Source: Gammaproteobacteria bacterium Ga0077554
GTDB taxonomy: Bacteria > Pseudomonadota > Gammaproteobacteria > Ga0077554 > Ga007554
DNA length: 64,000 nucleotides
NCBI GenBank assembly: GCA_001464585.1
Contig: LNFF01000040.1
Span: 133,267 to 197,266 of the forward strand
Direction: 5' to 3'
Shown: positions 1 through 64,000 of the stretch, piece by piece
Layout of the letters: each line of letters opens with the position of its first letter
Numbering within the stretch: the first letter of the stretch is position 1
Translations under genes and position numbers: made by a program
Notes under the pieces: generated by a model
Seen by the model: only the letters and a program-made list of their open reading frames with translations
The model's database searches: none
What the model was told of the DNA's origin: nothing

Positions 1-1083
1 TTACTCGATTCTCGCAAACTGCCCCAAACCGAACGTAAAGAACAGATTGATGGCATCACTTACAATGTGCAACGTATGGCCTGGGCATTATTCCCCACCC
101 AAAGCGGTAACCTTACCGTGCGCTTACCTGACATTTGGGCCATTACGGAGAAAGGGCGCCGTTTGCGTTTGCCTGGAAAACAACATCCGATTCAGGTTAA
201 GGCATTGCCTGCGGGTATAGCTGCTGACCTGTTGGTAGGCAAACCTGAAATTAACCAAAGCCCACTCACCGCTTTACCCGACATCAACAGTCTCACCTCG
301 TGGAATATCACCTTACGCGCCCCGGTAATGGATCACACGCTACCCGCCAGCTTGCCCGGATTAACCGCTCCGGCAAACATCAAACTCTATCTCGACAAGG
401 CACAACGGCAAATCGAAGAACATGCCGATGGCATTGTCAGCATCGCAAATTACACCGTTTCTGTCACACCATTGGCCGCTGGCGAATTTCGCATGCCCAC
501 CATTATCATTCCCTACTTCGACACCCTGCGCGGCAGCGTCGACAAGATCGAACTGCCGGGGCAAACGCTTACCGTAAAATCTGGCCCACCGCCTACTGTG
601 ATGACACCAACACCGAACCCGCTCGCGCAAGCAAAATCACAAACCACATCCCCTACCACATTATGGCCGTGGAAAGTCTCAACATTCATTTTCGCTGTAC
701 TGTGGCTGGCGACATTAATACTGTTGAAACGTGCGCGCGCTTCGGCAACCCCACAAGAAAAATATGTAGCGAATGAAAATTTCAACGAACAACCAGGGGC
801 TCTTGCCCTGCGACCACTGCAAACATTGTTGCTGGAAGCGTTCGGCAGCCAATCGCTTGATCAAGGTTTGCATGAGTGGGAAACCAGATACGGGATCGAT
901 CAGGAATTACGCCAAACCGTGCGGGAAGTACAACGCTTATATTACGGAAAAGAAAAAACAAATGATGCGCATCTAAAGCAGGCAGTGCATGCGGCGGTAA
1001 CAAAAATCCGCGCCGCTCAGAAGCCATTACCCTCTTCTCCTGATAACACTTGGCGCCCCGAGTCGTTCACACCGCGTTATTAA
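1..1083 (+). CDS. batD: BatD-like protein (oxygen tolerance), 5' truncated by the window edge
   Basis: The frame is open from base 1, so the N-terminus lies outside the window; about 360 residues are visible. BatD proteins are large membrane-anchored periplasmic proteins of the Bat (Bacteroides aerotolerance) cluster, which works with MoxR ATPases and von Willebrand domain proteins; the exact role is unclear. Here extracellular beta-rich sequence is followed by a proline-rich stretch, one transmembrane helix (about bases 660-728) and a cytoplasmic tail of about 110 residues with conserved tryptophan and tyrosine positions, the usual BatD C-terminal layout. The stop codon overlaps the convergent next gene by a few bases. 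The other bat genes would lie to the left. Confidence 0.75.
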   Translation, partial: LLDSRKLPQTERKEQIDGITYNVQRMAWALFPTQSGNLTVRLPDIWAITEKGRRLRLPGKQHPIQVKALPAGIAADLLVGKPEINQSPLTALPDINSLTSWNITLRAPVMDHTLPASLPGLTAPANIKLYLDKAQRQIEEHADGIVSIANYTVSVTPLAAGEFRMPTIIIPYFDTLRGSVDKIELPGQTLTVKSGPPPTVMTPTPNPLAQAKSQTTSPTTLWPWKVSTFIFAVLWLATLILLKRARASATPQEKYVANENFNEQPGALALRPLQTLLLEAFGSQSLDQGLHEWETRYGIDQELRQTVREVQRLYYGKEKTNDAHLKQAVHAAVTKIRAAQKPLPSSPDNTWRPESFTPRY

Positions 1084-1892
1084 TTAGACCGCCAATTAAT
1101 CTCATGCGCCGTTTTTTCGCCAATGACAACCTGGGTAAGGCTGCGCGGCATCGCCAATTCCTGCTCTGATAGTGGCACTCTGCCGCCCATGATCTCAGCC
1201 TTACTCTGCGGGAACCGTGGCTGCTGCTGTGGCTCTGCATAGCCATCGGGATAAAGCGGAAAATTGGTACTCAAATCGTATTTGTCAGTAGCGCCCACGG
1301 TATGCAGCAACTCATGCGCAATCACCACATTATTGGGCCCTGCCATCTTCTCACTGGCAAACGCATTCACCACCCCTATCAATCCTTTCTCAAGGCCAAA
1401 TGAGTGGCTCAGGCGATCATGTGTTGCAGGATCGTGATATACAACAAACATGCGGATATCAGGGGATGGGCCATCATAGGTGTCCGACTTGAACGCCCAA
1501 TAGCGCATTTGCAGACTCCACCACATCACGGCGAGAATATCGCCATTGCGCGGTGGTTTTGGCGGAAGGTCATTAACAACCGGGCCAAGCTTGATGGTGA
1601 CGGGCTGATCAAGCTTTAACTGATGGCGCCCGGCTTCACGCGTCATGAAGTCTTCTATATCAACGAAGGTTTCCCGCATCGGCGGCGCACGTAAAGCGCC
1701 AACATACGCTGCCGATACCGCACTGCCATCGCCATTAATCGGATACACCACCACCCACAAGGAACGGTCCCAATCCGTCGAACGCAGCTTGCTTAACCAG
1801 GTGTTCGCAGCGACAAAAGCCAGCAACAACAAAAGAAATGCGATGCGTAATTTGCGAAACATACCGCCTGCTATGCGCCGAACAACCGCCAT
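1080..1892 (-). CDS. membrane-anchored metzincin-like putative metalloprotease
   Basis: The 270-residue protein has one N-terminal hydrophobic anchor (about residues 17-30) and a soluble outer domain. It carries HELLHTVGATD (H193, E194, H197, D203), an HExxHxxGxxD zinc site in which aspartate replaces the usual third histidine. About 30 residues on, IMGG (234-237) looks like the metzincin Met-turn. This supports a zinc protease, but I cannot name the family. The start overlaps the end of the upstream beta-propeller gene by about 22 bases, suggesting co-transcription. An internal ATG at residue 11 would remove the overlap; neither start has a well-spaced ribosome-binding site. Confidence 0.6.
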   Translation of the reverse strand: MAVVRRIAGGMFRKLRIAFLLLLLAFVAANTWLSKLRSTDWDRSLWVVVYPINGDGSAVSAAYVGALRAPPMRETFVDIEDFMTREAGRHQLKLDQPVTIKLGPVVNDLPPKPPRNGDILAVMWWSLQMRYWAFKSDTYDGPSPDIRMFVVYHDPATHDRLSHSFGLEKGLIGVVNAFASEKMAGPNNVVIAHELLHTVGATDKYDLSTNFPLYPDGYAEPQQQPRFPQSKAEIMGGRVPLSEQELAMPRSLTQVVIGEKTAHEINWRSN

Positions 1893-3169
1893 TCTTCCGT
1901 ATAGAAATGCAATGCGGGCACAGGTTTATCTGTGAGCTTAACTGTTTCCAGTACGCGCTCTTTCTCGCCGTCCAGCACGGTAACCGTACCATCAGTGGGA
2001 TTGGAAATAAAAATGCGCGCAAACTTTCCGCCCTGCTCAACAAATCCAATCGGGCGACGGCCACACTCAGCAACACCCACTTTCACTTCCTTAATCAGCG
2101 ATAACGCCGGCAGTGCCGACGCGTCGAACACCAGTAAAATATCTTTTTTAAGATTATTGCGCTGGCTGCCTTTACCCGTGGCCGCTGTAGTCAAATATAA
2201 TTTACTGCCATCGCGGCTGAAGCGGTATACGCTGGGATAGATGTCGGGCAAATCAATCGTTTCAAACACGGTTTTGCTGACCACATCCAGCACGGTCAGC
2301 TTGCCGATGACATGCTCGGGTTGCGCAGCACGGTCAGCGCCTTTGCAGATAATGAAGCGGCCGTTCGGGCTGAGCAGCGCATTGCTGCTAAGGCCAACAT
2401 AAATCGAATCTTCAATGGCATTGGTCAGCGGATCCATCACCACCACAGTGCCATAACCGTTATTGAGGTTATAGACTTTGCCGGTCAATTCAGAATACGC
2501 CATGCCATGCGGCGCGGCGCCATTGGCAAAACCGGCATCTACTTTTTTCTCGCGGGCGGTATCCTGCAAGTCAATCGTGGCCAGCACCTTAAGATAAGCC
2601 GCGGCATCTTCAGGGTCATTGCCTACCACTGAAATATCACCGCTCATCAAATTACTGACAAACGCGCGGCGCGGTATTTTCGGCGCGGCGGGCGTGGGAT
2701 AGGTAAACGCAACCACATGATGACCACGTCCCACGCACAGTGTACGCAACACTTTCATCGATGCACCTTCAGTGTCATTTTGAATAATGGTGACGGATGA
2801 CCCACCCGTGCCGCAATTTTCCGGGTCAGCGCCTGTGGATTTATCACCATCATTTCCCAGCCACAATTGCGCCTGATCAGGATAACGGTACATATGGTCA
2901 GGGCGCGCATACGCCGGGAATTTTTTCTGTAGAGTTATTTTTTTCGTCGCCGGATCAAGCAAGGCCGCTTGATGGTCATTGGTCAGATTCAAAAAAACCG
3001 GCGTGGTCGTGCCATCCTGCGATTCGACATCAAGCGTCTTGACCGTGGTCTTGCCGCTTCTGGCTTCATGGTGAATAACTGCAACCTCACCGATTTCTTC
3101 GGTTCCGGCGTAACATACTAAAGACCAATCGAGATCATTGGCAAGATCATCCGCTTTGCTCTGAACCAT
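1871..3169 (-). CDS. YncE/YVTN-type beta-propeller protein
   Basis: A 432-residue protein made of repeated blade-like segments with motifs such as RAFVSNLMSGDISVV, GKVYNLNNGYGTVVVMDP and FISNPTDGTVTVLDGE, typical of YVTN/YncE seven-bladed propellers. No signal peptide is evident, so the location is uncertain. A weak ribosome-binding site (AGGA, 7 bases ahead) supports the ATG at 3169. It is the first gene of a two-gene unit with the metzincin-like protein. The propeller fold suggests a binding or scaffold role; no ligand can be assigned. Confidence 0.65.
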   Translation of the reverse strand: MVQSKADDLANDLDWSLVCYAGTEEIGEVAVIHHEARSGKTTVKTLDVESQDGTTTPVFLNLTNDHQAALLDPATKKITLQKKFPAYARPDHMYRYPDQAQLWLGNDGDKSTGADPENCGTGGSSVTIIQNDTEGASMKVLRTLCVGRGHHVVAFTYPTPAAPKIPRRAFVSNLMSGDISVVGNDPEDAAAYLKVLATIDLQDTAREKKVDAGFANGAAPHGMAYSELTGKVYNLNNGYGTVVVMDPLTNAIEDSIYVGLSSNALLSPNGRFIICKGADRAAQPEHVIGKLTVLDVVSKTVFETIDLPDIYPSVYRFSRDGSKLYLTTAATGKGSQRNNLKKDILLVFDASALPALSLIKEVKVGVAECGRRPIGFVEQGGKFARIFISNPTDGTVTVLDGEKERVLETVKLTDKPVPALHFYTEEWRLFGA

Positions 3170-3217
3170 TTTAGTATCCTGTTTTTTAACGTTTGAGCTC
3201 AGTTGTCGGCCAATGGC

Positions 3218-3844
3218 TCAGCCTATCTCAATGCGCAAGCTGGGGTCTGTTTCGTTGTCAGCAACGATTCGGTTGTATGTCTCAATGAGCTTTTCAAGGG
3301 TCATGAGGTGAGCCGAAGTTTTGAACAAGCTCAACTCATGGAGGTTGGCGGCCAGGAATTGTTCGGCGTCCATGATGTCGATGCGCCCGGCCAATCCGGC
3401 ATTGCCTGCAAGGACTTTAGCAACCGTGACGCCTTCGTCCAGCGTCAAAATGATTGGCTTGGCTCCAGCTTCAAGATTGCGCTGGCACTTCCGGATGACC
3501 GCTTCACCCGGCGATGTGGTGACGTGAATGATGGTGTCATTAATTACAAAATCACCGGAACGTTCGCTGACTGCATGGGCAACGGAAAAGCCATTGTGGC
3601 CGATGGTGAGTTCAGGCATAGCCAATTCCAGTTTGGCACCCACAAGATGTTGAAGGACGGCTCCTTGGTACATGGTGCCTGTTTCTTCCTGCTGTCGTTT
3701 CTTCGCCTGCGCCAAGAGGTCTTGGATGATAGCTTGAAATCCTTTAGCTGCGTCAAAGCGCAGTCGAAAGGGCTTAACTAAGAAAAACTCTTTGACGCGC
3801 TCAACCCACCACGATAATTTCCATGCAATCCCAGTGCTTGTCAT
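3218..3844 (-). CDS. DUF4928-type protein, putative restriction endonuclease partner
   Basis: The 208-residue protein resembles the DUF4928 family, which from memory is found next to C5-cytosine methyltransferase genes and is presumed to be the cognate restriction nuclease. The middle contains an ELTIGHNGFSVAHAVSER stretch followed by a short beta/hydrophobic core (DFVINDTIIHVTT) that would suit a nuclease-like fold, but I cannot point to a certain catalytic triad. Its ATG overlaps the stop of the upstream methyltransferase fragment by 3 bases, so the two were built as one operon. Because that methyltransferase looks broken, this nuclease is either inactive or protected by another enzyme. Confidence 0.6.
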   Translation of the reverse strand: MTSTGIAWKLSWWVERVKEFFLVKPFRLRFDAAKGFQAIIQDLLAQAKKRQQEETGTMYQGAVLQHLVGAKLELAMPELTIGHNGFSVAHAVSERSGDFVINDTIIHVTTSPGEAVIRKCQRNLEAGAKPIILTLDEGVTVAKVLAGNAGLAGRIDIMDAEQFLAANLHELSLFKTSAHLMTLEKLIETYNRIVADNETDPSLRIEIG

Positions 3845-4023
3845 GTGTGGCCCTCACAAGGGGTAAGAGCAAAATTTTTAGCAAACCATGCCGCGACAGG
3901 GAGGGTAACTGCATCACCCATGGCTTTGTAACCATCGCTGTAACTTTCCGGCATTTTGTAAGTTCCCTGCACACCCATCAGGCGCGCGCCTTCGCACATG
4001 GTCAGTACGTTTCGAATCGGCAC
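3841..4023 (-). pseudogene. C-terminal fragment of a C5-cytosine DNA methyltransferase
   Basis: This 60-codon fragment, opening with GTG, matches the extreme C-terminus of Dcm-type enzymes: an IRNVLT...EGARLMGV stretch (motif IX region) followed by SDGYKAMGDAVTLPVAAWFA (motif X). Everything upstream that should precede it (motif VIII and the target recognition domain) is missing. In its place, two bases away, ends the AT-rich gene at 4026-4775. The N-terminal half of the same enzyme type lies on the far side of that gene. Separate translation as a functional subunit, as in naturally split methyltransferases, is possible but unlikely without a recognition domain. Confidence 0.75.
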
Positions 4024-4025
4024 GA

Positions 4026-4775
4026 TTAAAGTTTGGCTGTCCAGCTTATCTGAATTACCTTTTGTTCAATTCTATTGAAAGATAATCCGCCATCCAATGG
4101 GTTTGGATACAGTTCATAAAATGGATTTTCCTTAAAGTTTTTTACCACGAACAAAAAATATCGTTCGCCCATGATGGATGCTACTAAATGTTCTTTATTT
4201 GTTAAGGCAATGCTGCCCTTGGCCTCATTCATGCCCTTAACCTCTACACCATAAAAAACATCTTGTGATGTTAACTTAAAATCAAAACCGCAACCGAGTT
4301 TCGTGGTGTCTTCAATTTCAAACTCCTTAAACAGGGTTATCTCTTTGTATTTTGATATGAAGTATTGCTCTGCCGCTTGACCAGTTATCAATCTTTGTGC
4401 AAATGAACTTTTTTTGTCGACTTCATCATTTTCAACCTCTTCCATCAGAATATCGAGGTCATTCCGTTTATAGATCAATTGTTTTAGTAAGGTTGAAAAT
4501 TCATCTATTCCTAAACCAGAAAAGTTATCGTATATCGCTTTACAGTAAACCCGCATGGGTCGTTTGTGCCAACCTTTTCTGTCGTTCGGAAATAGCGGAT
4601 CGAATTCGTCCCTATAATTTTTTACTGACGCTGGCTGGACTCCCAATGCAAATCCGATAGCATTGAAAGCCTCCATAAAGCTTCTAAAACCGAGCTGGTA
4701 CAAACCCATCGCATCAAACTTGGATAGATATAGCCCGGCAAGGATTGGTTTTTCACGGGGTGATAATTTTTTCAT
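4026..4775 (-). CDS. DUF3883-like putative PD-(D/E)XK nuclease inserted in the methyltransferase gene
   Basis: A 249-residue protein whose C-terminal half holds GCGFDFKL followed about 12 residues later by YGVEVKG (roughly residues 165-185). This is the D...(E/D)xK arrangement of DUF3883 and related restriction-endonuclease-like domains. The N-terminal half is helical and unrecognised. The gene is visibly AT-richer than its neighbours, pointing to recent transfer. It sits between the two halves of a cytosine methyltransferase, starting 9 bases after the stop of the N-terminal half and ending 2 bases before the C-terminal half. It shares the reading frame of the N-terminal half, separated by one TAG and two codons. 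Confidence 0.6.
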   Translation of the reverse strand: MKKLSPREKPILAGLYLSKFDAMGLYQLGFRSFMEAFNAIGFALGVQPASVKNYRDEFDPLFPNDRKGWHKRPMRVYCKAIYDNFSGLGIDEFSTLLKQLIYKRNDLDILMEEVENDEVDKKSSFAQRLITGQAAEQYFISKYKEITLFKEFEIEDTTKLGCGFDFKLTSQDVFYGVEVKGMNEAKGSIALTNKEHLVASIMGERYFLFVVKNFKENPFYELYPNPLDGGLSFNRIEQKVIQISWTAKL

Positions 4776-4784
4776 GTAAGAATG

Positions 4785-5219
4785 CTAATAACCACGCTGC
4801 GTCAACGCTTGATGCAGCGTGCGATAGTGACTTCCGTTAGCCGCAGAAACCAAGCCGACAACATTTTCAGCAACAAGGACGGGCGGGCGCGATGGCATTT
4901 CATCAATGATGCGCAGCCACTCCCACACAAGGCGGCTTCTGGTTCCGTGTATGCCCTCGGTCAGGCCAGCAAGCGAAAGGTCTTGGCAAGGGAAGGAAGC
5001 CCAGGCAAGCGAAGCATTTGGAAGCGCCGCACCTTCAACATCGGCAATCGAGCCTAGATGAAAATGCTTGGCTCCGTGGTTAGCCGTATAGACAGCGGCT
5101 TTCTTGTCGCAAATATCGTTGGCCCAAGCGACGCGGAAGTGATCCTTCAAACCCTGTGCCACCAGACCGCTGCCAGCGAAGAACTCCAGGAAAGAATGAC
5201 GCGAGCCAGTTGCCAGCAT
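4785..5219 (-). pseudogene. N-terminal fragment of a C5-cytosine DNA methyltransferase
   Basis: With the ATG at 5219 the fragment has 144 residues. It contains the AdoMet-binding motif I (FLEFFAGSGLV, residues 10-20), the catalytic motif IV (SFPCQD, catalytic cysteine 78) and motif VI (AENV, 117-120). It ends at a TAG just where the chain should run on to motif VIII and the target recognition domain. The frame is open upstream to 5384, with ATGs at 5318 and 5384. The added residues resemble translated repeat DNA, so the shorter start is preferred, although no good ribosome-binding site distinguishes them. Together with 3841-4023 it accounts for both ends of one enzyme. Confidence 0.75.
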
Positions 5220-5390
5220 CGTTGTTTTCTGTAGGGGAGAGCGTAGCGAGGGGGGCGAGACCCGCCGCGCCTCACGCGTTGATGCGTTTTCCGATTCGAA
5301 TATGTGTATTTGTTTCATTTTTTTATTATAACTGCCCCGGTAATAGCTGACCAGATAAAGAGCGTTGAGAATTTCGACGCCCAATTAAGG

Positions 5391-6095
5391 CTATGGATCT
5401 TGTGTCGGCGTCACGCGAATGGGCGCGGGCTGTTTTGGATTGGGCATATCAACATCCGGACTATTACGATCCGTCCATTCCTTACCTTTACGCGCCATAA
5501 ATTCGGCTTCGTGTTTAGGCAATGGGCCGCGCGCCATACTGCCTTCCCACTCCCACATCGCAGCACGGGCTTTGCGTACATACGGATCTTCCGGTGGCGA
5601 CAAATGCACATAAGTGCGCATGGCGCCTAATGCACCCTGCAAATCACCTTGCTGTTCCAGAGAAATTCCCAAGCCCCAATAAGCATTGGCCTGATAAGGC
5701 CGCAACGTGGTTGCTTTATCAAAAAAGCTCACGGCTTCCTGATACCGTTCAAGCCCCAGCAACGCGTAACCCATGTTGACATGCGCATCCACCAGGTTGG
5801 GCGAAAGTTGCAAGACACGCTGCAATGCGGTAATGGCATGTTCATATTCCTTGGCATGCAGCATCACCACCGCTTGCTCAAAGCGGGTTGCTATTTGCGC
5901 CATGCGCGCTTGCTGTGAATGGCCTTTGGGATCTTTGGCGGGATCAATCTCGACCTGCGGCGCGGGCGGCGGTGGCACAAAGACTGGATTGCGCGTTACA
6001 CCCACCAGCATCGCCACCATGCCCAGCACTAACAGAAGTGAAATAAATGAGGTGGCGGTGGATGATGTGTCTGACGGCGTGAGTACTGTGCTCAT
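5391..6095 (-). CDS. membrane-anchored TPR protein at the end of the cytochrome operon
   Basis: The 234-residue protein has one N-terminal transmembrane helix (about residues 15-33), a proline-rich linker and three or so tetratricopeptide repeats (about 65-165; for example AHVNMGYALLGLERYQEAVS). The C-terminal 60 residues are proline- and charge-rich. Its ATG overlaps the stop of ccsA in an ATGA, so it is translationally coupled to the cytochrome c assembly genes. TPR proteins of this type help in apocytochrome handling (compare CcmH/NrfG in System I). By position it is a candidate apocytochrome chaperone for this locus; that role is inferred. Confidence 0.75.
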   Translation of the reverse strand: MSTVLTPSDTSSTATSFISLLLVLGMVAMLVGVTRNPVFVPPPPAPQVEIDPAKDPKGHSQQARMAQIATRFEQAVVMLHAKEYEHAITALQRVLQLSPNLVDAHVNMGYALLGLERYQEAVSFFDKATTLRPYQANAYWGLGISLEQQGDLQGALGAMRTYVHLSPPEDPYVRKARAAMWEWEGSMARGPLPKHEAEFMARKGKEWTDRNSPDVDMPNPKQPAPIRVTPTQDP

Positions 6096-6985
6096 ATCAC
6101 ACCCTTATGTGCGGCTGTGCTATAAAACGGCGTGCCAAAATAGGTGATGAAAGCAAACACAAACACACCGATAATGGCAATCGCTCCGACACGAATCGGA
6201 ATGCGATAGGTGAGCCGCGCATGGATGCTGGCGCCCAACATCAGCCAGTTAAGAAAAGAAGACGTCTCCAGCGCATCCCATGCCCAGTAACGTCCCCAGG
6301 CATCCTGCGCCCACACCGCGCCTGCAGTGAGCATCAAGCTATGAAAAATAAATGCCAGCAACATGAAACGCCACGCCAGCGCGTCCAGCACGGCATCGGC
6401 GGGCACATGGCGAAACCACGCTGCAAATCGTTGCGTATTACGCAGTAAAATCACCCCTGCCAATCCGGTGCCCACCAGGCAGAATGCCAGGAAAAATTTT
6501 CCCAAACCAACGTGTGCCCATAACCAGTCATTGTGATAAGTAGGCGGCAGTGCGGTATCAACCGGCTGTAATGCCAATACCCAACCCCCCAGCACCCACA
6601 TCATGGGCAACGCCACTACGGCGCTGGGGCGCAACAACGGCACGCGCCAATACACCACGGCGAACACCAGGCCCAGGCTCCACAACTGGCTCATCAGCAA
6701 TTCAAATAAATTGACGAACGGGCCATGGCCGAGGCGCATCCAGCGTTCGGCAATCGCCACGGTAAGCAACGCCACACCCAGCACCACCATGAGCAATACA
6801 AATTTTTCATGGGCGCGTGGCGACGCCTGCGTCATGGTGCCAACGGTAGTGGCGCCAATGCGGATGCGCATCATCCCCATCACCGCAATCAGCGTGGCCA
6901 GCACGTAGGCGGTCAACCCCGCCCACAGCCAGGGCAACTCTGTGGCATAGCCCATCACACTCAACACACTTGTCGCTTCATTCAT
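6092..6985 (-). CDS. ccsA: CcsA/ResC-type heme handling protein, System II cytochrome c assembly
   Basis: A 297-residue integral membrane protein with about eight predicted helices. The signature WAQDAWGRYWAWD (about residues 226-238) is the tryptophan-rich WWD motif that presents heme to apocytochromes in System II (CcsBA/ResBC). Conserved histidines are present near HVGLGKFF and HSLMLTAG. With ResB it moves heme across the inner membrane and ligates it to CXXCH cysteines. It overlaps resB upstream and the TPR gene downstream by 4 bases each. Many gammaproteobacteria rely on System I (Ccm), so a System II pair embedded in a cytochrome operon suggests the locus carries its own maturation machinery. 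Confidence 0.9.
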   Translation of the reverse strand: MNEATSVLSVMGYATELPWLWAGLTAYVLATLIAVMGMMRIRIGATTVGTMTQASPRAHEKFVLLMVVLGVALLTVAIAERWMRLGHGPFVNLFELLMSQLWSLGLVFAVVYWRVPLLRPSAVVALPMMWVLGGWVLALQPVDTALPPTYHNDWLWAHVGLGKFFLAFCLVGTGLAGVILLRNTQRFAAWFRHVPADAVLDALAWRFMLLAFIFHSLMLTAGAVWAQDAWGRYWAWDALETSSFLNWLMLGASIHARLTYRIPIRVGAIAIIGVFVFAFITYFGTPFYSTAAHKGVI

Positions 6986-8028
6986 ACCGACCTCCCGGCA
7001 GCCGTGTCTGGGGATGATGCCCGTGGCACTTCCGGCGCATCTTTCACCCGCGCCGGGGCAATCTGCAAACTCGCCCCGGACTTACGCCAGAAATGTGTCC
7101 CCAAACCCAATACTGCCATGATTGCTGCACCAAATAACCAATGTAAGGTAGGGTCATAAAATACTTTATATCCCATCCACGTCGTCAACCGTTCATAACG
7201 TAACACACCACCGGGCACATGCACGCTTTGACCCGGTTCGAGTTCAACTCGCCGATCGTCTACATTCACCACCAGCACCCCGGTAGCGGTTTTGCCGTCC
7301 AGCACCCACGCCGCATCTTCGCGCAAGCCGGTCTTTAACCGCAACCAGAATTTAATTTCCTTGCCGCCCCCTTTTTCATTGGGTGGCGTCCAACTGCTGT
7401 CCTGCTTATACTCAAACAGTGGATAAGACGGCATGTGGATTGTACCACTCAGCGCTTCGCCACCCCCATCAGGGGTCCAGGTCAGCACCGGGGCGAAGCC
7501 TTTGTTAAAGGTAGTGTAAAAGCGATAACCTTCCAGTATCAGCGGGCGATCATCGCCGACCACTTTAGTCTGCCAGCCTTGCCTGTCGTCGGGCAGGAGC
7601 ACCGTGCTATGGGTCAGGCCGCGCACCATGCCAGGCGAGTAGTCCACCGTAAACGATCCCTGCACAAAAGCCAGTTGCTCCAGCGCCCCGGAATGCCACG
7701 GGCCTTTCGCCATATGCGTCAGATCAGAGGGCGAAAAAGCAGTGCCTTCAGTGATTTCCAGTTGCGCGTCAAGGTGGGTCAAGCGGCCGATACCGGCGAG
7801 GACAATGATGGCGAGCAGACCGAGGTGGAACACCAGCAGCCCACCCCGGCGATTGATGCGGGGATTGGTCGCAATGGCGGCCAACAGATTAACCGCCAGA
7901 AAAGCAAGGGGAGCCACCAGCACCCATACCGGAGTATCGACCGGATTATCATAGCTAAGCGCCGCGCCGATGGCCAGCAGGAGCATTCCCACCAGAGCCA
8001 ACCGTATGGAACCCAGCGCGCGGATCAT
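6982..8028 (-). CDS. resB: ResB/Ccs1-like cytochrome c assembly protein
   Basis: The 348-residue protein has three N-terminal transmembrane helices (about 9-25, 34-52, 66-83), a large periplasmic domain and a last helix near residue 300, as in ResB/Ccs1. Motifs include RRGGLLVFHLGLLAI and, ahead of the last helix, GYKVFYDPTLHWLFGA. ResB partners CcsA to hold and deliver heme to apocytochromes on the periplasmic side. Its ATG overlaps the TGA of the 11-heme cytochrome gene by 4 bases, so synthesis of the assembly factor is tied to that of its presumed main client. The C-terminal 45 residues are a proline/alanine-rich tail. Confidence 0.88.
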   Translation of the reverse strand: MIRALGSIRLALVGMLLLAIGAALSYDNPVDTPVWVLVAPLAFLAVNLLAAIATNPRINRRGGLLVFHLGLLAIIVLAGIGRLTHLDAQLEITEGTAFSPSDLTHMAKGPWHSGALEQLAFVQGSFTVDYSPGMVRGLTHSTVLLPDDRQGWQTKVVGDDRPLILEGYRFYTTFNKGFAPVLTWTPDGGGEALSGTIHMPSYPLFEYKQDSSWTPPNEKGGGKEIKFWLRLKTGLREDAAWVLDGKTATGVLVVNVDDRRVELEPGQSVHVPGGVLRYERLTTWMGYKVFYDPTLHWLFGAAIMAVLGLGTHFWRKSGASLQIAPARVKDAPEVPRASSPDTAAGRSV

Positions 8029-10676
8029 GGGAGGTTACTGCACGTCTCACCGCCAAAACCGTTCATCCAGCTAATGCCCCGATTGCCATTGCCTGGCATT
8101 CCGGCTGACCCACAGTTTTGCGGGGTCCATTCCCCGCTACGCCTGAAATTCACGACCTTGAGCGTAGCGCCAAGGTAGTAAGGGCCATTGTAATAACGCG
8201 CGGTCGTGTTATTACGCACCTGGGTACCCGAAGGCAACCCGCCCTCCAGGCCTACGTCATTGAGATTGACGAGAAAATTTTTGTTCTTCCAGCCATGTGG
8301 CACGGCAATGTGGCAATAGGTGCAACGGAAATTCTGCACCACCTGCGCATGGCCGGTATGGAGATTGGTTTGCTGCACATTCAAGCAACCGACGCCCGAC
8401 CCGTCTGTCGGGTTGCGCGCGAAACCGCTCTTCAAGGTCTGACTGGCACTGATAAAGCCTGGCCCAAACTTCTTGCCATAAGAATCATAGTTATGACACT
8501 TGAAGCATAGATGATCCTGCTTGTTCTCACCGGTCTGGTCATCCCACGGGCCTTTCAGCAAAAAGTCATTGTTGGAGCCATGCGGACCCCACGCATTCCC
8601 TTGCTCGCCGCCGTCTGGCACCACCGTACCCGGCGCGGTGGTCGATCCATGACAATCGGTACAGTACATGGTCTGGATACCCACGCCGGCATTGAAGGGT
8701 TCGCGCCAGATATTCGGGCTATCGACCTTGCGGATGTCAATGGTGCGCCCCGTGTCCTTTAACGCGGGATGCCAGGAACGGTGATTATCATTCTGGAAGT
8801 CAACAGTATACGCCTGACCCGGCGGCGTTCCGACAAAAGCGCCACTACGTGTCGGCGAAGTACCCTCACCTTTGTGCTCATCGGGCGACTGATATTCCAT
8901 GCCCTGATTAGTGTATTGAATCATCGCGTTGGTGCCCGGCGGCGTACCGCCGGCAAATGACCCCAACATTGCAGGCTGATCAAACCCATAATTAGAATGG
9001 CACTTCATGCACACCTGATATTCACGCGTCACATAGGGCGCGCTGACATCGGTGCTGCCGCCCACGCCCGGATCGCCGCGCTTCACGGTAAACACCTGCG
9101 GCTCACTGCCAAATTCGGTACTCGGCCAGCCGCTCGGCTCCACTCCGGTAATGCCACGTAACACACCGGACGCGAGGTTGGTGTGATGGCGCTCTGGCGT
9201 TGCCGCAATCTGCGCTGCGGTGTGGTTGTGGGTTCCCTCGGAATCAGGAATGCTGGTATCTGCATTAAAGCGGCGGTTCTTCGTCACACGATGCGGGTTA
9301 TGGCAATCCGTACACTCGGCATGGCGATTCTGCAGGCCACCGCCTTCACCGTGTTTATTGACGCGACTGGCCTTGCCCAGATTGGCAGGCGACTCCAGGA
9401 AGTCTTTACCGGCCTGTGGCTCGCCCGCTGAGCCAATATCGTGCCGCTCACGCCCGGCGGGCTGGTCACGGCTGGCCATCGGCATGTGCCGCGCCATGGT
9501 GGTAAAGTCGGTTTTGATGTCCGGCACTTCAAAACCCGGCTTCACCCCTTGCCCTTGCAGCGTACCGCCGTCTGTCGAGTGGCAGGCATAGCAGGTTTCT
9601 TCAACAGCAGGATTACCCCCTTGCTTGAAGCGCGCACCATCTGCGCCAACCAACGTAGGGCCATCGCTACCTTCACGCAACAGACGCCGCGAGCCTTGTA
9701 CGGTATGCGGATCATGGCAATTCAAACACGCCGCCTGCCACACCGGCATATCTTTGGGGAATTCACGTAATTTGGCAGCCGTATCAGAATAACGTTCATT
9801 GCCTACAGCCGGGTGCGCATGCGCCGAACCTACCCAGCCCGCTTTGTCGTGACAACCGAGGCAGATCAGATCATCTTTTTCATTAAATACCTTGTCCGTT
9901 GGCGGCTGCTGCTGAAAGCGGTTGACGCGCAGGAACTTGATGCTTTCGCCCGAGGTATCGCGCAGGTGCGGATCATGACATGTGACACACTCCACTTTGT
10001 TATCTTCCAGCGGCAGGGTAGGTTTGACACCGGGTGTACGGGTACCCAGATGCGACACCGTCATCGGGTCATACAATTCGCCGTCACGCATGGCCTGCGC
10101 ACTGTCATAGGTAAAAGAAATCGGGTGATCATTGCTTAAATCAGTACCCAGACGGCGCGTAAAGCCAGTGTGCTGACCGCGCCCTTCGGGAATCGTGTCA
10201 TTCACGCCAATGCCGGGGCCGGTAAAATCAATCTTGGGGTTTTCAACACGATTCAACACGTTCACCGAGCCCAACGCCAGCGTACCGTCATGGCATGACA
10301 GGCATAGTCGTGATTTACCACCGGGCTGGCCCAGATCAGTCGCATCAAGCGACCCGGAGGTATAGGGAATATAGGTTGCGCCCGACAGCTTGCGGTTCCA
10401 CAGTGGAGTCTGCGGAGCCAGGGTCGCGCCGTGCGGGGTATGGCAGAACGCGCACACTTGCGATTCGCTTACGGCGCTGGCATCGCGCTTGGTGCCATCG
10501 GGCAAGATCGGCACGATAGCAGCAGAAAAATTATGTTTGGTATTGCGGATATCTGAAATGCGCTCGGCCTGCACGCCCACGGGAACACTTACCGCCAAGA
10601 CGGCAGCGACGAGCAGCAGCAGGGTAACCACCCAACGTGGCTTTAAGGAACCTCTGATTAATGAGCGTGCTGTCAT
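8025..10676 (-). CDS. 11-heme c-type cytochrome with OmcE-like N-terminal module
   Basis: An 883-residue exported protein with eleven CXXCH motifs, starting at residues 75, 125, 230, 272, 317, 362, 455, 556, 672, 724 and 785. Residues about 14-37 form a signal-peptide core. The first four heme sites and surrounding residues (CAFCHTPHGA, PLWNR, CLSCHDGT, SNDHP, CVTCHDPH, FLRV) parallel the tetraheme cytochrome at 19679-20536 almost motif for motif; seven further hemes follow. The C-terminus has CTYCHIAVPHGWKNK and two late cysteines. It is probably an outer-membrane or extracellular electron carrier. The apparent start codon and first 12 residues lie inside a mobile palindromic element (10641-10781). 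Confidence 0.9.
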   Translation of the reverse strand: MTARSLIRGSLKPRWVVTLLLLVAAVLAVSVPVGVQAERISDIRNTKHNFSAAIVPILPDGTKRDASAVSESQVCAFCHTPHGATLAPQTPLWNRKLSGATYIPYTSGSLDATDLGQPGGKSRLCLSCHDGTLALGSVNVLNRVENPKIDFTGPGIGVNDTIPEGRGQHTGFTRRLGTDLSNDHPISFTYDSAQAMRDGELYDPMTVSHLGTRTPGVKPTLPLEDNKVECVTCHDPHLRDTSGESIKFLRVNRFQQQPPTDKVFNEKDDLICLGCHDKAGWVGSAHAHPAVGNERYSDTAAKLREFPKDMPVWQAACLNCHDPHTVQGSRRLLREGSDGPTLVGADGARFKQGGNPAVEETCYACHSTDGGTLQGQGVKPGFEVPDIKTDFTTMARHMPMASRDQPAGRERHDIGSAGEPQAGKDFLESPANLGKASRVNKHGEGGGLQNRHAECTDCHNPHRVTKNRRFNADTSIPDSEGTHNHTAAQIAATPERHHTNLASGVLRGITGVEPSGWPSTEFGSEPQVFTVKRGDPGVGGSTDVSAPYVTREYQVCMKCHSNYGFDQPAMLGSFAGGTPPGTNAMIQYTNQGMEYQSPDEHKGEGTSPTRSGAFVGTPPGQAYTVDFQNDNHRSWHPALKDTGRTIDIRKVDSPNIWREPFNAGVGIQTMYCTDCHGSTTAPGTVVPDGGEQGNAWGPHGSNNDFLLKGPWDDQTGENKQDHLCFKCHNYDSYGKKFGPGFISASQTLKSGFARNPTDGSGVGCLNVQQTNLHTGHAQVVQNFRCTYCHIAVPHGWKNKNFLVNLNDVGLEGGLPSGTQVRNNTTARYYNGPYYLGATLKVVNFRRSGEWTPQNCGSAGMPGNGNRGISWMNGFGGETCSNLP

Positions 10677-10781
10677 TTCGACCGCAGGGAGAAATCTTTA
10701 TGTTGTTGAACGGCTTCAATATCCGAGACCCAGGATTTCTCGCTTCGCTCGAAATGACAACTAATCAGAGCTTCCTTTAAT
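10641..10781. mobile_element. MITE-like element with long terminal inverted repeats
   Basis: About 140 bases whose two ends are inverted copies: TTTAAGGAACCTCTGATTA on the left and the complement of TTAAAGGAAGCTCTGATTA on the right. Each is followed inward by TGTCATTTCGA, the core of the dispersed repeat seen elsewhere in the window. TTAA occurs at both outer ends and may be the target site. It contains no coding capacity. It separates the downstream NHL lipoprotein from the 11-heme cytochrome and supplies that gene's ATG. Confidence 0.6.
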
Positions 10782-10794
10782 AACCCCCGCACCT

Positions 10795-11964
10795 TCATAT
10801 CCCCTCTCCCAGATACTCAAACACTACAACACGTCCATTAAACATATCAGCCACGTAAATGCGACCACGCTGATCGCTCCACACGCCAGCCGGTAAAAAA
10901 AACTGGCCGATGCCGCTACCCCCGCCACCCATCGGCAACAAGAGTTCACCCTGCGAATTGAATACTAGCAAATGATCGTAGTAAGATTCTACTACATAGA
11001 TGTTTCCGGCGGCATCTACCGCAACTCCTTTCGGTCGCACCAAATCACCCAGAAACAGCCCGCGCCGACCAAACACCTGCAATACCTTGGCTTCCAGCCC
11101 GGCGGGCCGGGCAGTAGCAGGAGCAGCAGACCCTGGAACCTGCTCAACCACCCCCAGCACCTGAATGCGTGCATTGAGGGTATCTGCAACGTACAGTTTA
11201 CCATCGGCAAACGCAAGATGTGTCGGTGAATTGAATTCGCCGGGCGCTTCGCTGCGCTGGCCGCTGCCAAAGGTGGCCAGCACATTACCGGCATCATCAA
11301 ATACATTAATCTGATGCAGATGGGTGTCAGCCACGTAAACACGGCCATTTACGGCATCCCGCGCCAGACCGGTGGGGTGTTTGAGCACGCCCTTGCCAAA
11401 GCTCCCGACCGGCACTCCCGCGCTATTGAGGCGAAACACCGCGCCCAACCCTGCGTCTACAACCAGCACTTCACCGTTCGCCCCCACTGCAATACCAATC
11501 GGTATTTCAAAGCGGGTATTTTCTGCGGCCATCTCCCACACCAGGAGCTTGCCGGCTTTTTCGTCAAACACATACACCGCTTGACGACTGACATCGGTGA
11601 TATAAATCCTGCCGTCGCCATCCACTGCGCCAGCCTGCGGTCGCTGCAGGATAACTGCCGGGCTTTTTTCCGAGAGCAGCCCCGCCAGCCACTTCAGCGC
11701 CTTGATACCCGCCTCGGCAACGCCACCGCTGTCACGATGAATATTCTGTTCCCCGGTCAGCTCACCTACATAACGGTAACGCGGAATTTCGGGCGCCGCA
11801 GGCCACACTACTGGTTGCGCGCCCGGCGTTATGGAGGCTGCTTCGTAACGCAGGGTCGTCTTCGTCTGGGCACAACCGGACAGCCCGCCCAGCAACAGGA
11901 CGGCCAACAGGGCAATGGCCAGCCCCATCACAGCCCCATCATAACGCGCGCTCACAAACACCAT
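10795..11964 (-). CDS. NHL-repeat beta-propeller lipoprotein (second copy)
   Basis: With the ATG at 11964 the protein has 389 residues. A hydrophobic signal ends in a lipobox (GGLSGC), predicting a lipid-anchored periplasmic or outer-membrane protein. The mature part is a six-bladed NHL propeller: repeats such as GRIYITDVSRQAVYVFD, GRVYVADTHLHQINVFD, GKLYVADTLNARIQVLG and GRIYVADMFNGRVVVFE. An upstream ATG at 12021 would add 19 residues but overlaps the preceding gene. The start at 11964 follows the stop of the upstream NHL gene after one base, so translation is probably coupled. NHL propellers usually bind proteins or surfaces; a scaffold for the cytochrome complex is inferred. Confidence 0.8.
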   Translation of the reverse strand: MVFVSARYDGAVMGLAIALLAVLLLGGLSGCAQTKTTLRYEAASITPGAQPVVWPAAPEIPRYRYVGELTGEQNIHRDSGGVAEAGIKALKWLAGLLSEKSPAVILQRPQAGAVDGDGRIYITDVSRQAVYVFDEKAGKLLVWEMAAENTRFEIPIGIAVGANGEVLVVDAGLGAVFRLNSAGVPVGSFGKGVLKHPTGLARDAVNGRVYVADTHLHQINVFDDAGNVLATFGSGQRSEAPGEFNSPTHLAFADGKLYVADTLNARIQVLGVVEQVPGSAAPATARPAGLEAKVLQVFGRRGLFLGDLVRPKGVAVDAAGNIYVVESYYDHLLVFNSQGELLLPMGGGGSGIGQFFLPAGVWSDQRGRIYVADMFNGRVVVFEYLGEGI

Positions 11965-11965
11965 T

Positions 11966-13048
11966 CTAATTCTTGCCGCCAGCAGCCCCGGACATGACAC
12001 GCAACACCTGTACCCGCCCATTCAGACTGTCCGCCACATACAGGAAGCCCTCATCAACCCATAAATCGGTGATATAGCGAAACTCGCCCAAGCCTGAGCC
12101 TGTCTTCCCGATACGCCCCAGGAGGCGGCCTTCGCCGTAAATTTTGACGGTGTTATCAATAAAATCACTGACGTACACCCGACCCTCGCCATCCACCGCA
12201 ATGGCGGTAGGAAACGTCACATCCCCCTGCGGCATGGAATAACGGTATCTGCCATCATCCGCCAGCACCTGAATACGCTGGCCAAAGCGTGCCGTGACAT
12301 AAAAGCCATCCACCCCGGACGCCATCGCGGTAATATTCAGGAACTGACCAGGGTCACTACCACGGCCCCCGCCAGACGCCACCAGATTGCCAAAGCTGTC
12401 AAACACCAGAATATGGTCATACACCCCGTCCGCCACCAGCACGCGGCCGCTGGATTCTTCCACGCTCACTGCCACCGGCCGGGCCAGATTCATGGCATTG
12501 CTATAGGTTCTGATCAAACGGCCACGCCGATCAAACTGCAAAACGCGGCTGCCCATGGGATCCGCGATATAGAATGATAAATCACGCGCCACATAAATAT
12601 CGGAGGCCTCACCCGCCAGCACACCGCGCAAACTCATCACCACATCAAGACTGCGCATGGTGCGATTATATTTAAACAACAACTCCTGGCCGGCATCAAT
12701 CACAAATAGGTCATTGCCGCGCGCCGCCACCGCCACCGGACGAATGAACTGCGCATACCGAACGCCAGTGAGTGCATTGCCCTGTGGGCCACCACGAACG
12801 ATTTCCAGCGGCAGCAGCAAGTCGGAAGACGCGTCCTGCCCCACAAGGGTTGAAGTCGCTTCCGCTCTTCCCTGTGCGGCGGAATCATTAACGGGACGTG
12901 GCGCAGAATCAGCAGGCGCTGCCAGAGGGGTATCTTGCGGCACAGGCAGGGGAGGATTTTTACCCAGCAGGGAACACCCCCCCAACAGGAGGGTGATCGC
13001 CAGAACAATTAACGGAAACCGGCAGTTTGCCGAGGGACTGAATGACAT
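11966..13048 (-). CDS. NHL-repeat beta-propeller lipoprotein (first copy)
   Basis: A 360-residue lipoprotein from the ATG at 13048. The signal ends in LLGGC, followed by a proline/alanine-rich linker and an NHL propeller with blades such as NDLFVIDAGQELLFKYNR, RDLSFYIADPMGSRVLQFD, GRVYVSDFIDNTVKIYG and FLYVADSLNGRVQVL. The frame is open to 13102, but the shorter start gives a cleaner signal peptide. Even so it overlaps the end of the upstream triheme cytochrome gene by about 40 bases. It is a diverged paralogue of the next gene; the two may form a heteromeric scaffold. Confidence 0.8.
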   Translation of the reverse strand: MSFSPSANCRFPLIVLAITLLLGGCSLLGKNPPLPVPQDTPLAAPADSAPRPVNDSAAQGRAEATSTLVGQDASSDLLLPLEIVRGGPQGNALTGVRYAQFIRPVAVAARGNDLFVIDAGQELLFKYNRTMRSLDVVMSLRGVLAGEASDIYVARDLSFYIADPMGSRVLQFDRRGRLIRTYSNAMNLARPVAVSVEESSGRVLVADGVYDHILVFDSFGNLVASGGGRGSDPGQFLNITAMASGVDGFYVTARFGQRIQVLADDGRYRYSMPQGDVTFPTAIAVDGEGRVYVSDFIDNTVKIYGEGRLLGRIGKTGSGLGEFRYITDLWVDEGFLYVADSLNGRVQVLRVMSGAAGGKN

Positions 13049-13632
13049 CGGCCACAATTCATGGTTGGCGCAAAAGCGACTTTGCCGTGGCACACGCCAC
13101 AATAATTACCCTGGATAATAGCTGCCATATTCACCGGATTCGCGCCTTGCTGCGGCAGGAAAATCAGCGGGTGGCAATTGGCGCACGTCAACCATTCCGT
13201 ATGCTGACGGTGCGGAAAACGCACATTAGGCATCGAGCCGGTATTTTTGAAAATGATGTCAAAATCGACAGGGAACATCTGTTCTTCGCCATTCAACCCC
13301 TTGCGCGGGTCGATCAACCCTTGATCCAGGGCCTGCACCCAATCGGTCAACCCCTTGGCATCGCGCGGAAAACTCGCTAAGGCTTCCGCGGGCTCCTGGA
13401 ACACACTGATCGCCGGATTGGTGGGATCACGAATACCATCTTCGGCCAGCGGCACGATCTCACCCTGCGTCTGAAAATGCCGGCCCTTCGACCAGATCGG
13501 CTCGGCGGCCATCACGTCGCTGGTGATCGCCGCGCCTACTATCCAGCATAGCACGGCCATCAACCACAAATCCCCCCTGCCCCCCTTTTTCAAAGGGGGG
13601 GGCGTCGTGCATAAACAGCTTGAGCGTTTCAT
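13009..13632 (-). CDS. triheme c7-type cytochrome with repeat-invaded signal peptide
   Basis: From the ATG at 13632 the protein has 207 residues. It has three heme sites, CANCH, CGVCH and CGRCH, all near the C-terminus, preceded by FPHRQHTEWL, whose histidines are typical axial ligands of triheme c7 domains. The front half (VPLAEDGIRDP...DWVQALDQG) matches the lipoprotein at 15255-15998, so the two are paralogues. The N-terminus is odd: codons for PPPLKKGGRGDL come from a GGGGGATTT-type palindromic repeat inserted between a basic start (MKRSS) and the hydrophobic core. A second repeat upstream supplies GGGGGGATTTG just before the ATG. Translation could instead begin at 13560. Confidence 0.82.
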   Translation of the reverse strand: MKRSSCLCTTPPPLKKGGRGDLWLMAVLCWIVGAAITSDVMAAEPIWSKGRHFQTQGEIVPLAEDGIRDPTNPAISVFQEPAEALASFPRDAKGLTDWVQALDQGLIDPRKGLNGEEQMFPVDFDIIFKNTGSMPNVRFPHRQHTEWLTCANCHPLIFLPQQGANPVNMAAIIQGNYCGVCHGKVAFAPTMNCGRCHSVPRQTAGFR

Positions 13633-13767
13633 CAAATCCCCCCTGAACCCCCCTTTTTCAAAAGGGGGGTTCATTGTGTAAATACGATTAGACCGCCACC
13701 CCGTCCCCCTGTTCACCCCCTTTGAAAAAGGGGGTCGCGCATAGCGCGGGGGGATTTAGGGGGATTT
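13568..13767. repeat. cluster of three GGGGGATTT-type palindromic repeats
   Basis: Three imperfect palindromes of about 35-65 bases lie at 13568-13602, 13634-13670 and 13703-13767. Each has AAATCCCCCCT, a run of C, TTTTTCAAA and a run of G. The first two fall within the open frame at the 5' end of the triheme cytochrome gene; the third lies between it and the upstream cupredoxin gene. They would form strong hairpins in RNA. Confidence 0.75.
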
Positions 13768-15106
13768 AATTCACGCCCGCAATCATTAACGCACGCTGCA
13801 AATACGAGGTCGCTTCCTGCAAGGCGCTGATCGCTGCCGCGTGGTCACCTTTACCTGCAAGCTGCGCCGCTTCAGTAACTAGCCCTTTACTCTTTTGCTC
13901 TAATTCCGCCATTTTATCAACGGTCATGGCCGGCGGCTTTTTCTGCTCCAGCGCCAGGGGGATCAACTCTTCATAGCTTTTATAGTGCGCCACTTCATAT
14001 TCATATTCAGCCGCCGGGGTAGCAAAGTTTTTGTCGTACACCACCGTCTCATTATCCAGCAATGCGCCCAGGGCACGAGTCACCATGCGCTGCGCATTGG
14101 CCAACAATTTGTTGGCCTCTTCGTAACGTCCGGCATCGGCATGCCCTTTCGCCTGGCTTATTAAATCCTGGAATTTTTTCTCATCCAGTGCCGCAGCAGA
14201 TTTTTTCTTATCCGTCAGACGCTCGCTATGCTGCTTGTAAGATGATTCAAATGTCTTGGTCGCATCCAGCAATTCCGTATAGCGAAACTTGGGGTCAAGA
14301 CCCGACTCCGGCGCATCGCTGGGCACCAGACGCGCTGCCGCTGTTACCAGACGAATGGACTCGTCGACTTCATCCTGCGCTTTGGCAACATTACCCCCAC
14401 CCAACACACTGCGCGCTGACTCCAGGCGTGTGCGCGCATTGGTCAGCATTTCTTTGGCCTGCGCATTGCTGCTGGCCGCTATACGCTGCGCGCCTTTGGA
14501 TGAGTTCATGAGCATGTTGGCATAGTCAATTTTCTGCTTGACCTGCGCTTCCGCTACCGGGGGATGCTCCACTGCAGGATGGCCTTCTGCCGCTGCTGCA
14601 CCCGGCGCGACAGCAGGCGCTTCGTCCAGCGCCGCCGCCTTGCCCTTGTCTACCACTTTGAGCATACCACCCATGCTTCTGTGATTACGGCACTGGTAAT
14701 ACACCAGATCTGGCGTGGTCGCTGAAGGCGTAAATGTCACTGCGCCGCGAAAGGTAAACTGGCCATCCACGCCTTCCGTCACCGTGCTCCCGCCCTGACC
14801 TACGGCGCTGGTAGAAAAATAAAAATCGTGCTGCGGGCCAGTATCAACATTAAAAGTATAGTCTACCCCGCGCGTCAACACCAACGGCTTGCCTTGCACG
14901 CCATCCACCACCAGACCGATTTTATGGCCCTGGCCAAAAAATGGATGGGTTTTGTCTTTGGTTGCAGAGGTTATCGCGAACATCCGCTTGTCTGCGCCTT
15001 TGTCTGTAGCCGTCGCGGCGAGTGCTGCACCATGAATTCCGGCAAAACCTACAGAAGCTATCTGCAGTAAAAAATAAACGTATCGGCCTGTGAGCTTCAT
15101 AATCAT
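13766..15106 (-). CDS. exported cupredoxin-like domain fused to helical repeats
   Basis: A 446-residue protein with a signal peptide (about 1-30). Residues about 45-152 look like a cupredoxin: DTGPQHDFYF supplies a histidine and YYQCRNHRSMGGM supplies cysteine, histidine and methionine, the type-1 copper set. An alanine/proline linker leads into about 270 residues of helical, possibly coiled-coil sequence with regularly repeated motifs (ANMLMNSSKGAQRI, SQAKGHADAGRYEEANKLLA, AQLAGKGDHAAAISALQ). The gene lies between triheme cytochrome genes. A copper electron carrier or an assembly sensor is plausible but unproven. The ligand spacing should be checked by structure prediction. Confidence 0.65.
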   Translation of the reverse strand: MIMKLTGRYVYFLLQIASVGFAGIHGAALAATATDKGADKRMFAITSATKDKTHPFFGQGHKIGLVVDGVQGKPLVLTRGVDYTFNVDTGPQHDFYFSTSAVGQGGSTVTEGVDGQFTFRGAVTFTPSATTPDLVYYQCRNHRSMGGMLKVVDKGKAAALDEAPAVAPGAAAAEGHPAVEHPPVAEAQVKQKIDYANMLMNSSKGAQRIAASSNAQAKEMLTNARTRLESARSVLGGGNVAKAQDEVDESIRLVTAAARLVPSDAPESGLDPKFRYTELLDATKTFESSYKQHSERLTDKKKSAAALDEKKFQDLISQAKGHADAGRYEEANKLLANAQRMVTRALGALLDNETVVYDKNFATPAAEYEYEVAHYKSYEELIPLALEQKKPPAMTVDKMAELEQKSKGLVTEAAQLAGKGDHAAAISALQEATSYLQRALMIAGVN

Positions 15107-15206
15107 TCCCTAATAAAAAGTAGCGTTACGCAAACATCAAACTGCTTTAGTCCCGCTCTCCACAATTCCGGGGCTTATTCGAAATGGCTTGCCCCTGATT
15201 ATTAAT

Positions 15207-15245
15207 GCACCCCCTCCTCTGCCGCATGCGGCGAAAAGGGGATGC
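15207..15245 (-). terminator. hairpin after the triheme lipoprotein gene
   Basis: A GC-rich imperfect stem (GCATCCCC against GGGGGTGC) around a GCCGCATGCGGC palindrome, just downstream of the gene at 15255. It has no long T tract, so partial termination, pausing or mRNA-end protection inside the operon is as likely as full termination. Confidence 0.35.
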
Positions 15246-15254
15246 ATGATCATT

Positions 15255-15998
15255 TTACTTCCATGGATTTTTGAGTGTTACTTCGCTCAATGGCGGCTTC
15301 CAGTCATCCGCCTTCGGCTTGGAGTGACACTTGCGGCATGACTTGGTGGTAATCGGAAACGCTACCTTGCCATGACACACACCACATTTTTGCCCCAGCA
15401 AAATGGCGGACATGTTGATCTGGTTTGCGCCTTTTTGTGGAATAAAAATGGCCGGGTGGCAGTTTGAGCAAAACAGCCATTCAGTATGCTGGCGATGCGG
15501 GAACACCACATCCGGTACCGATGCTTTTACCGGGCGCACGATATCCAGATCCATCACAAACGGCTCGGCATCAGGATCTTCCTTTTCCCAGCGTGGACGC
15601 ACTTTTTTATCATCCAGGGTTTTCACCCAATCCACACGGTTACCAAACTCGGTAGGCGGCAAACCCTCAAATGCAGGCTTGGGCGCGGCGAGAATGTGCG
15701 TGGCTTCATTTTGCGGGTCACGCAAACCATCTTCGGCCGGCGGCAAATGGACACCCTTGGGCTTCTTCAAGTTGCGGTTGAAGCTGTTGATGTCATCCAC
15801 TTGTGCAATATGGATCACCTGCACATCCGACTGGGCCATTTCATCAACGGCTTTGTAATCCGGCGCGTAGGATAAATCCATGACCGGGATCGAACCATCG
15901 GGACGTGCCGTCACCTGCGGCTGTGCACTGCATGCAGACCCGGCCAGAAACAGTGCCAGGGCGCAACTCATATAGAGCGTTTTTTTATGCCAATTCAT
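15255..15998 (-). CDS. triheme c7-type cytochrome lipoprotein
   Basis: A 247-residue protein with a lipoprotein signal (LFLAGSAC, cysteine about residue 23). After a central region with LPPAEDGLRDP and DWVKTLDDKK come FPHRQHTEWLF and three heme sites, CSNCH, CGVCH and CRKCH, spread over the last 75 residues. It is a paralogue of the protein at 13009-13632, sharing almost the same heme-domain wording (IPQKGANQINMSAIL versus LPQQGANPVNMAAII). Lipid anchoring would place it on a membrane face, where it could pass electrons to the beta-barrel conduit. Its coding neighbours on both sides run in the same direction. Confidence 0.88.
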   Translation of the reverse strand: MNWHKKTLYMSCALALFLAGSACSAQPQVTARPDGSIPVMDLSYAPDYKAVDEMAQSDVQVIHIAQVDDINSFNRNLKKPKGVHLPPAEDGLRDPQNEATHILAAPKPAFEGLPPTEFGNRVDWVKTLDDKKVRPRWEKEDPDAEPFVMDLDIVRPVKASVPDVVFPHRQHTEWLFCSNCHPAIFIPQKGANQINMSAILLGQKCGVCHGKVAFPITTKSCRKCHSKPKADDWKPPLSEVTLKNPWK

Positions 15999-16028
15999 AT
16001 GTTTTCCTCGTATTCATTTATTTTTCCA

Positions 16029-16487
16029 TTATTTTTTCGGCGCAGGGGCGGGAGCCGCCGCAGGCGCTAACAATGGCTGATGCGGCGGAGCCACCAGGGT
16101 CTGTGCCGTGCTGCCGTGGATATGGGTGGGAGTTCCCGGTACGCCAGAATGGCACATACCGCAGTTTTCCACCGACCAGGCAATTTCACCGTTATGACAG
16201 GCGCCGCAGAATTTGCCGTCAATGATTTTCGCCATGGTAATCTTGTTGCCGCCCGCTTTGAACTGGAAGCCCAGGTCCGCATGGCACACTTTACAGCGGA
16301 AACGCACACGGTGAAACCAGTGCGAAAATACGGCCGGACGCATCCCTGCCGCATCCGCATAGTTATTGATAACCACATCTCCGTATTCAGCTTGCGCTGG
16401 CACGGGGGCTATCAGCATGGCTGCCCAGGCAGCGGCACCCAACGCCAGCGCCCTCCACGTAATACGACCTTTCATTTTAGGTAACAT
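16029..16487 (-). CDS. small periplasmic triheme c7-type cytochrome
   Basis: The ATG at 16487 is preceded by GGGGAG at good spacing and opens a clear signal peptide ending in VPAQA. The mature protein (about 120 residues) carries CKVCH, CGACH and CGMCH. It also has FSHWFHRVRFRC, giving extra axial-ligand histidines, as in c7/c3 proteins, and a proline/alanine-rich tail. An open frame extends 23 codons further upstream without a signal-like start. It is shorter than the two other triheme proteins of the locus and lacks their front domain, so it is the most likely soluble periplasmic shuttle. Confidence 0.88.
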   Translation of the reverse strand: MLPKMKGRITWRALALGAAAWAAMLIAPVPAQAEYGDVVINNYADAAGMRPAVFSHWFHRVRFRCKVCHADLGFQFKAGGNKITMAKIIDGKFCGACHNGEIAWSVENCGMCHSGVPGTPTHIHGSTAQTLVAPPHQPLLAPAAAPAPAPKK

Positions 16488-16581
16488 ACAGCACTCTCCC
16501 CTTGTTTTAAAATCACCCTTAAATCTATAAAGCATCCACAAAACCTTTAATACCAAACCTTAACCCCATCAACCCCCACGT

Positions 16582-16636
16582 TGTCATTTCGACCTTGGGA
16601 GAAATCTTAAGATTCCTCGCTGCACTCGGAATGACA
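16582..16636. repeat. dispersed TGTCATTTCGA palindromic repeat
   Basis: TGTCATTTCGACC at the left pairs with GGAATGACA at the right around GGGAGAAATCTTAAGATTCCTCGC. It lies between the beta-barrel gene and the small triheme cytochrome gene. Confidence 0.7.
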
Positions 16637-16684
16637 CAGATCGCGTAGGACAGGCCTCCTGACAATATTATCCAAATCACAACA

Positions 16685-18541
16685 TTAAAAACGCCGCGCA
16701 ATACGCGCCATCACCAAACTTGAATTTTGCCCATCAATCTGTATTAAACGCAAGCTTAAACTAGTATCCACCAAGCCAATTGTATAATCCAGTCGATTAT
16801 CCCACTCGGAACGGTCGATACCCTGCTCTACCGCCGCACGTGAGACAAACAGATTTGACAGAAAACGCAGGTTTGTCAAGCCAAATATATTGGAATGCTG
16901 ATAATCGACCCGTCCCGTCGCCGTCGCCACATCCGAGCCTATGCCTAATTGCGGGAACTCCTGGCGCACGTATTGCACTGTCAGGTTACCCGACAGAAAA
17001 CTCGAACGGTTCAGCGGTTGGACACGCAATACCTGAAAATTCACCAACTGTTGCTCATCTTCTGTATCGGTCACGGCGCGGGAGTCCGACACAGTCAATT
17101 GCACGGTAGAATTACCCCCGCCGCCCGCCACCTGGTTCCAGGACACAGTTCCCGTATGATCGAGGCGCGCATTGGCCGCGCCAATGCCACCAAATTGGCT
17201 CGCCGCCAGCGAGCCCTGGTGATCCTGATAGAGCGTCACGGATTCCTGGTTAATCCGGTAAGCGCCGTTAAGCGACTGCCCTACACTGACATTCAACGAA
17301 GAAATCTCGCCTAAAAACCAGGTTTTCTGCCCGTTATGCGACCACGTGGATGACACGGTCTGGCGCGCCCCATCTCCCCCTGACTGGTTATCCAGCGCGC
17401 CAGTTGCAAACCAGCGATAAGTAAAGCCAGATTTTTCATATAAATCGGACTGGTACAATACCCCGCCCTGCTGCCGCGTCAATTGCGTCTCGGAGCCGTT
17501 GCCCTGGGTATTGGTAAACGCCGCGCTGGCATCGAAACGCCATTTTCTGCTTAATTGATAAAAAAATCCACCGGAAGCGCTGATGGAGAGCGAATCACTC
17601 GACGCGGCGGGAGCTTCGCCTTGCAGATCGTAGACACGCAGTCCGCCACTCATCGACCACGGTCGGGCATCCGGGCGCCAGAAAAAGAAGCTGGAGGCCT
17701 GGGCTATATCCGTTGTGCTGCTGCCCGAGGTGGCGCTGGCGCTGGTGACCCGAAATGAGCGATCAAATGTGTAATAACTGGCTTTGTTGTCGACCCGAAA
17801 CGATGGTGAGGGCAGATAAAAATGGCTCAGGTCAAAAATAAGATTTTCATTGCGCAGCTTGGTCAATGAGTGCTCGGTAGTACCCTGGCTAAGTTTCATC
17901 AGCACGTTTTGCTTGCCACGCCGGATATCCGCCTCCGCGCCCATCAATGCATCATCATAACTGCCATCCCGCGCCGAACTCCAGTTCGATGCGTCATAGC
18001 GCAGCATAAATCGGTCGTTTTTATCATTCAGATAAGATTGCCTGAGTTCAAGACGCGTGGTTTCAAACTCAATGTCGGTAAATAGCACCGGGGCGCTGAC
18101 GATACGCGTAGAATCAATGCGGCTGTTACTCACCAGATAGCGCAAACCAAACGGCGTCTTGCTTTGCGGCAATACGTTGAGGTTAAACTCGCCCGTCACA
18201 ATGGTTGTCTCATTATCTTTAAGGCCAGCGTCAGCCGCACTGGGATCCGATGTATCGCCAAATTCGGTGCTGTCCTGGGCAAATGTCACGCCACCTTCTG
18301 TGGTCGCAAACCACGGTTGCCACACATACGAACTGGCGCGCACCGTGGCCAGCCACTGATGGCTGGTGGTGTCAGCATTATTGACGCCGCTTAACAAGCG
18401 GTAGCTGTAGCCAACGCTGCCGGATAGCTCGGCGGGTCCCAGCGACACGGCCATTACCCGCACTGGCCAGCTACCCAACGTCAGTAGCACCAACAGGGCT
18501 ATCGCGGCCTCAAATCGGAGGCTCATAGGCTCATGGCTCAT
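16685..18541 (-). CDS. outer-membrane beta-barrel of a porin-cytochrome conduit
   Basis: The protein has about 618 residues from the ATG at 18541 (an in-frame ATG lies at 18565). A signal peptide ends near RVMA. The rest is alternating amphipathic strands with many aromatic residues, short turns and the terminal phenylalanine (ARIARRF) needed for Bam-dependent insertion. Length and strand content suit a large barrel of the MtrB/PioB kind, roughly 20 or more strands, although I see no MtrB signature motif and no heme site. Flanked by multiheme cytochromes and a prolyl isomerase, it is best explained as the outer-membrane sleeve for electron transfer or cytochrome export. Confidence 0.72.
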   Translation of the reverse strand: MSHEPMSLRFEAAIALLVLLTLGSWPVRVMAVSLGPAELSGSVGYSYRLLSGVNNADTTSHQWLATVRASSYVWQPWFATTEGGVTFAQDSTEFGDTSDPSAADAGLKDNETTIVTGEFNLNVLPQSKTPFGLRYLVSNSRIDSTRIVSAPVLFTDIEFETTRLELRQSYLNDKNDRFMLRYDASNWSSARDGSYDDALMGAEADIRRGKQNVLMKLSQGTTEHSLTKLRNENLIFDLSHFYLPSPSFRVDNKASYYTFDRSFRVTSASATSGSSTTDIAQASSFFFWRPDARPWSMSGGLRVYDLQGEAPAASSDSLSISASGGFFYQLSRKWRFDASAAFTNTQGNGSETQLTRQQGGVLYQSDLYEKSGFTYRWFATGALDNQSGGDGARQTVSSTWSHNGQKTWFLGEISSLNVSVGQSLNGAYRINQESVTLYQDHQGSLAASQFGGIGAANARLDHTGTVSWNQVAGGGGNSTVQLTVSDSRAVTDTEDEQQLVNFQVLRVQPLNRSSFLSGNLTVQYVRQEFPQLGIGSDVATATGRVDYQHSNIFGLTNLRFLSNLFVSRAAVEQGIDRSEWDNRLDYTIGLVDTSLSLRLIQIDGQNSSLVMARIARRF

Positions 18542-18604
18542 ATACTTAAGACCCCACGTGGGCACTGCGCGCCCACCCTACGTGTTTCATTGCGGACAAA
18601 CCTT

Positions 18605-19636
18605 TTAGTTATTATCATTGATTAAAATCGGGGTACGTGCACGCAACCCCTCAAGCAAGCCCTTCCACGCCGCATCGGCCTGTTCACGCATCAATAATTC
18701 ACGGGCGCGCGGCTCGGCGGCGCTCAGCGCATTCAGCACTGGCGCAACGCGCTCATCCAGCCGCAACACGGCCACGCCCTGCAGCAACATCACTGGCGGC
18801 GAAACTTCACCTATCGCAACCATTTTATCCAGCGCCTGCTGCGCCTCAGCCGCCAGCATGCCGTGATGTATATACCCCAAATCGCCCCCTTTGGCCGCTG
18901 ACGTATCGGCAGAATGCAGGCGCGCCAGCGCGGCAAAATCTGCGCCGCCACGCAGTTTACCCACTAACTGGGTAGCCTCCTGCTCCGCCGCTTTCCATGT
19001 CTGCGCGGAGGCCGAAGGCTCCACTCTCAGCAGAATCAATGACACGCGCACCCGCTCGGGCGTAGTGAATTGCTCAGGGTGATCCTGATAATATTTGCGG
19101 ATCGCCGCCAAACCCGGCTCAACCACCTGCCGCACCTGCCCCTCCAACTGCGCCAGCGCGTTCTCCTCTTCCAGGCGGGCGCGCAGCACCGGCAAGGCGC
19201 GTTCCCGGTCAGCCCGCCATTCTGGTGTTCCCGCCAGACGCTGCTCAATCTGCGCGAGCTTGGCATCCACCGCCTCAACATCAGCCACTATGCGGCGGCG
19301 CTTGATTTCCTGCCGCAACAACACCCGGTCAACCAGGCGTTGCGTGACTTCACGGCGGTAAGCCGCCAACTGCTCCGGTTCCGGCGCGCCATGAAAAAAC
19401 CTGCGGCGCATGCCTTCATGCAGCGCCGCCTGAAATTCGTCGCGCGAAATGCTGTCTGCGCCTATTACAGCAAATGGCACCGCCTGGGCTGGCGCAGCAG
19501 ATGGTAACGGCGTGGTCGCTTCGACCACTGCACCAATCTCCGCAACGGCTTCCGCCCCCGCCGTTAACGTCGCCATCATTACTGTGAGCATTACCGCAAA
19601 CGCCCCCCGCCCGCCGCCAATCCTCTTGATTGTCAT
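18605..19636 (-). CDS. PpiC/SurA-like periplasmic peptidyl-prolyl isomerase
   Basis: A 343-residue protein with a hydrophobic export signal, a SurA-like N-terminal helical region (about 60-185) and a parvulin domain (about 190-295) marked by FAALARLHSADTSAAKGGDLGYI. Such enzymes fold outer-membrane barrels and secreted proteins in the periplasm. Its place between the beta-barrel and the tetraheme cytochrome suggests a dedicated folding factor. The start is unusual: the ATG and second codon (ATGACA) are the end of a dispersed TGTCATTTCGA repeat, and GGGGG of the same element supplies a possible ribosome-binding site. Confidence 0.88.
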   Translation of the reverse strand: MTIKRIGGGRGAFAVMLTVMMATLTAGAEAVAEIGAVVEATTPLPSAAPAQAVPFAVIGADSISRDEFQAALHEGMRRRFFHGAPEPEQLAAYRREVTQRLVDRVLLRQEIKRRRIVADVEAVDAKLAQIEQRLAGTPEWRADRERALPVLRARLEEENALAQLEGQVRQVVEPGLAAIRKYYQDHPEQFTTPERVRVSLILLRVEPSASAQTWKAAEQEATQLVGKLRGGADFAALARLHSADTSAAKGGDLGYIHHGMLAAEAQQALDKMVAIGEVSPPVMLLQGVAVLRLDERVAPVLNALSAAEPRARELLMREQADAAWKGLLEGLRARTPILINDNN

Positions 19637-19676
19637 TTCGACCCCCGCGAAAGCGGGGGGAGAAATCTTGCCTCCC
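19632..19676. repeat. dispersed repeat forming the 5' end of the ppiC-like gene
   Basis: TGTCATTTCGACC, then a CCCCCGCGAAAGCGGGGGG hairpin and AGAAATCTTGCC. Read on the minus strand, its GAAATGACA end provides the start codon of the isomerase gene. Confidence 0.6.
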
Positions 19677-19678
19677 CC

Positions 19679-20536
19679 CTATTTGGCATGGCAAGTCAAA
19701 CACACCACACTGCCCTTGGGATCCACACGCAAAAACGTAGGATTATAATCCACATGCGGATCATGGCACGAGGCGCATTCCACATAAGGCTGCGGCTCCC
19801 CGGCAAACCGGCCACGCGTACCGACGCGGGTATACAGCTTCATATCAGTTTTTTCAAAGGCCAGCGATCCTTCTACGGGCGTATTCACCCACCACACCCG
19901 CTCGGTGCCGACAATCGCAGTACTCGCCTGATTGAAGTCTTTGTCCGCGCCCGGGCCAGAGGGGTTTACCGATGAATAGCCACCACCCGCATACTGAATG
20001 CCCACCGGGTGGTCATTGGTCAAGTCTTTGCTGAGATTAGTGATGACATGCGGCGGAGCGATGCGACCACCCACCGTAGACGCCTGACCGCTCCAGCGGC
20101 CGGTGTTAAAGCCCTGCACAATCCGCCCCGATCCCGGCTCGTTGAGCAGCGAATCCATCGCCTGCGTGCCGTCATGGCACGACAGGCAGGCCAGCGACAC
20201 CGAGCCAATCTGCTCTACATGAGCGTCCAGCGTGGTGGTGCCCATTTGGTCATAGGTCTGGAAGCCATTGGGGTCGAGATTGCGGTTCCACAGCGGCACA
20301 GCGGCGGCTTCATTGGCGCCATGTGGAGTATGGCAAAACACGCAGATTTCACGCGTACCGCTGAACTGGCTGGCGGCGTTAATGCCGGTGCTGCCCAGAT
20401 TATGCTTGGTATTGAAAATGCCGGCGCGCGCACCGTTGGCGGTAAAAAGCAGCACGCCTCCTGCCGCCAATAATAGCAGCATAGCAATAATCAGATTTTT
20501 TCCGGAGGCCGCGTGCCCGCCGTATTTTATTGTCAT
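19679..20536 (-). CDS. OmcE-like tetraheme c-type cytochrome
   Basis: A 285-residue exported protein (signal core about 14-37) with four heme sites: CVFCH (65), CLSCH (117), CASCH (254) and CLTCH (279). The order NTKHNLGS, CVFCHTPHGA, PLWNRN, CLSCHDGT, NDHPVG, CASCHDPH, FLRV, VCLTCH at the very C-terminus resembles the tetraheme extracellular cytochromes typified by Geobacter OmcE, whose subunits stack into filaments. That assignment is from pattern memory and needs structural confirmation. It is the first gene of the locus. The second of two adjacent ATGs (20536) is better spaced from AGGGG than the first (20539). Confidence 0.82.
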   Translation of the reverse strand: MTIKYGGHAASGKNLIIAMLLLLAAGGVLLFTANGARAGIFNTKHNLGSTGINAASQFSGTREICVFCHTPHGANEAAAVPLWNRNLDPNGFQTYDQMGTTTLDAHVEQIGSVSLACLSCHDGTQAMDSLLNEPGSGRIVQGFNTGRWSGQASTVGGRIAPPHVITNLSKDLTNDHPVGIQYAGGGYSSVNPSGPGADKDFNQASTAIVGTERVWWVNTPVEGSLAFEKTDMKLYTRVGTRGRFAGEPQPYVECASCHDPHVDYNPTFLRVDPKGSVVCLTCHAK

Positions 20537-20668
20537 CATCCCACCCCTAGTCTTTAGCTTTCTAACACAAGGGGTTTTGCCCTGTCAATGAAAGTGCAGG
20601 AAAATGGAGCGGAAAATACAGGAGGCGGGGTATTCTTAATTAGCCCACACGCCGCCTAACGCCCTACT

Positions 20669-20790
20669 GTCATTTCGGCTGCAGGGTGCGCAAGAGCCGC
20701 TCGGGAGCCATTCCCGAGAAATCCTTTTTAAGATCGCCACAGATCTCTCACGTTGTTCGAGATAACACTGGGAGTGACCGGGATAACAGG
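20669..20790. repeat. degenerate dispersed palindromic repeat
   Basis: Starts TGTCATTTCGG and contains GCCGCTCGGGAGCCATTCCCGAG and GATCGCCACAGATCTCTCACG. A degraded GAGTGACC end closes it. It is a diverged, longer relative of the TGTCATTTCGA family. Confidence 0.5.
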
Positions 20791-20831
20791 GGGTTATGAC
20801 AGTACAATAAACTCGGGATGATAAATAAAAA

Positions 20832-20863
20832 ACGGGCACCCCCTTTGAGAGTGGGGGCGCCCG
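20832..20863 (-). terminator. intrinsic terminator of the downstream porin gene
   Basis: Stem ACGGGCGCCCCC with GGGGGTGCCCGT, followed on the minus strand by TTTTTTATTTA. It sits about 65 bases past the porin stop. Confidence 0.85.
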
Positions 20864-20926
20864 TGTATAACTACTGCTTTGCTTAATTTATAAGGGTATA
20901 AGCGGATAGTATATCCGCCCTACACC

Positions 20927-21997
20927 TTACTTGGAGGAGAAGGTGTGGTTAATACCGACGGATAAGGACGAAACATCCTTGCCGGTTACACCACCCACCT
21001 GCTCAACAGTGTATTTAGCAGCAGAGTCATTGCTCACCAGGGAGTACAGAGCATACGCCTCTGTGGTCTTGGACAAGGCATACGCCGCACCAACCGCAAA
21101 CTGGGTAGCGCCAGTATCGGCTACACCGCCGACTTCGTCAGCCATGGTGAATGCTGCCTTCAAGGTGATGGCATCCATCTTGTGCGCCACATTCAAATAC
21201 CAGGCATCGCGGTCATTATTTGTGCCACCCAAATCAGCGCTTTCCCAAATGGCGCCGAGGGTGGTCATGCCGCCCAAGCCGAAGGTACCACCAACTTTCC
21301 ATGCAGCAGCATCGTCGAATCCACCAGTCACGGGAGTCGCTGAATTCAAGGATTCATAGGCAGCGGTCAAAAACAACGGGCCTTGCATGTAAGAACCGCT
21401 CAAGCTAAAGCCATCAGTCTCACTGGCGGTGGTGGTCATAGGCAGATTATCAGAACCACGGTTTACGCTATAGGCCAGAGCACCCTTAAACCCGCTCATG
21501 TCCGGTGTCCGGTACTGGATGGAGTTGTCAAACCGGTTGTTAAAATGGGTAGTGCCCGATGCTCCAACTGCAGTGTTGACCATACCCATAATTGCATTGT
21601 AGTCACCACGGGTACTGATAAAAATATCCATCCCCTGGGTTGCATTCTTATAAGGGGTATTGATGCGACCCACCAGCACCGTACCGAAACCACCGCCCAA
21701 GCCGACGAAAGTATCACGGCCTCCTCCACTCCAGTTGCCGGTATCCAAATCCACCCGCTGCTCAAACTGCCACAGCGCCTTCAGGTCACCACCCAGGTCT
21801 TCATCGCCCTTGAAGCCGAGGCGTGACTTGTTGCTGGAAACAGCAAGGGCGCTGTCTTCATTGCCGACCGTGGTGTCATCATTATTGCTGAAATCCAGAG
21901 ACATGCGTGCCTGGCCGTAAACTTCAACGCCAGCCTGCGCGGCTAACGGCGCAGCCAAAACACTTGCTACTGCCAAAGCAATTAACTTCTTTTGCAT
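20927..21997 (-). CDS. general porin, trimeric beta-barrel (copy 2)
   Basis: A 356-residue outer-membrane porin of the Gram-negative porin family. The signal peptide MQKKLIALAVASVLAAPLAA is followed by GVEVYGQARMSLDF, the typical first strand, and by KSRLGFKGDEDLGGDLKALWQFEQ. The C-terminal strand is VGINHTFSSK, with phenylalanine near but not at the end. GGGAG lies 9 bases ahead of the ATG. It is a close paralogue of the next porin, and upstream leaders and downstream terminators are also alike, so the pair arose by tandem duplication. Such porins pass small solutes; no specificity can be read from sequence. Confidence 0.92.
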   Translation of the reverse strand: MQKKLIALAVASVLAAPLAAQAGVEVYGQARMSLDFSNNDDTTVGNEDSALAVSSNKSRLGFKGDEDLGGDLKALWQFEQRVDLDTGNWSGGGRDTFVGLGGGFGTVLVGRINTPYKNATQGMDIFISTRGDYNAIMGMVNTAVGASGTTHFNNRFDNSIQYRTPDMSGFKGALAYSVNRGSDNLPMTTTASETDGFSLSGSYMQGPLFLTAAYESLNSATPVTGGFDDAAAWKVGGTFGLGGMTTLGAIWESADLGGTNNDRDAWYLNVAHKMDAITLKAAFTMADEVGGVADTGATQFAVGAAYALSKTTEAYALYSLVSNDSAAKYTVEQVGGVTGKDVSSLSVGINHTFSSK

Positions 21998-22038
21998 TTT
22001 CGTTTACTCCCTTAAAGTGTATGTTAGATATAAAAAGG

Positions 22039-22055
22039 GTCACAGCTTGAGTGAC
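22039..22055. promoter_or_regulatory. palindrome GTCAC-N7-GTGAC in the porin leader
   Basis: A 5-bp inverted repeat with a 7-base centre lies about 45 bases upstream of the porin start. The same arrangement recurs before the other porin at 23372-23388, with differing central bases. That makes a regulator-binding site or conserved RNA hairpin plausible. Confidence 0.4.
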
Positions 22056-22158
22056 AGGCGCCACCTTACCGGGGCACCGCACCAGGATGCAACATTTTTT
22101 TCAGGGGAGGTTACAGGAGGCGCAAAAGTGTAGCGCAAATGATACATACGACAAAAAA

Positions 22159-22188
22159 CGGGCACCCCTTTAAGAAACAGGGTGCCCG
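22159..22188 (-). terminator. intrinsic terminator of the upstream porin gene
   Basis: Perfect 9-bp stem CGGGCACCC/GGGTGCCCG followed on the minus strand by TTTTTT. It ends the transcript of the porin at 22253-23329. Confidence 0.88.
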
Positions 22189-22252
22189 AATATACCCCCG
22201 CTACACGGGGGCAGAGACAAAAGCGGGGATTGCCCCCGCCCTGTATCTTCTA

Positions 22253-23329
22253 TTACTTGGAGGAGAAGGTGTGGTTAATGCCCACCGAAAAAGATGAAAC
22301 GTCTTCACCCAATACACCGGTTACCCCATCAAGGCTGTAACGACCAGCAGAGTCATTGCCCACCATCGAGTACAGGGCATATGCCTCAGTGGTCTTGGAC
22401 AAGGCATACGATCCACCCAAGGAAAGCTGGTTAGCCCCGGTATCTGCCACGCCACCGGTTTCGTCCGCCATGGCATAGGCGGCCATCAGAGCCATGTCAC
22501 CCATCTTGTGCTTCACGCTTAAGGTCCAGGCATCACGATCGCCATTTGTACCTGTGGTGCCACCCATATCAAGACTTTCCCAAATGGCGCCGATGGTGGT
22601 GGCGTCCATAAGAGTAAAGCTGCCGCCGATCTTCCAGGCCGAAACATCTTCACGGGTCGTGCCTACGACCGCGCCCAAGGCATTCCATGCCTCATAACCC
22701 GCAGTAAGAAAAAGGGGTCCCTGGGCGTAATTGGCGCTCAAGCTGTAAGCATCCTCGTCATTCTCGGCCGTTGTCATAGGCAGATCGTCACCCGTCGCCG
22801 CACTTGACATGATATAAGCCACGCTCGCACTGAAGCCAGTCATATTCGGCGACATATAAGCAATAGCGTTGCTTGCACGATTCTCGTCATTCCAGCCGGT
22901 GCTGCCATTCAGCGAACCGATAATGGCATTGTGGTCGCCACGGGTGTTGCTAAAGGGATCCAGTACCCTGGTAGAAGCGCGGTAAGGTGTGCTCAAATTA
23001 CCCGCCAGAACCGTACCAAAGTTGCCGCCCAAGCCGAGGTAAGAATCACGACGTTGGCCATTCCAGTTACCGGTATCAAAGTCAACGCCCTGTTCAAACT
23101 GCCACAAGGCCTTCAAGCCGCCACCCAGATCTTCATCGCCACGGAAGCCGAGACGCGAGCGGTTGCTGGACAGAGAGATGGCGCTGTCTTCCTGGCCCAC
23201 GCCAGAATCATTGTTGTTGTTGAAATCCAGAGACATGCGTGCCTGACCATAAGCCTCAACGCCAGCCTGCACGGCTAACGGCGCAGCCAGAACACTTGCT
23301 ACTGCTAAAGCAATCAACTTCTTTTGCAT
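22253..23329 (-). CDS. general porin, trimeric beta-barrel (copy 1)
   Basis: A 358-residue porin with the same signal peptide (one residue changed: APLAVQA), the same opening strand and the same C-terminal ending VGINHTFSSK as its neighbour. Differences cluster in predicted extracellular loops (for example the SNTRGDHNAIIGSLNG and PMTTAENDEDAYS regions), as expected for surface-exposed parts of a duplicated porin. The leader sequence from the ATG back about 110 bases is almost identical to that of the second copy. Separate terminators imply independent transcription of the two genes. Confidence 0.92.
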   Translation of the reverse strand: MQKKLIALAVASVLAAPLAVQAGVEAYGQARMSLDFNNNNDSGVGQEDSAISLSSNRSRLGFRGDEDLGGGLKALWQFEQGVDFDTGNWNGQRRDSYLGLGGNFGTVLAGNLSTPYRASTRVLDPFSNTRGDHNAIIGSLNGSTGWNDENRASNAIAYMSPNMTGFSASVAYIMSSAATGDDLPMTTAENDEDAYSLSANYAQGPLFLTAGYEAWNALGAVVGTTREDVSAWKIGGSFTLMDATTIGAIWESLDMGGTTGTNGDRDAWTLSVKHKMGDMALMAAYAMADETGGVADTGANQLSLGGSYALSKTTEAYALYSMVGNDSAGRYSLDGVTGVLGEDVSSFSVGINHTFSSK

Positions 23330-23371
23330 TTTCGTTTACTCCCTTAAAGTGTATGTTAGATATAATAAAGG

Positions 23372-23388
23372 GTCACAACTTGGGTGAC
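23372..23388. promoter_or_regulatory. palindrome GTCAC-N7-GTGAC in the porin leader
   Basis: The counterpart of the site at 22039-22055, at the same distance from its porin start. A TATAATA stretch lies just downstream on the gene side and could belong to a -10 element. Confidence 0.4.
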
Positions 23389-23509
23389 ACTGGCGCCACC
23401 TTACCGGGGCACTGCACCAGGATGCAACATTTTTTTCAGGGGAGACGGCAAATGGCACCAAAGTGTGGCAAATATGAGACAGGGTGCCCGGCAAGGTAAC
23501 TACATACAT

Positions 23510-23947
23510 TCAGATGACCAGTAAAACAACTCCGCTATTCTGGGCGGCGGCCAGTAATTTTTTGTCCTGAGTCGCCAAAGGCACGGCCAATCGCATGGCC
23601 AGCTCCAGGTAAGCCGCATCATACGTGGACAGGTTATGTTCGCGTGCCAGGGACAGCGTAATACCGAAAGTACGCTCTTGACCCGCATCATCTGTAATGA
23701 TATTCAATGCTTGCAGATAGCCGATTACCTGTATGCTTTGCGCTTCTTTCAATCGCCCGCGCCGCTCGCCCACCAACAGCGCGTTACTAACCTCCAAAGA
23801 CCACATCACCGGTACCATTGCCACAACCGGTTCACTCGGTTCATGTGAAGCCGCCAGCCACTCCAGCACCTTATCGGCGTAACCACCCGCCTCGTCCGGG
23901 AAACACCAGCTCAGCGCTACCGATGCATCCAGAACGAAACGTATCAA
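23510..23947 (-). CDS. vapC: VapC-like PIN-domain toxin
   Basis: A 145-residue PIN-domain protein, presumably a Mg-dependent ribonuclease. The acidic residues of the fold are visible: aspartate in FVLDASVALSW (residue 7), glutamate in SLEVSNALL, aspartate in STYDAAYLELA and aspartate in ATQDKKLL. The ATG overlaps the stop of the upstream antitoxin gene by 4 bases, the usual type II toxin-antitoxin arrangement. Substrate specificity cannot be predicted. Confidence 0.88.
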   Translation of the reverse strand: MIRFVLDASVALSWCFPDEAGGYADKVLEWLAASHEPSEPVVAMVPVMWSLEVSNALLVGERRGRLKEAQSIQVIGYLQALNIITDDAGQERTFGITLSLAREHNLSTYDAAYLELAMRLAVPLATQDKKLLAAAQNSGVVLLVI

Positions 23948-24210
23948 AACCGGCGCCCTTCTTCGATCATTTCCTTTATGGACGGGGACATTTCTATTAT
24001 GGACATATCTGTTTGGGTCATACCCTCACGTATCCTCCTCAAGCCTTCGACCACCGCCTTCGGATCGGACACGCCAGACGCGGGAGGGACAGGCGACAGG
24101 ATGGCTACGGGTGCCCCATGCCTGGTAATCATGATCTTTTCACCTTGCGCCACTTCATCCAGCAATGCTGGCAAATGAGTTTTTGCTTGATACGCACCGA
24201 CCGTTTTCAT
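23944..24210 (-). CDS. Phd/YefM-type antitoxin paired with the PIN toxin
   Basis: From the ATG at 24210 the protein has 88 residues: MKTVGAYQAKTHLPALLDEV, then GEKIMITRHGAPVAILSP, a classic Phd/YefM DNA-binding fold. A variable C-terminal tail (MSPSIKEMIEEGRRF) would wrap the toxin. An upstream in-frame start at 24282 adds 24 residues that do not resemble the family. The protein should neutralise the PIN toxin and repress its own promoter. Confidence 0.88.
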   Translation of the reverse strand: MKTVGAYQAKTHLPALLDEVAQGEKIMITRHGAPVAILSPVPPASGVSDPKAVVEGLRRIREGMTQTDMSIIEMSPSIKEMIEEGRRF

Positions 24211-24397
24211 ACGCGGAACTCCTTCAGACCAGGCTATAGACTGGTCTGAATTTGCTGTTTTGTCAATGGCAACAACAGTCATAAGGGGAAGCGTAAGGCT
24301 CCCTCACCCGACCACGAGCAACTTTGGTTGCATTTTGGTGTAAAGTACCACATAATATAACCACACTCACTACGTACAAACAATGGAGAACCGCACC

Positions 24398-24616
24398 ATG
24401 GCAACTGCAATGAAGCTATCGGATGAACTGGTGGAGGCTGCCAGGCCCTATGCCACTGCAATGCACCGCTCCATACCCAAGCAGATTGAATATTGGGCGC
24501 GCATAGGAAAAGCGGCGGAGGACAATCCGGACCTGCCCGTTGGATTCATCACCGACACCCTGATCGGCATAGAAGAAGACCGGGCCGGAATGGGCAAGGA
24601 ATACAAATTCGGATGA
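24398..24616 (+). CDS. ParD-like antitoxin
   Basis: A 72-residue protein from the ATG at 24398, chosen because GGAG lies 9 bases ahead. The frame opens 15 bases earlier at an ATG with no ribosome-binding site. MKLSDELVEAARPYATAMHRSIPKQIEYWARIG is a ribbon-helix-helix-like ParD relative. Its TGA overlaps the ATG of the RelE-like gene (ATGA). AT-rich DNA upstream (about 24340-24362, including TAATAT) could hold the promoter. The pair is divergent from the Phd/PIN pair. Confidence 0.82.
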   Translation: MATAMKLSDELVEAARPYATAMHRSIPKQIEYWARIGKAAEDNPDLPVGFITDTLIGIEEDRAGMGKEYKFG

Positions 24617-24900
24617 AACTGATCGCCACTCCCCGGTTCGAGCGCGCGACGAAAAAGCTCCATTCGGACGAAAAACAGGCTTTAGACGATGCGGTGCGAA
24701 CCATTGCCGCGCACCCGACCCATCAGGAAAACAGCGGGGAAATGAAAAAGGGTGGCCTGGCGGGTGTGCGTGTCTTCAAATATCGCCACAACACACAACT
24801 TCTTTTGCTGGCCTACCGTGTAGCGGAAGACCAGGACGCTATCAAGCTTCTATCTTTCGGATCACATGAGAACTTTTACCGTAATCTGAAAAGAGATTAG
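24613..24900 (+). CDS. RelE/ParE-superfamily toxin
   Basis: A 95-residue protein beginning MKLIATPRFERATKKLHSDE, with GVRVFKYRHNTQLLLLAYRV in the core and LSFGSHENFYRNLKR at the end, the length and layout of RelE-type mRNA interferases or ParE-like toxins. Translation is coupled to the antitoxin by the ATGA overlap. Its stop codon overlaps the convergent DUF2283 gene by 4 bases. Which subfamily it belongs to is unclear. Confidence 0.82.
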   Translation: MKLIATPRFERATKKLHSDEKQALDDAVRTIAAHPTHQENSGEMKKGGLAGVRVFKYRHNTQLLLLAYRVAEDQDAIKLLSFGSHENFYRNLKRD

Positions 24901-25100
24901 GCCGCAATCTGCTCAAAAGAGAAATGGGGGATATCCGCGCGCTCTTGTGCGTGCTCGATTGTTATCGCGCAAATGTTACCTTTGCTGTCAATATCAAGCA
25001 GCGTATTCTCATCAAGATCTCTGGTTTCGGCAACCTCTGCGGGGCGAAACTCAATATACAGGGTATCCGTGTCCTGGAAATACTGTGTTTCATGGCGCAA
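24897..25100 (-). CDS. DUF2283 family protein, probable TTG start
   Basis: A 67-residue protein containing YFQDTDTLYIEFRPAEVAET and LDENTLLDIDSKGNICAITIEHA, the hallmark of DUF2283 (function unknown, often near toxin-antitoxin loci). There is no in-frame ATG near the expected start. A TTG at 25100 preceded closely by GGAG is the best candidate. The frame runs open much further upstream through the tRNA gene, which cannot be coding. It converges on the RelE-like toxin gene with a 4-base overlap. Confidence 0.7.
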   Translation of the reverse strand: MRHETQYFQDTDTLYIEFRPAEVAETRDLDENTLLDIDSKGNICAITIEHAQERADIPHFSFEQIAA

Positions 25101-25198
25101 AACTCCGGTCAAAAAAAGCGTTGTGAATTGTTTCACCATCAGCATGGGTGATGCGCATGGCGCACCCTGCAAGCGAGGGATCTGAAGTAAACGTGAAA

Positions 25199-25272
25199 TG
25201 GCTGGGGGACTAGGATTCGAACCTAGGTTGACGGAGTCAGAGTCCGCCGTCCTACCACTAGACGATCCCCCA
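25199..25272 (-). tRNA. tRNA-Gln (anticodon CTG)
   Basis: A 74-base cloverleaf on the minus strand. The acceptor TGGGGGA pairs with TCCCCCA, with G as discriminator and an encoded CCA end. The anticodon arm is GCGGA-CTCTGAC-TCCGT, giving CTG, and the T arm contains GGTTCGAATCC. It lies between the DUF2283 gene and the rplM-rpsI operon. Confidence 0.95.
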
Positions 25273-25300
25273 ATTGGACAGGGAATGGGGAAAGGAGAAG

Positions 25301-25341
25301 CATTAGTGGAGCCTGCCCCAACGGGGCAGGCTCCACTAATG
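25301..25341 (-). terminator. perfect 19-bp hairpin after rpsI
   Basis: CATTAGTGGAGCCTGCCCC and its exact complement flank a 3-base loop, starting 7 bases past the rpsI stop. There is no strong T tract on either side, so it may act as an mRNA-protecting hairpin or a weak terminator for rplM-rpsI. Confidence 0.65.
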
Positions 25342-25347
25342 TAAATA

Positions 25348-25746
25348 TTAACGCTTGGAGAACTGTGGGCGTTTGCGTGCTTTGCGCAGACCGACTTTCT
25401 TACGCTCGACTTCGCGGGCATCACGGGTGAGGAAGCCGCCCTTGCGTAACTCAGCGCGCAATTCTTCATTGTAGACCACCAGCGCGCGGGCAATGCCGTG
25501 GCTGATGGCGCCGGCCTGGCCAGTGTTACCGCCGCCGGCAACGCGCACGGTGATGTCCACTGAATCAACCATTTTAACGGCTTCGAGCGGCTGGCGCACC
25601 ATCATGCGTGAGGTTTCGCGGCCAAAGTAGTTATCAATGGCGCGGTCGTTAATGGTGATGACGCCAGTGCCAGGCTTAAGGCGAACCCGCGCTGCGGAGC
25701 TTTTGCGGCGGCCAGTGCCGTAATTTTGTGTTTGTGCTTGTGCCAT
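25348..25746 (-). CDS. rpsI: 30S ribosomal protein S9
   Basis: A 132-residue protein with [17 protein letters not shown] near the start, [19 protein letters not shown] in the middle and the basic tail [12 protein letters not shown] that reaches the ribosomal P site. Length and motifs are standard. It follows rplM, as in most bacteria, after a 75-base spacer that contains a half-copy of the dispersed repeat. Confidence 0.98.
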
Positions 25747-25781
25747 TGTTCAGTTCCTGCTAAAAATAACGTGATACGTAA

Positions 25782-25810
25782 AAGATTTCTCGCTACGCTC
25801 GAAATGACAA
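25782..25810. repeat. half copy of the dispersed repeat
   Basis: AAAGATTTCTCGCTACGCTCG followed by AAATGACA, the right half of the family, sits between rplM and rpsI. Confidence 0.6.
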
Positions 25811-25821
25811 CACTTATTGGA

Positions 25822-26250
25822 TCAGATGTCCAAAGGCTTGGGCTGTTGTGCGGCGTGGCAATGTTCAGCGCCGCCAAATACCTTGAGCTTGCGGTACATG
25901 GCGCGGCCCAGCGGATTTTTCGGCAACATGCCTTTGACGGCGATTTCGATGACGCGCTCTGGCGCTTTGTCCAGCAGCTTGCCCAGCGCGATGGTTTTAA
26001 GGTTGCCGATGTAGCCGGTGTGATGATGGTACAGCTTGTCTTGCAGCTTGTTGCCGGTGACATGCAACTTGGCGGCGTTGACCACGACGATGTAATCACC
26101 GGTATCAACGTGCGGGGTGTATTCGGCTTTGTGCTTGCCGCGCAGACGGCGCGCGATTTCAGTGGCCAGGCGACCCAAGGTCTTGCCGGCGGCATCTACC
26201 ACGTACCAGTCACGGCGGACGGTTTCGGGATTTGCGCTGTAGGTTTTCAT
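25822..26250 (-). CDS. rplM: 50S ribosomal protein L13
   Basis: A 142-residue protein with [20 protein letters not shown] at the start, [12 protein letters not shown] and the [23 protein letters not shown] stretch near the middle. It is the first gene of the rplM-rpsI operon. Nothing unusual is visible. Confidence 0.98.
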
Positions 26251-26363
26251 GGTGTTCGCTCCAAAACTGCAAGGTCAAGATAGATAAAGAGGCAAAATGT
26301 TACATGAGGCGGGGATAATATTCAAGCTATTTACATGACCGCGCCGACATAAAGTTCGTGCGC

Positions 26364-26440
26364 TGTCATTTCGACCATCGGGAGAGATCTTTATTTTATG
26401 GCGCTTCGCGCCAGGATTTCTCGCTTCGCTCGAAATGACA
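26364..26440. repeat. dispersed TGTCATTTCGA palindromic repeat
   Basis: A full copy: TGTCATTTCGACCATCGGG at the left and GCTTCGCTCGAAATGACA at the right, with TGGCGCTTCGCGCCA as an inner hairpin. It lies between rplM and the ABC permease gene. Confidence 0.75.
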
Positions 26441-26462
26441 ACCATCCGAATTTCATTGCGAA

Positions 26463-27242
26463 TCATGATATTAGCCTGCGGCGCAACAATACCGTTGCCA
26501 GCCAGAAAGCGCCTACGGCGTACAGCAGGGGTACCATCAAGTAGAGCAGGGTGAGGCTGGGCAGGGGTTGGCCGGTCATGAGGGGGCGCACTACGTCGAC
26601 GGCGTGCGCCAGGGGCAGCAGTTGCGCGCCAATCCGCACCGCGTCTGGCATACCGTCCAGCGGGAAGAATACGCCGCTGACCAGAAACAGGGGGGTGATG
26701 ACCAGAGTGAAGTAGTAGATGAAGAAGTCGTAACTCTTGGCGAGGGCGGTGACGACCAGCGCCATGGCGCCGAAACACACGCCGATGATGAATACCACCG
26801 GTAATACGCCCAGCGCAGAAGCGTCATGTACTACGCCCAGCAAGGCGGCGACGAGCAGGATGGGGATGGCGCTGATGAGGCTTTTGGTGCCTGCCCAGAG
26901 GATTTCACCCAGCACGATGTCGTCGATGCTGAGCGGCGTGGCGAGCATGCCGCCCCAGGTGTTTTGCACAGCCATGCGGGTGTAGGCGGAATACAGGCCT
27001 TCGAAGCTGGCGGTGTTCATGGCGCTGGCGCAGACGATGCCGGAGGCAAGGAACACGATGTAGGGCAGGCCGTTCACTTCGCCGATAAACCCGCCCAAGC
27101 CGTAGCCCAGCGCCAGTAAATACAGCAGCGGTTCGCCGAAATTGCCGATCAGCGCCGGGCCGGAGAGTTTGCGCCATACGCGCAGGTTGCGCCGCCATAC
27201 CGGCAGCCAGCGCAGGGTGATGGAAGGAAAGGCGCGGCTCAT
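26463..27242 (-). CDS. ABC-2 type permease, NodJ-like
   Basis: A 259-residue membrane protein with six predicted helices. FGEPLLYLLALGYGLGGFIGE and FSSVFFPLDGMP-like wording (here LVSGVFFPLDGMPDAVRIGA) are typical of ABC-2 exporters of the NodJ/daunorubicin type. Its ATG overlaps the stop of the ATPase gene by 4 bases, so the two form one exporter. The cargo is unknown; nodulation is not implied by this family. Confidence 0.88.
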   Translation of the reverse strand: MSRAFPSITLRWLPVWRRNLRVWRKLSGPALIGNFGEPLLYLLALGYGLGGFIGEVNGLPYIVFLASGIVCASAMNTASFEGLYSAYTRMAVQNTWGGMLATPLSIDDIVLGEILWAGTKSLISAIPILLVAALLGVVHDASALGVLPVVFIIGVCFGAMALVVTALAKSYDFFIYYFTLVITPLFLVSGVFFPLDGMPDAVRIGAQLLPLAHAVDVVRPLMTGQPLPSLTLLYLMVPLLYAVGAFWLATVLLRRRLIS

Positions 27243-28186
27243 TCGCGCAGCTCCTTACCGGTGAGCTTGATGAACACATCTTCAAGGTTGGCGCGGCGGT
27301 GCATGAAGTGCAATTCGGGGCAGTGGCGCAGGGCGTCGAGCAGCGGGCGTTCGTCGGCAAGGTAGCAAAACAGGGTTTCGCCGGAATGTTCACTGCGCTG
27401 TATAAATTGCTGGCCGATGCTGTTAAACCATTCGTCCATGCCACGCCCGTGGATTTCGACGACATGCGGTTCGATGTGCTGCTGCACCAGCTCGGCCGGG
27501 CTGCCGCTGACGAGGATGCGGCCGCTGTCGATAATCACCAGCCGGTCACACAGGCGCTCGGCCTCCTCCATATAATGAGTGGTGAGGATCAGCGATTTAC
27601 CTTGCGCCAGCAGGGTGCGCAGCCGCTGCCAGATGAGCTGGCGCGCCTGCGGGTCGAGGCCGGTGGTGGGCTCGTCGAGAATCAGCAAATCAGGGTCGTT
27701 GATCAGCGCGCGCGCCAGCGTCAGGCGGCGTTTCATGCCGCCCGAGAGGGTGCCGATGCCAGCGTGCGCTTTGGCCTCAAGGTTGGCGAAGGCCAGCAGC
27801 TCGGTGATGCGGGCGTCCAGTGCGGCACCGCGCAAACCAAAATAGCTGGCATAGGTGGAGAGGTTTTCCAAGACGGTAAAATCAGGGTCAAGATTGTCTT
27901 GCTGCGGCACCACGCCAAGGCGCAGATGCATCTGACGCGCCTGTTGCGGAATGGGATAGCCGAGTACGTTAAGCTCTCCGGCGCTGGGCAGGGTGGCGCC
28001 CATCAACATGCGCAAGGTGGTGGTTTTGCCCGCGCCGTTCGGCCCGAGCAGGCCAAAGCATTCGCCGCGCCGCACCGACAAATCCAGGTTATCGACGACG
28101 GTTTGCGTGCCGTAACGCTTGGTGAGGCCGCGCGCTTCGACTACGAGATCAGGCAGATCGGGCAACATTTTTGGATCGTGGCGCAT
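27239..28186 (-). CDS. ABC transporter ATPase, NodI-like
   Basis: A 315-residue ATPase with Walker A GPNGAGKTT (about 50-58), signature LSGGMKRRLTLA, Walker B DLLILDEPTTGLDP and the switch histidine in LTTHYMEEAERL. The C-terminal 90 residues form the extension seen in NodI/CcmA-type exporters. It partners the permease at 26463-27242. A second, probably non-coding, open frame of over 400 codons runs antisense to it. Confidence 0.92.
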   Translation of the reverse strand: MRHDPKMLPDLPDLVVEARGLTKRYGTQTVVDNLDLSVRRGECFGLLGPNGAGKTTTLRMLMGATLPSAGELNVLGYPIPQQARQMHLRLGVVPQQDNLDPDFTVLENLSTYASYFGLRGAALDARITELLAFANLEAKAHAGIGTLSGGMKRRLTLARALINDPDLLILDEPTTGLDPQARQLIWQRLRTLLAQGKSLILTTHYMEEAERLCDRLVIIDSGRILVSGSPAELVQQHIEPHVVEIHGRGMDEWFNSIGQQFIQRSEHSGETLFCYLADERPLLDALRHCPELHFMHRRANLEDVFIKLTGKELRE

Positions 28187-28204
28187 TTTCGGATGGTGGT
28201 GTAT

Positions 28205-28513
28205 TCACAACTTCAAGCGCTCTACCACCCGCCCGTGGCCGAGGTGTTCTTCGATGATTTCGTCGATGTCGGTCTGGTCGACATAGGTGTACCATACACC
28301 TTCGGGATAGACGACCAGCACCGGGCCTTCGTCGCAGCGATCCAGGCAACCGGCATTATTGATGCGCACTTCGCCCTTGCCGCTCAGGCCCAACTCTTTG
28401 GTGCGCTGCTTGGCGTAGTCACGCATCGCCTGGGCGTCGTGGCTCTGGCAGCAGGCGCGGCCATCGGTGCGTTGATTGGTGCAAAAGAAAACGTGATGGC
28501 GATAATAAGACAT
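28205..28513 (-). CDS. thioredoxin-fold [2Fe-2S] ferredoxin
   Basis: A 102-residue protein with cysteines in HVFFCTNQRTDGRACC and AGCLDRCDEGP, the C-x8-12-C...C-x3-C pattern of thioredoxin-like ferredoxins. VYPEGVWYTYV and a terminal helix (DEIIEEHL) complete the fold. It precedes the ABC exporter with an 18-base gap and may be co-transcribed. Its electron partner is unknown. Confidence 0.88.
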   Translation of the reverse strand: MSYYRHHVFFCTNQRTDGRACCQSHDAQAMRDYAKQRTKELGLSGKGEVRINNAGCLDRCDEGPVLVVYPEGVWYTYVDQTDIDEIIEEHLGHGRVVERLKL

Positions 28514-28571
28514 GGGATGGCACGCGGCGAGTTAAAATGGGTGCGTGAATTATAAAGGAAACCCTGAAGCG

Positions 28572-28600
28572 TGTCATTTCTCCCTACGGTCGAAATGACA
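28572..28600. repeat. short copy of the dispersed repeat
   Basis: TGTCATTTCTCCCTACGGTCG followed by AAATGACA, a minimal palindrome between the ferredoxin gene and the divergent glcF. Confidence 0.65.
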
Positions 28601-28677
28601 GCACACCGCGCATCTAAAGGCACCTAAAGAAAAACCGTCTTCCTGCCTACATGGAATTACTTTATCCTTGTGTTGCC

Positions 28678-29943
28678 ATGAATCTACCTGTAACTGATTT
28701 GCTAAAGCACACCGACCGTTGCGTAAAATGCGGCCTGTGCTTGCCGCATTGCCCTACCTACGGCAAAACGCAGAATGAAGGCGAATCGCCACGCGGACGC
28801 ATCGCGCTGATCGAAGGGCTGGCGAATGGGCGGCTCGCGCTCACGCCGCGCCTGGAAGCGCATCTGGACAGTTGCCTGACGTGTCGCGCCTGCGAAAACG
28901 TGTGCCCCTCTGAGGTGCAATACGGCACGATTATCGACGCCGGGCGCGCGCTGGTGGCTGCCCATCGTCCGCCGCGCACACACGAAAAAGTGCTGAATAG
29001 GTTGATTACCCGTAAACCACTGCTGCGACTGGGTGCGCGGTTGTTATGTTTTTATCAACACTCGAGCCTGCATCGCCTGGTGCGTGGCAGCGGACTGCTG
29101 AAGTTGACCGGCATGACACGGCTTGATGCGCTGCTACCGCCCATCCTGCCTGTGCGCACCTTGCAGGAATACTACTCGCCCCTTGGCGTTGACAAGCGCG
29201 GCGATGTGGCGTTGTTTACTGGCTGTGTCGCCAGCGTCATCGACACGCAGACGCTCAACGCGGCGATAGGCCTGCTGACGGCGTGCGGCTATGGCGTGTA
29301 TGTGCCGCGCACGCAAGGCTGTTGCGGGGCGCTACACATGCACAGCGGCGCACCACAACAGGCGCATGCGCTGGCGATGCGGAACCTTGAAGCTTTTAAC
29401 GGATTAAAGATCGACGCCATCATCTCCACCGCCAGCGGTTGCGGCGCGCCGCTGACGGAATACCATAAAATGGACGAAAGTGATGGGGGATTGAAAAAAT
29501 TTTCAGAAAAGGTGCGCGACATCAGCGAATTTCTCGCCAGCATCCCCTGGCCGGAAAACGTCACTTTTGCGCCGCTGGAGCAACGCGTTGCGGTGCATGA
29601 GTCGTGCAGCCTGCGCCATGTGCTGCATCAACATGCCCACCCTTACACTTTGTTACGCAGGATTCCCGGCATAGATGTGGTGGCGCTGCCCGGCAATGCG
29701 CAGTGCTGCGGCGCGGCAGGCACTTACATGATCACTCAGCCGGTGATGGCGGATGCGTTGCGCAAGGATAAGCTGGCGGCACTGGAAAGCAGCACCGCGC
29801 AACTCCTGGTCACGTCCAATATAGGCTGCGCCCTGCATATTGCCGCCGGGCTGCGCGAGGCCGGACAGGAAATTGAGGTGATCCATCCAGTGACCTTGCT
29901 GGCGCGGCAACTTCAACCCAGATTTTCAGACACACAGGCTTGA
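28678..29943 (+). CDS. glcF: glycolate oxidase iron-sulfur subunit-like protein
   Basis: About 421 residues from the ATG at 28678 (an in-frame ATG lies 27 bases upstream). Two 4Fe-4S motifs, CVKCGLCLPHCPTYG and CLTCRACENVCPSEV, are followed by two CCG-type domains with GCCGALHMHSG and QCCGAAGTYM. This is the layout of GlcF and related heterodisulfide-reductase-like subunits that pass electrons from the GlcD/GlcE flavoproteins. Neither glcD nor glcE is next to it here. The stop codon overlaps a TTG of the coq7 frame. Confidence 0.85.
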   Translation: MNLPVTDLLKHTDRCVKCGLCLPHCPTYGKTQNEGESPRGRIALIEGLANGRLALTPRLEAHLDSCLTCRACENVCPSEVQYGTIIDAGRALVAAHRPPRTHEKVLNRLITRKPLLRLGARLLCFYQHSSLHRLVRGSGLLKLTGMTRLDALLPPILPVRTLQEYYSPLGVDKRGDVALFTGCVASVIDTQTLNAAIGLLTACGYGVYVPRTQGCCGALHMHSGAPQQAHALAMRNLEAFNGLKIDAIISTASGCGAPLTEYHKMDESDGGLKKFSEKVRDISEFLASIPWPENVTFAPLEQRVAVHESCSLRHVLHQHAHPYTLLRRIPGIDVVALPGNAQCCGAAGTYMITQPVMADALRKDKLAALESSTAQLLVTSNIGCALHIAAGLREAGQEIEVIHPVTLLARQLQPRFSDTQA

Positions 29944-29975
29944 CCGATACGCACGCGCCACGTATCGTGACTCCT

Positions 29976-30614
29976 ATGCGCCATTACTCCCCCATCGACC
30001 ATCTGCTGATTAACCTCGACCAGGCATTGCGTACCGTGGCGGGAAAACCATCGGTGACGGAGCGCGCCAATCCGGCAGACGCCCATGCCGAAAGCGAACT
30101 GAGCGCCGCGCAGAAACAAACGGTAGCACGCTTGATGCGCGTCAATCATGCCGGTGAAGTGGCGGCACAGGCGCTGTATCAGGGGCAGGCGCTCACCGCG
30201 CACTTAACCGAGGTGCGCGAAAAAATGCAGCGTGCCGCGCAGGAAGAAAATGACCATCTGGCCTGGTGCGAAACGCGCATTAAAGAACTGGACAGCCACA
30301 CCAGCGCATTGAATCCGGCATGGTATATTGGCTCTTTCGCGATTGGCGCGCTGGCCGGTCTGGCGGGGGATAAGTGGAGCCTGGGGTTTGTGGCGGAAAC
30401 CGAACATCAGGTGGTGAAGCATCTGGAAGAACACTTGCGGCAGTTGCCGCCGCAAGACGTTAAAAGCCACGCGATACTCGAACAGATGCGGCGCGACGAA
30501 AGCCACCACGCCACCACGGCGCTGGAAGCAGGCGGCGCGCCACTGCCTACCCCCATCAAGCATTTGATGCAGCTTACATCACAGGTGATGACGCGTACTG
30601 CCTATTGGCTGTAG
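29976..30614 (+). CDS. coq7: 2-polyprenyl-3-methyl-6-methoxy-benzoquinone monooxygenase
   Basis: A 212-residue di-iron hydroxylase of ubiquinone synthesis. Carboxylate motifs EENDH and DESHH and the sequence RVNHAGEVAAQALYQGQ are characteristic of Coq7. The ATG at 29976 opens MRHYSPIDHLL, as in relatives; a TTG at 29940 is the only earlier start. It shows that the organism makes ubiquinone using oxygen. It lies directly after glcF on the same strand. Confidence 0.94.
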   Translation: MRHYSPIDHLLINLDQALRTVAGKPSVTERANPADAHAESELSAAQKQTVARLMRVNHAGEVAAQALYQGQALTAHLTEVREKMQRAAQEENDHLAWCETRIKELDSHTSALNPAWYIGSFAIGALAGLAGDKWSLGFVAETEHQVVKHLEEHLRQLPPQDVKSHAILEQMRRDESHHATTALEAGGAPLPTPIKHLMQLTSQVMTRTAYWL

Positions 30615-30632
30615 AGTACCCCATTCCACCCC

Positions 30633-30733
30633 TGTCACTCCGAGTGTAGCGACGACTGCATGGATGCAGGACAACGCTGGGGACAGTTGCCGAGGACTCT
30701 TAAGCAAGATCCCTCACTACGTTCGGGATGACA
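30633..30733. repeat. diverged dispersed repeat
   Basis: TGTCACTCCGAGTGTAGCGA at the left and CACTACGTTCGGGATGACA at the right. It lies between convergent coq7 and fbp. Confidence 0.55.
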
Positions 30734-30812
30734 TCAAGAATGGCAATAAACGCCACGCAGGGATGAACGGGGACAATTACTGCGCGCAGTGAGAAACCCG
30801 GCCTAACGAAGC

Positions 30813-31820
30813 TTAGCCTTCAGTGTGATAAGCCACTACACGATCGACTTCATTCTTTGAACCCAGGATCACCGCAATGCGCTGATGCAATTCTGTAGGC
30901 TGCACACCCATAATGCGTTCGCGGCCAGTGGAGCACACGCCCCCGGCTTGCTCGATGATGAATGACATGGGGTTGGCTTCATACATCAGGCGCAAACGGC
31001 CGGCTTTGGTCGGATCCTTGGTGTCGCGCGGGTACATGAAAATGCCGCCGCGATTCAAAATGCGATGCACTTCGGCCACCATCGACGCCACCCAACGCAT
31101 ATTGAAATTTTCCTTGCGCGGACCGTCTTTACCGGCCAGGCACTCGTCGATGTAACGCTTCACCGGCTTTTCCCAGAAACGTGAATTGGATGAGTTGATG
31201 GCGAATTCACGGGTATCCACCGGCACGCGCAGATTGGCCTGCGTCAACACAAATTCACCGATGCTTTTATCCAGCGTAAAGCAGTTGACGCCATGACCGG
31301 TGGTCAACACCAACAAGGTGGACGGGCCATATAAAGCGTAACCGGCGCACACTTGCTGGGTGCCAGGCTGCATGAAGTCTTTGGCGGTCGGGTTGGTGAC
31401 ACCGGCCGGGCAACGCAGAATCGAGAAGATAGTGCCAACTGAAATGTTTACGTCGATATTCGATGAGCCGTCCAGCGGATCAAACAACAACAGGTATTTG
31501 CCCTTCGGGTACTGCGCCGGAATCGGGTAGATCTCGTCCATTTCTTCCGAGGCCATGGCGCCCAGGTAACCGCCGCGCTCGGTGGCGGCGATCATGATGT
31601 CGTTGGAGATGATGTCGAGCTTTTTCTGCGTTTCGCCCTGCACGTTTTCAACGCCCGCGCTGCCCAGCATCCCCGCCAGCGCGCCCTGGCTGATGGCATG
31701 TGACAGGCTCTTGCAGGCCACTACAACGTCATTGACCAACGCTGGCAGGTCGTTGTCTGTGCCGCCGAGGCGACGCTGTTCTTCGATAAGAAACTGGTTA
31801 ACGGTAGTACCGATTTGCAT
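30813..31820 (-). CDS. fbp: fructose-1,6-bisphosphatase class I
   Basis: About 335 residues from the ATG at 31820, chosen because AAGGAAA lies just upstream. [12 protein letters not shown] is the metal-binding signature, and RYIDECLAG and [10 protein letters not shown] are conserved. It dephosphorylates fructose-1,6-bisphosphate in gluconeogenesis or the Calvin cycle. It stands alone here with no cbb genes nearby. An open extension upstream to 31886 is not needed. Confidence 0.96.
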
Positions 31821-31900
31821 AATATTTCCTTGGAGCCAAAGGTTAAGTTCTGACGCTATTATCCTTGGTTTTGGCGATAAAATCAAAACCGAAGAAAATA

Positions 31901-32566
31901 TCAGCTTTTTACCCGCACTGGCAAAGCGTTAATGTTATTTTGGCGCAAGTCGCCGAGCATTTTGTTGAGTTGATCCATGTCTTTGAAAGGGCCGAGGCGC
32001 ACCCGGTACCAGGTGTCATCCTCGACAGTGACAGGCTCGATTTTGGCTTCCATGCCAAGCAGGGCGAGCCGGGCTTTCAGGGTGTCGGCATCGGCCATAT
32101 TTTTGAATGATCCGGCTTGCAGAAAGTAAGCGCCAGGCGCCATGGCGCGGGCGGCGTTTTTGGCCTCTTTGGCAGGGACGATCACTTCCATTTCAGGAAG
32201 GATGGTGTAGAACTCAAAACGCGGCTTCTGTGCGGTGGCCGATCCAGGTGTGGCGCTGGACTTTGGATCAGCTTTATTTTTGGTCGCTCCCGGCATCCTG
32301 GACCCCTCGCTTCGCTCTCCCGCGACACTAGCGGAACCCTTCGCTTGCGCTCTTCCCTGCGCGTCGTCAGGTTTTTTTGGTGTGGCTGTTTCTGCGGCCT
32401 GGGACGTCTCAACATTACCAGACGAAACCGCAGGCCGCTTGTCCAGCCAGATTAAAAAGGCAATGAACAGCCCGATCGCCAGACCGCTGATCAGCCACAC
32501 CCAACCCGGCACGGGAGCACGTGCGGGGGATTTTTTTTTCCAGGTACCTTTATAGTCGCGGGCCAT
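31901..32566 (-). CDS. SPOR-domain protein, FtsN/DedD-like
   Basis: A 221-residue protein with a short cytoplasmic basic start, one transmembrane helix (about 22-40), a long low-complexity linker and a C-terminal SPOR domain (about 145-220; [31 protein letters not shown]). SPOR domains bind denuded peptidoglycan at the division site. It follows argS, an arrangement common in gammaproteobacteria. Part of the linker is encoded by CTTCGCTC-rich DNA resembling the local repeats. Confidence 0.85.
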
Positions 32567-32604
32567 GGCTCAGGCCGCGCCGGAAAATCGTTGCAGTGAA
32601 AACA

Positions 32605-34362
32605 TCACATGGTTTCGGGGGCAGATACGCCCAGCAGCGTTAATCCGTTATGCAGCACCTGGCGCGTAGCGACAATCAAATTGAGCCGTGCATTGCGCAA
32701 CGCGGCATCGTCAACAATAAACATATGCGCGTTGTAGTAGGTGTGAAAGTCGTTGGCAAGATCACGCAGAAAATGCGCGAGCTGGTGCGGCTCGTGATTC
32801 AGCGCGGCGCTTTCCAGCACTTCAGGATAACGTGACAACGCCAGCATCAATGCCTGTTCGTGGCTTTCTTGCAGGCGATGCAGGCTGGAGCGGCCTTGCG
32901 TTTCGCTCCAGTGCAATGCTTTGTCCTGCAACTGACGAATGACGCTGCAAATGCGTGCGTGCGCATATTGTATGTAGTAGACGGGGTTGTCACTGGACTG
33001 TGATTTGGCAAGATCCAGATCAAAGTCCAGATGCTGTTCGCACTTGCGCAACACATAGAAAAAACGTGCGGCGTCATTCCCGACTTCATGGCGCAGTGAG
33101 CGCAATGTCACAAACTCACCGGACCGCGTCGACATCTGCATTCTTTCACCACCACGGTAAAGAATGGCGAATTGCACCAGCAGCACGTCGAGCCGCGACG
33201 CGTCATAACCCATGGCAGTGAGCGCCGCTTTGACGCGCGGCACATAGCCGTGATGGTCGGCGCCCCACACATCAATGACGCGCTCAAAGCCACGTTCGAG
33301 CTTATCCATGTGATAAGCGATGTCGGCGGCGAAATAGGTTTTCTGGCCATTGTCACGCACGACTACGCGGTCTTTTTCGTCGCCATAATCCGTGGAACGA
33401 AACCATAGCGCGCCGTCCTGCTCATACATGTGGCCACTGGCTTTGAGGCGATCTACGGCGCGATCTACCGCGCCGCTTTCATACAGCGAACGCTCCGAAT
33501 ACCAGGTGTCGTAGTTGACGCCGAACTCGCGCAAGTCTTCACGAATATCGTTGAGGATGTCATTCAACCCCAGATCAAACATCTGGCGATAGGCGGCGGC
33601 ACCGAGCAGGTGTTTGGCGCGCGCGATCAGGGCGTCGATGTGATCTTCCTTGTCGCCACCGGCGGGCTCATCAAGCGGCAAGTCTTGCATCACTGCGGCA
33701 CCCACATGACGCAGGCTATCGCCCTGCTGTTGATGCAGTTTTGCGGCGATGTCACGCACGTATTCGCCTTTGTAACCGTTGGCAGGAAACACTAAACTCT
33801 CGCCGCACAGTTCCAGATAACGCAGCCACACACTGGTGCCGAGAATATCCATTTGACGACCAGCATCGTTAACATAATATTCACGATGTACGGTGTAACC
33901 TACAGCTTCCAGCAAGTCTGCAACCACCGCGCCATACGCCGCGCCGCGTCCATGCCCCACATGCAGCGGCCCGGTGGGATTCGCTGACACGAATTCCATA
34001 TGGATGCTGCGATTCGCGCCCACGGTGCTAAGCCCATACTGCGGCCCCGCCGTGAGGATGTCAGTAATGACACTCTGAAAAGCTGCGGGCGTCATATAGA
34101 AATTAATAAACCCCGGACCTGCGATTTCGACCTTGGCGATTTTGTCGGACACCGGCAGCGCCGCCACAATTTTTTCAGCGAGGTCACGTGGCTTGCAGCG
34201 CGCAGCCTTCGCCAGCGTCATCGCTATATTACTGGCAAACTCGCCATGATTACGGTCACGGGTGCGCTCAACCGCGATGCGCGGCGGTGCCTCAGTCAAA
34301 TCGTTGCTGCCCTGCAACTCAGCCAGGGCGCTTGCAAGCAGGTGCTCAATATGGTGTTTCAA
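32605..34362 (-). CDS. argS: arginyl-tRNA synthetase
   Basis: A 585-residue class I synthetase. An N-terminal Add-1 domain is followed by [11 protein letters not shown] (HIGH motif), the catalytic core, and a C-terminal anticodon-binding helical domain ending [17 protein letters not shown]. The KMSKS position is replaced by MSTRSGEFV-type wording, as usual in bacterial ArgRS. The length is standard. Confidence 0.97.
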
Positions 34363-34414
34363 GGGGACTTCCTAAAGTAGATCATCTGCCTGGTTTATGC
34401 GGATGTTATCTATT

Positions 34415-36487
34415 TTACCGCGTGGCGGAGGAAACGAGAAGTGGCGGGATTTTATCTGGCTCTACGGGGCGGCTGAACAGATAACCTTGCATGGCATCAC
34501 AGTCGTGCGACATGAGGAAGTCTTTTTGCGCGGGTGTTTCGACACCTTCAGCGATCACACGAATGCCCAGATTGTGCGCCATAACGATAATGGTGGAGGC
34601 AATGGCGGCATCGTCAAGATCGCCGGGAATGTCACTGACGAAAGATTTGTCGATTTTCAATGCGTTGATAGGCAAGCGTTTTAAGTAGGCCAGGCTGGAA
34701 TAGCCGGTGCCAAAATCATCAACCGAGATGTCGATGCCCATGGCGTCCAGGGTGGTGAGCATGGCGATGGCATTTTCGGTGTTGTGCATCAGCATGCTTT
34801 CGGTAAGCTCCAGCTCCAGATAACACGGCGCCAGCCCTGTTTCATGCAGTGTCTGCTCGATGACGTGGATAAAGTTTGATTGGCGCAACTGGCGGGGCGA
34901 CAGGTTGACCGCAACGCGCAGGTGGGGCAACCCCCCGACCTGCCAGGCTTTGTTTTGTGCGCAGGCAGTGCGCAACACCCATTCGCCGATGGGTGTAATC
35001 ATGCCGGTTTCTTCGGCGATCGGGATGAATTGCGGCGGCGAGATCATGCCTAATTCGGGGTGCCGCCAGCGCAGCAGCGCTTCTACGGCGATAATTTTAC
35101 CGGTGCGCAAATCAAATTGCGGCTGGTAGTGCAGGAAAAGCTCGTTACGTTCCAGCGCATGACGTAGCGCGTTCTCCAGGGACAGGCGCTCAAAGGCCTT
35201 GGTATTCATTTCTGTGGCATAAAACTGAAACGTGTTGCGGCCGTGTTCCTTGGCGTGATACATGGCGATATCGACATTACGCAGCAGTATATCGAGGTTG
35301 CACCCATCCGCCGGACAGGTTGCAATGCCAATGCTTGCGCTCATGAAAAGCTCATGGCCATCCACATTAAACGAGGGGGCAAAGGCAGCCAGAATTTTTT
35401 GCGCCACCCGCGCCGCATCTTCCGCATGGGTTAAATCAGGCAAAATCAACGCAAACTCATCACCCGCCAAACGCGCTACCGTATCACAATCACGGACGCA
35501 ACCAGACAACCGCCCTCCCAGCATTTTGAGCAACTCATCACCCACAGCATGCCCCAGGGTATCGTTAATGGCCTTGAAGCGGTCCATGTCGAGCAGCAAT
35601 AATGCCAGCAGCGTACCGCGCCGCGCACTTTCAGCAATCGCCTGCTCGAGGCGGAATTTGAACATGACGCGGTTGGGCAAGCCAGTGAGATCATCATGAT
35701 GCGCCAGATAGTTCATGCGGGCTTCCGCGCCGCGGCGCTCGCTAATATCCTGAAGCGCGCCTTCATGATACAAAATCTTTCCGTGCGTATCATATACAAT
35801 ACGCGTACACGATTCTGTCCAGATAATACTACCGTCATAACGGCGTAGCTGCGCAACAAAATCCCGGGTTTTACCACCATGGTTTACCAGCGCGTGCTGT
35901 AAAAGCTCAAACCCTTCCGGATGCACACACAAGTCCCGCACATTGAGCGTGCAGAATAATTCCAGGTCTGAATACCCTAGAATGTGCAGCAAGGTGGGGT
36001 TGGCATCTATAATCTGGCCGTCAGGGGTAGTTTGATATAACCCAATCGGCACGCCATTAAATAAATCACGGTAGCGCAGTTCGGCTTCCGCAAGCGCCTG
36101 GCTTTGCCGCACCTGCGTCACTGCGGCGCGGGCAGCCGCGCCCAGACGGGCAATATGCGTGACGGACTTGACAATGTAATCGTCAAGATTAGCCTTCATC
36201 GCTTCTACCGCTATTTCTTCACTGCCGGTGCCAGTGAACATGATGACGGGACAATACGGATGGAGATGCTTGACGGCGCGCAGAATTTCCAGCCCGGTGG
36301 TCCAGCCAATATGATAGTCGGTAATGACGAGATCAAAGCCTCCTGCCACTAGTGCAGCGTCAAATGCGGCCTGATCAGAAAACTGTTGAACGTGTAAATG
36401 GGGAAATTCCCGATCCAGCGCACGCAGAACCAGCGCCCCATCGTCAGGGTTATCGTCAATTAACAAGACGTGTACAGCACAGCCCAT
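34415..36487 (-). CDS. response regulator with PAS, GGDEF and EAL domains
   Basis: A 690-residue cyclic-di-GMP signalling protein. It has a receiver domain (about 5-120, phospho-acceptor aspartate in LVITDYHIG), a PAS sensor (about 135-255), a GGDEF domain (about 275-425) whose active-site motif reads AGDEF, and an EAL domain (about 440-685) with EALLRW and DDFGTGYSS intact. The phosphodiesterase half looks competent. The synthase half may be active or act as a GTP sensor. No partner histidine kinase is adjacent. Confidence 0.93.
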   Translation of the reverse strand: MGCAVHVLLIDDNPDDGALVLRALDREFPHLHVQQFSDQAAFDAALVAGGFDLVITDYHIGWTTGLEILRAVKHLHPYCPVIMFTGTGSEEIAVEAMKANLDDYIVKSVTHIARLGAAARAAVTQVRQSQALAEAELRYRDLFNGVPIGLYQTTPDGQIIDANPTLLHILGYSDLELFCTLNVRDLCVHPEGFELLQHALVNHGGKTRDFVAQLRRYDGSIIWTESCTRIVYDTHGKILYHEGALQDISERRGAEARMNYLAHHDDLTGLPNRVMFKFRLEQAIAESARRGTLLALLLLDMDRFKAINDTLGHAVGDELLKMLGGRLSGCVRDCDTVARLAGDEFALILPDLTHAEDAARVAQKILAAFAPSFNVDGHELFMSASIGIATCPADGCNLDILLRNVDIAMYHAKEHGRNTFQFYATEMNTKAFERLSLENALRHALERNELFLHYQPQFDLRTGKIIAVEALLRWRHPELGMISPPQFIPIAEETGMITPIGEWVLRTACAQNKAWQVGGLPHLRVAVNLSPRQLRQSNFIHVIEQTLHETGLAPCYLELELTESMLMHNTENAIAMLTTLDAMGIDISVDDFGTGYSSLAYLKRLPINALKIDKSFVSDIPGDLDDAAIASTIIVMAHNLGIRVIAEGVETPAQKDFLMSHDCDAMQGYLFSRPVEPDKIPPLLVSSATR

Positions 36488-36624
36488 AAGCGCCCACTTT
36501 TATACAAGACGTGTTTCCGAGTGTATCTTAATTTTAATGTGTCTGTACTAAATTTTGTCAAAATTATAGTTTTAGCGCAATTATTTATCATACAATAAGC
36601 CATGCCTTTACATTGCCACCCGCT

Positions 36625-36933
36625 ATGATGACCCCCGCCGACAACACACAACAACGTCCACTCGCGCCCGAAGAGATGGAAGCACGCGCTAAAGAAATCT
36701 TTCCGATTGAAATGAGCGCCGAAGAATTTGCGGGACGCGATGGTGAAGGCTGGGGGCCATTCCCCTTTGCTGCCTATCAATACCGGGACGCTGCACTGAA
36801 CGCCTGGATTCAGCAGTTTGCCAAAATTCTTGCCACGCCCGGCATGGTGGAAGTGTATCAGATGAAATATCTCACCCCCCAAGAACGCGCCCGGCTGGAG
36901 GCGTTGAGAGGACTGATTGAGGATGATCTTTAA
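36625..36933 (+). CDS. conserved small hypothetical protein
   Basis: About 102 residues (ATG at 36625, another at 36628). It is acidic and soluble, with EMEARAKEIFPIEMSAEEF, a GEGWGPFPFAAY stretch and a helical C-terminus. I do not recognise a family. Coding appearance is good, with no better frame on either strand. It lies between the divergent GGDEF/EAL gene and the convergent mnmE. Confidence 0.55.
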   Translation: MMTPADNTQQRPLAPEEMEARAKEIFPIEMSAEEFAGRDGEGWGPFPFAAYQYRDAALNAWIQQFAKILATPGMVEVYQMKYLTPQERARLEALRGLIEDDL

Positions 36934-36971
36934 GAACTTGTTCACGATCTCGCTGAACGGCGCCCTTAAGT

Positions 36972-38384
36972 TTACTTTCCAATACAAAAACTGGAAAATA
37001 TTCTACCCAGCAAATCATCCGATGTAAACGCCCCGGTAATTTCCGCTAACGTATCTTGCGCGACGCGCAAATCTTCCGCCAGCAACTCGCCCGCACGGTG
37101 CTCCTGAAATTGCTGCGCCGCCTGCTCCAGGCCGACGCACGCGCGACGCAACGCATCGACATGACGGCGACGCGCCATGAAACCGCCTTCGCCGCTATTG
37201 ACGTAACCCATGGATGCTTTCAGATGTTCGCGCAGCGCATCCAGACCCGCACCAGTCTTGATGGATATTCCCACTTCCGCATCAAACACGCTGTGATTCA
37301 TGCCGGGCCCACGCGCTTTTATATCACCGGGCTGGCGTCCTGTCACATCAATCTTGTTGCGCACCAGCGTCACTGGCACGCGCTCAGGTAATTTCCTGAT
37401 GATGGCTTGTAACGTATCATCGGTCGCGCCGCCACCTGGCAAATCATGATTGATCTGCGCATCATCTACCATCAGCAGTATCCGGTCGGCGTGTGCAATT
37501 TCATGCCATGCGCGATGAATGCCTTGCTGTTCGACAGGATCACTGCTGTCACGCAAACCGGCGGTATCTATAATGTGTAATGGCAGGCCATCCAGCGTGA
37601 TGTGTTCGCGCAATACATCGCGGGTGGTGCCGGGTATGTTGGCAACAATGGCGGCGTCGCGGCAGGCAAGATGATTCAACAAACTGGATTTGCCCGCATT
37701 GGGCGGCCCGGCGATCACCACCGTCATGCCTTCGCGCAGCAATGCGCCTTGATGTGCTGATGCCTGCGTCTGTTGCAGCGCATGGGTAATGTCACGCAGG
37801 CGCGCGCCAACATGGCCGCCAGAAAGAAAATCAATTTCCTCTTCAGGGAAGTCGATAGCGGATTCAACATATAGCCGCAACTGTACCAGTTGCTCAATGA
37901 GCGCGTTGATGTGCGCGGAGAATTCACCTTGCAGCGAACGTGTTGCAGCGCGTGCCGCATGCTCGGAAGCGCTGTCGATGAGATCAGCAATCGCTTCCGC
38001 CTGCACCAGGTCGAGCTTGTCGTTAAGAAACGCGCGCTCGGAAAATTCACCAGGACGCGCCAGCCGCGCACCCAGCGCGATGGCCTGCCTGACCAGCATG
38101 TCCATCACCACCGGGCCACCGTGGCCTTGCAGCTCCAGCACATCTTCACCCGTGAAAGAATGAGGTTCAGGGAAGTACAGTGCAATACCCCGATCTATAA
38201 CCTGACGTTCACCAGCAGCATAAAACGGCAGATACTCCGCGTAACGCGGCTTGGGCAGATGCCCCAGTATCGCAGAAGCAATGCTGGCCGCACGCGGCCC
38301 GGAAATACGCACGATGCCTACCCCTCCTCGCCCCGGCGGAGTGGCTTGGGCAACGATGGTGTCAATAAGCGTGGGGATGGTCAT
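36972..38384 (-). CDS. mnmE: tRNA modification GTPase MnmE
   Basis: A 470-residue protein with an N-terminal folate-binding domain ([21 protein letters not shown]), helical domain, G domain ([23 protein letters not shown]) and the obligatory C-terminal FCIGK. With MnmG it modifies U34 of certain tRNAs. It lies downstream of yidC, as in most gammaproteobacteria, but behind a strong terminator. Confidence 0.97.
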
Positions 38385-38428
38385 GCGAATATTCTAACCT
38401 GAAAACGGCGATTAAACCGTAGTGTATT

Positions 38429-38503
38429 GTCATTTCGACCGCAGGGAGAAATCTTTACATGGATTTTGTAGGAGCAGGATTTCTCCGGTTGGTCGAAATG
38501 ACA
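38429..38503. repeat. dispersed TGTCATTTCGA palindromic repeat
   Basis: TGTCATTTCGACCGCAGGGAG at the left and CTCCGGTTGGTCGAAATGACA at the right. It lies between yidC and mnmE. Confidence 0.75.
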
Positions 38504-38522
38504 CGGGCCTTGCGGCTTCCCC

Positions 38523-38553
38523 AAAAAAAACGGGCCGTGTGGCCCGTTTTTTT
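38523..38553. terminator. bidirectional terminator after yidC
   Basis: A run of A, then CGGGCC-GTGT-GGCCCG, then a run of T. On the minus strand it ends the rpmH-yidC transcript; the T run overlaps the yidC stop codon. Confidence 0.9.
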
Positions 38554-40249
38554 AACTCGTTTGTTTTGCCGCCAGCTTGTCAATGCGGTGGGTAATAAAC
38601 CACTGTTGCGCAATTGACAGGGTGTTATTCACCACCCAGTACAATACCAGTCCCGACGGGAAGAAGGCAAAAAACGGCGTGAAGATATACGGCATGTACT
38701 TCACTACCTTAGCCATCACCGGATCCGGCGGCGGTGGGTTGAGACGTTGTTGAATAACCATGGTGATACCCATGATCAGCGGCAGCACGTAATAGGGGTC
38801 GCGGGTTGAAAGATCCTGCAACCACAGGATGAACGGCGCCTGACGCAACTCCACGCTTTCCAGCAATACCCAGTATAAAGCAATGAACACCGGAATCTGC
38901 ACCAGCACGGGCAAGCAGCCACCCACCGGATTAACTTTTTCCTTCTTGTATAACTCCATCATTGCCTGGCTGAACTTCTGGCGGTCATCGCCATAGCGTT
39001 CTTTCAGCGCCACCATTTTTGGTTGCAGACGACGCATGTTCGCCATGGAACGGTAGCTGGTTTCCGAGAGCTTGAAAAACACCAGCTTGATTGTCAACGT
39101 CAGCAGCACAATCGCCCAGCCCCAATTGTTCACTGCTTTATGAAACCATTCCAGCAGCCAGAACAACGGCTTTGCGATAATCGTCAACGGGCCATAATCA
39201 ACAGTCAACTCTAAACCGGGCGCGATTTTTTCCAGCATATCCTGCAGCTTGGGGCCGACATACAAGCGGCTGGTGAACGTGCTGCTCTGGCCGGGGGCAA
39301 TGGCAACTTCTGGGGAAGCCATGCCCAGCACGTAATGTTTGTCATCCAGCGCCTTGCTGTAATAATGATTATTTTCGTCAGCCTTGGGTATCCACGCGCT
39401 GACAAAATAATGCTGGATCATCGCCGCCCAGCCACCAGTAAAATCGCGGCTCAGGTTTTCTTCTTTCATATCATCAAATGTGATTTTTTCGTATTTCTTG
39501 GCCTCGCTGTAAATCACACCACCGGTGTAGGTGTAAATCAGCGACAGGCCGCCATCAGATGAATCACGGCGTTGCAACTGGCGATACTGGCGACCCTTCC
39601 ATTCTGTGGGGGAAGTGTTATTTACCGTATGATCCACGTCTACCACGTAACTACCCCGGCGGAAGGTGTAGACCTTGGTTACCGTCACGCCATCGGGGCT
39701 GGTCCAGAGCAGCGGCACCTTGATTTCATCGGCGCCTTTATCTGTACTGGTCAAGGTATATTCGGTTTTTTCCACTGAAAATTGCGCATGGTGATCGGGG
39801 GCGGGGCGGTTGGCAAGCAGACCCGACTGCGCGATAAACAACGTGGAGGGCGTCTCATCCAGCAAGCGCACGGGTTTTCCTGGTTCGGTGACCTTGACGG
39901 GATACGCAGTGAGATCCGCCTGGCGCATATCACCGCCGTTGGTGTCGATAATGATATCCAGCACGTCGGTTTTTACATGGACACGCTGGCCTGAAACCAG
40001 GCCGGGCTTCTCAATCGCAGGCGTGGCGCTGGTGGCGGCGCCAGCAGGCGCGGCGGTGGGCGCCGCATTAGTTGCCGGTGCGCTGGCGCCAGGCTCCGCA
40101 GGCGTTTGAGCTATACCGCTTTGTGCCTGGGTTGCCGCAGGGGCGGTCACCGCCGCGGGTGGCACAACCTGCTCCTGTTGCCATGCCTGCCAGAGGAAAA
40201 TGATCACTACGGACAATGCCGCAAAAATAAGAATTCTGTAATTATCCAT
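38552..40249 (-). CDS. yidC: membrane protein insertase YidC
   Basis: About 565 residues from the ATG at 40249 ([15 protein letters not shown]). It has one N-terminal helix, a proline/alanine-rich linker (about 30-80), a large periplasmic beta-domain and five C-terminal helices with [20 protein letters not shown]. It inserts and folds inner-membrane proteins. The start overlaps yidD by about 8 bases. Confidence 0.97.
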
Positions 40250-40493
40250 CAGATAGTTTATCCGCTTTCTTTTCAGAGTCAGGGTCAGGTACGAGGTCGA
40301 TGCCACCGGGATGCCAGGGATGGCAGCGCGCGAGTCGGCGTGCGGCCAGCCAGCTACCGGTGATTACACCATGATTTTTTATTGCTGTTTCGGCATAACA
40401 TGAACAACTGGGATAAAACCGGCAGTTATTGCCCAAAAACGGGCTGATCAAACCGCGATAGAGGCGTATCGCCAAAGCCAGGGCTTTTTCCAT
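40242..40493 (-). CDS. yidD: membrane protein insertion efficiency factor YidD
   Basis: About 83 residues from the ATG at 40493. The conserved core [27 protein letters not shown] and [17 protein letters not shown] is intact, with the cysteine pattern of the family. An upstream ATG at 40514 lies inside rnpA. It sits between rnpA and yidC, its usual place. Confidence 0.93.
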
Positions 40494-40498
40494 CAGGG

Positions 40499-40921
40499 TC
40501 AGGCCTTTTTCCATCGCTCCATCCACCGCGCCAGCGCATCCCAATGTTTATCGAGGATCGCGCGCAACGCCGGGCCGGATAATTCCCCCAGGCCTGCGCG
40601 ACTCATGATTACCACATCCAGGCCGCTCAAGCGGCCCTGGCACAGCCTGAAACTTTCGCGGGTCGTGCGCTTGACACGATTACGATCAACGGCGCGCTTG
40701 ATACTTTTTTTGGATATGATCAACCCGAGACGCGGCAAATCACCGCCATTTCTTCTGGCCCGCAACATCACGCCGCCACTGGATGACTGGTAACCACTCC
40801 CCGGCGGCGGCGCGGGTACGGACGCGGCACCCGGCACGCGGCGCTGCCCGGTGGCAGTAAACACCTGCTCATATTCATAAGGCTTGAGCAGACGGTGATG
40901 CACGGTAAAGCGACACAGCAC
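40499..40921 (-). CDS. rnpA: ribonuclease P protein component with an inserted loop
   Basis: From a GTG at 40921 the protein has about 140 residues; the frame is open to an ATG at 41038, which would give 179. The conserved parts are [12 protein letters not shown] at the start and [27 protein letters not shown], the RNR motif that contacts the RNA. Between them lies [20 protein letters not shown] and following residues, roughly 17 more than usual in this loop. It is the protein partner of the tRNA 5' processing ribozyme. The true start is uncertain, and no good ribosome-binding site decides it. Confidence 0.88.
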
Positions 40922-41094
40922 CGGACGAGCCGCGCCAGCCACTTCTTTGCCAGCACCACCCGTACCCCTGTCCCCGGCAACACTGTCCCGATCATGATCA
41001 CGCGGATCAGCGGGGAATACATTCGGAGCGGAGCGCAAAATCGTAGAGAGCCTGCTGACCCAGGTTCAGGATCAGGCGCGGCTCAAGCTCAGAT

Positions 41095-41229
41095 TCAGGC
41101 GGACAGACGTGTCCGGCCTTTGGCACGGCGGCGCTTGATTACCAGGCGCCCACCCGGGGTTTTCATGCGGGCACGAAATCCGTGGGTACGCTTGCACTTG
41201 ATGACGCTGGGTTGAAATGTTCTTTTCAT
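41095..41229 (-). CDS. rpmH: 50S ribosomal protein L34
   Basis: A 44-residue basic protein, [20 protein letters not shown] then RMKTPGGR...[12 protein letters not shown], the complete L34. It heads the rpmH-rnpA-yidD-yidC run. In most gammaproteobacteria dnaA would lie upstream in the opposite direction; here the next gene is apaH. Confidence 0.97.
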
Positions 41230-41470
41230 GGCTAGGCTAATCCAAATAAGGGTTGTGACTGCATTAATAAAAGCCCGTCAGGATACCCATTTACAGGGGG
41301 GTATGTCAATAAAAACCGGATGATTTACTACGCAGGCGGGTTTTGTGGGGTAAAATTAGTCCGCTGAGGCGGGAGAGTGCGACGCAACGCTGACAAATGG
41401 GTTGCTTCGCTGTTGCTCCCAATCAATCTTGATTAAATTCAATTATTTAAAACTAATTCAAGGAAAATAC

Positions 41471-42307
41471 ATGGCCGTCTACGCCATTGGTGACATCCAG
41501 GGCTGTTTTGATGAGCTGCTGACGCTGCTGGCGCGGCTCCAGTTTGAGCCGGGGCGCGATCAGGTGTGGTTCGCCGGTGATCTGGTGAATCGCGGCCCGC
41601 AATCGCTGGAGGTGCTGCGCTACGTACGCAGCCTAGGAGACAACGCGGTGACGGTGCTGGGCAACCATGATATTCACCTGCTGGCGGTCGCGGGTGGGCA
41701 TACGGCTGCGCGCCGTGATGATACCTTTCATGACGTGCTTAATGCGCCCGACCGCGACGCATTGCTGGGCTGGCTGCGCCACCAGCCGCTGCTGCATCAT
41801 GACAATGATTTGGGCGTGACGATGATCCACGCCGGTCTGCCGCCACAATGGGATCTCGCCACCGCGCGCGCCTGCGCCGCCGAAGTAGAAAGCGCGTTGC
41901 GCGGAACGCATTATCACGATTATCTTACGGCCATTTACGGTAACGGGCCAGCGCAATGGTCAGACACACTCACGGGCAGCGAACGCTGGCGCTTTATCAC
42001 CAACTGTTTTACCCGCCTGCGCTATTGTGATGCACAGGGGCGGCTGGCGCTCAAGGACAAAGGCGCGCCCGGCACGCAAACCGCCGGGTATATGCCGTGG
42101 TTCGCCGTGCCGGGTCGCGCCAGCGCAGGCATGGAGATTGTGTTTGGCCATTGGTCTACATTGGACGCCTGCGACACGCCCGGCGTGCATCACCTCGATA
42201 CCGGCTGCGTGTGGGGTGGGGCATTGACGGCGCTGCGGCTGGATGGCAAGCAGCGCGAGCGCATCAGCATTCCTTGCGCGGGGGCGTGTGAGCCGGGTAG
42301 CGAATGA
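41471..42307 (+). CDS. apaH: symmetrical bis(5'-nucleosyl)-tetraphosphatase
   Basis: About 278 residues from the ATG at 41471, preceded by AAGGAAA. The metallophosphoesterase motifs GDIQGC, GDLVNRGP, GNHD and MIHAGLPPQW are present. It splits Ap4A into two ADP. It is divergent from rpmH, and its stop abuts the convergent hemF. The frame is open upstream to 41402 without a supporting ribosome-binding site. Confidence 0.96.
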   Translation: MAVYAIGDIQGCFDELLTLLARLQFEPGRDQVWFAGDLVNRGPQSLEVLRYVRSLGDNAVTVLGNHDIHLLAVAGGHTAARRDDTFHDVLNAPDRDALLGWLRHQPLLHHDNDLGVTMIHAGLPPQWDLATARACAAEVESALRGTHYHDYLTAIYGNGPAQWSDTLTGSERWRFITNCFTRLRYCDAQGRLALKDKGAPGTQTAGYMPWFAVPGRASAGMEIVFGHWSTLDACDTPGVHHLDTGCVWGGALTALRLDGKQRERISIPCAGACEPGSE

Positions 42308-43826
<1,519 letters not shown>

Positions 43827-43828
43827 GG

Positions 43829-45127
43829 TTATCTCGCTGATTGTTCGCGCTGAATGGCGCGGTAGCCAATGTCAGCGCGGTAATACATGCCATCCCAGTG
43901 GATCTGCTTTACCAGCGCGTAGGCACGCGCCTGCGCCTCGCTGACGGTGTTGCCCAGCGCGCAGGCGCACAGTACCCGTCCGCCTGCGGTGGCGATAGCG
44001 TTATCTTTTTCAATGGTAGCGGCATGGAAGACTTTAGCGTCAGGCGTGGCCATCGCCAAACCATTCAAACCGCTAATGATGTCACCCTTGCGGTACGCAT
44101 CAGGATAGCCGCCCGCAGCCAGCACCACGCCCAGCGCCGGACGCGGATCCCAGTCGGTCTGAACCTGGTGCAGGCGTTTGTCGAGCGCAGCTTCGCATAA
44201 ATCCACCAGATCAGAACGCAGGCGCATCAGCACTGGCTGGGTTTCTGGGTCACCAAAGCGGCAGTTGAATTCCAGCACTTTTGGGATACCGTCAGGGCTG
44301 ATCATCACCCCAGCGTAGAGAAAGCCAGTGTAAGGCACGCCCTCTTGCGCCATGCCACGCAGTGTTGGCTCAATGACTTCGCGCATGATGCGCGCATGCA
44401 CGGCAGGCGTGACCACGGGCGCGGACGAGTAGGCACCCATGCCGCCGGTGTTGGGGCCGAGATCGCCATCGTCACGCGCCTTATGGTCTTGGGATGTTGC
44501 CAGCGGCAGCACGTGCTCACCGTCGGCCATGACAATAAAGCTGGCCTCTTCGCCCTGTAAAAATTCCTCGACCACGACGCGATGCCCGGCCGCGCCAAAC
44601 GCATTACCCGCGAGCATGTCGCGCACGGCGTCTTCGGCCAGCGCCGTGGTGTGGGCGATGATCACGCCTTTACCCGCCGCCAGGCCATCGGCCTTGACCA
44701 CTAATGGCGCACCAAGCTTGCGGATATAAGCAATCGCTTCGTCAATATCCGTGAATTTGCCATAGGCCGCCGTGGGAATGCCGTGACGCGCCATGAAATC
44801 CTTGGCGAAGGCCTTGGAGCCTTCCAGTTGCGCCGCCTTGCGCACCGGACCAAAACAGCGCAGGCCGATCGCCTGAAACGCATCAACCACCCCCAGCACC
44901 AACGGCACTTCGGGGCCAACGATGGTCAGCGCCACACTATTATTACGCGCGAACAGCGCCAATGCAGCAATATCATCCACCGCGATGGCGATATTTTCTA
45001 CTTTAGGCTCGTGCGCCGTACCCGCATTGCCGGGCGCGACAAATACTTTTTTTACCCGGGCGGATTGCGCCACCTTCCACGCCAGAGCATGCTCACGCCC
45101 GCCGCCGCCAACGATTAATATATTCAT
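43829..45127 (-). CDS. purD: phosphoribosylamine-glycine ligase
   Basis: About 432 residues from the ATG at 45127 (MNILIVGGGGREHALAW). ATP-grasp motifs and LEFNCRFGDPETQP are conserved. It catalyses the second step of purine synthesis. purH lies elsewhere in the window rather than adjacent. An open extension to 45172 has no support. Confidence 0.97.
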   Translation of the reverse strand: MNILIVGGGGREHALAWKVAQSARVKKVFVAPGNAGTAHEPKVENIAIAVDDIAALALFARNNSVALTIVGPEVPLVLGVVDAFQAIGLRCFGPVRKAAQLEGSKAFAKDFMARHGIPTAAYGKFTDIDEAIAYIRKLGAPLVVKADGLAAGKGVIIAHTTALAEDAVRDMLAGNAFGAAGHRVVVEEFLQGEEASFIVMADGEHVLPLATSQDHKARDDGDLGPNTGGMGAYSSAPVVTPAVHARIMREVIEPTLRGMAQEGVPYTGFLYAGVMISPDGIPKVLEFNCRFGDPETQPVLMRLRSDLVDLCEAALDKRLHQVQTDWDPRPALGVVLAAGGYPDAYRKGDIISGLNGLAMATPDAKVFHAATIEKDNAIATAGGRVLCACALGNTVSEAQARAYALVKQIHWDGMYYRADIGYRAIQREQSAR

Positions 45128-45294
45128 GAAAAACCTTATGAGATCAGAAAACGTGTACGGGATGCGCAACATTATATCAGGAAGCGTGTAAAAGGCTTAG
45201 AGGGCATCCATGAATAAATCATTTCTCGCCACTATGTTATTGTGAACGTAACCAGGCACCTTTACTTCCGTTACTGTTTTTTGGAGAATGCGGC

Positions 45295-46185
45295 ATGGCC
45301 TTACGAGAACTATGGCTGCTGTTACGTGATACCGCAAATGCGTGGATAGATGATCGCGCGCCCAGCATGGGCGCGGCGCTGGCATTCTATGCGCTATTTT
45401 CCGTAGCACCCTTGTTAATTATCGCCATTGCCATAGCCGGCGTTTTTTTTGGCGAAGAAGCCGCGCGCGGTGAAATTGTAGCGCAGATTGGCGGGCTCAT
45501 CGGCCAGGAAGGCGCCGCGTCAATACAATCCATCATTGAAAGCGCGCGTAATCCTGCCTCTGGCACCGTGGCGATGACAGTCGGCATACTGACCTTGATT
45601 ATTACCGCAAGCACAGTATTCGCCGAACTTAAAGACAGCCTTGATTATATCTGGCGGGTCAACAACCCCGACAGCAGCAGCTTGCGCAATTTTTTTCAAA
45701 CACGGGTGCGGGCAGTCGTTATGGTAATAATTATCGGTGTGCTGTTATTACTGCTGCTGGTTGCCAGCACGGCGCTCACCCTGATAGCGGACCGCGCCGC
45801 CATGTACCAGAACATTGCCTATCTCATCGACACCCTGAATTTTATAATTTTCGTGGGCATGACTGCGATGTTGTTTGCCATCATCTACAAAATATTACCC
45901 GACATAAAAATTGCCTGGAAAGATGTATGGATGGGCGCGGCCATTACCGCTGTATTATTTTCACTTGGCAAATCACTGATTGCTTTATATTTGACAAAGA
46001 GTCACATTGGCTCTGCATTCGGCACCGCAGGATCGGTGATCATCGGATTGCTGTGGGTTTATTACTCGGCGCAAATATTTTTCCTTGGCGCAGAATTTAC
46101 CAAACTATATGCGCAACGCTATGGTTCACAAAAACCAATGACGGAGGCACCACATAGCGCAAAAACTGCATCAAGCGATGCTTAA
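45295..46185 (+). CDS. YihY/BrkB-family inner membrane protein
   Basis: A 296-residue protein with six predicted helices. RAPSMGAALAFYALFSVAPLL is the family hallmark, followed by FAELKDSLDYIWRVN and GLLWVYYSAQIFFLGAEFTKLYA. Once annotated as ribonuclease BN, the family is now regarded as membrane transporters or envelope factors of unknown substrate. It converges on the amine oxidase gene with a 15-base overlap. Confidence 0.9.
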   Translation: MALRELWLLLRDTANAWIDDRAPSMGAALAFYALFSVAPLLIIAIAIAGVFFGEEAARGEIVAQIGGLIGQEGAASIQSIIESARNPASGTVAMTVGILTLIITASTVFAELKDSLDYIWRVNNPDSSSLRNFFQTRVRAVVMVIIIGVLLLLLLVASTALTLIADRAAMYQNIAYLIDTLNFIIFVGMTAMLFAIIYKILPDIKIAWKDVWMGAAITAVLFSLGKSLIALYLTKSHIGSAFGTAGSVIIGLLWVYYSAQIFFLGAEFTKLYAQRYGSQKPMTEAPHSAKTASSDA

Positions 46186-47826
46186 CAACCCTGCTGACGC
46201 AAGCGCGTCCACGCCCAGCACATCCAGCACGCCCTGCGCAGCACGGCGCCCGGTTTCTGCACCGCCATTCATATAGCCCTGAAAATCGTAGCTGCAATGT
46301 TCGCCCGCAAAAAATAACTTTCCCACCGACTTGAATTCAGCCCCCGCGATCGTCGTCCACTGCCCAGGCTTATAGCACGCGTAACTCGCTTTGCTGTAGG
46401 GAAAGCTTGGCCAGTGAAAGCGTTCGACTTTGCCATTGCGCAAAGCGTTAGCGCCCGGAAACGCCTTTTCAAACCCTGCCATTAAACGATTCGCCTGTTG
46501 CAACGGCGTCGCCTTACCCACCCCGATACCCGCACGCCCACCCGAATAAAGTGTTAACCCTCCAGCGGTGCCAGGCTGCAATTGGGAATTGTCCCACGCC
46601 AGTTGAAATGCTTCATCCGTGAAAATATCGCCCTGATAACCTTGCGCACGCCACACGCGTTGTTTCATGCCCACCAGTACCTTGGCATTCGTACCGTAAC
46701 CTAACTCAGCAATGGCTTTTTTCTTGTACCCCGGCAAATCAACGCGCATATCCACTTCACGCAACAGCGTAAACGGTAACGTCATGATCACGACATCAGC
46801 GCGCACATCGCGCACTGTTCCGCTGGACGTGTGGAATGTAAGTACAAAACCGCTTTTCTTTTTGGTCAACGCTTCAAGCCGATGGCGTAAATGCAATTGG
46901 CCGCGTAAACGGTGCGTGAGCGCGGCAGTGATTTGCTGGTTACCGCCCTTGATTTTGTAACGCTCATCACTGTCACCAAACACCGCGAATTTATTGTTCG
47001 AAAGATCCGTGGAAATCAGAAAAATCAGATTCAACGCCGATTGCTGATCCGTCTCCAGGCCATACTCAGTAACGTACGCTACGCTCAACAAATCACGGAT
47101 CCAGCCCGTTGCGCCAATACTTTCCAGATATTCGGCAATCGATATATTATCCAGGCGCGTCGCGTTACCTTCATTTTCAAAATCCACCACCCCGCCCAAT
47201 GTTTCCGCATCCGCCTGGATACGCTCTGCCAGCGGACGAAACGCGTCGATTACTTGCGCTTCTGTATGGTGTTGCCCACCAAAAAAATAGGCTGACTTAA
47301 GCACTGTTTCACTGGGCAACTCGCGGTCAAGAAGTTCCAGGCCAAACTCCTGCGCAAGCTGCAGCATATCTTCGTGGCCGCTATCAATGAACTCGCCGCC
47401 CAGCTCCGTAGTCAAGCCCGGCGCCAGAATATCTTTAGCGGTATGGATGCGGCCACCAGCGCGCGTATTCGCCTCATAGATATCAGCATATATCCCAGCT
47501 TTTTTCAGCGTATACGCCGCATTAAGGCCTGCAATCCCCGCGCCGATAACCGCCACGCGCGGACCATCAAAATGCCGTGCCGCCGCCTGAATTAACGGAC
47601 TATTCGCCACACTTAACGCCGCCACCGCGCCCGAAGAAACTTTCAGGAAATCCCGGCGCGTCCAGGTATTTTTAGAAAAAGCATCATGCTCAATTAACTC
47701 ATCAACGGGCGGCGCATCCGGCCGATTCGACATGATAGCCAGCCGCATGATTTTACGCAGCGCCGCAAACAAAGGGGTACGGGAAGCGGTAGTGCGTTTC
47801 GATACAACAGGTGGGGATGGCAACAT
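46171..47826 (-). CDS. Tat-exported flavin amine oxidase
   Basis: About 551 residues from an ATG at 47826 with a strong AAGGAG 6-7 bases upstream. RRDFLKVSSGAVAALSVA is a twin-arginine signal, unusually far in (about residue 57). VAVIGAGIAGLNAAYTLKKAG binds FAD, and GGRIHT and FFAGEHCSYDFQGYMNGG are typical of monoamine oxidases. The substrate is unknown. A start at 47733 would give a more ordinary Tat signal, but the ribosome-binding site favours the longer form. Confidence 0.87.
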   Translation of the reverse strand: MLPSPPVVSKRTTASRTPLFAALRKIMRLAIMSNRPDAPPVDELIEHDAFSKNTWTRRDFLKVSSGAVAALSVANSPLIQAAARHFDGPRVAVIGAGIAGLNAAYTLKKAGIYADIYEANTRAGGRIHTAKDILAPGLTTELGGEFIDSGHEDMLQLAQEFGLELLDRELPSETVLKSAYFFGGQHHTEAQVIDAFRPLAERIQADAETLGGVVDFENEGNATRLDNISIAEYLESIGATGWIRDLLSVAYVTEYGLETDQQSALNLIFLISTDLSNNKFAVFGDSDERYKIKGGNQQITAALTHRLRGQLHLRHRLEALTKKKSGFVLTFHTSSGTVRDVRADVVIMTLPFTLLREVDMRVDLPGYKKKAIAELGYGTNAKVLVGMKQRVWRAQGYQGDIFTDEAFQLAWDNSQLQPGTAGGLTLYSGGRAGIGVGKATPLQQANRLMAGFEKAFPGANALRNGKVERFHWPSFPYSKASYACYKPGQWTTIAGAEFKSVGKLFFAGEHCSYDFQGYMNGGAETGRRAAQGVLDVLGVDALASAGLLSIA

Positions 47827-48030
47827 CAAATCTCCTTATTTTTATGGGGGGGGGTTCCTGACAACACAAAGATAGCGTACACAACACATGATTTCAATAT
47901 TGCTTAAGTTTTCAGGATGCCGGAGAATACACTCCATAAACATGGACATTTTAAAAGACATTTATATTAAAAAAATCAACATTAATGTAATTAAATATAT
48001 GTTTTTATTAAATTAAAAAACAATTAGCCA

Positions 48031-49263
48031 ATGGACATAAATAAGGACACCCTTTACATGGTTACGCCCAAAGATGATCTCTTGAGGATTGAAACCCATC
48101 GTTCCGGGATATTTAAGTTCCAGGCAGGCATAAATAGCCTCACCTTGCAGCCGCTACTCGACAGAATTGAGGATGCGCATCGCCGCTTCTCAAGCATGCC
48201 AATACTCCCGGATGTAGCTATCAAGCTTGAAAGAGAGATCTTGGTTGATAGCGTCTATGGCACCAATACCATTGAAAACGGCGGTCTTACTGAAGAAGAA
48301 ACAGCAGCAGTGCTTGATGCTCCGCCTGAAAAGGCCAAAGAAGAAAGCGCATTGCGCGTGGTGAATATCCGTAAGGCCTATGACATAGCCGAAGGATACG
48401 GGGAATATTGGCGCGCGAATATCAAAAGTAAAAACCATCCCCATCTAATCCTGGAAGAGGAAATATTTACCGACCTGCATGAAAAGATTACACAGGGATT
48501 ACGCCACGCCGATAACATCCCAGGACGCTATCGTGACAATCCAAAAGATCGGCGCACCCAAGTGGGTAACGCGGCGCACGGCGGCATTTATACACCGCCC
48601 AAATGTCTCGATGACATTCAAATGTTGATGGCTACCTTTGTCAAATGGGCAAACACCGCCCCGATCTATAATCTTTCGCCGTTACTGCGCGCGCCGTTGA
48701 TTCATTATTACTTTGAGCGTATCCACCCGTTTTGGGATGGTAATGGCCGCGTCGGTCGCGTGATTGAAGCCATGATATTGAAGGCGGCAGGCTATAAATA
48801 TGTGCCTTTTGCTTTGTCACGCCATTACCTTGAACATATAGACCAGTATTTCAGCCTTTTTAACCAAGCACGCAAGGCTGAAGAAAAAGGCAAGGATAAC
48901 CCTAACCAGGAATTTGTAGCATTTTTTCTTGAGGGCACATTAACGGTTTTCAATCAATTGCATGATCGGATTAACGAGATCCTTGGTTACCTGCTTTACA
49001 AATCTCGGCTACGTGACCTGTACGAACTAAAAGCGATCAATAACCGCCAATATCATATTATCAACAATTTATTGCAGGTCGGTACAACACTCACACTTAC
49101 TGACATGCAATCGCAGCTTTGGTATAACAGTCTCTACGAGAAACTCACGGCCAAAACCCGTGCGCGCGATATGAAAGGACTGCTTGAGCAGCAACTCATT
49201 CGTTATGTGGGCGACGGCGAAGACAGGAAAATATTGCTGCCGATTATTAATATAATGGCATAG
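48031..49263 (+). CDS. Fic-family AMP-transferase-like protein with inhibitory motif
   Basis: A 410-residue protein with the Fic core IHPFWDGNGRVGR (about residues 231-243). An N-terminal inhibitory helix motif TNTIEN (about 78-83), of the (S/T)xxxE(G/N) type, blocks ATP binding in class II Fic enzymes. The C-terminal 100 residues look like a winged-helix DNA-binding region. Such proteins modify target proteins by AMPylation; the target is unknown. About 150 bases of very AT-rich DNA precede it, and no partner gene is adjacent. A second ATG at 48058 is better placed behind AAGGA. Confidence 0.88.
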   Translation: MDINKDTLYMVTPKDDLLRIETHRSGIFKFQAGINSLTLQPLLDRIEDAHRRFSSMPILPDVAIKLEREILVDSVYGTNTIENGGLTEEETAAVLDAPPEKAKEESALRVVNIRKAYDIAEGYGEYWRANIKSKNHPHLILEEEIFTDLHEKITQGLRHADNIPGRYRDNPKDRRTQVGNAAHGGIYTPPKCLDDIQMLMATFVKWANTAPIYNLSPLLRAPLIHYYFERIHPFWDGNGRVGRVIEAMILKAAGYKYVPFALSRHYLEHIDQYFSLFNQARKAEEKGKDNPNQEFVAFFLEGTLTVFNQLHDRINEILGYLLYKSRLRDLYELKAINNRQYHIINNLLQVGTTLTLTDMQSQLWYNSLYEKLTAKTRARDMKGLLEQQLIRYVGDGEDRKILLPIINIMA

Positions 49264-49315
49264 TAATTTACACCAACCGCCAAGCTTCTTCGGCACCACT
49301 CACTAATGTTGGGTA

Positions 49316-50956
49316 TTAATGCCGGAAATGCCGCATACCCGTAAACACCATGGCAATACCATGCTCGTTTGCGGCGTCGATGACTTCCTGGTCGCGCATC
49401 GAGCCGCCGGGTTGAATGACGGCGGTGATGCCCACGTCTGCGGCGCTATCGAGGCCGTCACGGAACGGGAAGAAGGCGTCGGATGCCATCACTGAACCTT
49501 TGACAACCAGGCCCGCATCAGCGGCCTTGATAGCCGCGATGCGTGCGCTGTAAACGCGGCTCATTTGTCCTGCGCCAATGCCGATGGTCATACTATCTTT
49601 GCAATATACAATCGCATTGGATTTTACAAATTTTGCGGTCTTCCACGCAAATAGAAGATCCCGCATCTCCTGTTCGGTTGGTGCGCGCTGGGTCACGACT
49701 TTAAGATCGCCCTGGGTAATCATGCCGATGTCACGATCCTGCACCAGCAGGCCGCCAGTGACACGCTTGTAATCAAGATCAGCCGTGCGTTGACTGCTCC
49801 ACGCGCCGCACATGGATGTGCCAGTGCCACCAGAGGCAGGATGCCGGAAGTGGCCTCCACACACCAGCACGCGCACATTGGGTTTAGTCGCCAATATCGG
49901 TAGCGCGTCATCATTCACACCAGGCGCAATAATCACTTCGACAAATTGACGCTCGATAATGGCTTTGGCAGTGATGGCGTCCAGCGCCTGATTAAAGGCA
50001 ATGATGCCGCCAAACGCGGAAGTGGGATCGGTTTTGTAGGCGCGGTCATATGCCTCAAACAATGACGCGCCCAGCGCCACACCGCACGGGTTGGCGTGCT
50101 TGACGATCACGCAGGCCGACCCTTCATTAAACGACTTGACGCATTCCAACGCGGCGTCGGTGTCGGCAATGTTATTGAATGACAGTTCCTTGCCCTGCAC
50201 TTGACGCGCGGTGGCGACACTTGCTTCGCGGCCATGTTCGACGACAGAGCGCTCCACATAAAATGCGGCGTGCTGATGCGGATTTTCGCCATAGCGCAGG
50301 TCTTGCGCTTTGATGAATTGACTATTGAAAGTGCGGGGAAACAATTCACGCTCGCCGCTTTCATGTAATGCGCCAAAATAATTTGCGATGGCACCGTCAT
50401 AGCGTGCCGTGTGTTCAAAAACTTTTACGGCTAACGAATAGCGCGTAGCGGCACTGACTGCGCCTTGATACTTGTCCATTTCTGCCAGCACCGTAGCATA
50501 GTCAGTAGCATCGGTGACGACGGTTACAGAGGCGTGGTTTTTTGCGCTGGAACGCAACATGGCAGGGCCGCCAATGTCGATATTTTCGATAGCGTCTTCA
50601 CGGCTGCAGGCAGGGTTGGCAACGGTTTTTTCAAACGGATAAAGATTAACAACCACCAGCTCAATCGGAGCAATGCCGTGTTGCGCCATCACACCATCAT
50701 CCACGCCGCGCCGCCCCAGCAATCCACCATGAATTTTGGGGTGAAGCGTTTTCACCCGCCCGTCCATCATTTCTGGAAAGCCAGTATAGTCGGATACTTC
50801 GATTACTTTTATGCCGTGGCTTGCGAGTAATTGAGCAGTGCCACCGGTAGAGAGAATCTCTACCTGATGGCACTGCAGACTACGCGCAAACTCCACAACG
50901 CCCGTTTTATCTGAAACGCTGATCAGCGCTCGTTTAATAGGCGTGTTGTTAGGCAT
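49316..50956 (-). CDS. purH: bifunctional AICAR formyltransferase/IMP cyclohydrolase
   Basis: About 546 residues from the ATG at 50956. IMP cyclohydrolase domain ([28 protein letters not shown]) is followed by the formyltransferase domain ([24 protein letters not shown]). It catalyses the last two steps of IMP synthesis. It follows fis, as in many gammaproteobacteria. Confidence 0.98.
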
Positions 50957-51038
50957 GACGCAAAGAACTCTAATAGTTGTAGATAAGGTGACCCCCCACA
51001 TAGCGCCTGTTATGAACAGGTGCTATGCCGCACCGTTT

Positions 51039-51323
51039 TTAATCGAGTCCGTAAATCTTGAGTTTTTTGCGCAATGTGCCACGGTTGATACCCAGCAATA
51101 CAGATGCCTGGCTCTGGTTGCCGCGGGTATGACGCATCACCGCAGTGAGCAGCGGACGCTCCATTTCACTAAGCACCAGGTGATAAAGATCGCCGGGTGC
51201 GGCACCATCCAAATCGTCGAAATAACGCTCCAACGCGGCTTCAACAGCAGCGGCAAGCGGTTTTTTACGCCGTTCCAACCCGGCAGCTAATTCACTCTTA
51301 ACGTCTGTAGAGGTCATACTCAT
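51039..51323 (-). CDS. fis: Fis-family nucleoid protein
   Basis: A 94-residue protein with the Fis helix-turn-helix at its C-terminus (TRGNQSQASVLLGINRGTL then RKKLKIYGLD) and a helical N-terminus. Fis bends DNA and controls growth-rate-linked genes. The ATG overlaps the dusB stop by 4 bases, the conserved dusB-fis arrangement. Confidence 0.96.
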   Translation of the reverse strand: MSMTSTDVKSELAAGLERRKKPLAAAVEAALERYFDDLDGAAPGDLYHLVLSEMERPLLTAVMRHTRGNQSQASVLLGINRGTLRKKLKIYGLD

Positions 51324-52306
51324 GCGGCCATCTCCATTTGTGTTTCCAGTTGGTCAAAGAAATCTCGCGTTACTGCGAGCTGTCGGTCTATTGTTTCCAG
51401 CTTGTTAACCTCATGACGAAAAGCAGCGCCACCTGGCTGACCCTTGCTGTACCAAGAGATATGTTTGCGCGCCATAAAAACCCCGGTATCACTACCGTAG
51501 AATTCATAGAGCCTGAATAGGTGGCTGAGCATGATTTCGCGTATCTCGGAGACTGGCGGATCAGGCAGCAACTCACCCGTTTTTAAATAATGATCAATAA
51601 TGCGGAATAACCAAGGTCTTCCCTGTGCTGCACGGCCGATCATAACCCCATCTGCACCTGTGTAGTCAAGTACGAATTTAGCGTGTTCGGGTGTACAGAT
51701 GTCCCCATTGGCAATTACCGGGATTTTTACGGCGCGTTTAATGGCGGAAATGGTGTCATATTCCGCATGGCCAGTGTAACCACAGGCTCGCGTACGGCCA
51801 TGCACCGCCAGCGCCTGAATACCGGCATCTTCGGCGATTCTGGCAATCGCAATGCCGTTACGGTGATCTTTATCCCAGCCGGTGCGAATCTTGAGCGTTA
51901 CCGGTATATCTACTGCGCTCACTACCCCATGCAATATGCGCTTCACCAGATCTTCGTGCTGCAATAGCGCAGAACCTGCCATGACATTGCAGACTTTTTT
52001 GGCCGGGCAACCCATATTAATGTCGATGATTTGCGCGCCATTGTCCACATTATAACGCGCCGCTTCAGCCATCATCAGCGGGTCTGCACCAGCGATCTGC
52101 ACGGAGGTGGGTTCGGTTTCACCTTGGTGGTTAGCGCGCCGCAAGGTTTTAGCGCTGCCCCACAACAGGGAATTAGACGATACCATTTCAGATATGGCCA
52201 TGCCAGCACCCTGCTCTTTGCAGAGTTGCCGGAACGGACGATCCGTCACTCCCGCCATCGGCGCCAGCACTAAATTATTGATTAACTTGTACGATCCAAT
52301 TTGCAT
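51320..52306 (-). CDS. dusB: tRNA-dihydrouridine synthase B
   Basis: About 328 residues from the ATG at 52306 (MQIGSYKLINNLVLAPMAGV). IDINMGCPAKKVCNVMAGSA carries the catalytic cysteine, and the flavin-binding barrel is complete. It reduces uridine in the tRNA D loop. It heads the dusB-fis-purH run. Confidence 0.97.
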   Translation of the reverse strand: MQIGSYKLINNLVLAPMAGVTDRPFRQLCKEQGAGMAISEMVSSNSLLWGSAKTLRRANHQGETEPTSVQIAGADPLMMAEAARYNVDNGAQIIDINMGCPAKKVCNVMAGSALLQHEDLVKRILHGVVSAVDIPVTLKIRTGWDKDHRNGIAIARIAEDAGIQALAVHGRTRACGYTGHAEYDTISAIKRAVKIPVIANGDICTPEHAKFVLDYTGADGVMIGRAAQGRPWLFRIIDHYLKTGELLPDPPVSEIREIMLSHLFRLYEFYGSDTGVFMARKHISWYSKGQPGGAAFRHEVNKLETIDRQLAVTRDFFDQLETQMEMAA

Positions 52307-52490
52307 TAAGCGTTTTCGACTCTTGGGCAGTTTGTCACCAATTGGAGACAAACTTATTCAAAGCCGACATCATACGCCGTAACAGCGCGAGGATAAAGAT
52401 GGGGGATGAATATTTTTCCAGGGGTGATCTTCTGGCACAACGAGGCATGTTCACCTGAGTGCAAAATAGGTAGGCTGGTTATTTGGTTGT

Positions 52491-53429
52491 TCAAATAAAT
52501 GTAAACTCAAAACCGACGGCCGTTTTACCAGGATCCGCAAGCTCTAATGAAACCTCAATCGGTCGGCCGGGTCGCATGCCGCCATCAATCTCTGCCGTGT
52601 TGCCCATATACTCTGCCGGCTGAAAGCGGCGCATTGCGACGGTGCGGCCGCTGAAGTCAGACAAACTTAGCTGTAACAACGGATAAGATTGAGGGAAGGC
52701 CGCGTTATTGACCAGCGTTGCGGTAACTAACAAGGCATTGGCAACGCTGGGATGACTGCGTAACTCACGGTTAACCAACGTGATTTTTGTTATGTCCGAT
52801 TGAAGCGGAAGGGTGCATCCGGCATGGCGGCACATTTCTTCGAGGGCTGGTCGCCACTGGGCATAGCGCGCCAGATCGCCACGGTTAAAGTAAGCAAACT
52901 GAGTGACCAATGCCGCCATCAAGGCAAGATTGACCACGCTCCAGATCAACGTGGCGCTCAGACTGATACGTTTTGGCCCGACTACAGCGTCAGGCTCCAG
53001 GCGCTCTCCGCCAACAATGGGCGGTGCATTGATAAGATCAAATTCATCGACGGTGACGGCACCTGCCCGCTCTATGCGAACGTCGCTCACGCTGTTGCGG
53101 TCGGGCATGGCCATGATTTCTTCGGGCGCGGCGGCGGCACTCTGTACAGAAATAAAGGTAGCCGCTTCCATCGGCGCGGCGCTCGCGGCAGGTGGATCGC
53201 TCAGTACCCCACTCGTGGCGAAGTATCTGGGCGGTTCTTGCGCATCCCTGGGATCACCGCACTTGGGCACCCTGCCCGGCGAAAGCAGATCATCGGGGCG
53301 TTCCGATAAATTATCCAGGGCGCTGAATACCGCATGACACACGCTGCAACGCACCCGCCCTTGGGCGGCGGCGAGTTGTTGGGCATTAATTCCGAATAGA
53401 GTTTTGCAGGACGAGCAAAGTGTATACAT
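52491..53429 (-). CDS. zinc-ribbon DUF3426 membrane protein
   Basis: A 312-residue protein. An MJ0042-type zinc ribbon opens it (CSSC...CSVCHAVF, residues 5-33), then a variable linker, one transmembrane helix (about 158-182) and a periplasmic DUF3426 domain with RRFQPAEYMG and GFEFTFI at the end. The family is typically found near dusB-fis and prmA in proteobacteria; its role is unknown. Confidence 0.88.
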   Translation of the reverse strand: MYTLCSSCKTLFGINAQQLAAAQGRVRCSVCHAVFSALDNLSERPDDLLSPGRVPKCGDPRDAQEPPRYFATSGVLSDPPAASAAPMEAATFISVQSAAAAPEEIMAMPDRNSVSDVRIERAGAVTVDEFDLINAPPIVGGERLEPDAVVGPKRISLSATLIWSVVNLALMAALVTQFAYFNRGDLARYAQWRPALEEMCRHAGCTLPLQSDITKITLVNRELRSHPSVANALLVTATLVNNAAFPQSYPLLQLSLSDFSGRTVAMRRFQPAEYMGNTAEIDGGMRPGRPIEVSLELADPGKTAVGFEFTFI

Positions 53430-53692
53430 GACTGATGAGATTTTACCTTCAAAAAACGGATTGGGTACGGCTTTCTCGCGTCATCAGATATTAGTCAGTC
53501 GCAGGCGCAGTCACCATTTTCAGATAGGGTTAGCATTGCCTGTAGTGTAACGCAAATACCGTTGCGACACAGCAATGATGCGGAAATGCAGCAGATGCAC
53601 GGACGGAGCATTATCCTGAAAACGGTGATAGAAAAATCCCGGCTCATATGATACATTAGAACATGTTAATTTTCTAATTTAAGGTGCACCCC

Positions 53693-53938
53693 ATGACCAT
53701 TAATCGTATTGTACGCACCCTTGCCGGAACATTTATTCTGTTATCGCTGGCATTAGGCGTGGAAGCCAGCCCGGTATTTCATAACGTGAACTGGTTGTGG
53801 TTTACTGTCTTTGTCGGCGCAAATCTGTTGCAGAGCGGCATTACCCGCTGGTGTTTGATGGATCAAATTCTGGCAAAATTAGGCGTGTCCGCCACAGAAC
53901 CCTGCGCGCCGCACACGGATGTGCACGTGTCGCGTTAG
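53693..53938 (+). CDS. small DUF2892-like membrane protein
   Basis: An 81-residue protein from the ATG at 53693 behind AAGGTG, with two hydrophobic helices (about 10-26 and 35-55). The pattern MTINRIVRTLAGTFILLSLAL...VFVGANLLQSGITRWC matches DUF2892/YgaP-type inner membrane proteins, sometimes linked to rhodanese and sulfur metabolism. No such partner is beside it. A GTG three codons earlier is possible. Confidence 0.75.
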   Translation: MTINRIVRTLAGTFILLSLALGVEASPVFHNVNWLWFTVFVGANLLQSGITRWCLMDQILAKLGVSATEPCAPHTDVHVSR

Positions 53939-53988
53939 GTGGAAAGTAAGCACCTCTAACGCCGCGTCACCTGACCCACCCGGAGTAC

Positions 53989-54660
53989 TTACTTGCGCGC
54001 CTGAGCGCGCGCAAGATAGCTCATTAAAAATTCCACTGCCTCAACGCGGTTATAAGCTTCCTGCACTGTCGCGCCCCACACTGTTACGCCGTGACCGCGA
54101 ACCATCAGGGCGGGCACCATCGGCAACATGCCCTTAAATCGCCAGTCAATGGCCGCCGCAATACTCGCAACATCCAGGGTATTTTCAAACAGGGGCAGTG
54201 TCACCAGAGGATTCTGTTGCCACACACCCAATCCCTTGATCATTTCCAGCGCCGGCAACGGCATTTCCAGCACAGACAGCGGTACATCAGCACACGCCAG
54301 GCATGCATCCACGGTATGCACATGCAGGCACGCCATGGCTTCGGCAAAGTGGCGATAAATAACCTGGTGAATGGCGCTTTCAGCAGAAGGTCGGGCGCTC
54401 ACATCAAACCGCTCAACAACAGCGCCATCCCTCACTCCTACGCGCACAAAATCCGTCGCTTCGAGACGCCCTTTAGGCAAGCCACTGGCGGTGATCCAGA
54501 AAGTATCTTCTGGAGATTTGTCGGCAGCTACCGGGCCGGGATCACGCACGCGAATACTCAGATTCCCCGCTGTGCCCGGCATCCAGCCACGCGCATGAAA
54601 GTCCCGCGCAATATCCACCAGCGCGGCGCATGGCGCCAGTTGATCAAGAGGCTTTTTCAT
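53989..54660 (-). CDS. mtnB: methylthioribulose-1-phosphate dehydratase
   Basis: A 223-residue class II aldolase-fold protein with GWMPGTAGNLSIRV, CLHVHTVDACLA (zinc histidines) and MVRGHGVTVWGATVQEAYNR. It acts in methionine salvage, dehydrating methylthioribulose-1-phosphate. It follows mtnD with a 3-base gap. The intervening enzyme gene mtnC is not adjacent. Confidence 0.93.
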   Translation of the reverse strand: MKKPLDQLAPCAALVDIARDFHARGWMPGTAGNLSIRVRDPGPVAADKSPEDTFWITASGLPKGRLEATDFVRVGVRDGAVVERFDVSARPSAESAIHQVIYRHFAEAMACLHVHTVDACLACADVPLSVLEMPLPALEMIKGLGVWQQNPLVTLPLFENTLDVASIAAAIDWRFKGMLPMVPALMVRGHGVTVWGATVQEAYNRVEAVEFLMSYLARAQARK

Positions 54661-54663
54661 TAT

Positions 54664-55206
54664 TTATGCAGTGAATTGCAGGGCGCGGCCGGTATATACC
54701 GGCGTCCAGCCGCTGCTATCTATAAAATAACGCACGGCCTTGATGCGTGGTGATCCGCGCATCACAAACCAATGCTCGGTATTGGCAGGCACGTTAATAT
54801 AATCCCCGGCAACCACTTCCAGCATGAATTGATTTTCGTTCGCGTCAACAAAACCAAAATAACCCTTGCCCGCCAGGATATAACGCACTTCATCATCGGT
54901 GTGATAATGAATTTTCTCAAACTTGGCGAGCATCTCGGCCAACCCCGGAATATTTTCATGAAGCACAATCATATCGCGGGTGGTGTAGCCTGCTTCACGC
55001 TTCAAGGTTTCGAAACGATCATCGACAACATTGAGCAACGCCTCTTTTTCACCATCGTCCAGCACGGCTTTTTCCAGCAATTCATGCGTGCGTTGTGAGC
55101 CGGGCACCGGCCAATTGTGCAAGGTGATACCCAAGGGTGTAAGTGTTTTCTGAATGGCGGACAAATCGCGCGTATCAGTTTGGTCAGGAAAGATGATGCG
55201 TGCCAT
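54664..55206 (-). CDS. mtnD: acireductone dioxygenase
   Basis: A 180-residue cupin with the metal-binding set IHYHTDDEVRYI and NTEHWFVM. It cleaves acireductone to the keto-acid precursor of methionine when iron is bound. It is the first gene of a two-gene salvage operon with mtnB. Confidence 0.95.
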   Translation of the reverse strand: MARIIFPDQTDTRDLSAIQKTLTPLGITLHNWPVPGSQRTHELLEKAVLDDGEKEALLNVVDDRFETLKREAGYTTRDMIVLHENIPGLAEMLAKFEKIHYHTDDEVRYILAGKGYFGFVDANENQFMLEVVAGDYINVPANTEHWFVMRGSPRIKAVRYFIDSSGWTPVYTGRALQFTA

Positions 55207-55249
55207 GGTTCACTCCTTAAGGTTTCAGAATGTTGGAATGCGGATCAGG

Positions 55250-56587
55250 TTATACGTTTCTTCGGCCTACGTTTCTGCCACCGGAGGGCCGTGCGCCACT
55301 GCTGCGACGCTTGCTTGCCCCAGAGCCATCCGTACCGCGCCGCGCATCACCCTTGAGATTAGCCGGGCGCGAATCGTGCTTTACAGCGGGCACCAACACC
55401 GCACTCAACCAGTCGTCGTCGATACGGCCCACCGGTATCTTATGGCCGATATATTTTTCAATGTCAGGCAATGAAAAAGCATATTCTTCGCAGGCAAAAC
55501 TGATGGCGTCGCCGCTCGCGCCCGCCCGTGCGGTGCGGCCAATACGATGCACATAATCTTCGGCATCTTGCGGCAGATCAAAATTGAAAACGTGACTGAC
55601 CGCCGGAATATGCAAGCCGCGCGCCGCCACGTCGGTGGCCACCAGCACCGGTAATTCACCGGCCTGAAAGCGCGCCAGCAACGCCATGCGCTTGGTCTGC
55701 GGCACGTCACCCGACAACACGGCCGTTTCGAAGCCGTTGGCTTCCAGCGCACCCCACACCTGATCCGCCGCACGCTTGGTATTTACAAACACAATGGTGC
55801 GCGTCGGATCCATGTGCTTGAGCAGACCGATCAGCGCAGCAACTTTCTCATCACTCGCAGTATGATAAACAATTTGCGACACATTGTCGGCGGTCACCCT
55901 GTCGCTTTCAATTTTCACCAGTTGCGGATTGTTCATGTGCTCGTAAGCCAACTCGGTGACACGAAACGACAGGGTGGCCGAAAACAGCAGGCCGAGGCGC
56001 TGGTCCGGGCTGGGCATTTGCCGCAACAAATAGCGGATGTCCTTGATGAACCCCAGGTCAAACATGCGGTCGGCCTCATCCAGCACCACTACCTGCACGG
56101 CCTTCAGGTCGAATACATTCTGCTTGAAATAATCAATGATACGCCCCGGCGTACCGATCAAAATATCCAGACCGGTCTCAAACAGCGCGCGCTGTGACTC
56201 ATACCCCGCGCCGCCATACACCACGCCCACGCTCAAATCGGCATACTTGCCCAGACTCACGGCATCTTTGTGAATCTGAATCGCCAGCTCACGGGTTGGC
56301 GCCAGTATGATGGCGCGCGGCTGGTTGAGACGGCGCTTGGGCGACGCAGGCGCCATAATCAGGCGGTTCATGGTCGCCAGCAGGAAGGCAGCGGTTTTGC
56401 CCGTGCCGGTTTGCGCCTGACCCGCAACATCCTTACCCGCCAGCATCAAAGGCAAAGTAGCCGCCTGAATAGGCGTGCAGGCCGTAAACCCGGTTTCGGC
56501 AACGCCGCGCCGCAGCACGTCGGGAAGATCAAAACTCGAAAACGGGATTTGCCGGATTTCCGGGACTTCATTGGCGGATTCATTCAT
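55250..56587 (-). CDS. rhlB: DEAD-box RNA helicase RhlB
   Basis: A 445-residue helicase with the Q motif region, [12 protein letters not shown] (Walker A), [11 protein letters not shown] (DEAD), SATL and [10 protein letters not shown], ending in an arginine/glycine-rich tail. Divergent placement from trxA-rho is the gammaproteobacterial rhlB position, which favours RhlB (degradosome helicase) over RhlE. No further gene joins it on its strand. Confidence 0.88.
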
Positions 56588-56756
56588 AAGTAACCAAGAA
56601 TAACAGAATTATCACTGATTGCCCTGAAAATTCTGGAGAAATATGGCGTAATTTAGACTTGAATGTTATATTTACCTGTACACACACCTTAATTCCAAAG
56701 CGGGGGGTTATCCACCCACCCGCGCTTTACCAGTTTCCACAAGGGAGAACGCCGCC

Positions 56757-57083
56757 GTGAGCAAGAATATTGTCTACGTTACCGATGCAAGCTTCGATAG
56801 CGACATACTCAAAGAAAACCTGCCCGTATTGGTCGATTTTTGGGCGGAATGGTGCGGCCCCTGCAAAATGATCGCGCCGATCCTGGACGAGATCGCCGCA
56901 GAATATGACGGCAAGATTAAAGTCGCCAAACTCAACATCGACGACAACCCCGGCACGCCACCACAATTTGGCATACGCGGCATTCCTACGCTGATGCTGT
57001 TCAAAAATGGCAGCGTTGCCGCCACCAAGGTAGGCGCCGTTTCCAAATCACAGCTCACCGCCTTTATTGATGGCGCCCTTTAG
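56757..57083 (+). CDS. trxA: thioredoxin
   Basis: A 108-residue protein with [18 protein letters not shown] (active site WCGPC) and [15 protein letters not shown]. The start is GTG behind AAGGGAGA. It precedes rho, as in other gammaproteobacteria. Confidence 0.97.
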
Positions 57084-57379
57084 AAATGACGCACCGCAGC
57101 CGTTACATCACGGTGCGTCTTGTTGTAAAACAAAGCGGCGCGGGGGACTAGACGCGCCGCCTGATTGTATGCTAATGTTGCCAACAGTCTAAACAAGATC
57201 TTAAATAACGCCCGTTTTAACGGCCGCAGAATCTCCCCGGAATCTCCACGGAATCGCCTGAAAAGACATACGGGCTTGTATGTACGGATAAATCCGTATT
57301 GAATACGGCATGCCCTTGCCTCATCCGGTTTCTTTTATTAATCCGCTCCACCCATCCAATGTGTTGACAATCATCCATT
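57084..57379 (+). promoter_or_regulatory. trxA-rho intergenic region and rho leader with competing hairpins
   Basis: A hairpin at 57088-57119 (9-bp stem, then TTGTTGT) may end trxA. A GC-rich stem follows at 57135-57160. Nearer rho, ACATAC/GTATGT (57266-57283), ACGGA/TCCGT (57284-57297) and CCGTA/TACGG (57294-57308) lie in series; the last two share bases and cannot form together. rho is autoregulated by attenuation in E. coli, so an RNA switch is plausible here. Confidence 0.5.
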
Positions 57380-58639
57380 ATGAATCTGACTGAACTTAAG
57401 CAAAAACCACCTTCTGAACTTATCGACCTTGCCCAGTCCATGGGCATTGAGGGCATGGCCCGCTCCCGCAAACAAGATGTGATCTTCGCCGTACTCAAGG
57501 CACACGCCCACAAGGGTGAAGACATTTCTGGCGACGGCGTGCTGGAAATCCTGCAAGACGGCTTCGGCTTTCTGCGCTCCGCCGACAGCTCGTATCTGGC
57601 CGGCCCGGACGATATTTATGTTTCACCGAGCCAGATCCGGCGCTTTAACCTGCGCACCGGCGACACGATTTCCGGCAAGATCCGCCCGCCCAAAGAAGGC
57701 GAGCGTTACTTTGCCCTGCTCAAGGTCAGCGAAATCAATTTTGAATTACCGGAAAACGCCAAGAACAAGGTGTTGTTCGAAAACCTGACGCCGCTGTTCG
57801 CCAACCAGCGTCTCACCATGGAAATCGGCAATGGCAGCACCGAAGATTTGACGGCACGCGTCATTGACCTGGTGGCGCCCATCGGTAAAGGCCAGCGCGG
57901 CATGATCGTGTCGCCGCCTAAAGCCGGTAAAACCATGATGCTGCAGCATCTCGCGCAGTCGATCGCCGCCAATCATCCCGAATGCTATTTGATTGTGCTG
58001 CTGATTGACGAGCGCCCTGAAGAAGTGACCGAAATGGCGCGCTCGGTGCGCGGCGAAGTGGTTTCCAGCACCTTTGACGAACCCGCCAGCCGCCATGTGC
58101 AAGTGGCTGAAATGGTCATCGAAAAAGCCAAGCGCCTGGTCGAACATAAACGCGATGTGGTGATCCTGCTCGACTCGGTAACGCGCCTGGCGCGCGCTTA
58201 TAACACCGTGATCCCGTCATCCGGCAAGGTATTGACCGGCGGCGTGGACGCCAATGCGCTGCATCGCCCCAAACGCTTTTTCGGCGCGGCGCGTAACATT
58301 GAAGAAGGCGGCAGCCTGACCATCATCGCCACCGCCCTGATCGACACTGGCTCACGCATGGATGACGTTATCTATGAAGAGTTCAAGGGCACCGGCAACA
58401 TGGAAGTGCATCTGGAGCGCAAGATCGCCGAACGCCGCATCTACCCGGCCATCAACATCAACCGTTCCGGCACACGCCGCGAAGAACTGCTCACCGATGC
58501 CGATGAACTGCAAAAGATGTGGATCCTGCGCAAGCTGCTGCATCCCATGGAAGATTTGGCTGCCATGGAATTCCTGCTTGACAAGCTCAAAGCCACCAAG
58601 ACCAACGCTGAGTTTTTTGATTCGATGAAGCGCGGTTAG
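57380..58639 (+). CDS. rho: transcription termination factor Rho
   Basis: A 419-residue hexameric helicase. It has an N-terminal helical domain ([19 protein letters not shown]), a cold-shock-like RNA-binding domain with GFGFLRS and [13 protein letters not shown], then ATPase motifs [10 protein letters not shown] and [16 protein letters not shown]. The length is standard. Confidence 0.98.
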
Positions 58640-58660
58640 GGGTTACAGTTATTAGCACAT

Positions 58661-58699
58661 AAAAAAGGGGGGACACGCGGTTCGTGCCCCCCTTTTTTT
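58661..58699. terminator. bidirectional terminator between rho and the MFS/spermidine-synthase gene
   Basis: A6, G6, a bulged A, CACG, loop, CGTG, C6, then T7. It serves both convergent genes. Confidence 0.9.
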
Positions 58700-58707
58700 A
58701 TGCTGAA

Positions 58708-61542
58708 TCACCGCCCCAACGGGCTGATCACTTTCAAATGCGCCTGATATTCGGCAGCGGCCTGATGATTTCCAGCGTCTTTCTCCATCTGCCATAAGGC
58801 ACGCAACACTTCGGCGTGATCGGGGCGAATCTGCAGGATGGTGTGCAGGGCGTTGCGCTTGTCCATGCCGCGCTCTACGGCCTGCGGCAAGGTGGCGAGC
58901 ATGTTGTCGGCGAGGTCAAAACCAATCCAGCGGTCGCGCGGATTGGCTTCATAGGCCAGACGCATGAGCCGCTGCGGCTGGCCGCTGTCATCACCACTCA
59001 GCGCCATTACCCAGCTCCGCACCGCCAGAAAAGATGCGACATAACTGCGCTCAAAATCCGGCAGCGCCGCAGCGGGCACATTCAACGCGGCGGCGGCTTG
59101 CGGCAGGCTGGGGCGGCGTTCCAGCAGGGTGGCGAGCAAACTCCCCAGATTAAGCGTATCGCGCGCGCCGGCCTTTGCCGCCGTAGGCGCAGCCATGGGA
59201 TCAAGTGCGGCAGTGGCATAACGGGCGCGTGGCAGGCGGTATTCGATCTGCGGCGCCCACTCATCCTGCACTGGCCCGGTGCTGCGCGGAATATTGCCCC
59301 AGTAACGCCCCAGCCATGTCCAGACGCCTTCACCGCCCGTCGCCGCCATTTGCTCAGCGGGCGCGAAGCGGCTCAGGTTAGCGAGCACTGCAGGCGCGCC
59401 TTGCAGAACATTACGCGGCCCCACCAGGGCGAGGCGAAAGCCGTCCATAAACACCACGGCATTAGGGAAGACGCGGCGGAAGCTGCGCAGGATAATATCC
59501 AGCGAACCGGCATCAAACTGATTCAGCGCCAGCCACTGCACAAACACGCCCTGCCCAGTCAGGCGCGCCCGCGCACGCTGGAATTGTTGCACTGACAACA
59601 AGGCGCTATGCCCCACCAGGTCGGGATGAAACAGGTCACCGATGATGACATCATAATACGAGGTATCATTACGCAGGAAACGCCGGGCATCGTCACGCAC
59701 CACGCGCAGTTGTTGCATGACGTTATGATTCACCGGTGCGAACCAGTCGCTGGCGGCAGTGATGGCGCCTTGCGAAAGCTCTACGCCAGTGCGCGCCAGC
59801 GGCGAAAAAGGCAATGACCCTGCCGCCGAGATACCGGTGCCCAGCCCGAGAAACAATACGGAACGCGGCGCGGCGTGCAGCAACAGCGGCAAGCGTGCCT
59901 GATTTTGCTGCGACTCGACCGCCGTCGGATCAGACGAGGCATCCATGCGCTGCAAATCGGCCAGCAGCAGGCGCTGGCCGTCCGGCCGCTCGACAACATG
60001 GGTAATCGAGAGGGCGTCTTCGTGCAGATAAATATCCTGGCTACCGGCTTGCGCAACGGGCAACAAGGTGCGCACCGGCGGTAGCTCATAGAGCCGCCCC
60101 TGCCAGGCCAGCGCCGCGACCAACACCATCACGCCCCACGACGACGCGCGCGCCACCAGGGTCTTGGGCGCCCATACCATTCCACAGACAAATAACAGCG
60201 CCGCAGCAAGGCACAGCGTGGCGGGCGTGCCCAACCAGGGGATCAAGACGAATCCCGCCACCATCGCCCCCAAGGCGGCTCCCAGCGAGTTAATACCATA
60301 CAACCAGGGTGCGACGGCCGGGTGCCCACCCAGACGCGCCGTTAAAAGTGGCAACCACGCACCCAGCACCAGAGTCACGGGCAACGTCAACACCGCCACC
60401 GTCAAGCCTTGCCGCCACAACGCATCTGCCAGCGAGGTAAAACGCGCCTGCTCCACCCATTCAGCCAGCCACGGCAGGCAGGCCAAGCCCAACACGCTCA
60501 TGCCCCCCGCCAGCACTGGCAAAACGGCAAACCAAACCGTGGCCGCGCGTTTGCCGGGACGCGCCATCAGGCTACCCACGCCGATACCCACCAGAAACAC
60601 CGCCAGCAACACCGCCAGCACATATTCCGTGCGCAATAAAATCATGCCGAATAGCCGCGTCCATCCCACCTGCAGCATCAACGCCGCCGCCCCCACGCCG
60701 CCATATGCCAACAGCGACAACACTGGAACCGGCAGGGCCGGAGGGGAGGGGAGAGGAGCATCAACAGGCTCAGTTACGGGAGTAACCGTATCAAGGCTTA
60801 TTGTCCGACCCAGCCGCAACGACAACAAAAACGCCGTCGCCGCCACGCACAGGCTAATCCCCGCCACCACATAAATCGCCCTGGACCATCCCAGTACCGG
60901 CAGCAGCAGCAACGGCAGCAACGCCCCCAGCGCGCCGCCCAGCGCATTCAGGCCATACATGCGCGCCAGCGAGGACACCGGCGACGGCGGTCGTTCCTGC
61001 GCTTCCTGCGCCCTCGACACTTGTGCATCCATGCACGGCGTAGCGCTCTCCAGCGTCTTCAGCATCAACGGAAAACTGGCGCCCAATGCCAGCGCAGGAA
61101 CAAACAGCAACAGCAGCGCCACGCCCCCCTGCAGGGTATACCAGGCCGTAAGACTGGCCTGCGCACCGCCGCCTAACGCACTATCCACTGTCTGTTGCAA
61201 CCAGGGGATCCCCAGCGCATACAGTCCCACGCCACACTCCAGCGCGGCAAAGATCAACAGCGGTGCCTGCGACCGCCGCGCCCAGCGACCGCCCAGCAGA
61301 CTCCCCCCACCCAGACCCGCCATGAAAGCGGCGACCGCAATCACCACGCCAAAGATGCTGACGCCAAATTGCAGGCTCAACATGCGCGCCCACAGCACCT
61401 CATAGGCCAGACCCGTCATGCCCGAAATAAAATAAATGGCGAGCAACAGCCACGTCCAGCGGCCGACGCCATGTGGCGGCGTCGGTGCGTCCAGAAGGGG
61501 GGTAACGCTCAGTGGTGGGTTGAGCGACGAGTTAAAAGACAT
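58708..61542 (-). CDS. fused MFS-like membrane and spermidine-synthase-like protein
   Basis: About 944 residues from the ATG at 61542. The N-terminal half (to about 490) has a dozen or so hydrophobic helices, opening with FISGMTGLAYEVLWARMLSL, the usual start of these fusions. A methyltransferase/aminopropyltransferase fold follows, with FLGLGTGISAAGS (about 562) and VIIGDLFHPDL. The last 130 residues are helical and may be TPR-like (LRIRPDHAEVLRALWQ-type wording). The acidic signature of true spermidine synthases is not obvious, so polyamine synthesis should not be assumed. It follows the small membrane genes at 61.6-62.2 kb in the same direction. Confidence 0.8.
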   Translation of the reverse strand: MSFNSSLNPPLSVTPLLDAPTPPHGVGRWTWLLLAIYFISGMTGLAYEVLWARMLSLQFGVSIFGVVIAVAAFMAGLGGGSLLGGRWARRSQAPLLIFAALECGVGLYALGIPWLQQTVDSALGGGAQASLTAWYTLQGGVALLLLFVPALALGASFPLMLKTLESATPCMDAQVSRAQEAQERPPSPVSSLARMYGLNALGGALGALLPLLLLPVLGWSRAIYVVAGISLCVAATAFLLSLRLGRTISLDTVTPVTEPVDAPLPSPPALPVPVLSLLAYGGVGAAALMLQVGWTRLFGMILLRTEYVLAVLLAVFLVGIGVGSLMARPGKRAATVWFAVLPVLAGGMSVLGLACLPWLAEWVEQARFTSLADALWRQGLTVAVLTLPVTLVLGAWLPLLTARLGGHPAVAPWLYGINSLGAALGAMVAGFVLIPWLGTPATLCLAAALLFVCGMVWAPKTLVARASSWGVMVLVAALAWQGRLYELPPVRTLLPVAQAGSQDIYLHEDALSITHVVERPDGQRLLLADLQRMDASSDPTAVESQQNQARLPLLLHAAPRSVLFLGLGTGISAAGSLPFSPLARTGVELSQGAITAASDWFAPVNHNVMQQLRVVRDDARRFLRNDTSYYDVIIGDLFHPDLVGHSALLSVQQFQRARARLTGQGVFVQWLALNQFDAGSLDIILRSFRRVFPNAVVFMDGFRLALVGPRNVLQGAPAVLANLSRFAPAEQMAATGGEGVWTWLGRYWGNIPRSTGPVQDEWAPQIEYRLPRARYATAALDPMAAPTAAKAGARDTLNLGSLLATLLERRPSLPQAAAALNVPAAALPDFERSYVASFLAVRSWVMALSGDDSGQPQRLMRLAYEANPRDRWIGFDLADNMLATLPQAVERGMDKRNALHTILQIRPDHAEVLRALWQMEKDAGNHQAAAEYQAHLKVISPLGR

Positions 61543-61590
61543 GGCACACGAGATTGAAAGGGGATGGATATGCGCCCTGCGCAAACACCC

Positions 61591-61962
61591 CTAATTGAAA
61601 GGAAAAAACCACACAATAGCGGTTACTGCATGCGCCATTGCCAAAAAGACAGTGCCACCCGCGCAAATCATATGCGGCACAAACACCTGCTTGCCAAATA
61701 CCGCCATGGCAATGCCAAACCCGGCCGTGGCAAAAATCAAGACCAGCAAGGTAATGCCCATGAAAAACAGGATCTGGTGTTTTTGCCTGGTCTCAATCAG
61801 CACATGCTCACTGACAACATGTTCTTTATTTACGAACCCTTGCATGACTTGCTGGCTTTCATTCGCCTTGACAGGCGCGGCAACCAGCATGGTCATCAGC
61901 GCAATAAATAATACAAAAATACTGCTACTTACTGTTACGATACTACCGTTTTTTATCGCCAT
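61591..61962 (-). CDS. small membrane protein, unknown
   Basis: A 123-residue protein with an N-terminal hydrophobic segment (about 9-33, signal or anchor), a hydrophilic stretch, and two helices (about 66-87 and 95-118) ending AHAVTAIVWFFPFN. I do not recognise a family. It is part of a same-strand set with the genes at 61969-64000 and could be a subunit of a membrane complex. Confidence 0.65.
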   Translation of the reverse strand: MAIKNGSIVTVSSSIFVLFIALMTMLVAAPVKANESQQVMQGFVNKEHVVSEHVLIETRQKHQILFFMGITLLVLIFATAGFGIAMAVFGKQVFVPHMICAGGTVFLAMAHAVTAIVWFFPFN

Positions 61963-61968
61963 GCGTAA

Positions 61969-62214
61969 CTATGTCCCCGGCACCTTTTCCAATTCATCCT
62001 TACCCTTTTTCTTGTTCTTTTGGACGGTAAAATACCAATACAGTATTGCCATGATGATCAACGGACTTAACACGAGCGGCACCAAAAACAGAAAAATAAA
62101 CCACGGCGTATCAATCGTAACATGTAGATAACGATAACTGTCGAGCGCCAACGCAGCATCCGAAAATGCCATCATCACCGCTGCGCCACCCAATAGGCCA
62201 TTTGTTTTCAACAT
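61969..62214 (-). CDS. small membrane protein, unknown
   Basis: An 81-residue protein with a possible signal peptide (about 1-23, ending ALA), YRYLHVTIDTPWFIF, one strong transmembrane helix (about 37-63) and a lysine-rich cytoplasmic tail. No family recognised. The 6-base gap to the next gene indicates co-transcription. Confidence 0.62.
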   Translation of the reverse strand: MLKTNGLLGGAAVMMAFSDAALALDSYRYLHVTIDTPWFIFLFLVPLVLSPLIIMAILYWYFTVQKNKKKGKDELEKVPGT

Positions 62215-62250
62215 AGCAATCCCCCTTAACTATCGTGTGCTGCCGCAGCA

Positions 62251-63333
62251 TTACGCGCCATCAACATCTTTAGCGCAACGAAATCCAAAAAAATCCGAAG
62301 CGTAATGAGGCCATGAAAAATTTCGGTGGTAAGACGAGGTAGAAAATGGATCGCCCTTCCAGGATCCACCACGCAACACCTTATAAGGCTTGTCGGTTAC
62401 CACCAGATCAACCACTTTCATCGCCCTATCAGCCGCAGAATTTACCTGGGCAACTTTAGCCTTGAACACTTCGGTAGGCGCATTGGTGCCCGGATAAGGC
62501 TTAAAATCATCGGCGGTCCACTGATTCACATTCCCGGCCATATCAAACACCCCATACGGGCTGGCACCCGCTGGATACGCCGTCACAGGCGTGGTTGAAC
62601 CCACTGAATAATAGGTATTCAAACGCGTGGGATCCATCTGATTACCCCACGGCCAACGGCGGCCATCAGGACCACGCGCCGCCTTTTCCCACTCAGCTTC
62701 TGTTGGCAAGCGCTTGCCAGCCCACTTGGCATAACTCATCGCATCGTACCACGACACCATGGTCACAGGATGCAATTCAGTACCGGCGGGAATACGCCCC
62801 CCTTTCCAATGCAATGGGGGGCGGTGCCCTGCCGCCACAAAGCGTGCGTACTGAGCATTCGTTACCGGGTACTTGTCAATCAGGTAGGTTTTTAAAGAAA
62901 CTTTACGTTGTGGACGATTATACGCATCGTCACGCTCACGGTCTGAACCCATCAAAAATTCCTTCTCAGGCACCGTCACCAGCGAATCCAGTTCGCGCCA
63001 TTGCTCCGGGGTAAGCATCGCCTCCACTTCTGCGGCCGTGTAATTAGCCACGGCTGCCGCATTTTTTTTCGCATTCTTGCTGCGTGTAATATCTTCACCC
63101 GCCGCGCGTATCTTGCTGTGCATCTCCTTCAAATCGTAGGACGCTTTACTACGCATTTCCTCCATGCGATTCGAACCCAGCTCGACCACGTGGATGGTCG
63201 CCGCCACCATGGTCACCACAATACAGGTTACCAGCGTTGCGGCAATATAACGCTTGCGCGACGCTATCTGCTCAGGTGCCAGCGCGCCACCGCGCCGCCC
63301 TACGCCAGGGACAGGGACAGGAAGGGGCTTCAT
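62251..63333 (-). CDS. membrane-anchored FGE/PvdO-like protein lacking the catalytic cysteines
   Basis: A 360-residue protein with one N-terminal helix (about 29-50), a helical linker and a formylglycine-generating-enzyme-like domain (about 112-357). Signature pieces are MVSWYDAMSYAKWAGKRLPTEAEWE, PYGVFDMAGNVNQWTADDF, LRGGSW and FFGFRCAKD. True FGEs have a reactive cysteine pair shortly after RGGS; here that stretch (KGDPFSTSSYHRN) has none, so it is more likely a structural or maturation factor. It overlaps the upstream membrane protein gene by 4 bases. Confidence 0.82.
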   Translation of the reverse strand: MKPLPVPVPGVGRRGGALAPEQIASRKRYIAATLVTCIVVTMVAATIHVVELGSNRMEEMRSKASYDLKEMHSKIRAAGEDITRSKNAKKNAAAVANYTAAEVEAMLTPEQWRELDSLVTVPEKEFLMGSDRERDDAYNRPQRKVSLKTYLIDKYPVTNAQYARFVAAGHRPPLHWKGGRIPAGTELHPVTMVSWYDAMSYAKWAGKRLPTEAEWEKAARGPDGRRWPWGNQMDPTRLNTYYSVGSTTPVTAYPAGASPYGVFDMAGNVNQWTADDFKPYPGTNAPTEVFKAKVAQVNSAADRAMKVVDLVVTDKPYKVLRGGSWKGDPFSTSSYHRNFSWPHYASDFFGFRCAKDVDGA

Positions 63334-63860
63334 CTTTCAACCTCCGAAGACTTATTCACCATCGGAACAACTTCATCTTCTTCACGATCACGCCTGTGCT
63401 TATGAATCAGATGCTCTTGATTTTTCGGACTGCGTCCGTAAGTGCGCTTGATGATAACTTCCCCCACCAGCCCCCCTGCCGCGCAAAACTCCATCGCCAC
63501 CACCACCACCAGCGCCCAGTAAATAAACGGCAACAAAATATAGCCGTCGGGAACTGGGATATTCCCGGAATAGACCTGCAGATAGTTATACCCTCCCAGG
63601 ATGAGAGGCGGCAACATCGCCAGCAGCTTGCCGCCAAAACCATACAACAGGGCGACCGGAATACCCGCTACAAACGGCACAAAAAACAGCGTAGTAGCCC
63701 AGGCATAATCAAACGACTGAATACCGCCGAAAAATTCGAGATGCGCACCTGTCCAGTGGTTACCGAGGGCATTAACAATAACGCCCACAGCGATTGCCAC
63801 GGATCCCATCATCACATCAAGGAGTCTGCTTTTGATTTTTGGAGTCATGGGGAAGTTCAT
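63330..63860 (-). CDS. multi-pass membrane protein, unknown
   Basis: A 176-residue protein with four or five hydrophobic helices between residues 12 and 135, and a basic cytoplasmic tail (IKRTYGRSPKNQEHLIHKHR). No family recognised. Its start overlaps the end of the cytochrome c gene by about 44 bases and its stop overlaps the FGE-like gene, so all three form one transcription unit. Confidence 0.65.
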   Translation of the reverse strand: MNFPMTPKIKSRLLDVMMGSVAIAVGVIVNALGNHWTGAHLEFFGGIQSFDYAWATTLFFVPFVAGIPVALLYGFGGKLLAMLPPLILGGYNYLQVYSGNIPVPDGYILLPFIYWALVVVVAMEFCAAGGLVGEVIIKRTYGRSPKNQEHLIHKHRRDREEDEVVPMVNKSSEVER

Positions 63861-64000
63861 TGGAAACCTGGGCGACGGGCACGTACGGCTTGCCAGTTAA
63901 TTTCTCGTACTCTGCTTTTTTGGTTTCTTCCAGATACCAATCTTCTACTTTCAAACTGCTCATGTACGCCGCAAGAAGCTTACGCTCCTGTTCTGGCAAA
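63817..64000 (-). CDS. C-terminal end of a probable c-type cytochrome, cut by the window edge
   Basis: About 60 residues are visible, running in from beyond base 64000. LPEQERKLLAAYMSSLKVED resembles the last helix of class I cytochrome c domains. A tail with TGKPYVPVAQVSNELP follows. No CXXCH is within the visible part, so the assignment rests on that helix alone. Confidence 0.5.
   Translation of the reverse strand, partial: LPEQERKLLAAYMSSLKVEDWYLEETKKAEYEKLTGKPYVPVAQVSNELPHDSKNQKQTP

Follow-up and report, generated by a model that had tools for sequence, protein, structure and literature searches.

A Uet operon from a gammaproteobacterium encodes a very likely extracellular electron conduit with an OmcE-family tetraheme cytochrome

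The closest described counterpart of the locus reported here is Uet, 'undecaheme electron transfer', which was first reported in cathode-oxidising Tenderiales and comprises the tetraheme cytochrome UetA, the peptidylprolyl isomerase UetB, the barrel UetC, the trihemes UetD, UetE and UetG, the NHL proteins UetH and UetI, and the undecaheme cytochrome UetJ (PMC10734462). In the published Uet work, UetA is simply an extracellular tetraheme cytochrome (PMC10734462). In 'Candidatus Tenderia electrophaga' the triheme cytochromes bear the tags Tel_16515, Tel_16520 and Tel_16530, with Tel_16525 as the TPR gene and Tel_16545 as the undecaheme cytochrome, and the trihemes are among the highest-expressed genes on the cathode (PMC5371394). 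Clusters with UetJ or an undecaheme cytochrome have also been reported for the Leptothrix group and in cave metagenomes. A large outer-membrane barrel is likewise combined with multiheme cytochromes in MtrCAB, MtoAB and PioAB, and PCC3 and PCC4, found in the genomes of Fe(II) oxidisers, pair a porin with large multiheme cytochromes. OmcE of Geobacter sulfurreducens forms a head-to-tail polymer in which one heme ligand is donated by the next subunit (PMC9473688), and the role of cytochrome filaments as physiological conduits is disputed (PMC11077965).

The window, a 64,000-nucleotide stretch of contig LNFF01000040.1 from Gammaproteobacteria bacterium Ga0077554, contains 13 open reading frames at positions 5391-20539, all on the minus strand, with uetA at the 20539 end and a TPR gene at the 5391 end. 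The original prediction of 13 same-strand genes with named products agrees with Pfam and NCBIfam, which back the names Paired_CXXCH (UetA, UetJ), PpiC rotamase with SurA_N, NHL, ResB, Cytochrom_C_asm/CcsB and TPR, while UetD, UetE and UetG match TIGR04257, the 'nanowire_3heme' c7 domain. From uetA onwards, the features are as follows.

19679..20539, minus strand: UetA, 286-aa tetraheme cytochrome of the OmcE family (7TFS and 9YUQ matches; eight invariant His)
18605..19636, minus strand: UetB, 343-aa periplasmic PpiC/SurA-type peptidyl-prolyl isomerase (Pfam Rotamase, SurA_N_3)
16685..18565, minus strand: UetC, 626-aa predicted outer-membrane beta-barrel with C-terminal F (AlphaFold2, Foldseek, family alignments)
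16029..16556, minus strand: UetD, triheme c7-type cytochrome (TIGR04257, 6.5e-19)
15255..15998, minus strand: UetE, triheme c7-type cytochrome with an N-terminal extension (TIGR04257, 3.7e-17)
13766..15106, minus strand: UetF, cupredoxin-like domain followed by a helical/TPR-like region (invariant ligand set; weak Pfam matches)
13009..13716 (listed start too early), minus strand: UetG, triheme c7-type cytochrome (TIGR04257, 3.8e-19)
11966..13102, minus strand: UetH, NHL beta-propeller lipoprotein with an LLGGC lipobox (Pfam NHL)
10795..12021, minus strand: UetI, NHL beta-propeller lipoprotein with an LSGC lipobox (Pfam NHL)
8025..10676, minus strand: UetJ, 883-aa undecaheme cytochrome (7TFS profile match, UetA profile match, ligand table)
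6982..8028, minus strand: ResB-like cytochrome c maturation protein, System II (Pfam ResB)
6092..6985, minus strand: CcsA/CcsB-like heme lyase, System II (Pfam Cytochrom_C_asm; TIGR03144 6e-32, under the curated cut-off)
5391..6095, minus strand: membrane-anchored TPR protein, possible apocytochrome chaperone (Pfam TPR, weak TPR_CcmH_CycH)

The genes are closely packed, with intergenic distances from uetA to the TPR gene of 42, 39, 128, 30, 148, 49, -94, -56, 118, -4, -4 and -4 bp, that is, several overlaps and a maximum gap of 148 bp. The two large overlaps (-94 and -56 bp) are probably artefacts of over-long starts. The true UetG start lies downstream of 13716, since the listed one falls within a dispersed intergenic repeat, and the listed starts of UetH and UetI are probably over-long, with the real starts internal. 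The originally counted total of 24 CXXCH motifs was recovered exactly (4 + 3 + 3 + 3 + 11), compared with a mean of 0.064 and a maximum of 1 in residue shuffles of the operon proteins. Promoter and terminator scans of the locus returned sites no more frequently than in shuffles. Immediately upstream of the operon, a family scan placed two general porins.

The locus agrees with published accounts of Uet in gene order, heme counts and protein types and is thus a further example of this already named system; the match to Tenderia is one of published descriptions, not of sequence. The set UetA-UetJ stands in the window in the same order as in 'Ca. Tenderia electrophaga', the Tenderiales and some Gallionella, TPR-type UetF included, and the spacing of the Tel_ tags fits D, E, F, G and J of the window operon. 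Taken as a whole, the locus is very likely a Uet operon (UetA-UetJ with ResB, CcsA and the TPR protein) encoding a porin-cytochrome conduit for extracellular electron transfer. The earlier proposal, a conduit of this kind that brings along folding and heme-attachment factors, is well supported by the protein families, the conserved gene order, the predicted large barrel and the Tenderia expression data, although it did not recognise the system as the one already described as Uet. The term 'self-contained' was too strong, because no inner-membrane quinone-linked protein was recognised in the operon, so that the inner-membrane link is absent from the locus.

Compared with MtrCAB, MtoAB and PioAB, the operon has no MtrA-like decaheme, UetJ spans about 80 residues per heme, and UetC, with its 28 predicted strands, lacks a sequence relation to PDB chains. 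The gene content of PCC3 and PCC4 includes an inner-membrane protein with five helices, and their cytochromes differ in heme number from those of Uet, in which an OmcE-family subunit occurs alongside c7 proteins, NHL lipoproteins and System II genes. Identity with PCC3/PCC4 was rejected, as was identity with the Methylobacter Mtr-type cluster, in both cases because gene content differs. In the Uet papers examined, all other than the founding mSphere 2022 report, there is no mention of a UetA-OmcE relation, a UetJ OmcE-like module, a UetF copper-like site or linked ResB, CcsA and TPR genes. The additions to known Uet are the OmcE relation of UetA, the UetJ module, the predicted 28-strand UetC, the putative UetF site and the second maturation system.

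The OmcE-like character of the tetraheme protein, part of the original prediction, was confirmed by sequence. UetA begins with a signal peptide followed by NTKHNLG, ends in CLTCHAK, and matches OmcE (PDB 7TFS) with E = 3e-23 as a single protein and, both halves being aligned, 5.9e-39 as a family profile; a second deposited multiheme cytochrome, 9YUQ, is matched at about 1e-39 (profile). Across 48 orthologues, eight of its 11 histidines are invariant, four within CXXCH and four distal (H46, H73, H177 and H262), each of the latter aligned to an OmcE histidine; UetA therefore has enough ligands for four bis-His hemes. The sequence family, the four CXXCH motifs and the four distal histidines are common to the OmcE filament protein, UetA and the start of UetJ. 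Unlike OmcE, UetA is encoded in a barrel operon, and it is longer (286 versus 232 residues), with about 55 extra residues mainly between hemes 2 and 3. Judged from this homology and the conserved heme ligands, UetA may polymerise into a filament, for which the chances appear even.

UetJ contains 11 CXXCH motifs, and all 11 heme histidines are invariant in 49 aligned orthologues. An OmcE-like tetraheme module (1.2e-35 against 7TFS, profile) makes up its N-terminal region of about 280 aa and is followed by seven further hemes; a UetA profile search of the organism's own genome also matches UetJ (E = 1.3e-29). The distal histidines of the module, H48, H82, H184 and H237, are invariant, and with the same eight histidines as UetA in this module, UetJ could serve as the base that links a UetA filament to the conduit. 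The whole protein has 12 invariant distal histidines for 11 hemes and three more present in 98% of sequences; given these near-invariant extras, a ligand count settles nothing in the search for a spare histidine. The AlphaFold2 model has low confidence (mean pLDDT 64, falling below 50 at residues 30-186), and Foldseek with this model returned no useful fold match.

The large barrel ending in phenylalanine was likewise borne out for UetC, whose sequence ends in F and whose AlphaFold2 model shows 28 long strands at a mean pLDDT of 87. The MtrB barrel has 26 strands. UetC is thus predicted to be a large barrel with strands sufficient to house a heme chain, which counters the earlier caution that it might prove too small. 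UetC has no Pfam match, no NCBIfam match up to E = 0.01, the MtrB/PioB family TIGR03509 included, and no significant sequence match in the PDB as a single protein or as a profile; its family alignments were A1 and A2. Its best Foldseek match is MtrB (6r2q_B), at a TM of only 0.35, and in VIA-align MtrB reaches a Z of 16.6 over 434 residues, level with TonB receptors. A search of the organism's own genome for MtrB/PioB gave no match, and its controls gave none either.

The ResB and CcsA genes overlap (6092-8028) and match Pfam ResB and Cytochrom_C_asm above cut-off and TIGR03144 below it. Because the genome also carries Ccm System I (CcmF, CcmH and CcmI on contig 27), they represent a second, additional heme-attachment system, which is probably dedicated to this operon.

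The gene set is conserved as a unit. Of seven further genomes sampled from the window's family, six carry UetC and the remaining one is 78% complete; in other families, UetC was found in two of 48 genomes. In all eight fetched regions from relatives, the 13 genes are collinear and the TPR gene closes the cluster, with barrel identity as low as 38-41%, and a scan of named genomes yielded 76 loci, mostly Gammaproteobacteria, with many Burkholderiales, Rhodocyclales and Gallionellaceae and few Alphaproteobacteria. The gene order is kept in two subtypes at most of these 76 loci. Among 369 genomes sampled across the class, 40 contain UetC, and 39 of the 40 have a strong UetA orthologue (E below 1e-75) no more than a few kb away on that contig; 12 other genomes have OmcE-like matches, none of that strength. 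Homologues consistently lacking their partners, the outcome that would have spoken against the original prediction, did not appear in this sample, as all 39 strong UetA orthologues adjoin UetC. No Tenderia records occur among the 76 named loci, and a plasmid search with UetC gave no match.

Of the 76 loci, 27 from outside the window's family (L026-L052) belong to the same gamma subtype as the window operon. The second subtype has an extra upstream NHL gene, two UetF-like genes, an additional UetD-like triheme and a UetE often with 4-6 hemes. The putative type-1-copper-like ligands of UetF (H93, C139, H142 and M145) are invariant in all 37 gamma-subtype sequences, and subtype II has mostly lost the site but kept its cytochromes; the two Uet subtypes are thus one with a copper-like UetF site and another mostly without. 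In the gamma subtype, conservation is far higher in the cytochromes than in the scaffold proteins: mean identity is 82% for UetD, the best-conserved subunit, 73% for UetA, 69% for UetE, 67% for UetG and 63% for UetJ, against 38% for UetC, 43% for UetF, 44% for UetB and 45% for UetH.

In the proposed mechanism, the trihemes UetD, UetE and UetG would ferry electrons through the periplasm, UetJ would span or cap the UetC barrel, and UetA would lie outside the cell, polymerising head to tail on the OmcE-like module of UetJ. UetB may fold the barrel or UetA, and the NHL lipoproteins may anchor the complex at the outer membrane. Electrons taken up from outside to inside would feed an aerobic or microaerobic chain and CO2 fixation. 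The organism's own genome has two RuBisCO-family genes, one full-length COX1-family protein and two shorter ones; uptake by a chemolithoautotroph is favoured because the RuBisCO-family and COX1 genes stand together with the Tenderia data, and uptake is probably the direction of flow rather than output. The outward alternative, in which the cell under oxygen limitation discharges electrons to acceptors such as Fe(III) or Mn(III/IV), is unlikely: the Mn-reducing 'Ca. Dechloromonas occultata' reportedly has an undecaheme cytochrome (PMC13264449) and Mto/Mtr-like outer-membrane conduits may be reversible (PMC10734462), but those same RuBisCO-family and COX1-family genes oppose it and the best-studied Uet host inhabits an O2-reducing cathode (PMC5371394).

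A filament is not required for a Uet conduit. UetA could be a monomeric or short surface cytochrome serving soluble or mineral partners, its OmcE likeness reflecting fold ancestry only, and this reading comes close to an even chance. The roughly 55 additional residues would suit it, the Uet publication calls UetA only an extracellular tetraheme cytochrome (PMC10734462), and filaments are not reported for Uet hosts in the literature examined. However, every OmcE ligand histidine, the N-terminal one included, has an invariant UetA counterpart, and UetA stops straight after its last CXXCH, like OmcE and 9YUQ; four bis-His hemes would consume all four invariant distal histidines, and OmcE borrows one ligand from the next subunit. 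A role for the cytochromes and barrel outside extracellular electron transfer, such as metal uptake, copper handling or a secretion system, is very improbable, since the 11-heme, four-heme, c7 and heme-attachment genes are kept as a unit across gamma-, beta- and alphaproteobacteria, and subtype II mostly drops the copper site yet retains the cytochromes; the invariant copper-like site of UetF in the gamma subtype, the two general porins directly upstream and the equal UetC VIA-align scores of TonB receptors and MtrB are the points in its favour.

Within the Uet conduit, UetJ might act as the base of a nanowire, its module replacing one filament subunit and sharing the inter-subunit heme ligand with UetA, its seven further hemes entering the UetC barrel; this remains a tentative, rather doubtful proposal. 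If it is true, filament, anchor, conduit and heme-attachment machinery would all come from one operon, which would directly explain the wiring of a cytochrome filament to its cell. To our knowledge, the link between cytochrome filaments and the outer membrane is unsolved in Geobacter. Here, a filament-type protein, a larger cytochrome with the same module and a barrel are co-encoded and co-conserved, and the cluster is also present in isolate records of Ramlibacter, Herbaspirillum, Sedimenticola and Halomonas, so that the question of filament wiring is testable by ordinary genetics and cryo-EM. The biocathode gammaproteobacterium Biocath_Gamma_008 (L029) has the cluster too, with 40% identity in UetC and 73% in UetA.

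Besides the OmcE-like genes of the Uet operon itself, the genome that carries the window (G000) holds a third such gene on contig 27, and an additional OmcE-like paralogue of this type is present in most Uet genomes of the class-wide survey. The features considered here, in window positions unless a contig or locus is named, are as follows.

3218-5384: C5 DNA methylase, NOV_C-domain protein and type II restriction enzyme-like protein
10675-10760: dispersed repeat, a 26-bp element, in the UetI-UetJ gap
about 13590-13770: CCCCTTTGAAAAAGGGG-type dispersed repeats, upstream of UetG
20927-23329: two tandem Gram-negative porins (Porin_4)
G000 contig 27, 31666-32424 (L102:9663-10451): OmcE-like pentaheme cytochrome, 262 aa
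L102:3278-5728: two neighbouring beta-propeller proteins with Reg_prop repeats

The pentaheme gene is partnered by an NHL beta-propeller gene, and the pair lies divergent to genes for multi-domain class I cytochromes c, a layout also found in a relative's genome (G003, locus L104). On the same contig, the Reg_prop pair adjoins a single-heme cytochrome c gene and the CcmH/CcmI genes.

The second Uet subtype (L053-L096) possesses two UetF-like genes, a fourth triheme cytochrome and an additional NHL gene. In this subtype UetF has for the most part lost its copper-like ligands.

Upstream of UetA, the tandem porin genes are about 73% alike in DNA and are preceded by a duplicated 93-bp segment; related porins occupy this position in many other Uet loci. 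Within the operon, the 26-bp element has 83 genomic copies, allowing up to two mismatches, and the start of UetG was called falsely early because of the repeats upstream of it. The genes adjoining the operon at 3218-5384, including the methylase cut off at 199 aa, are possibly a restriction-modification remnant.
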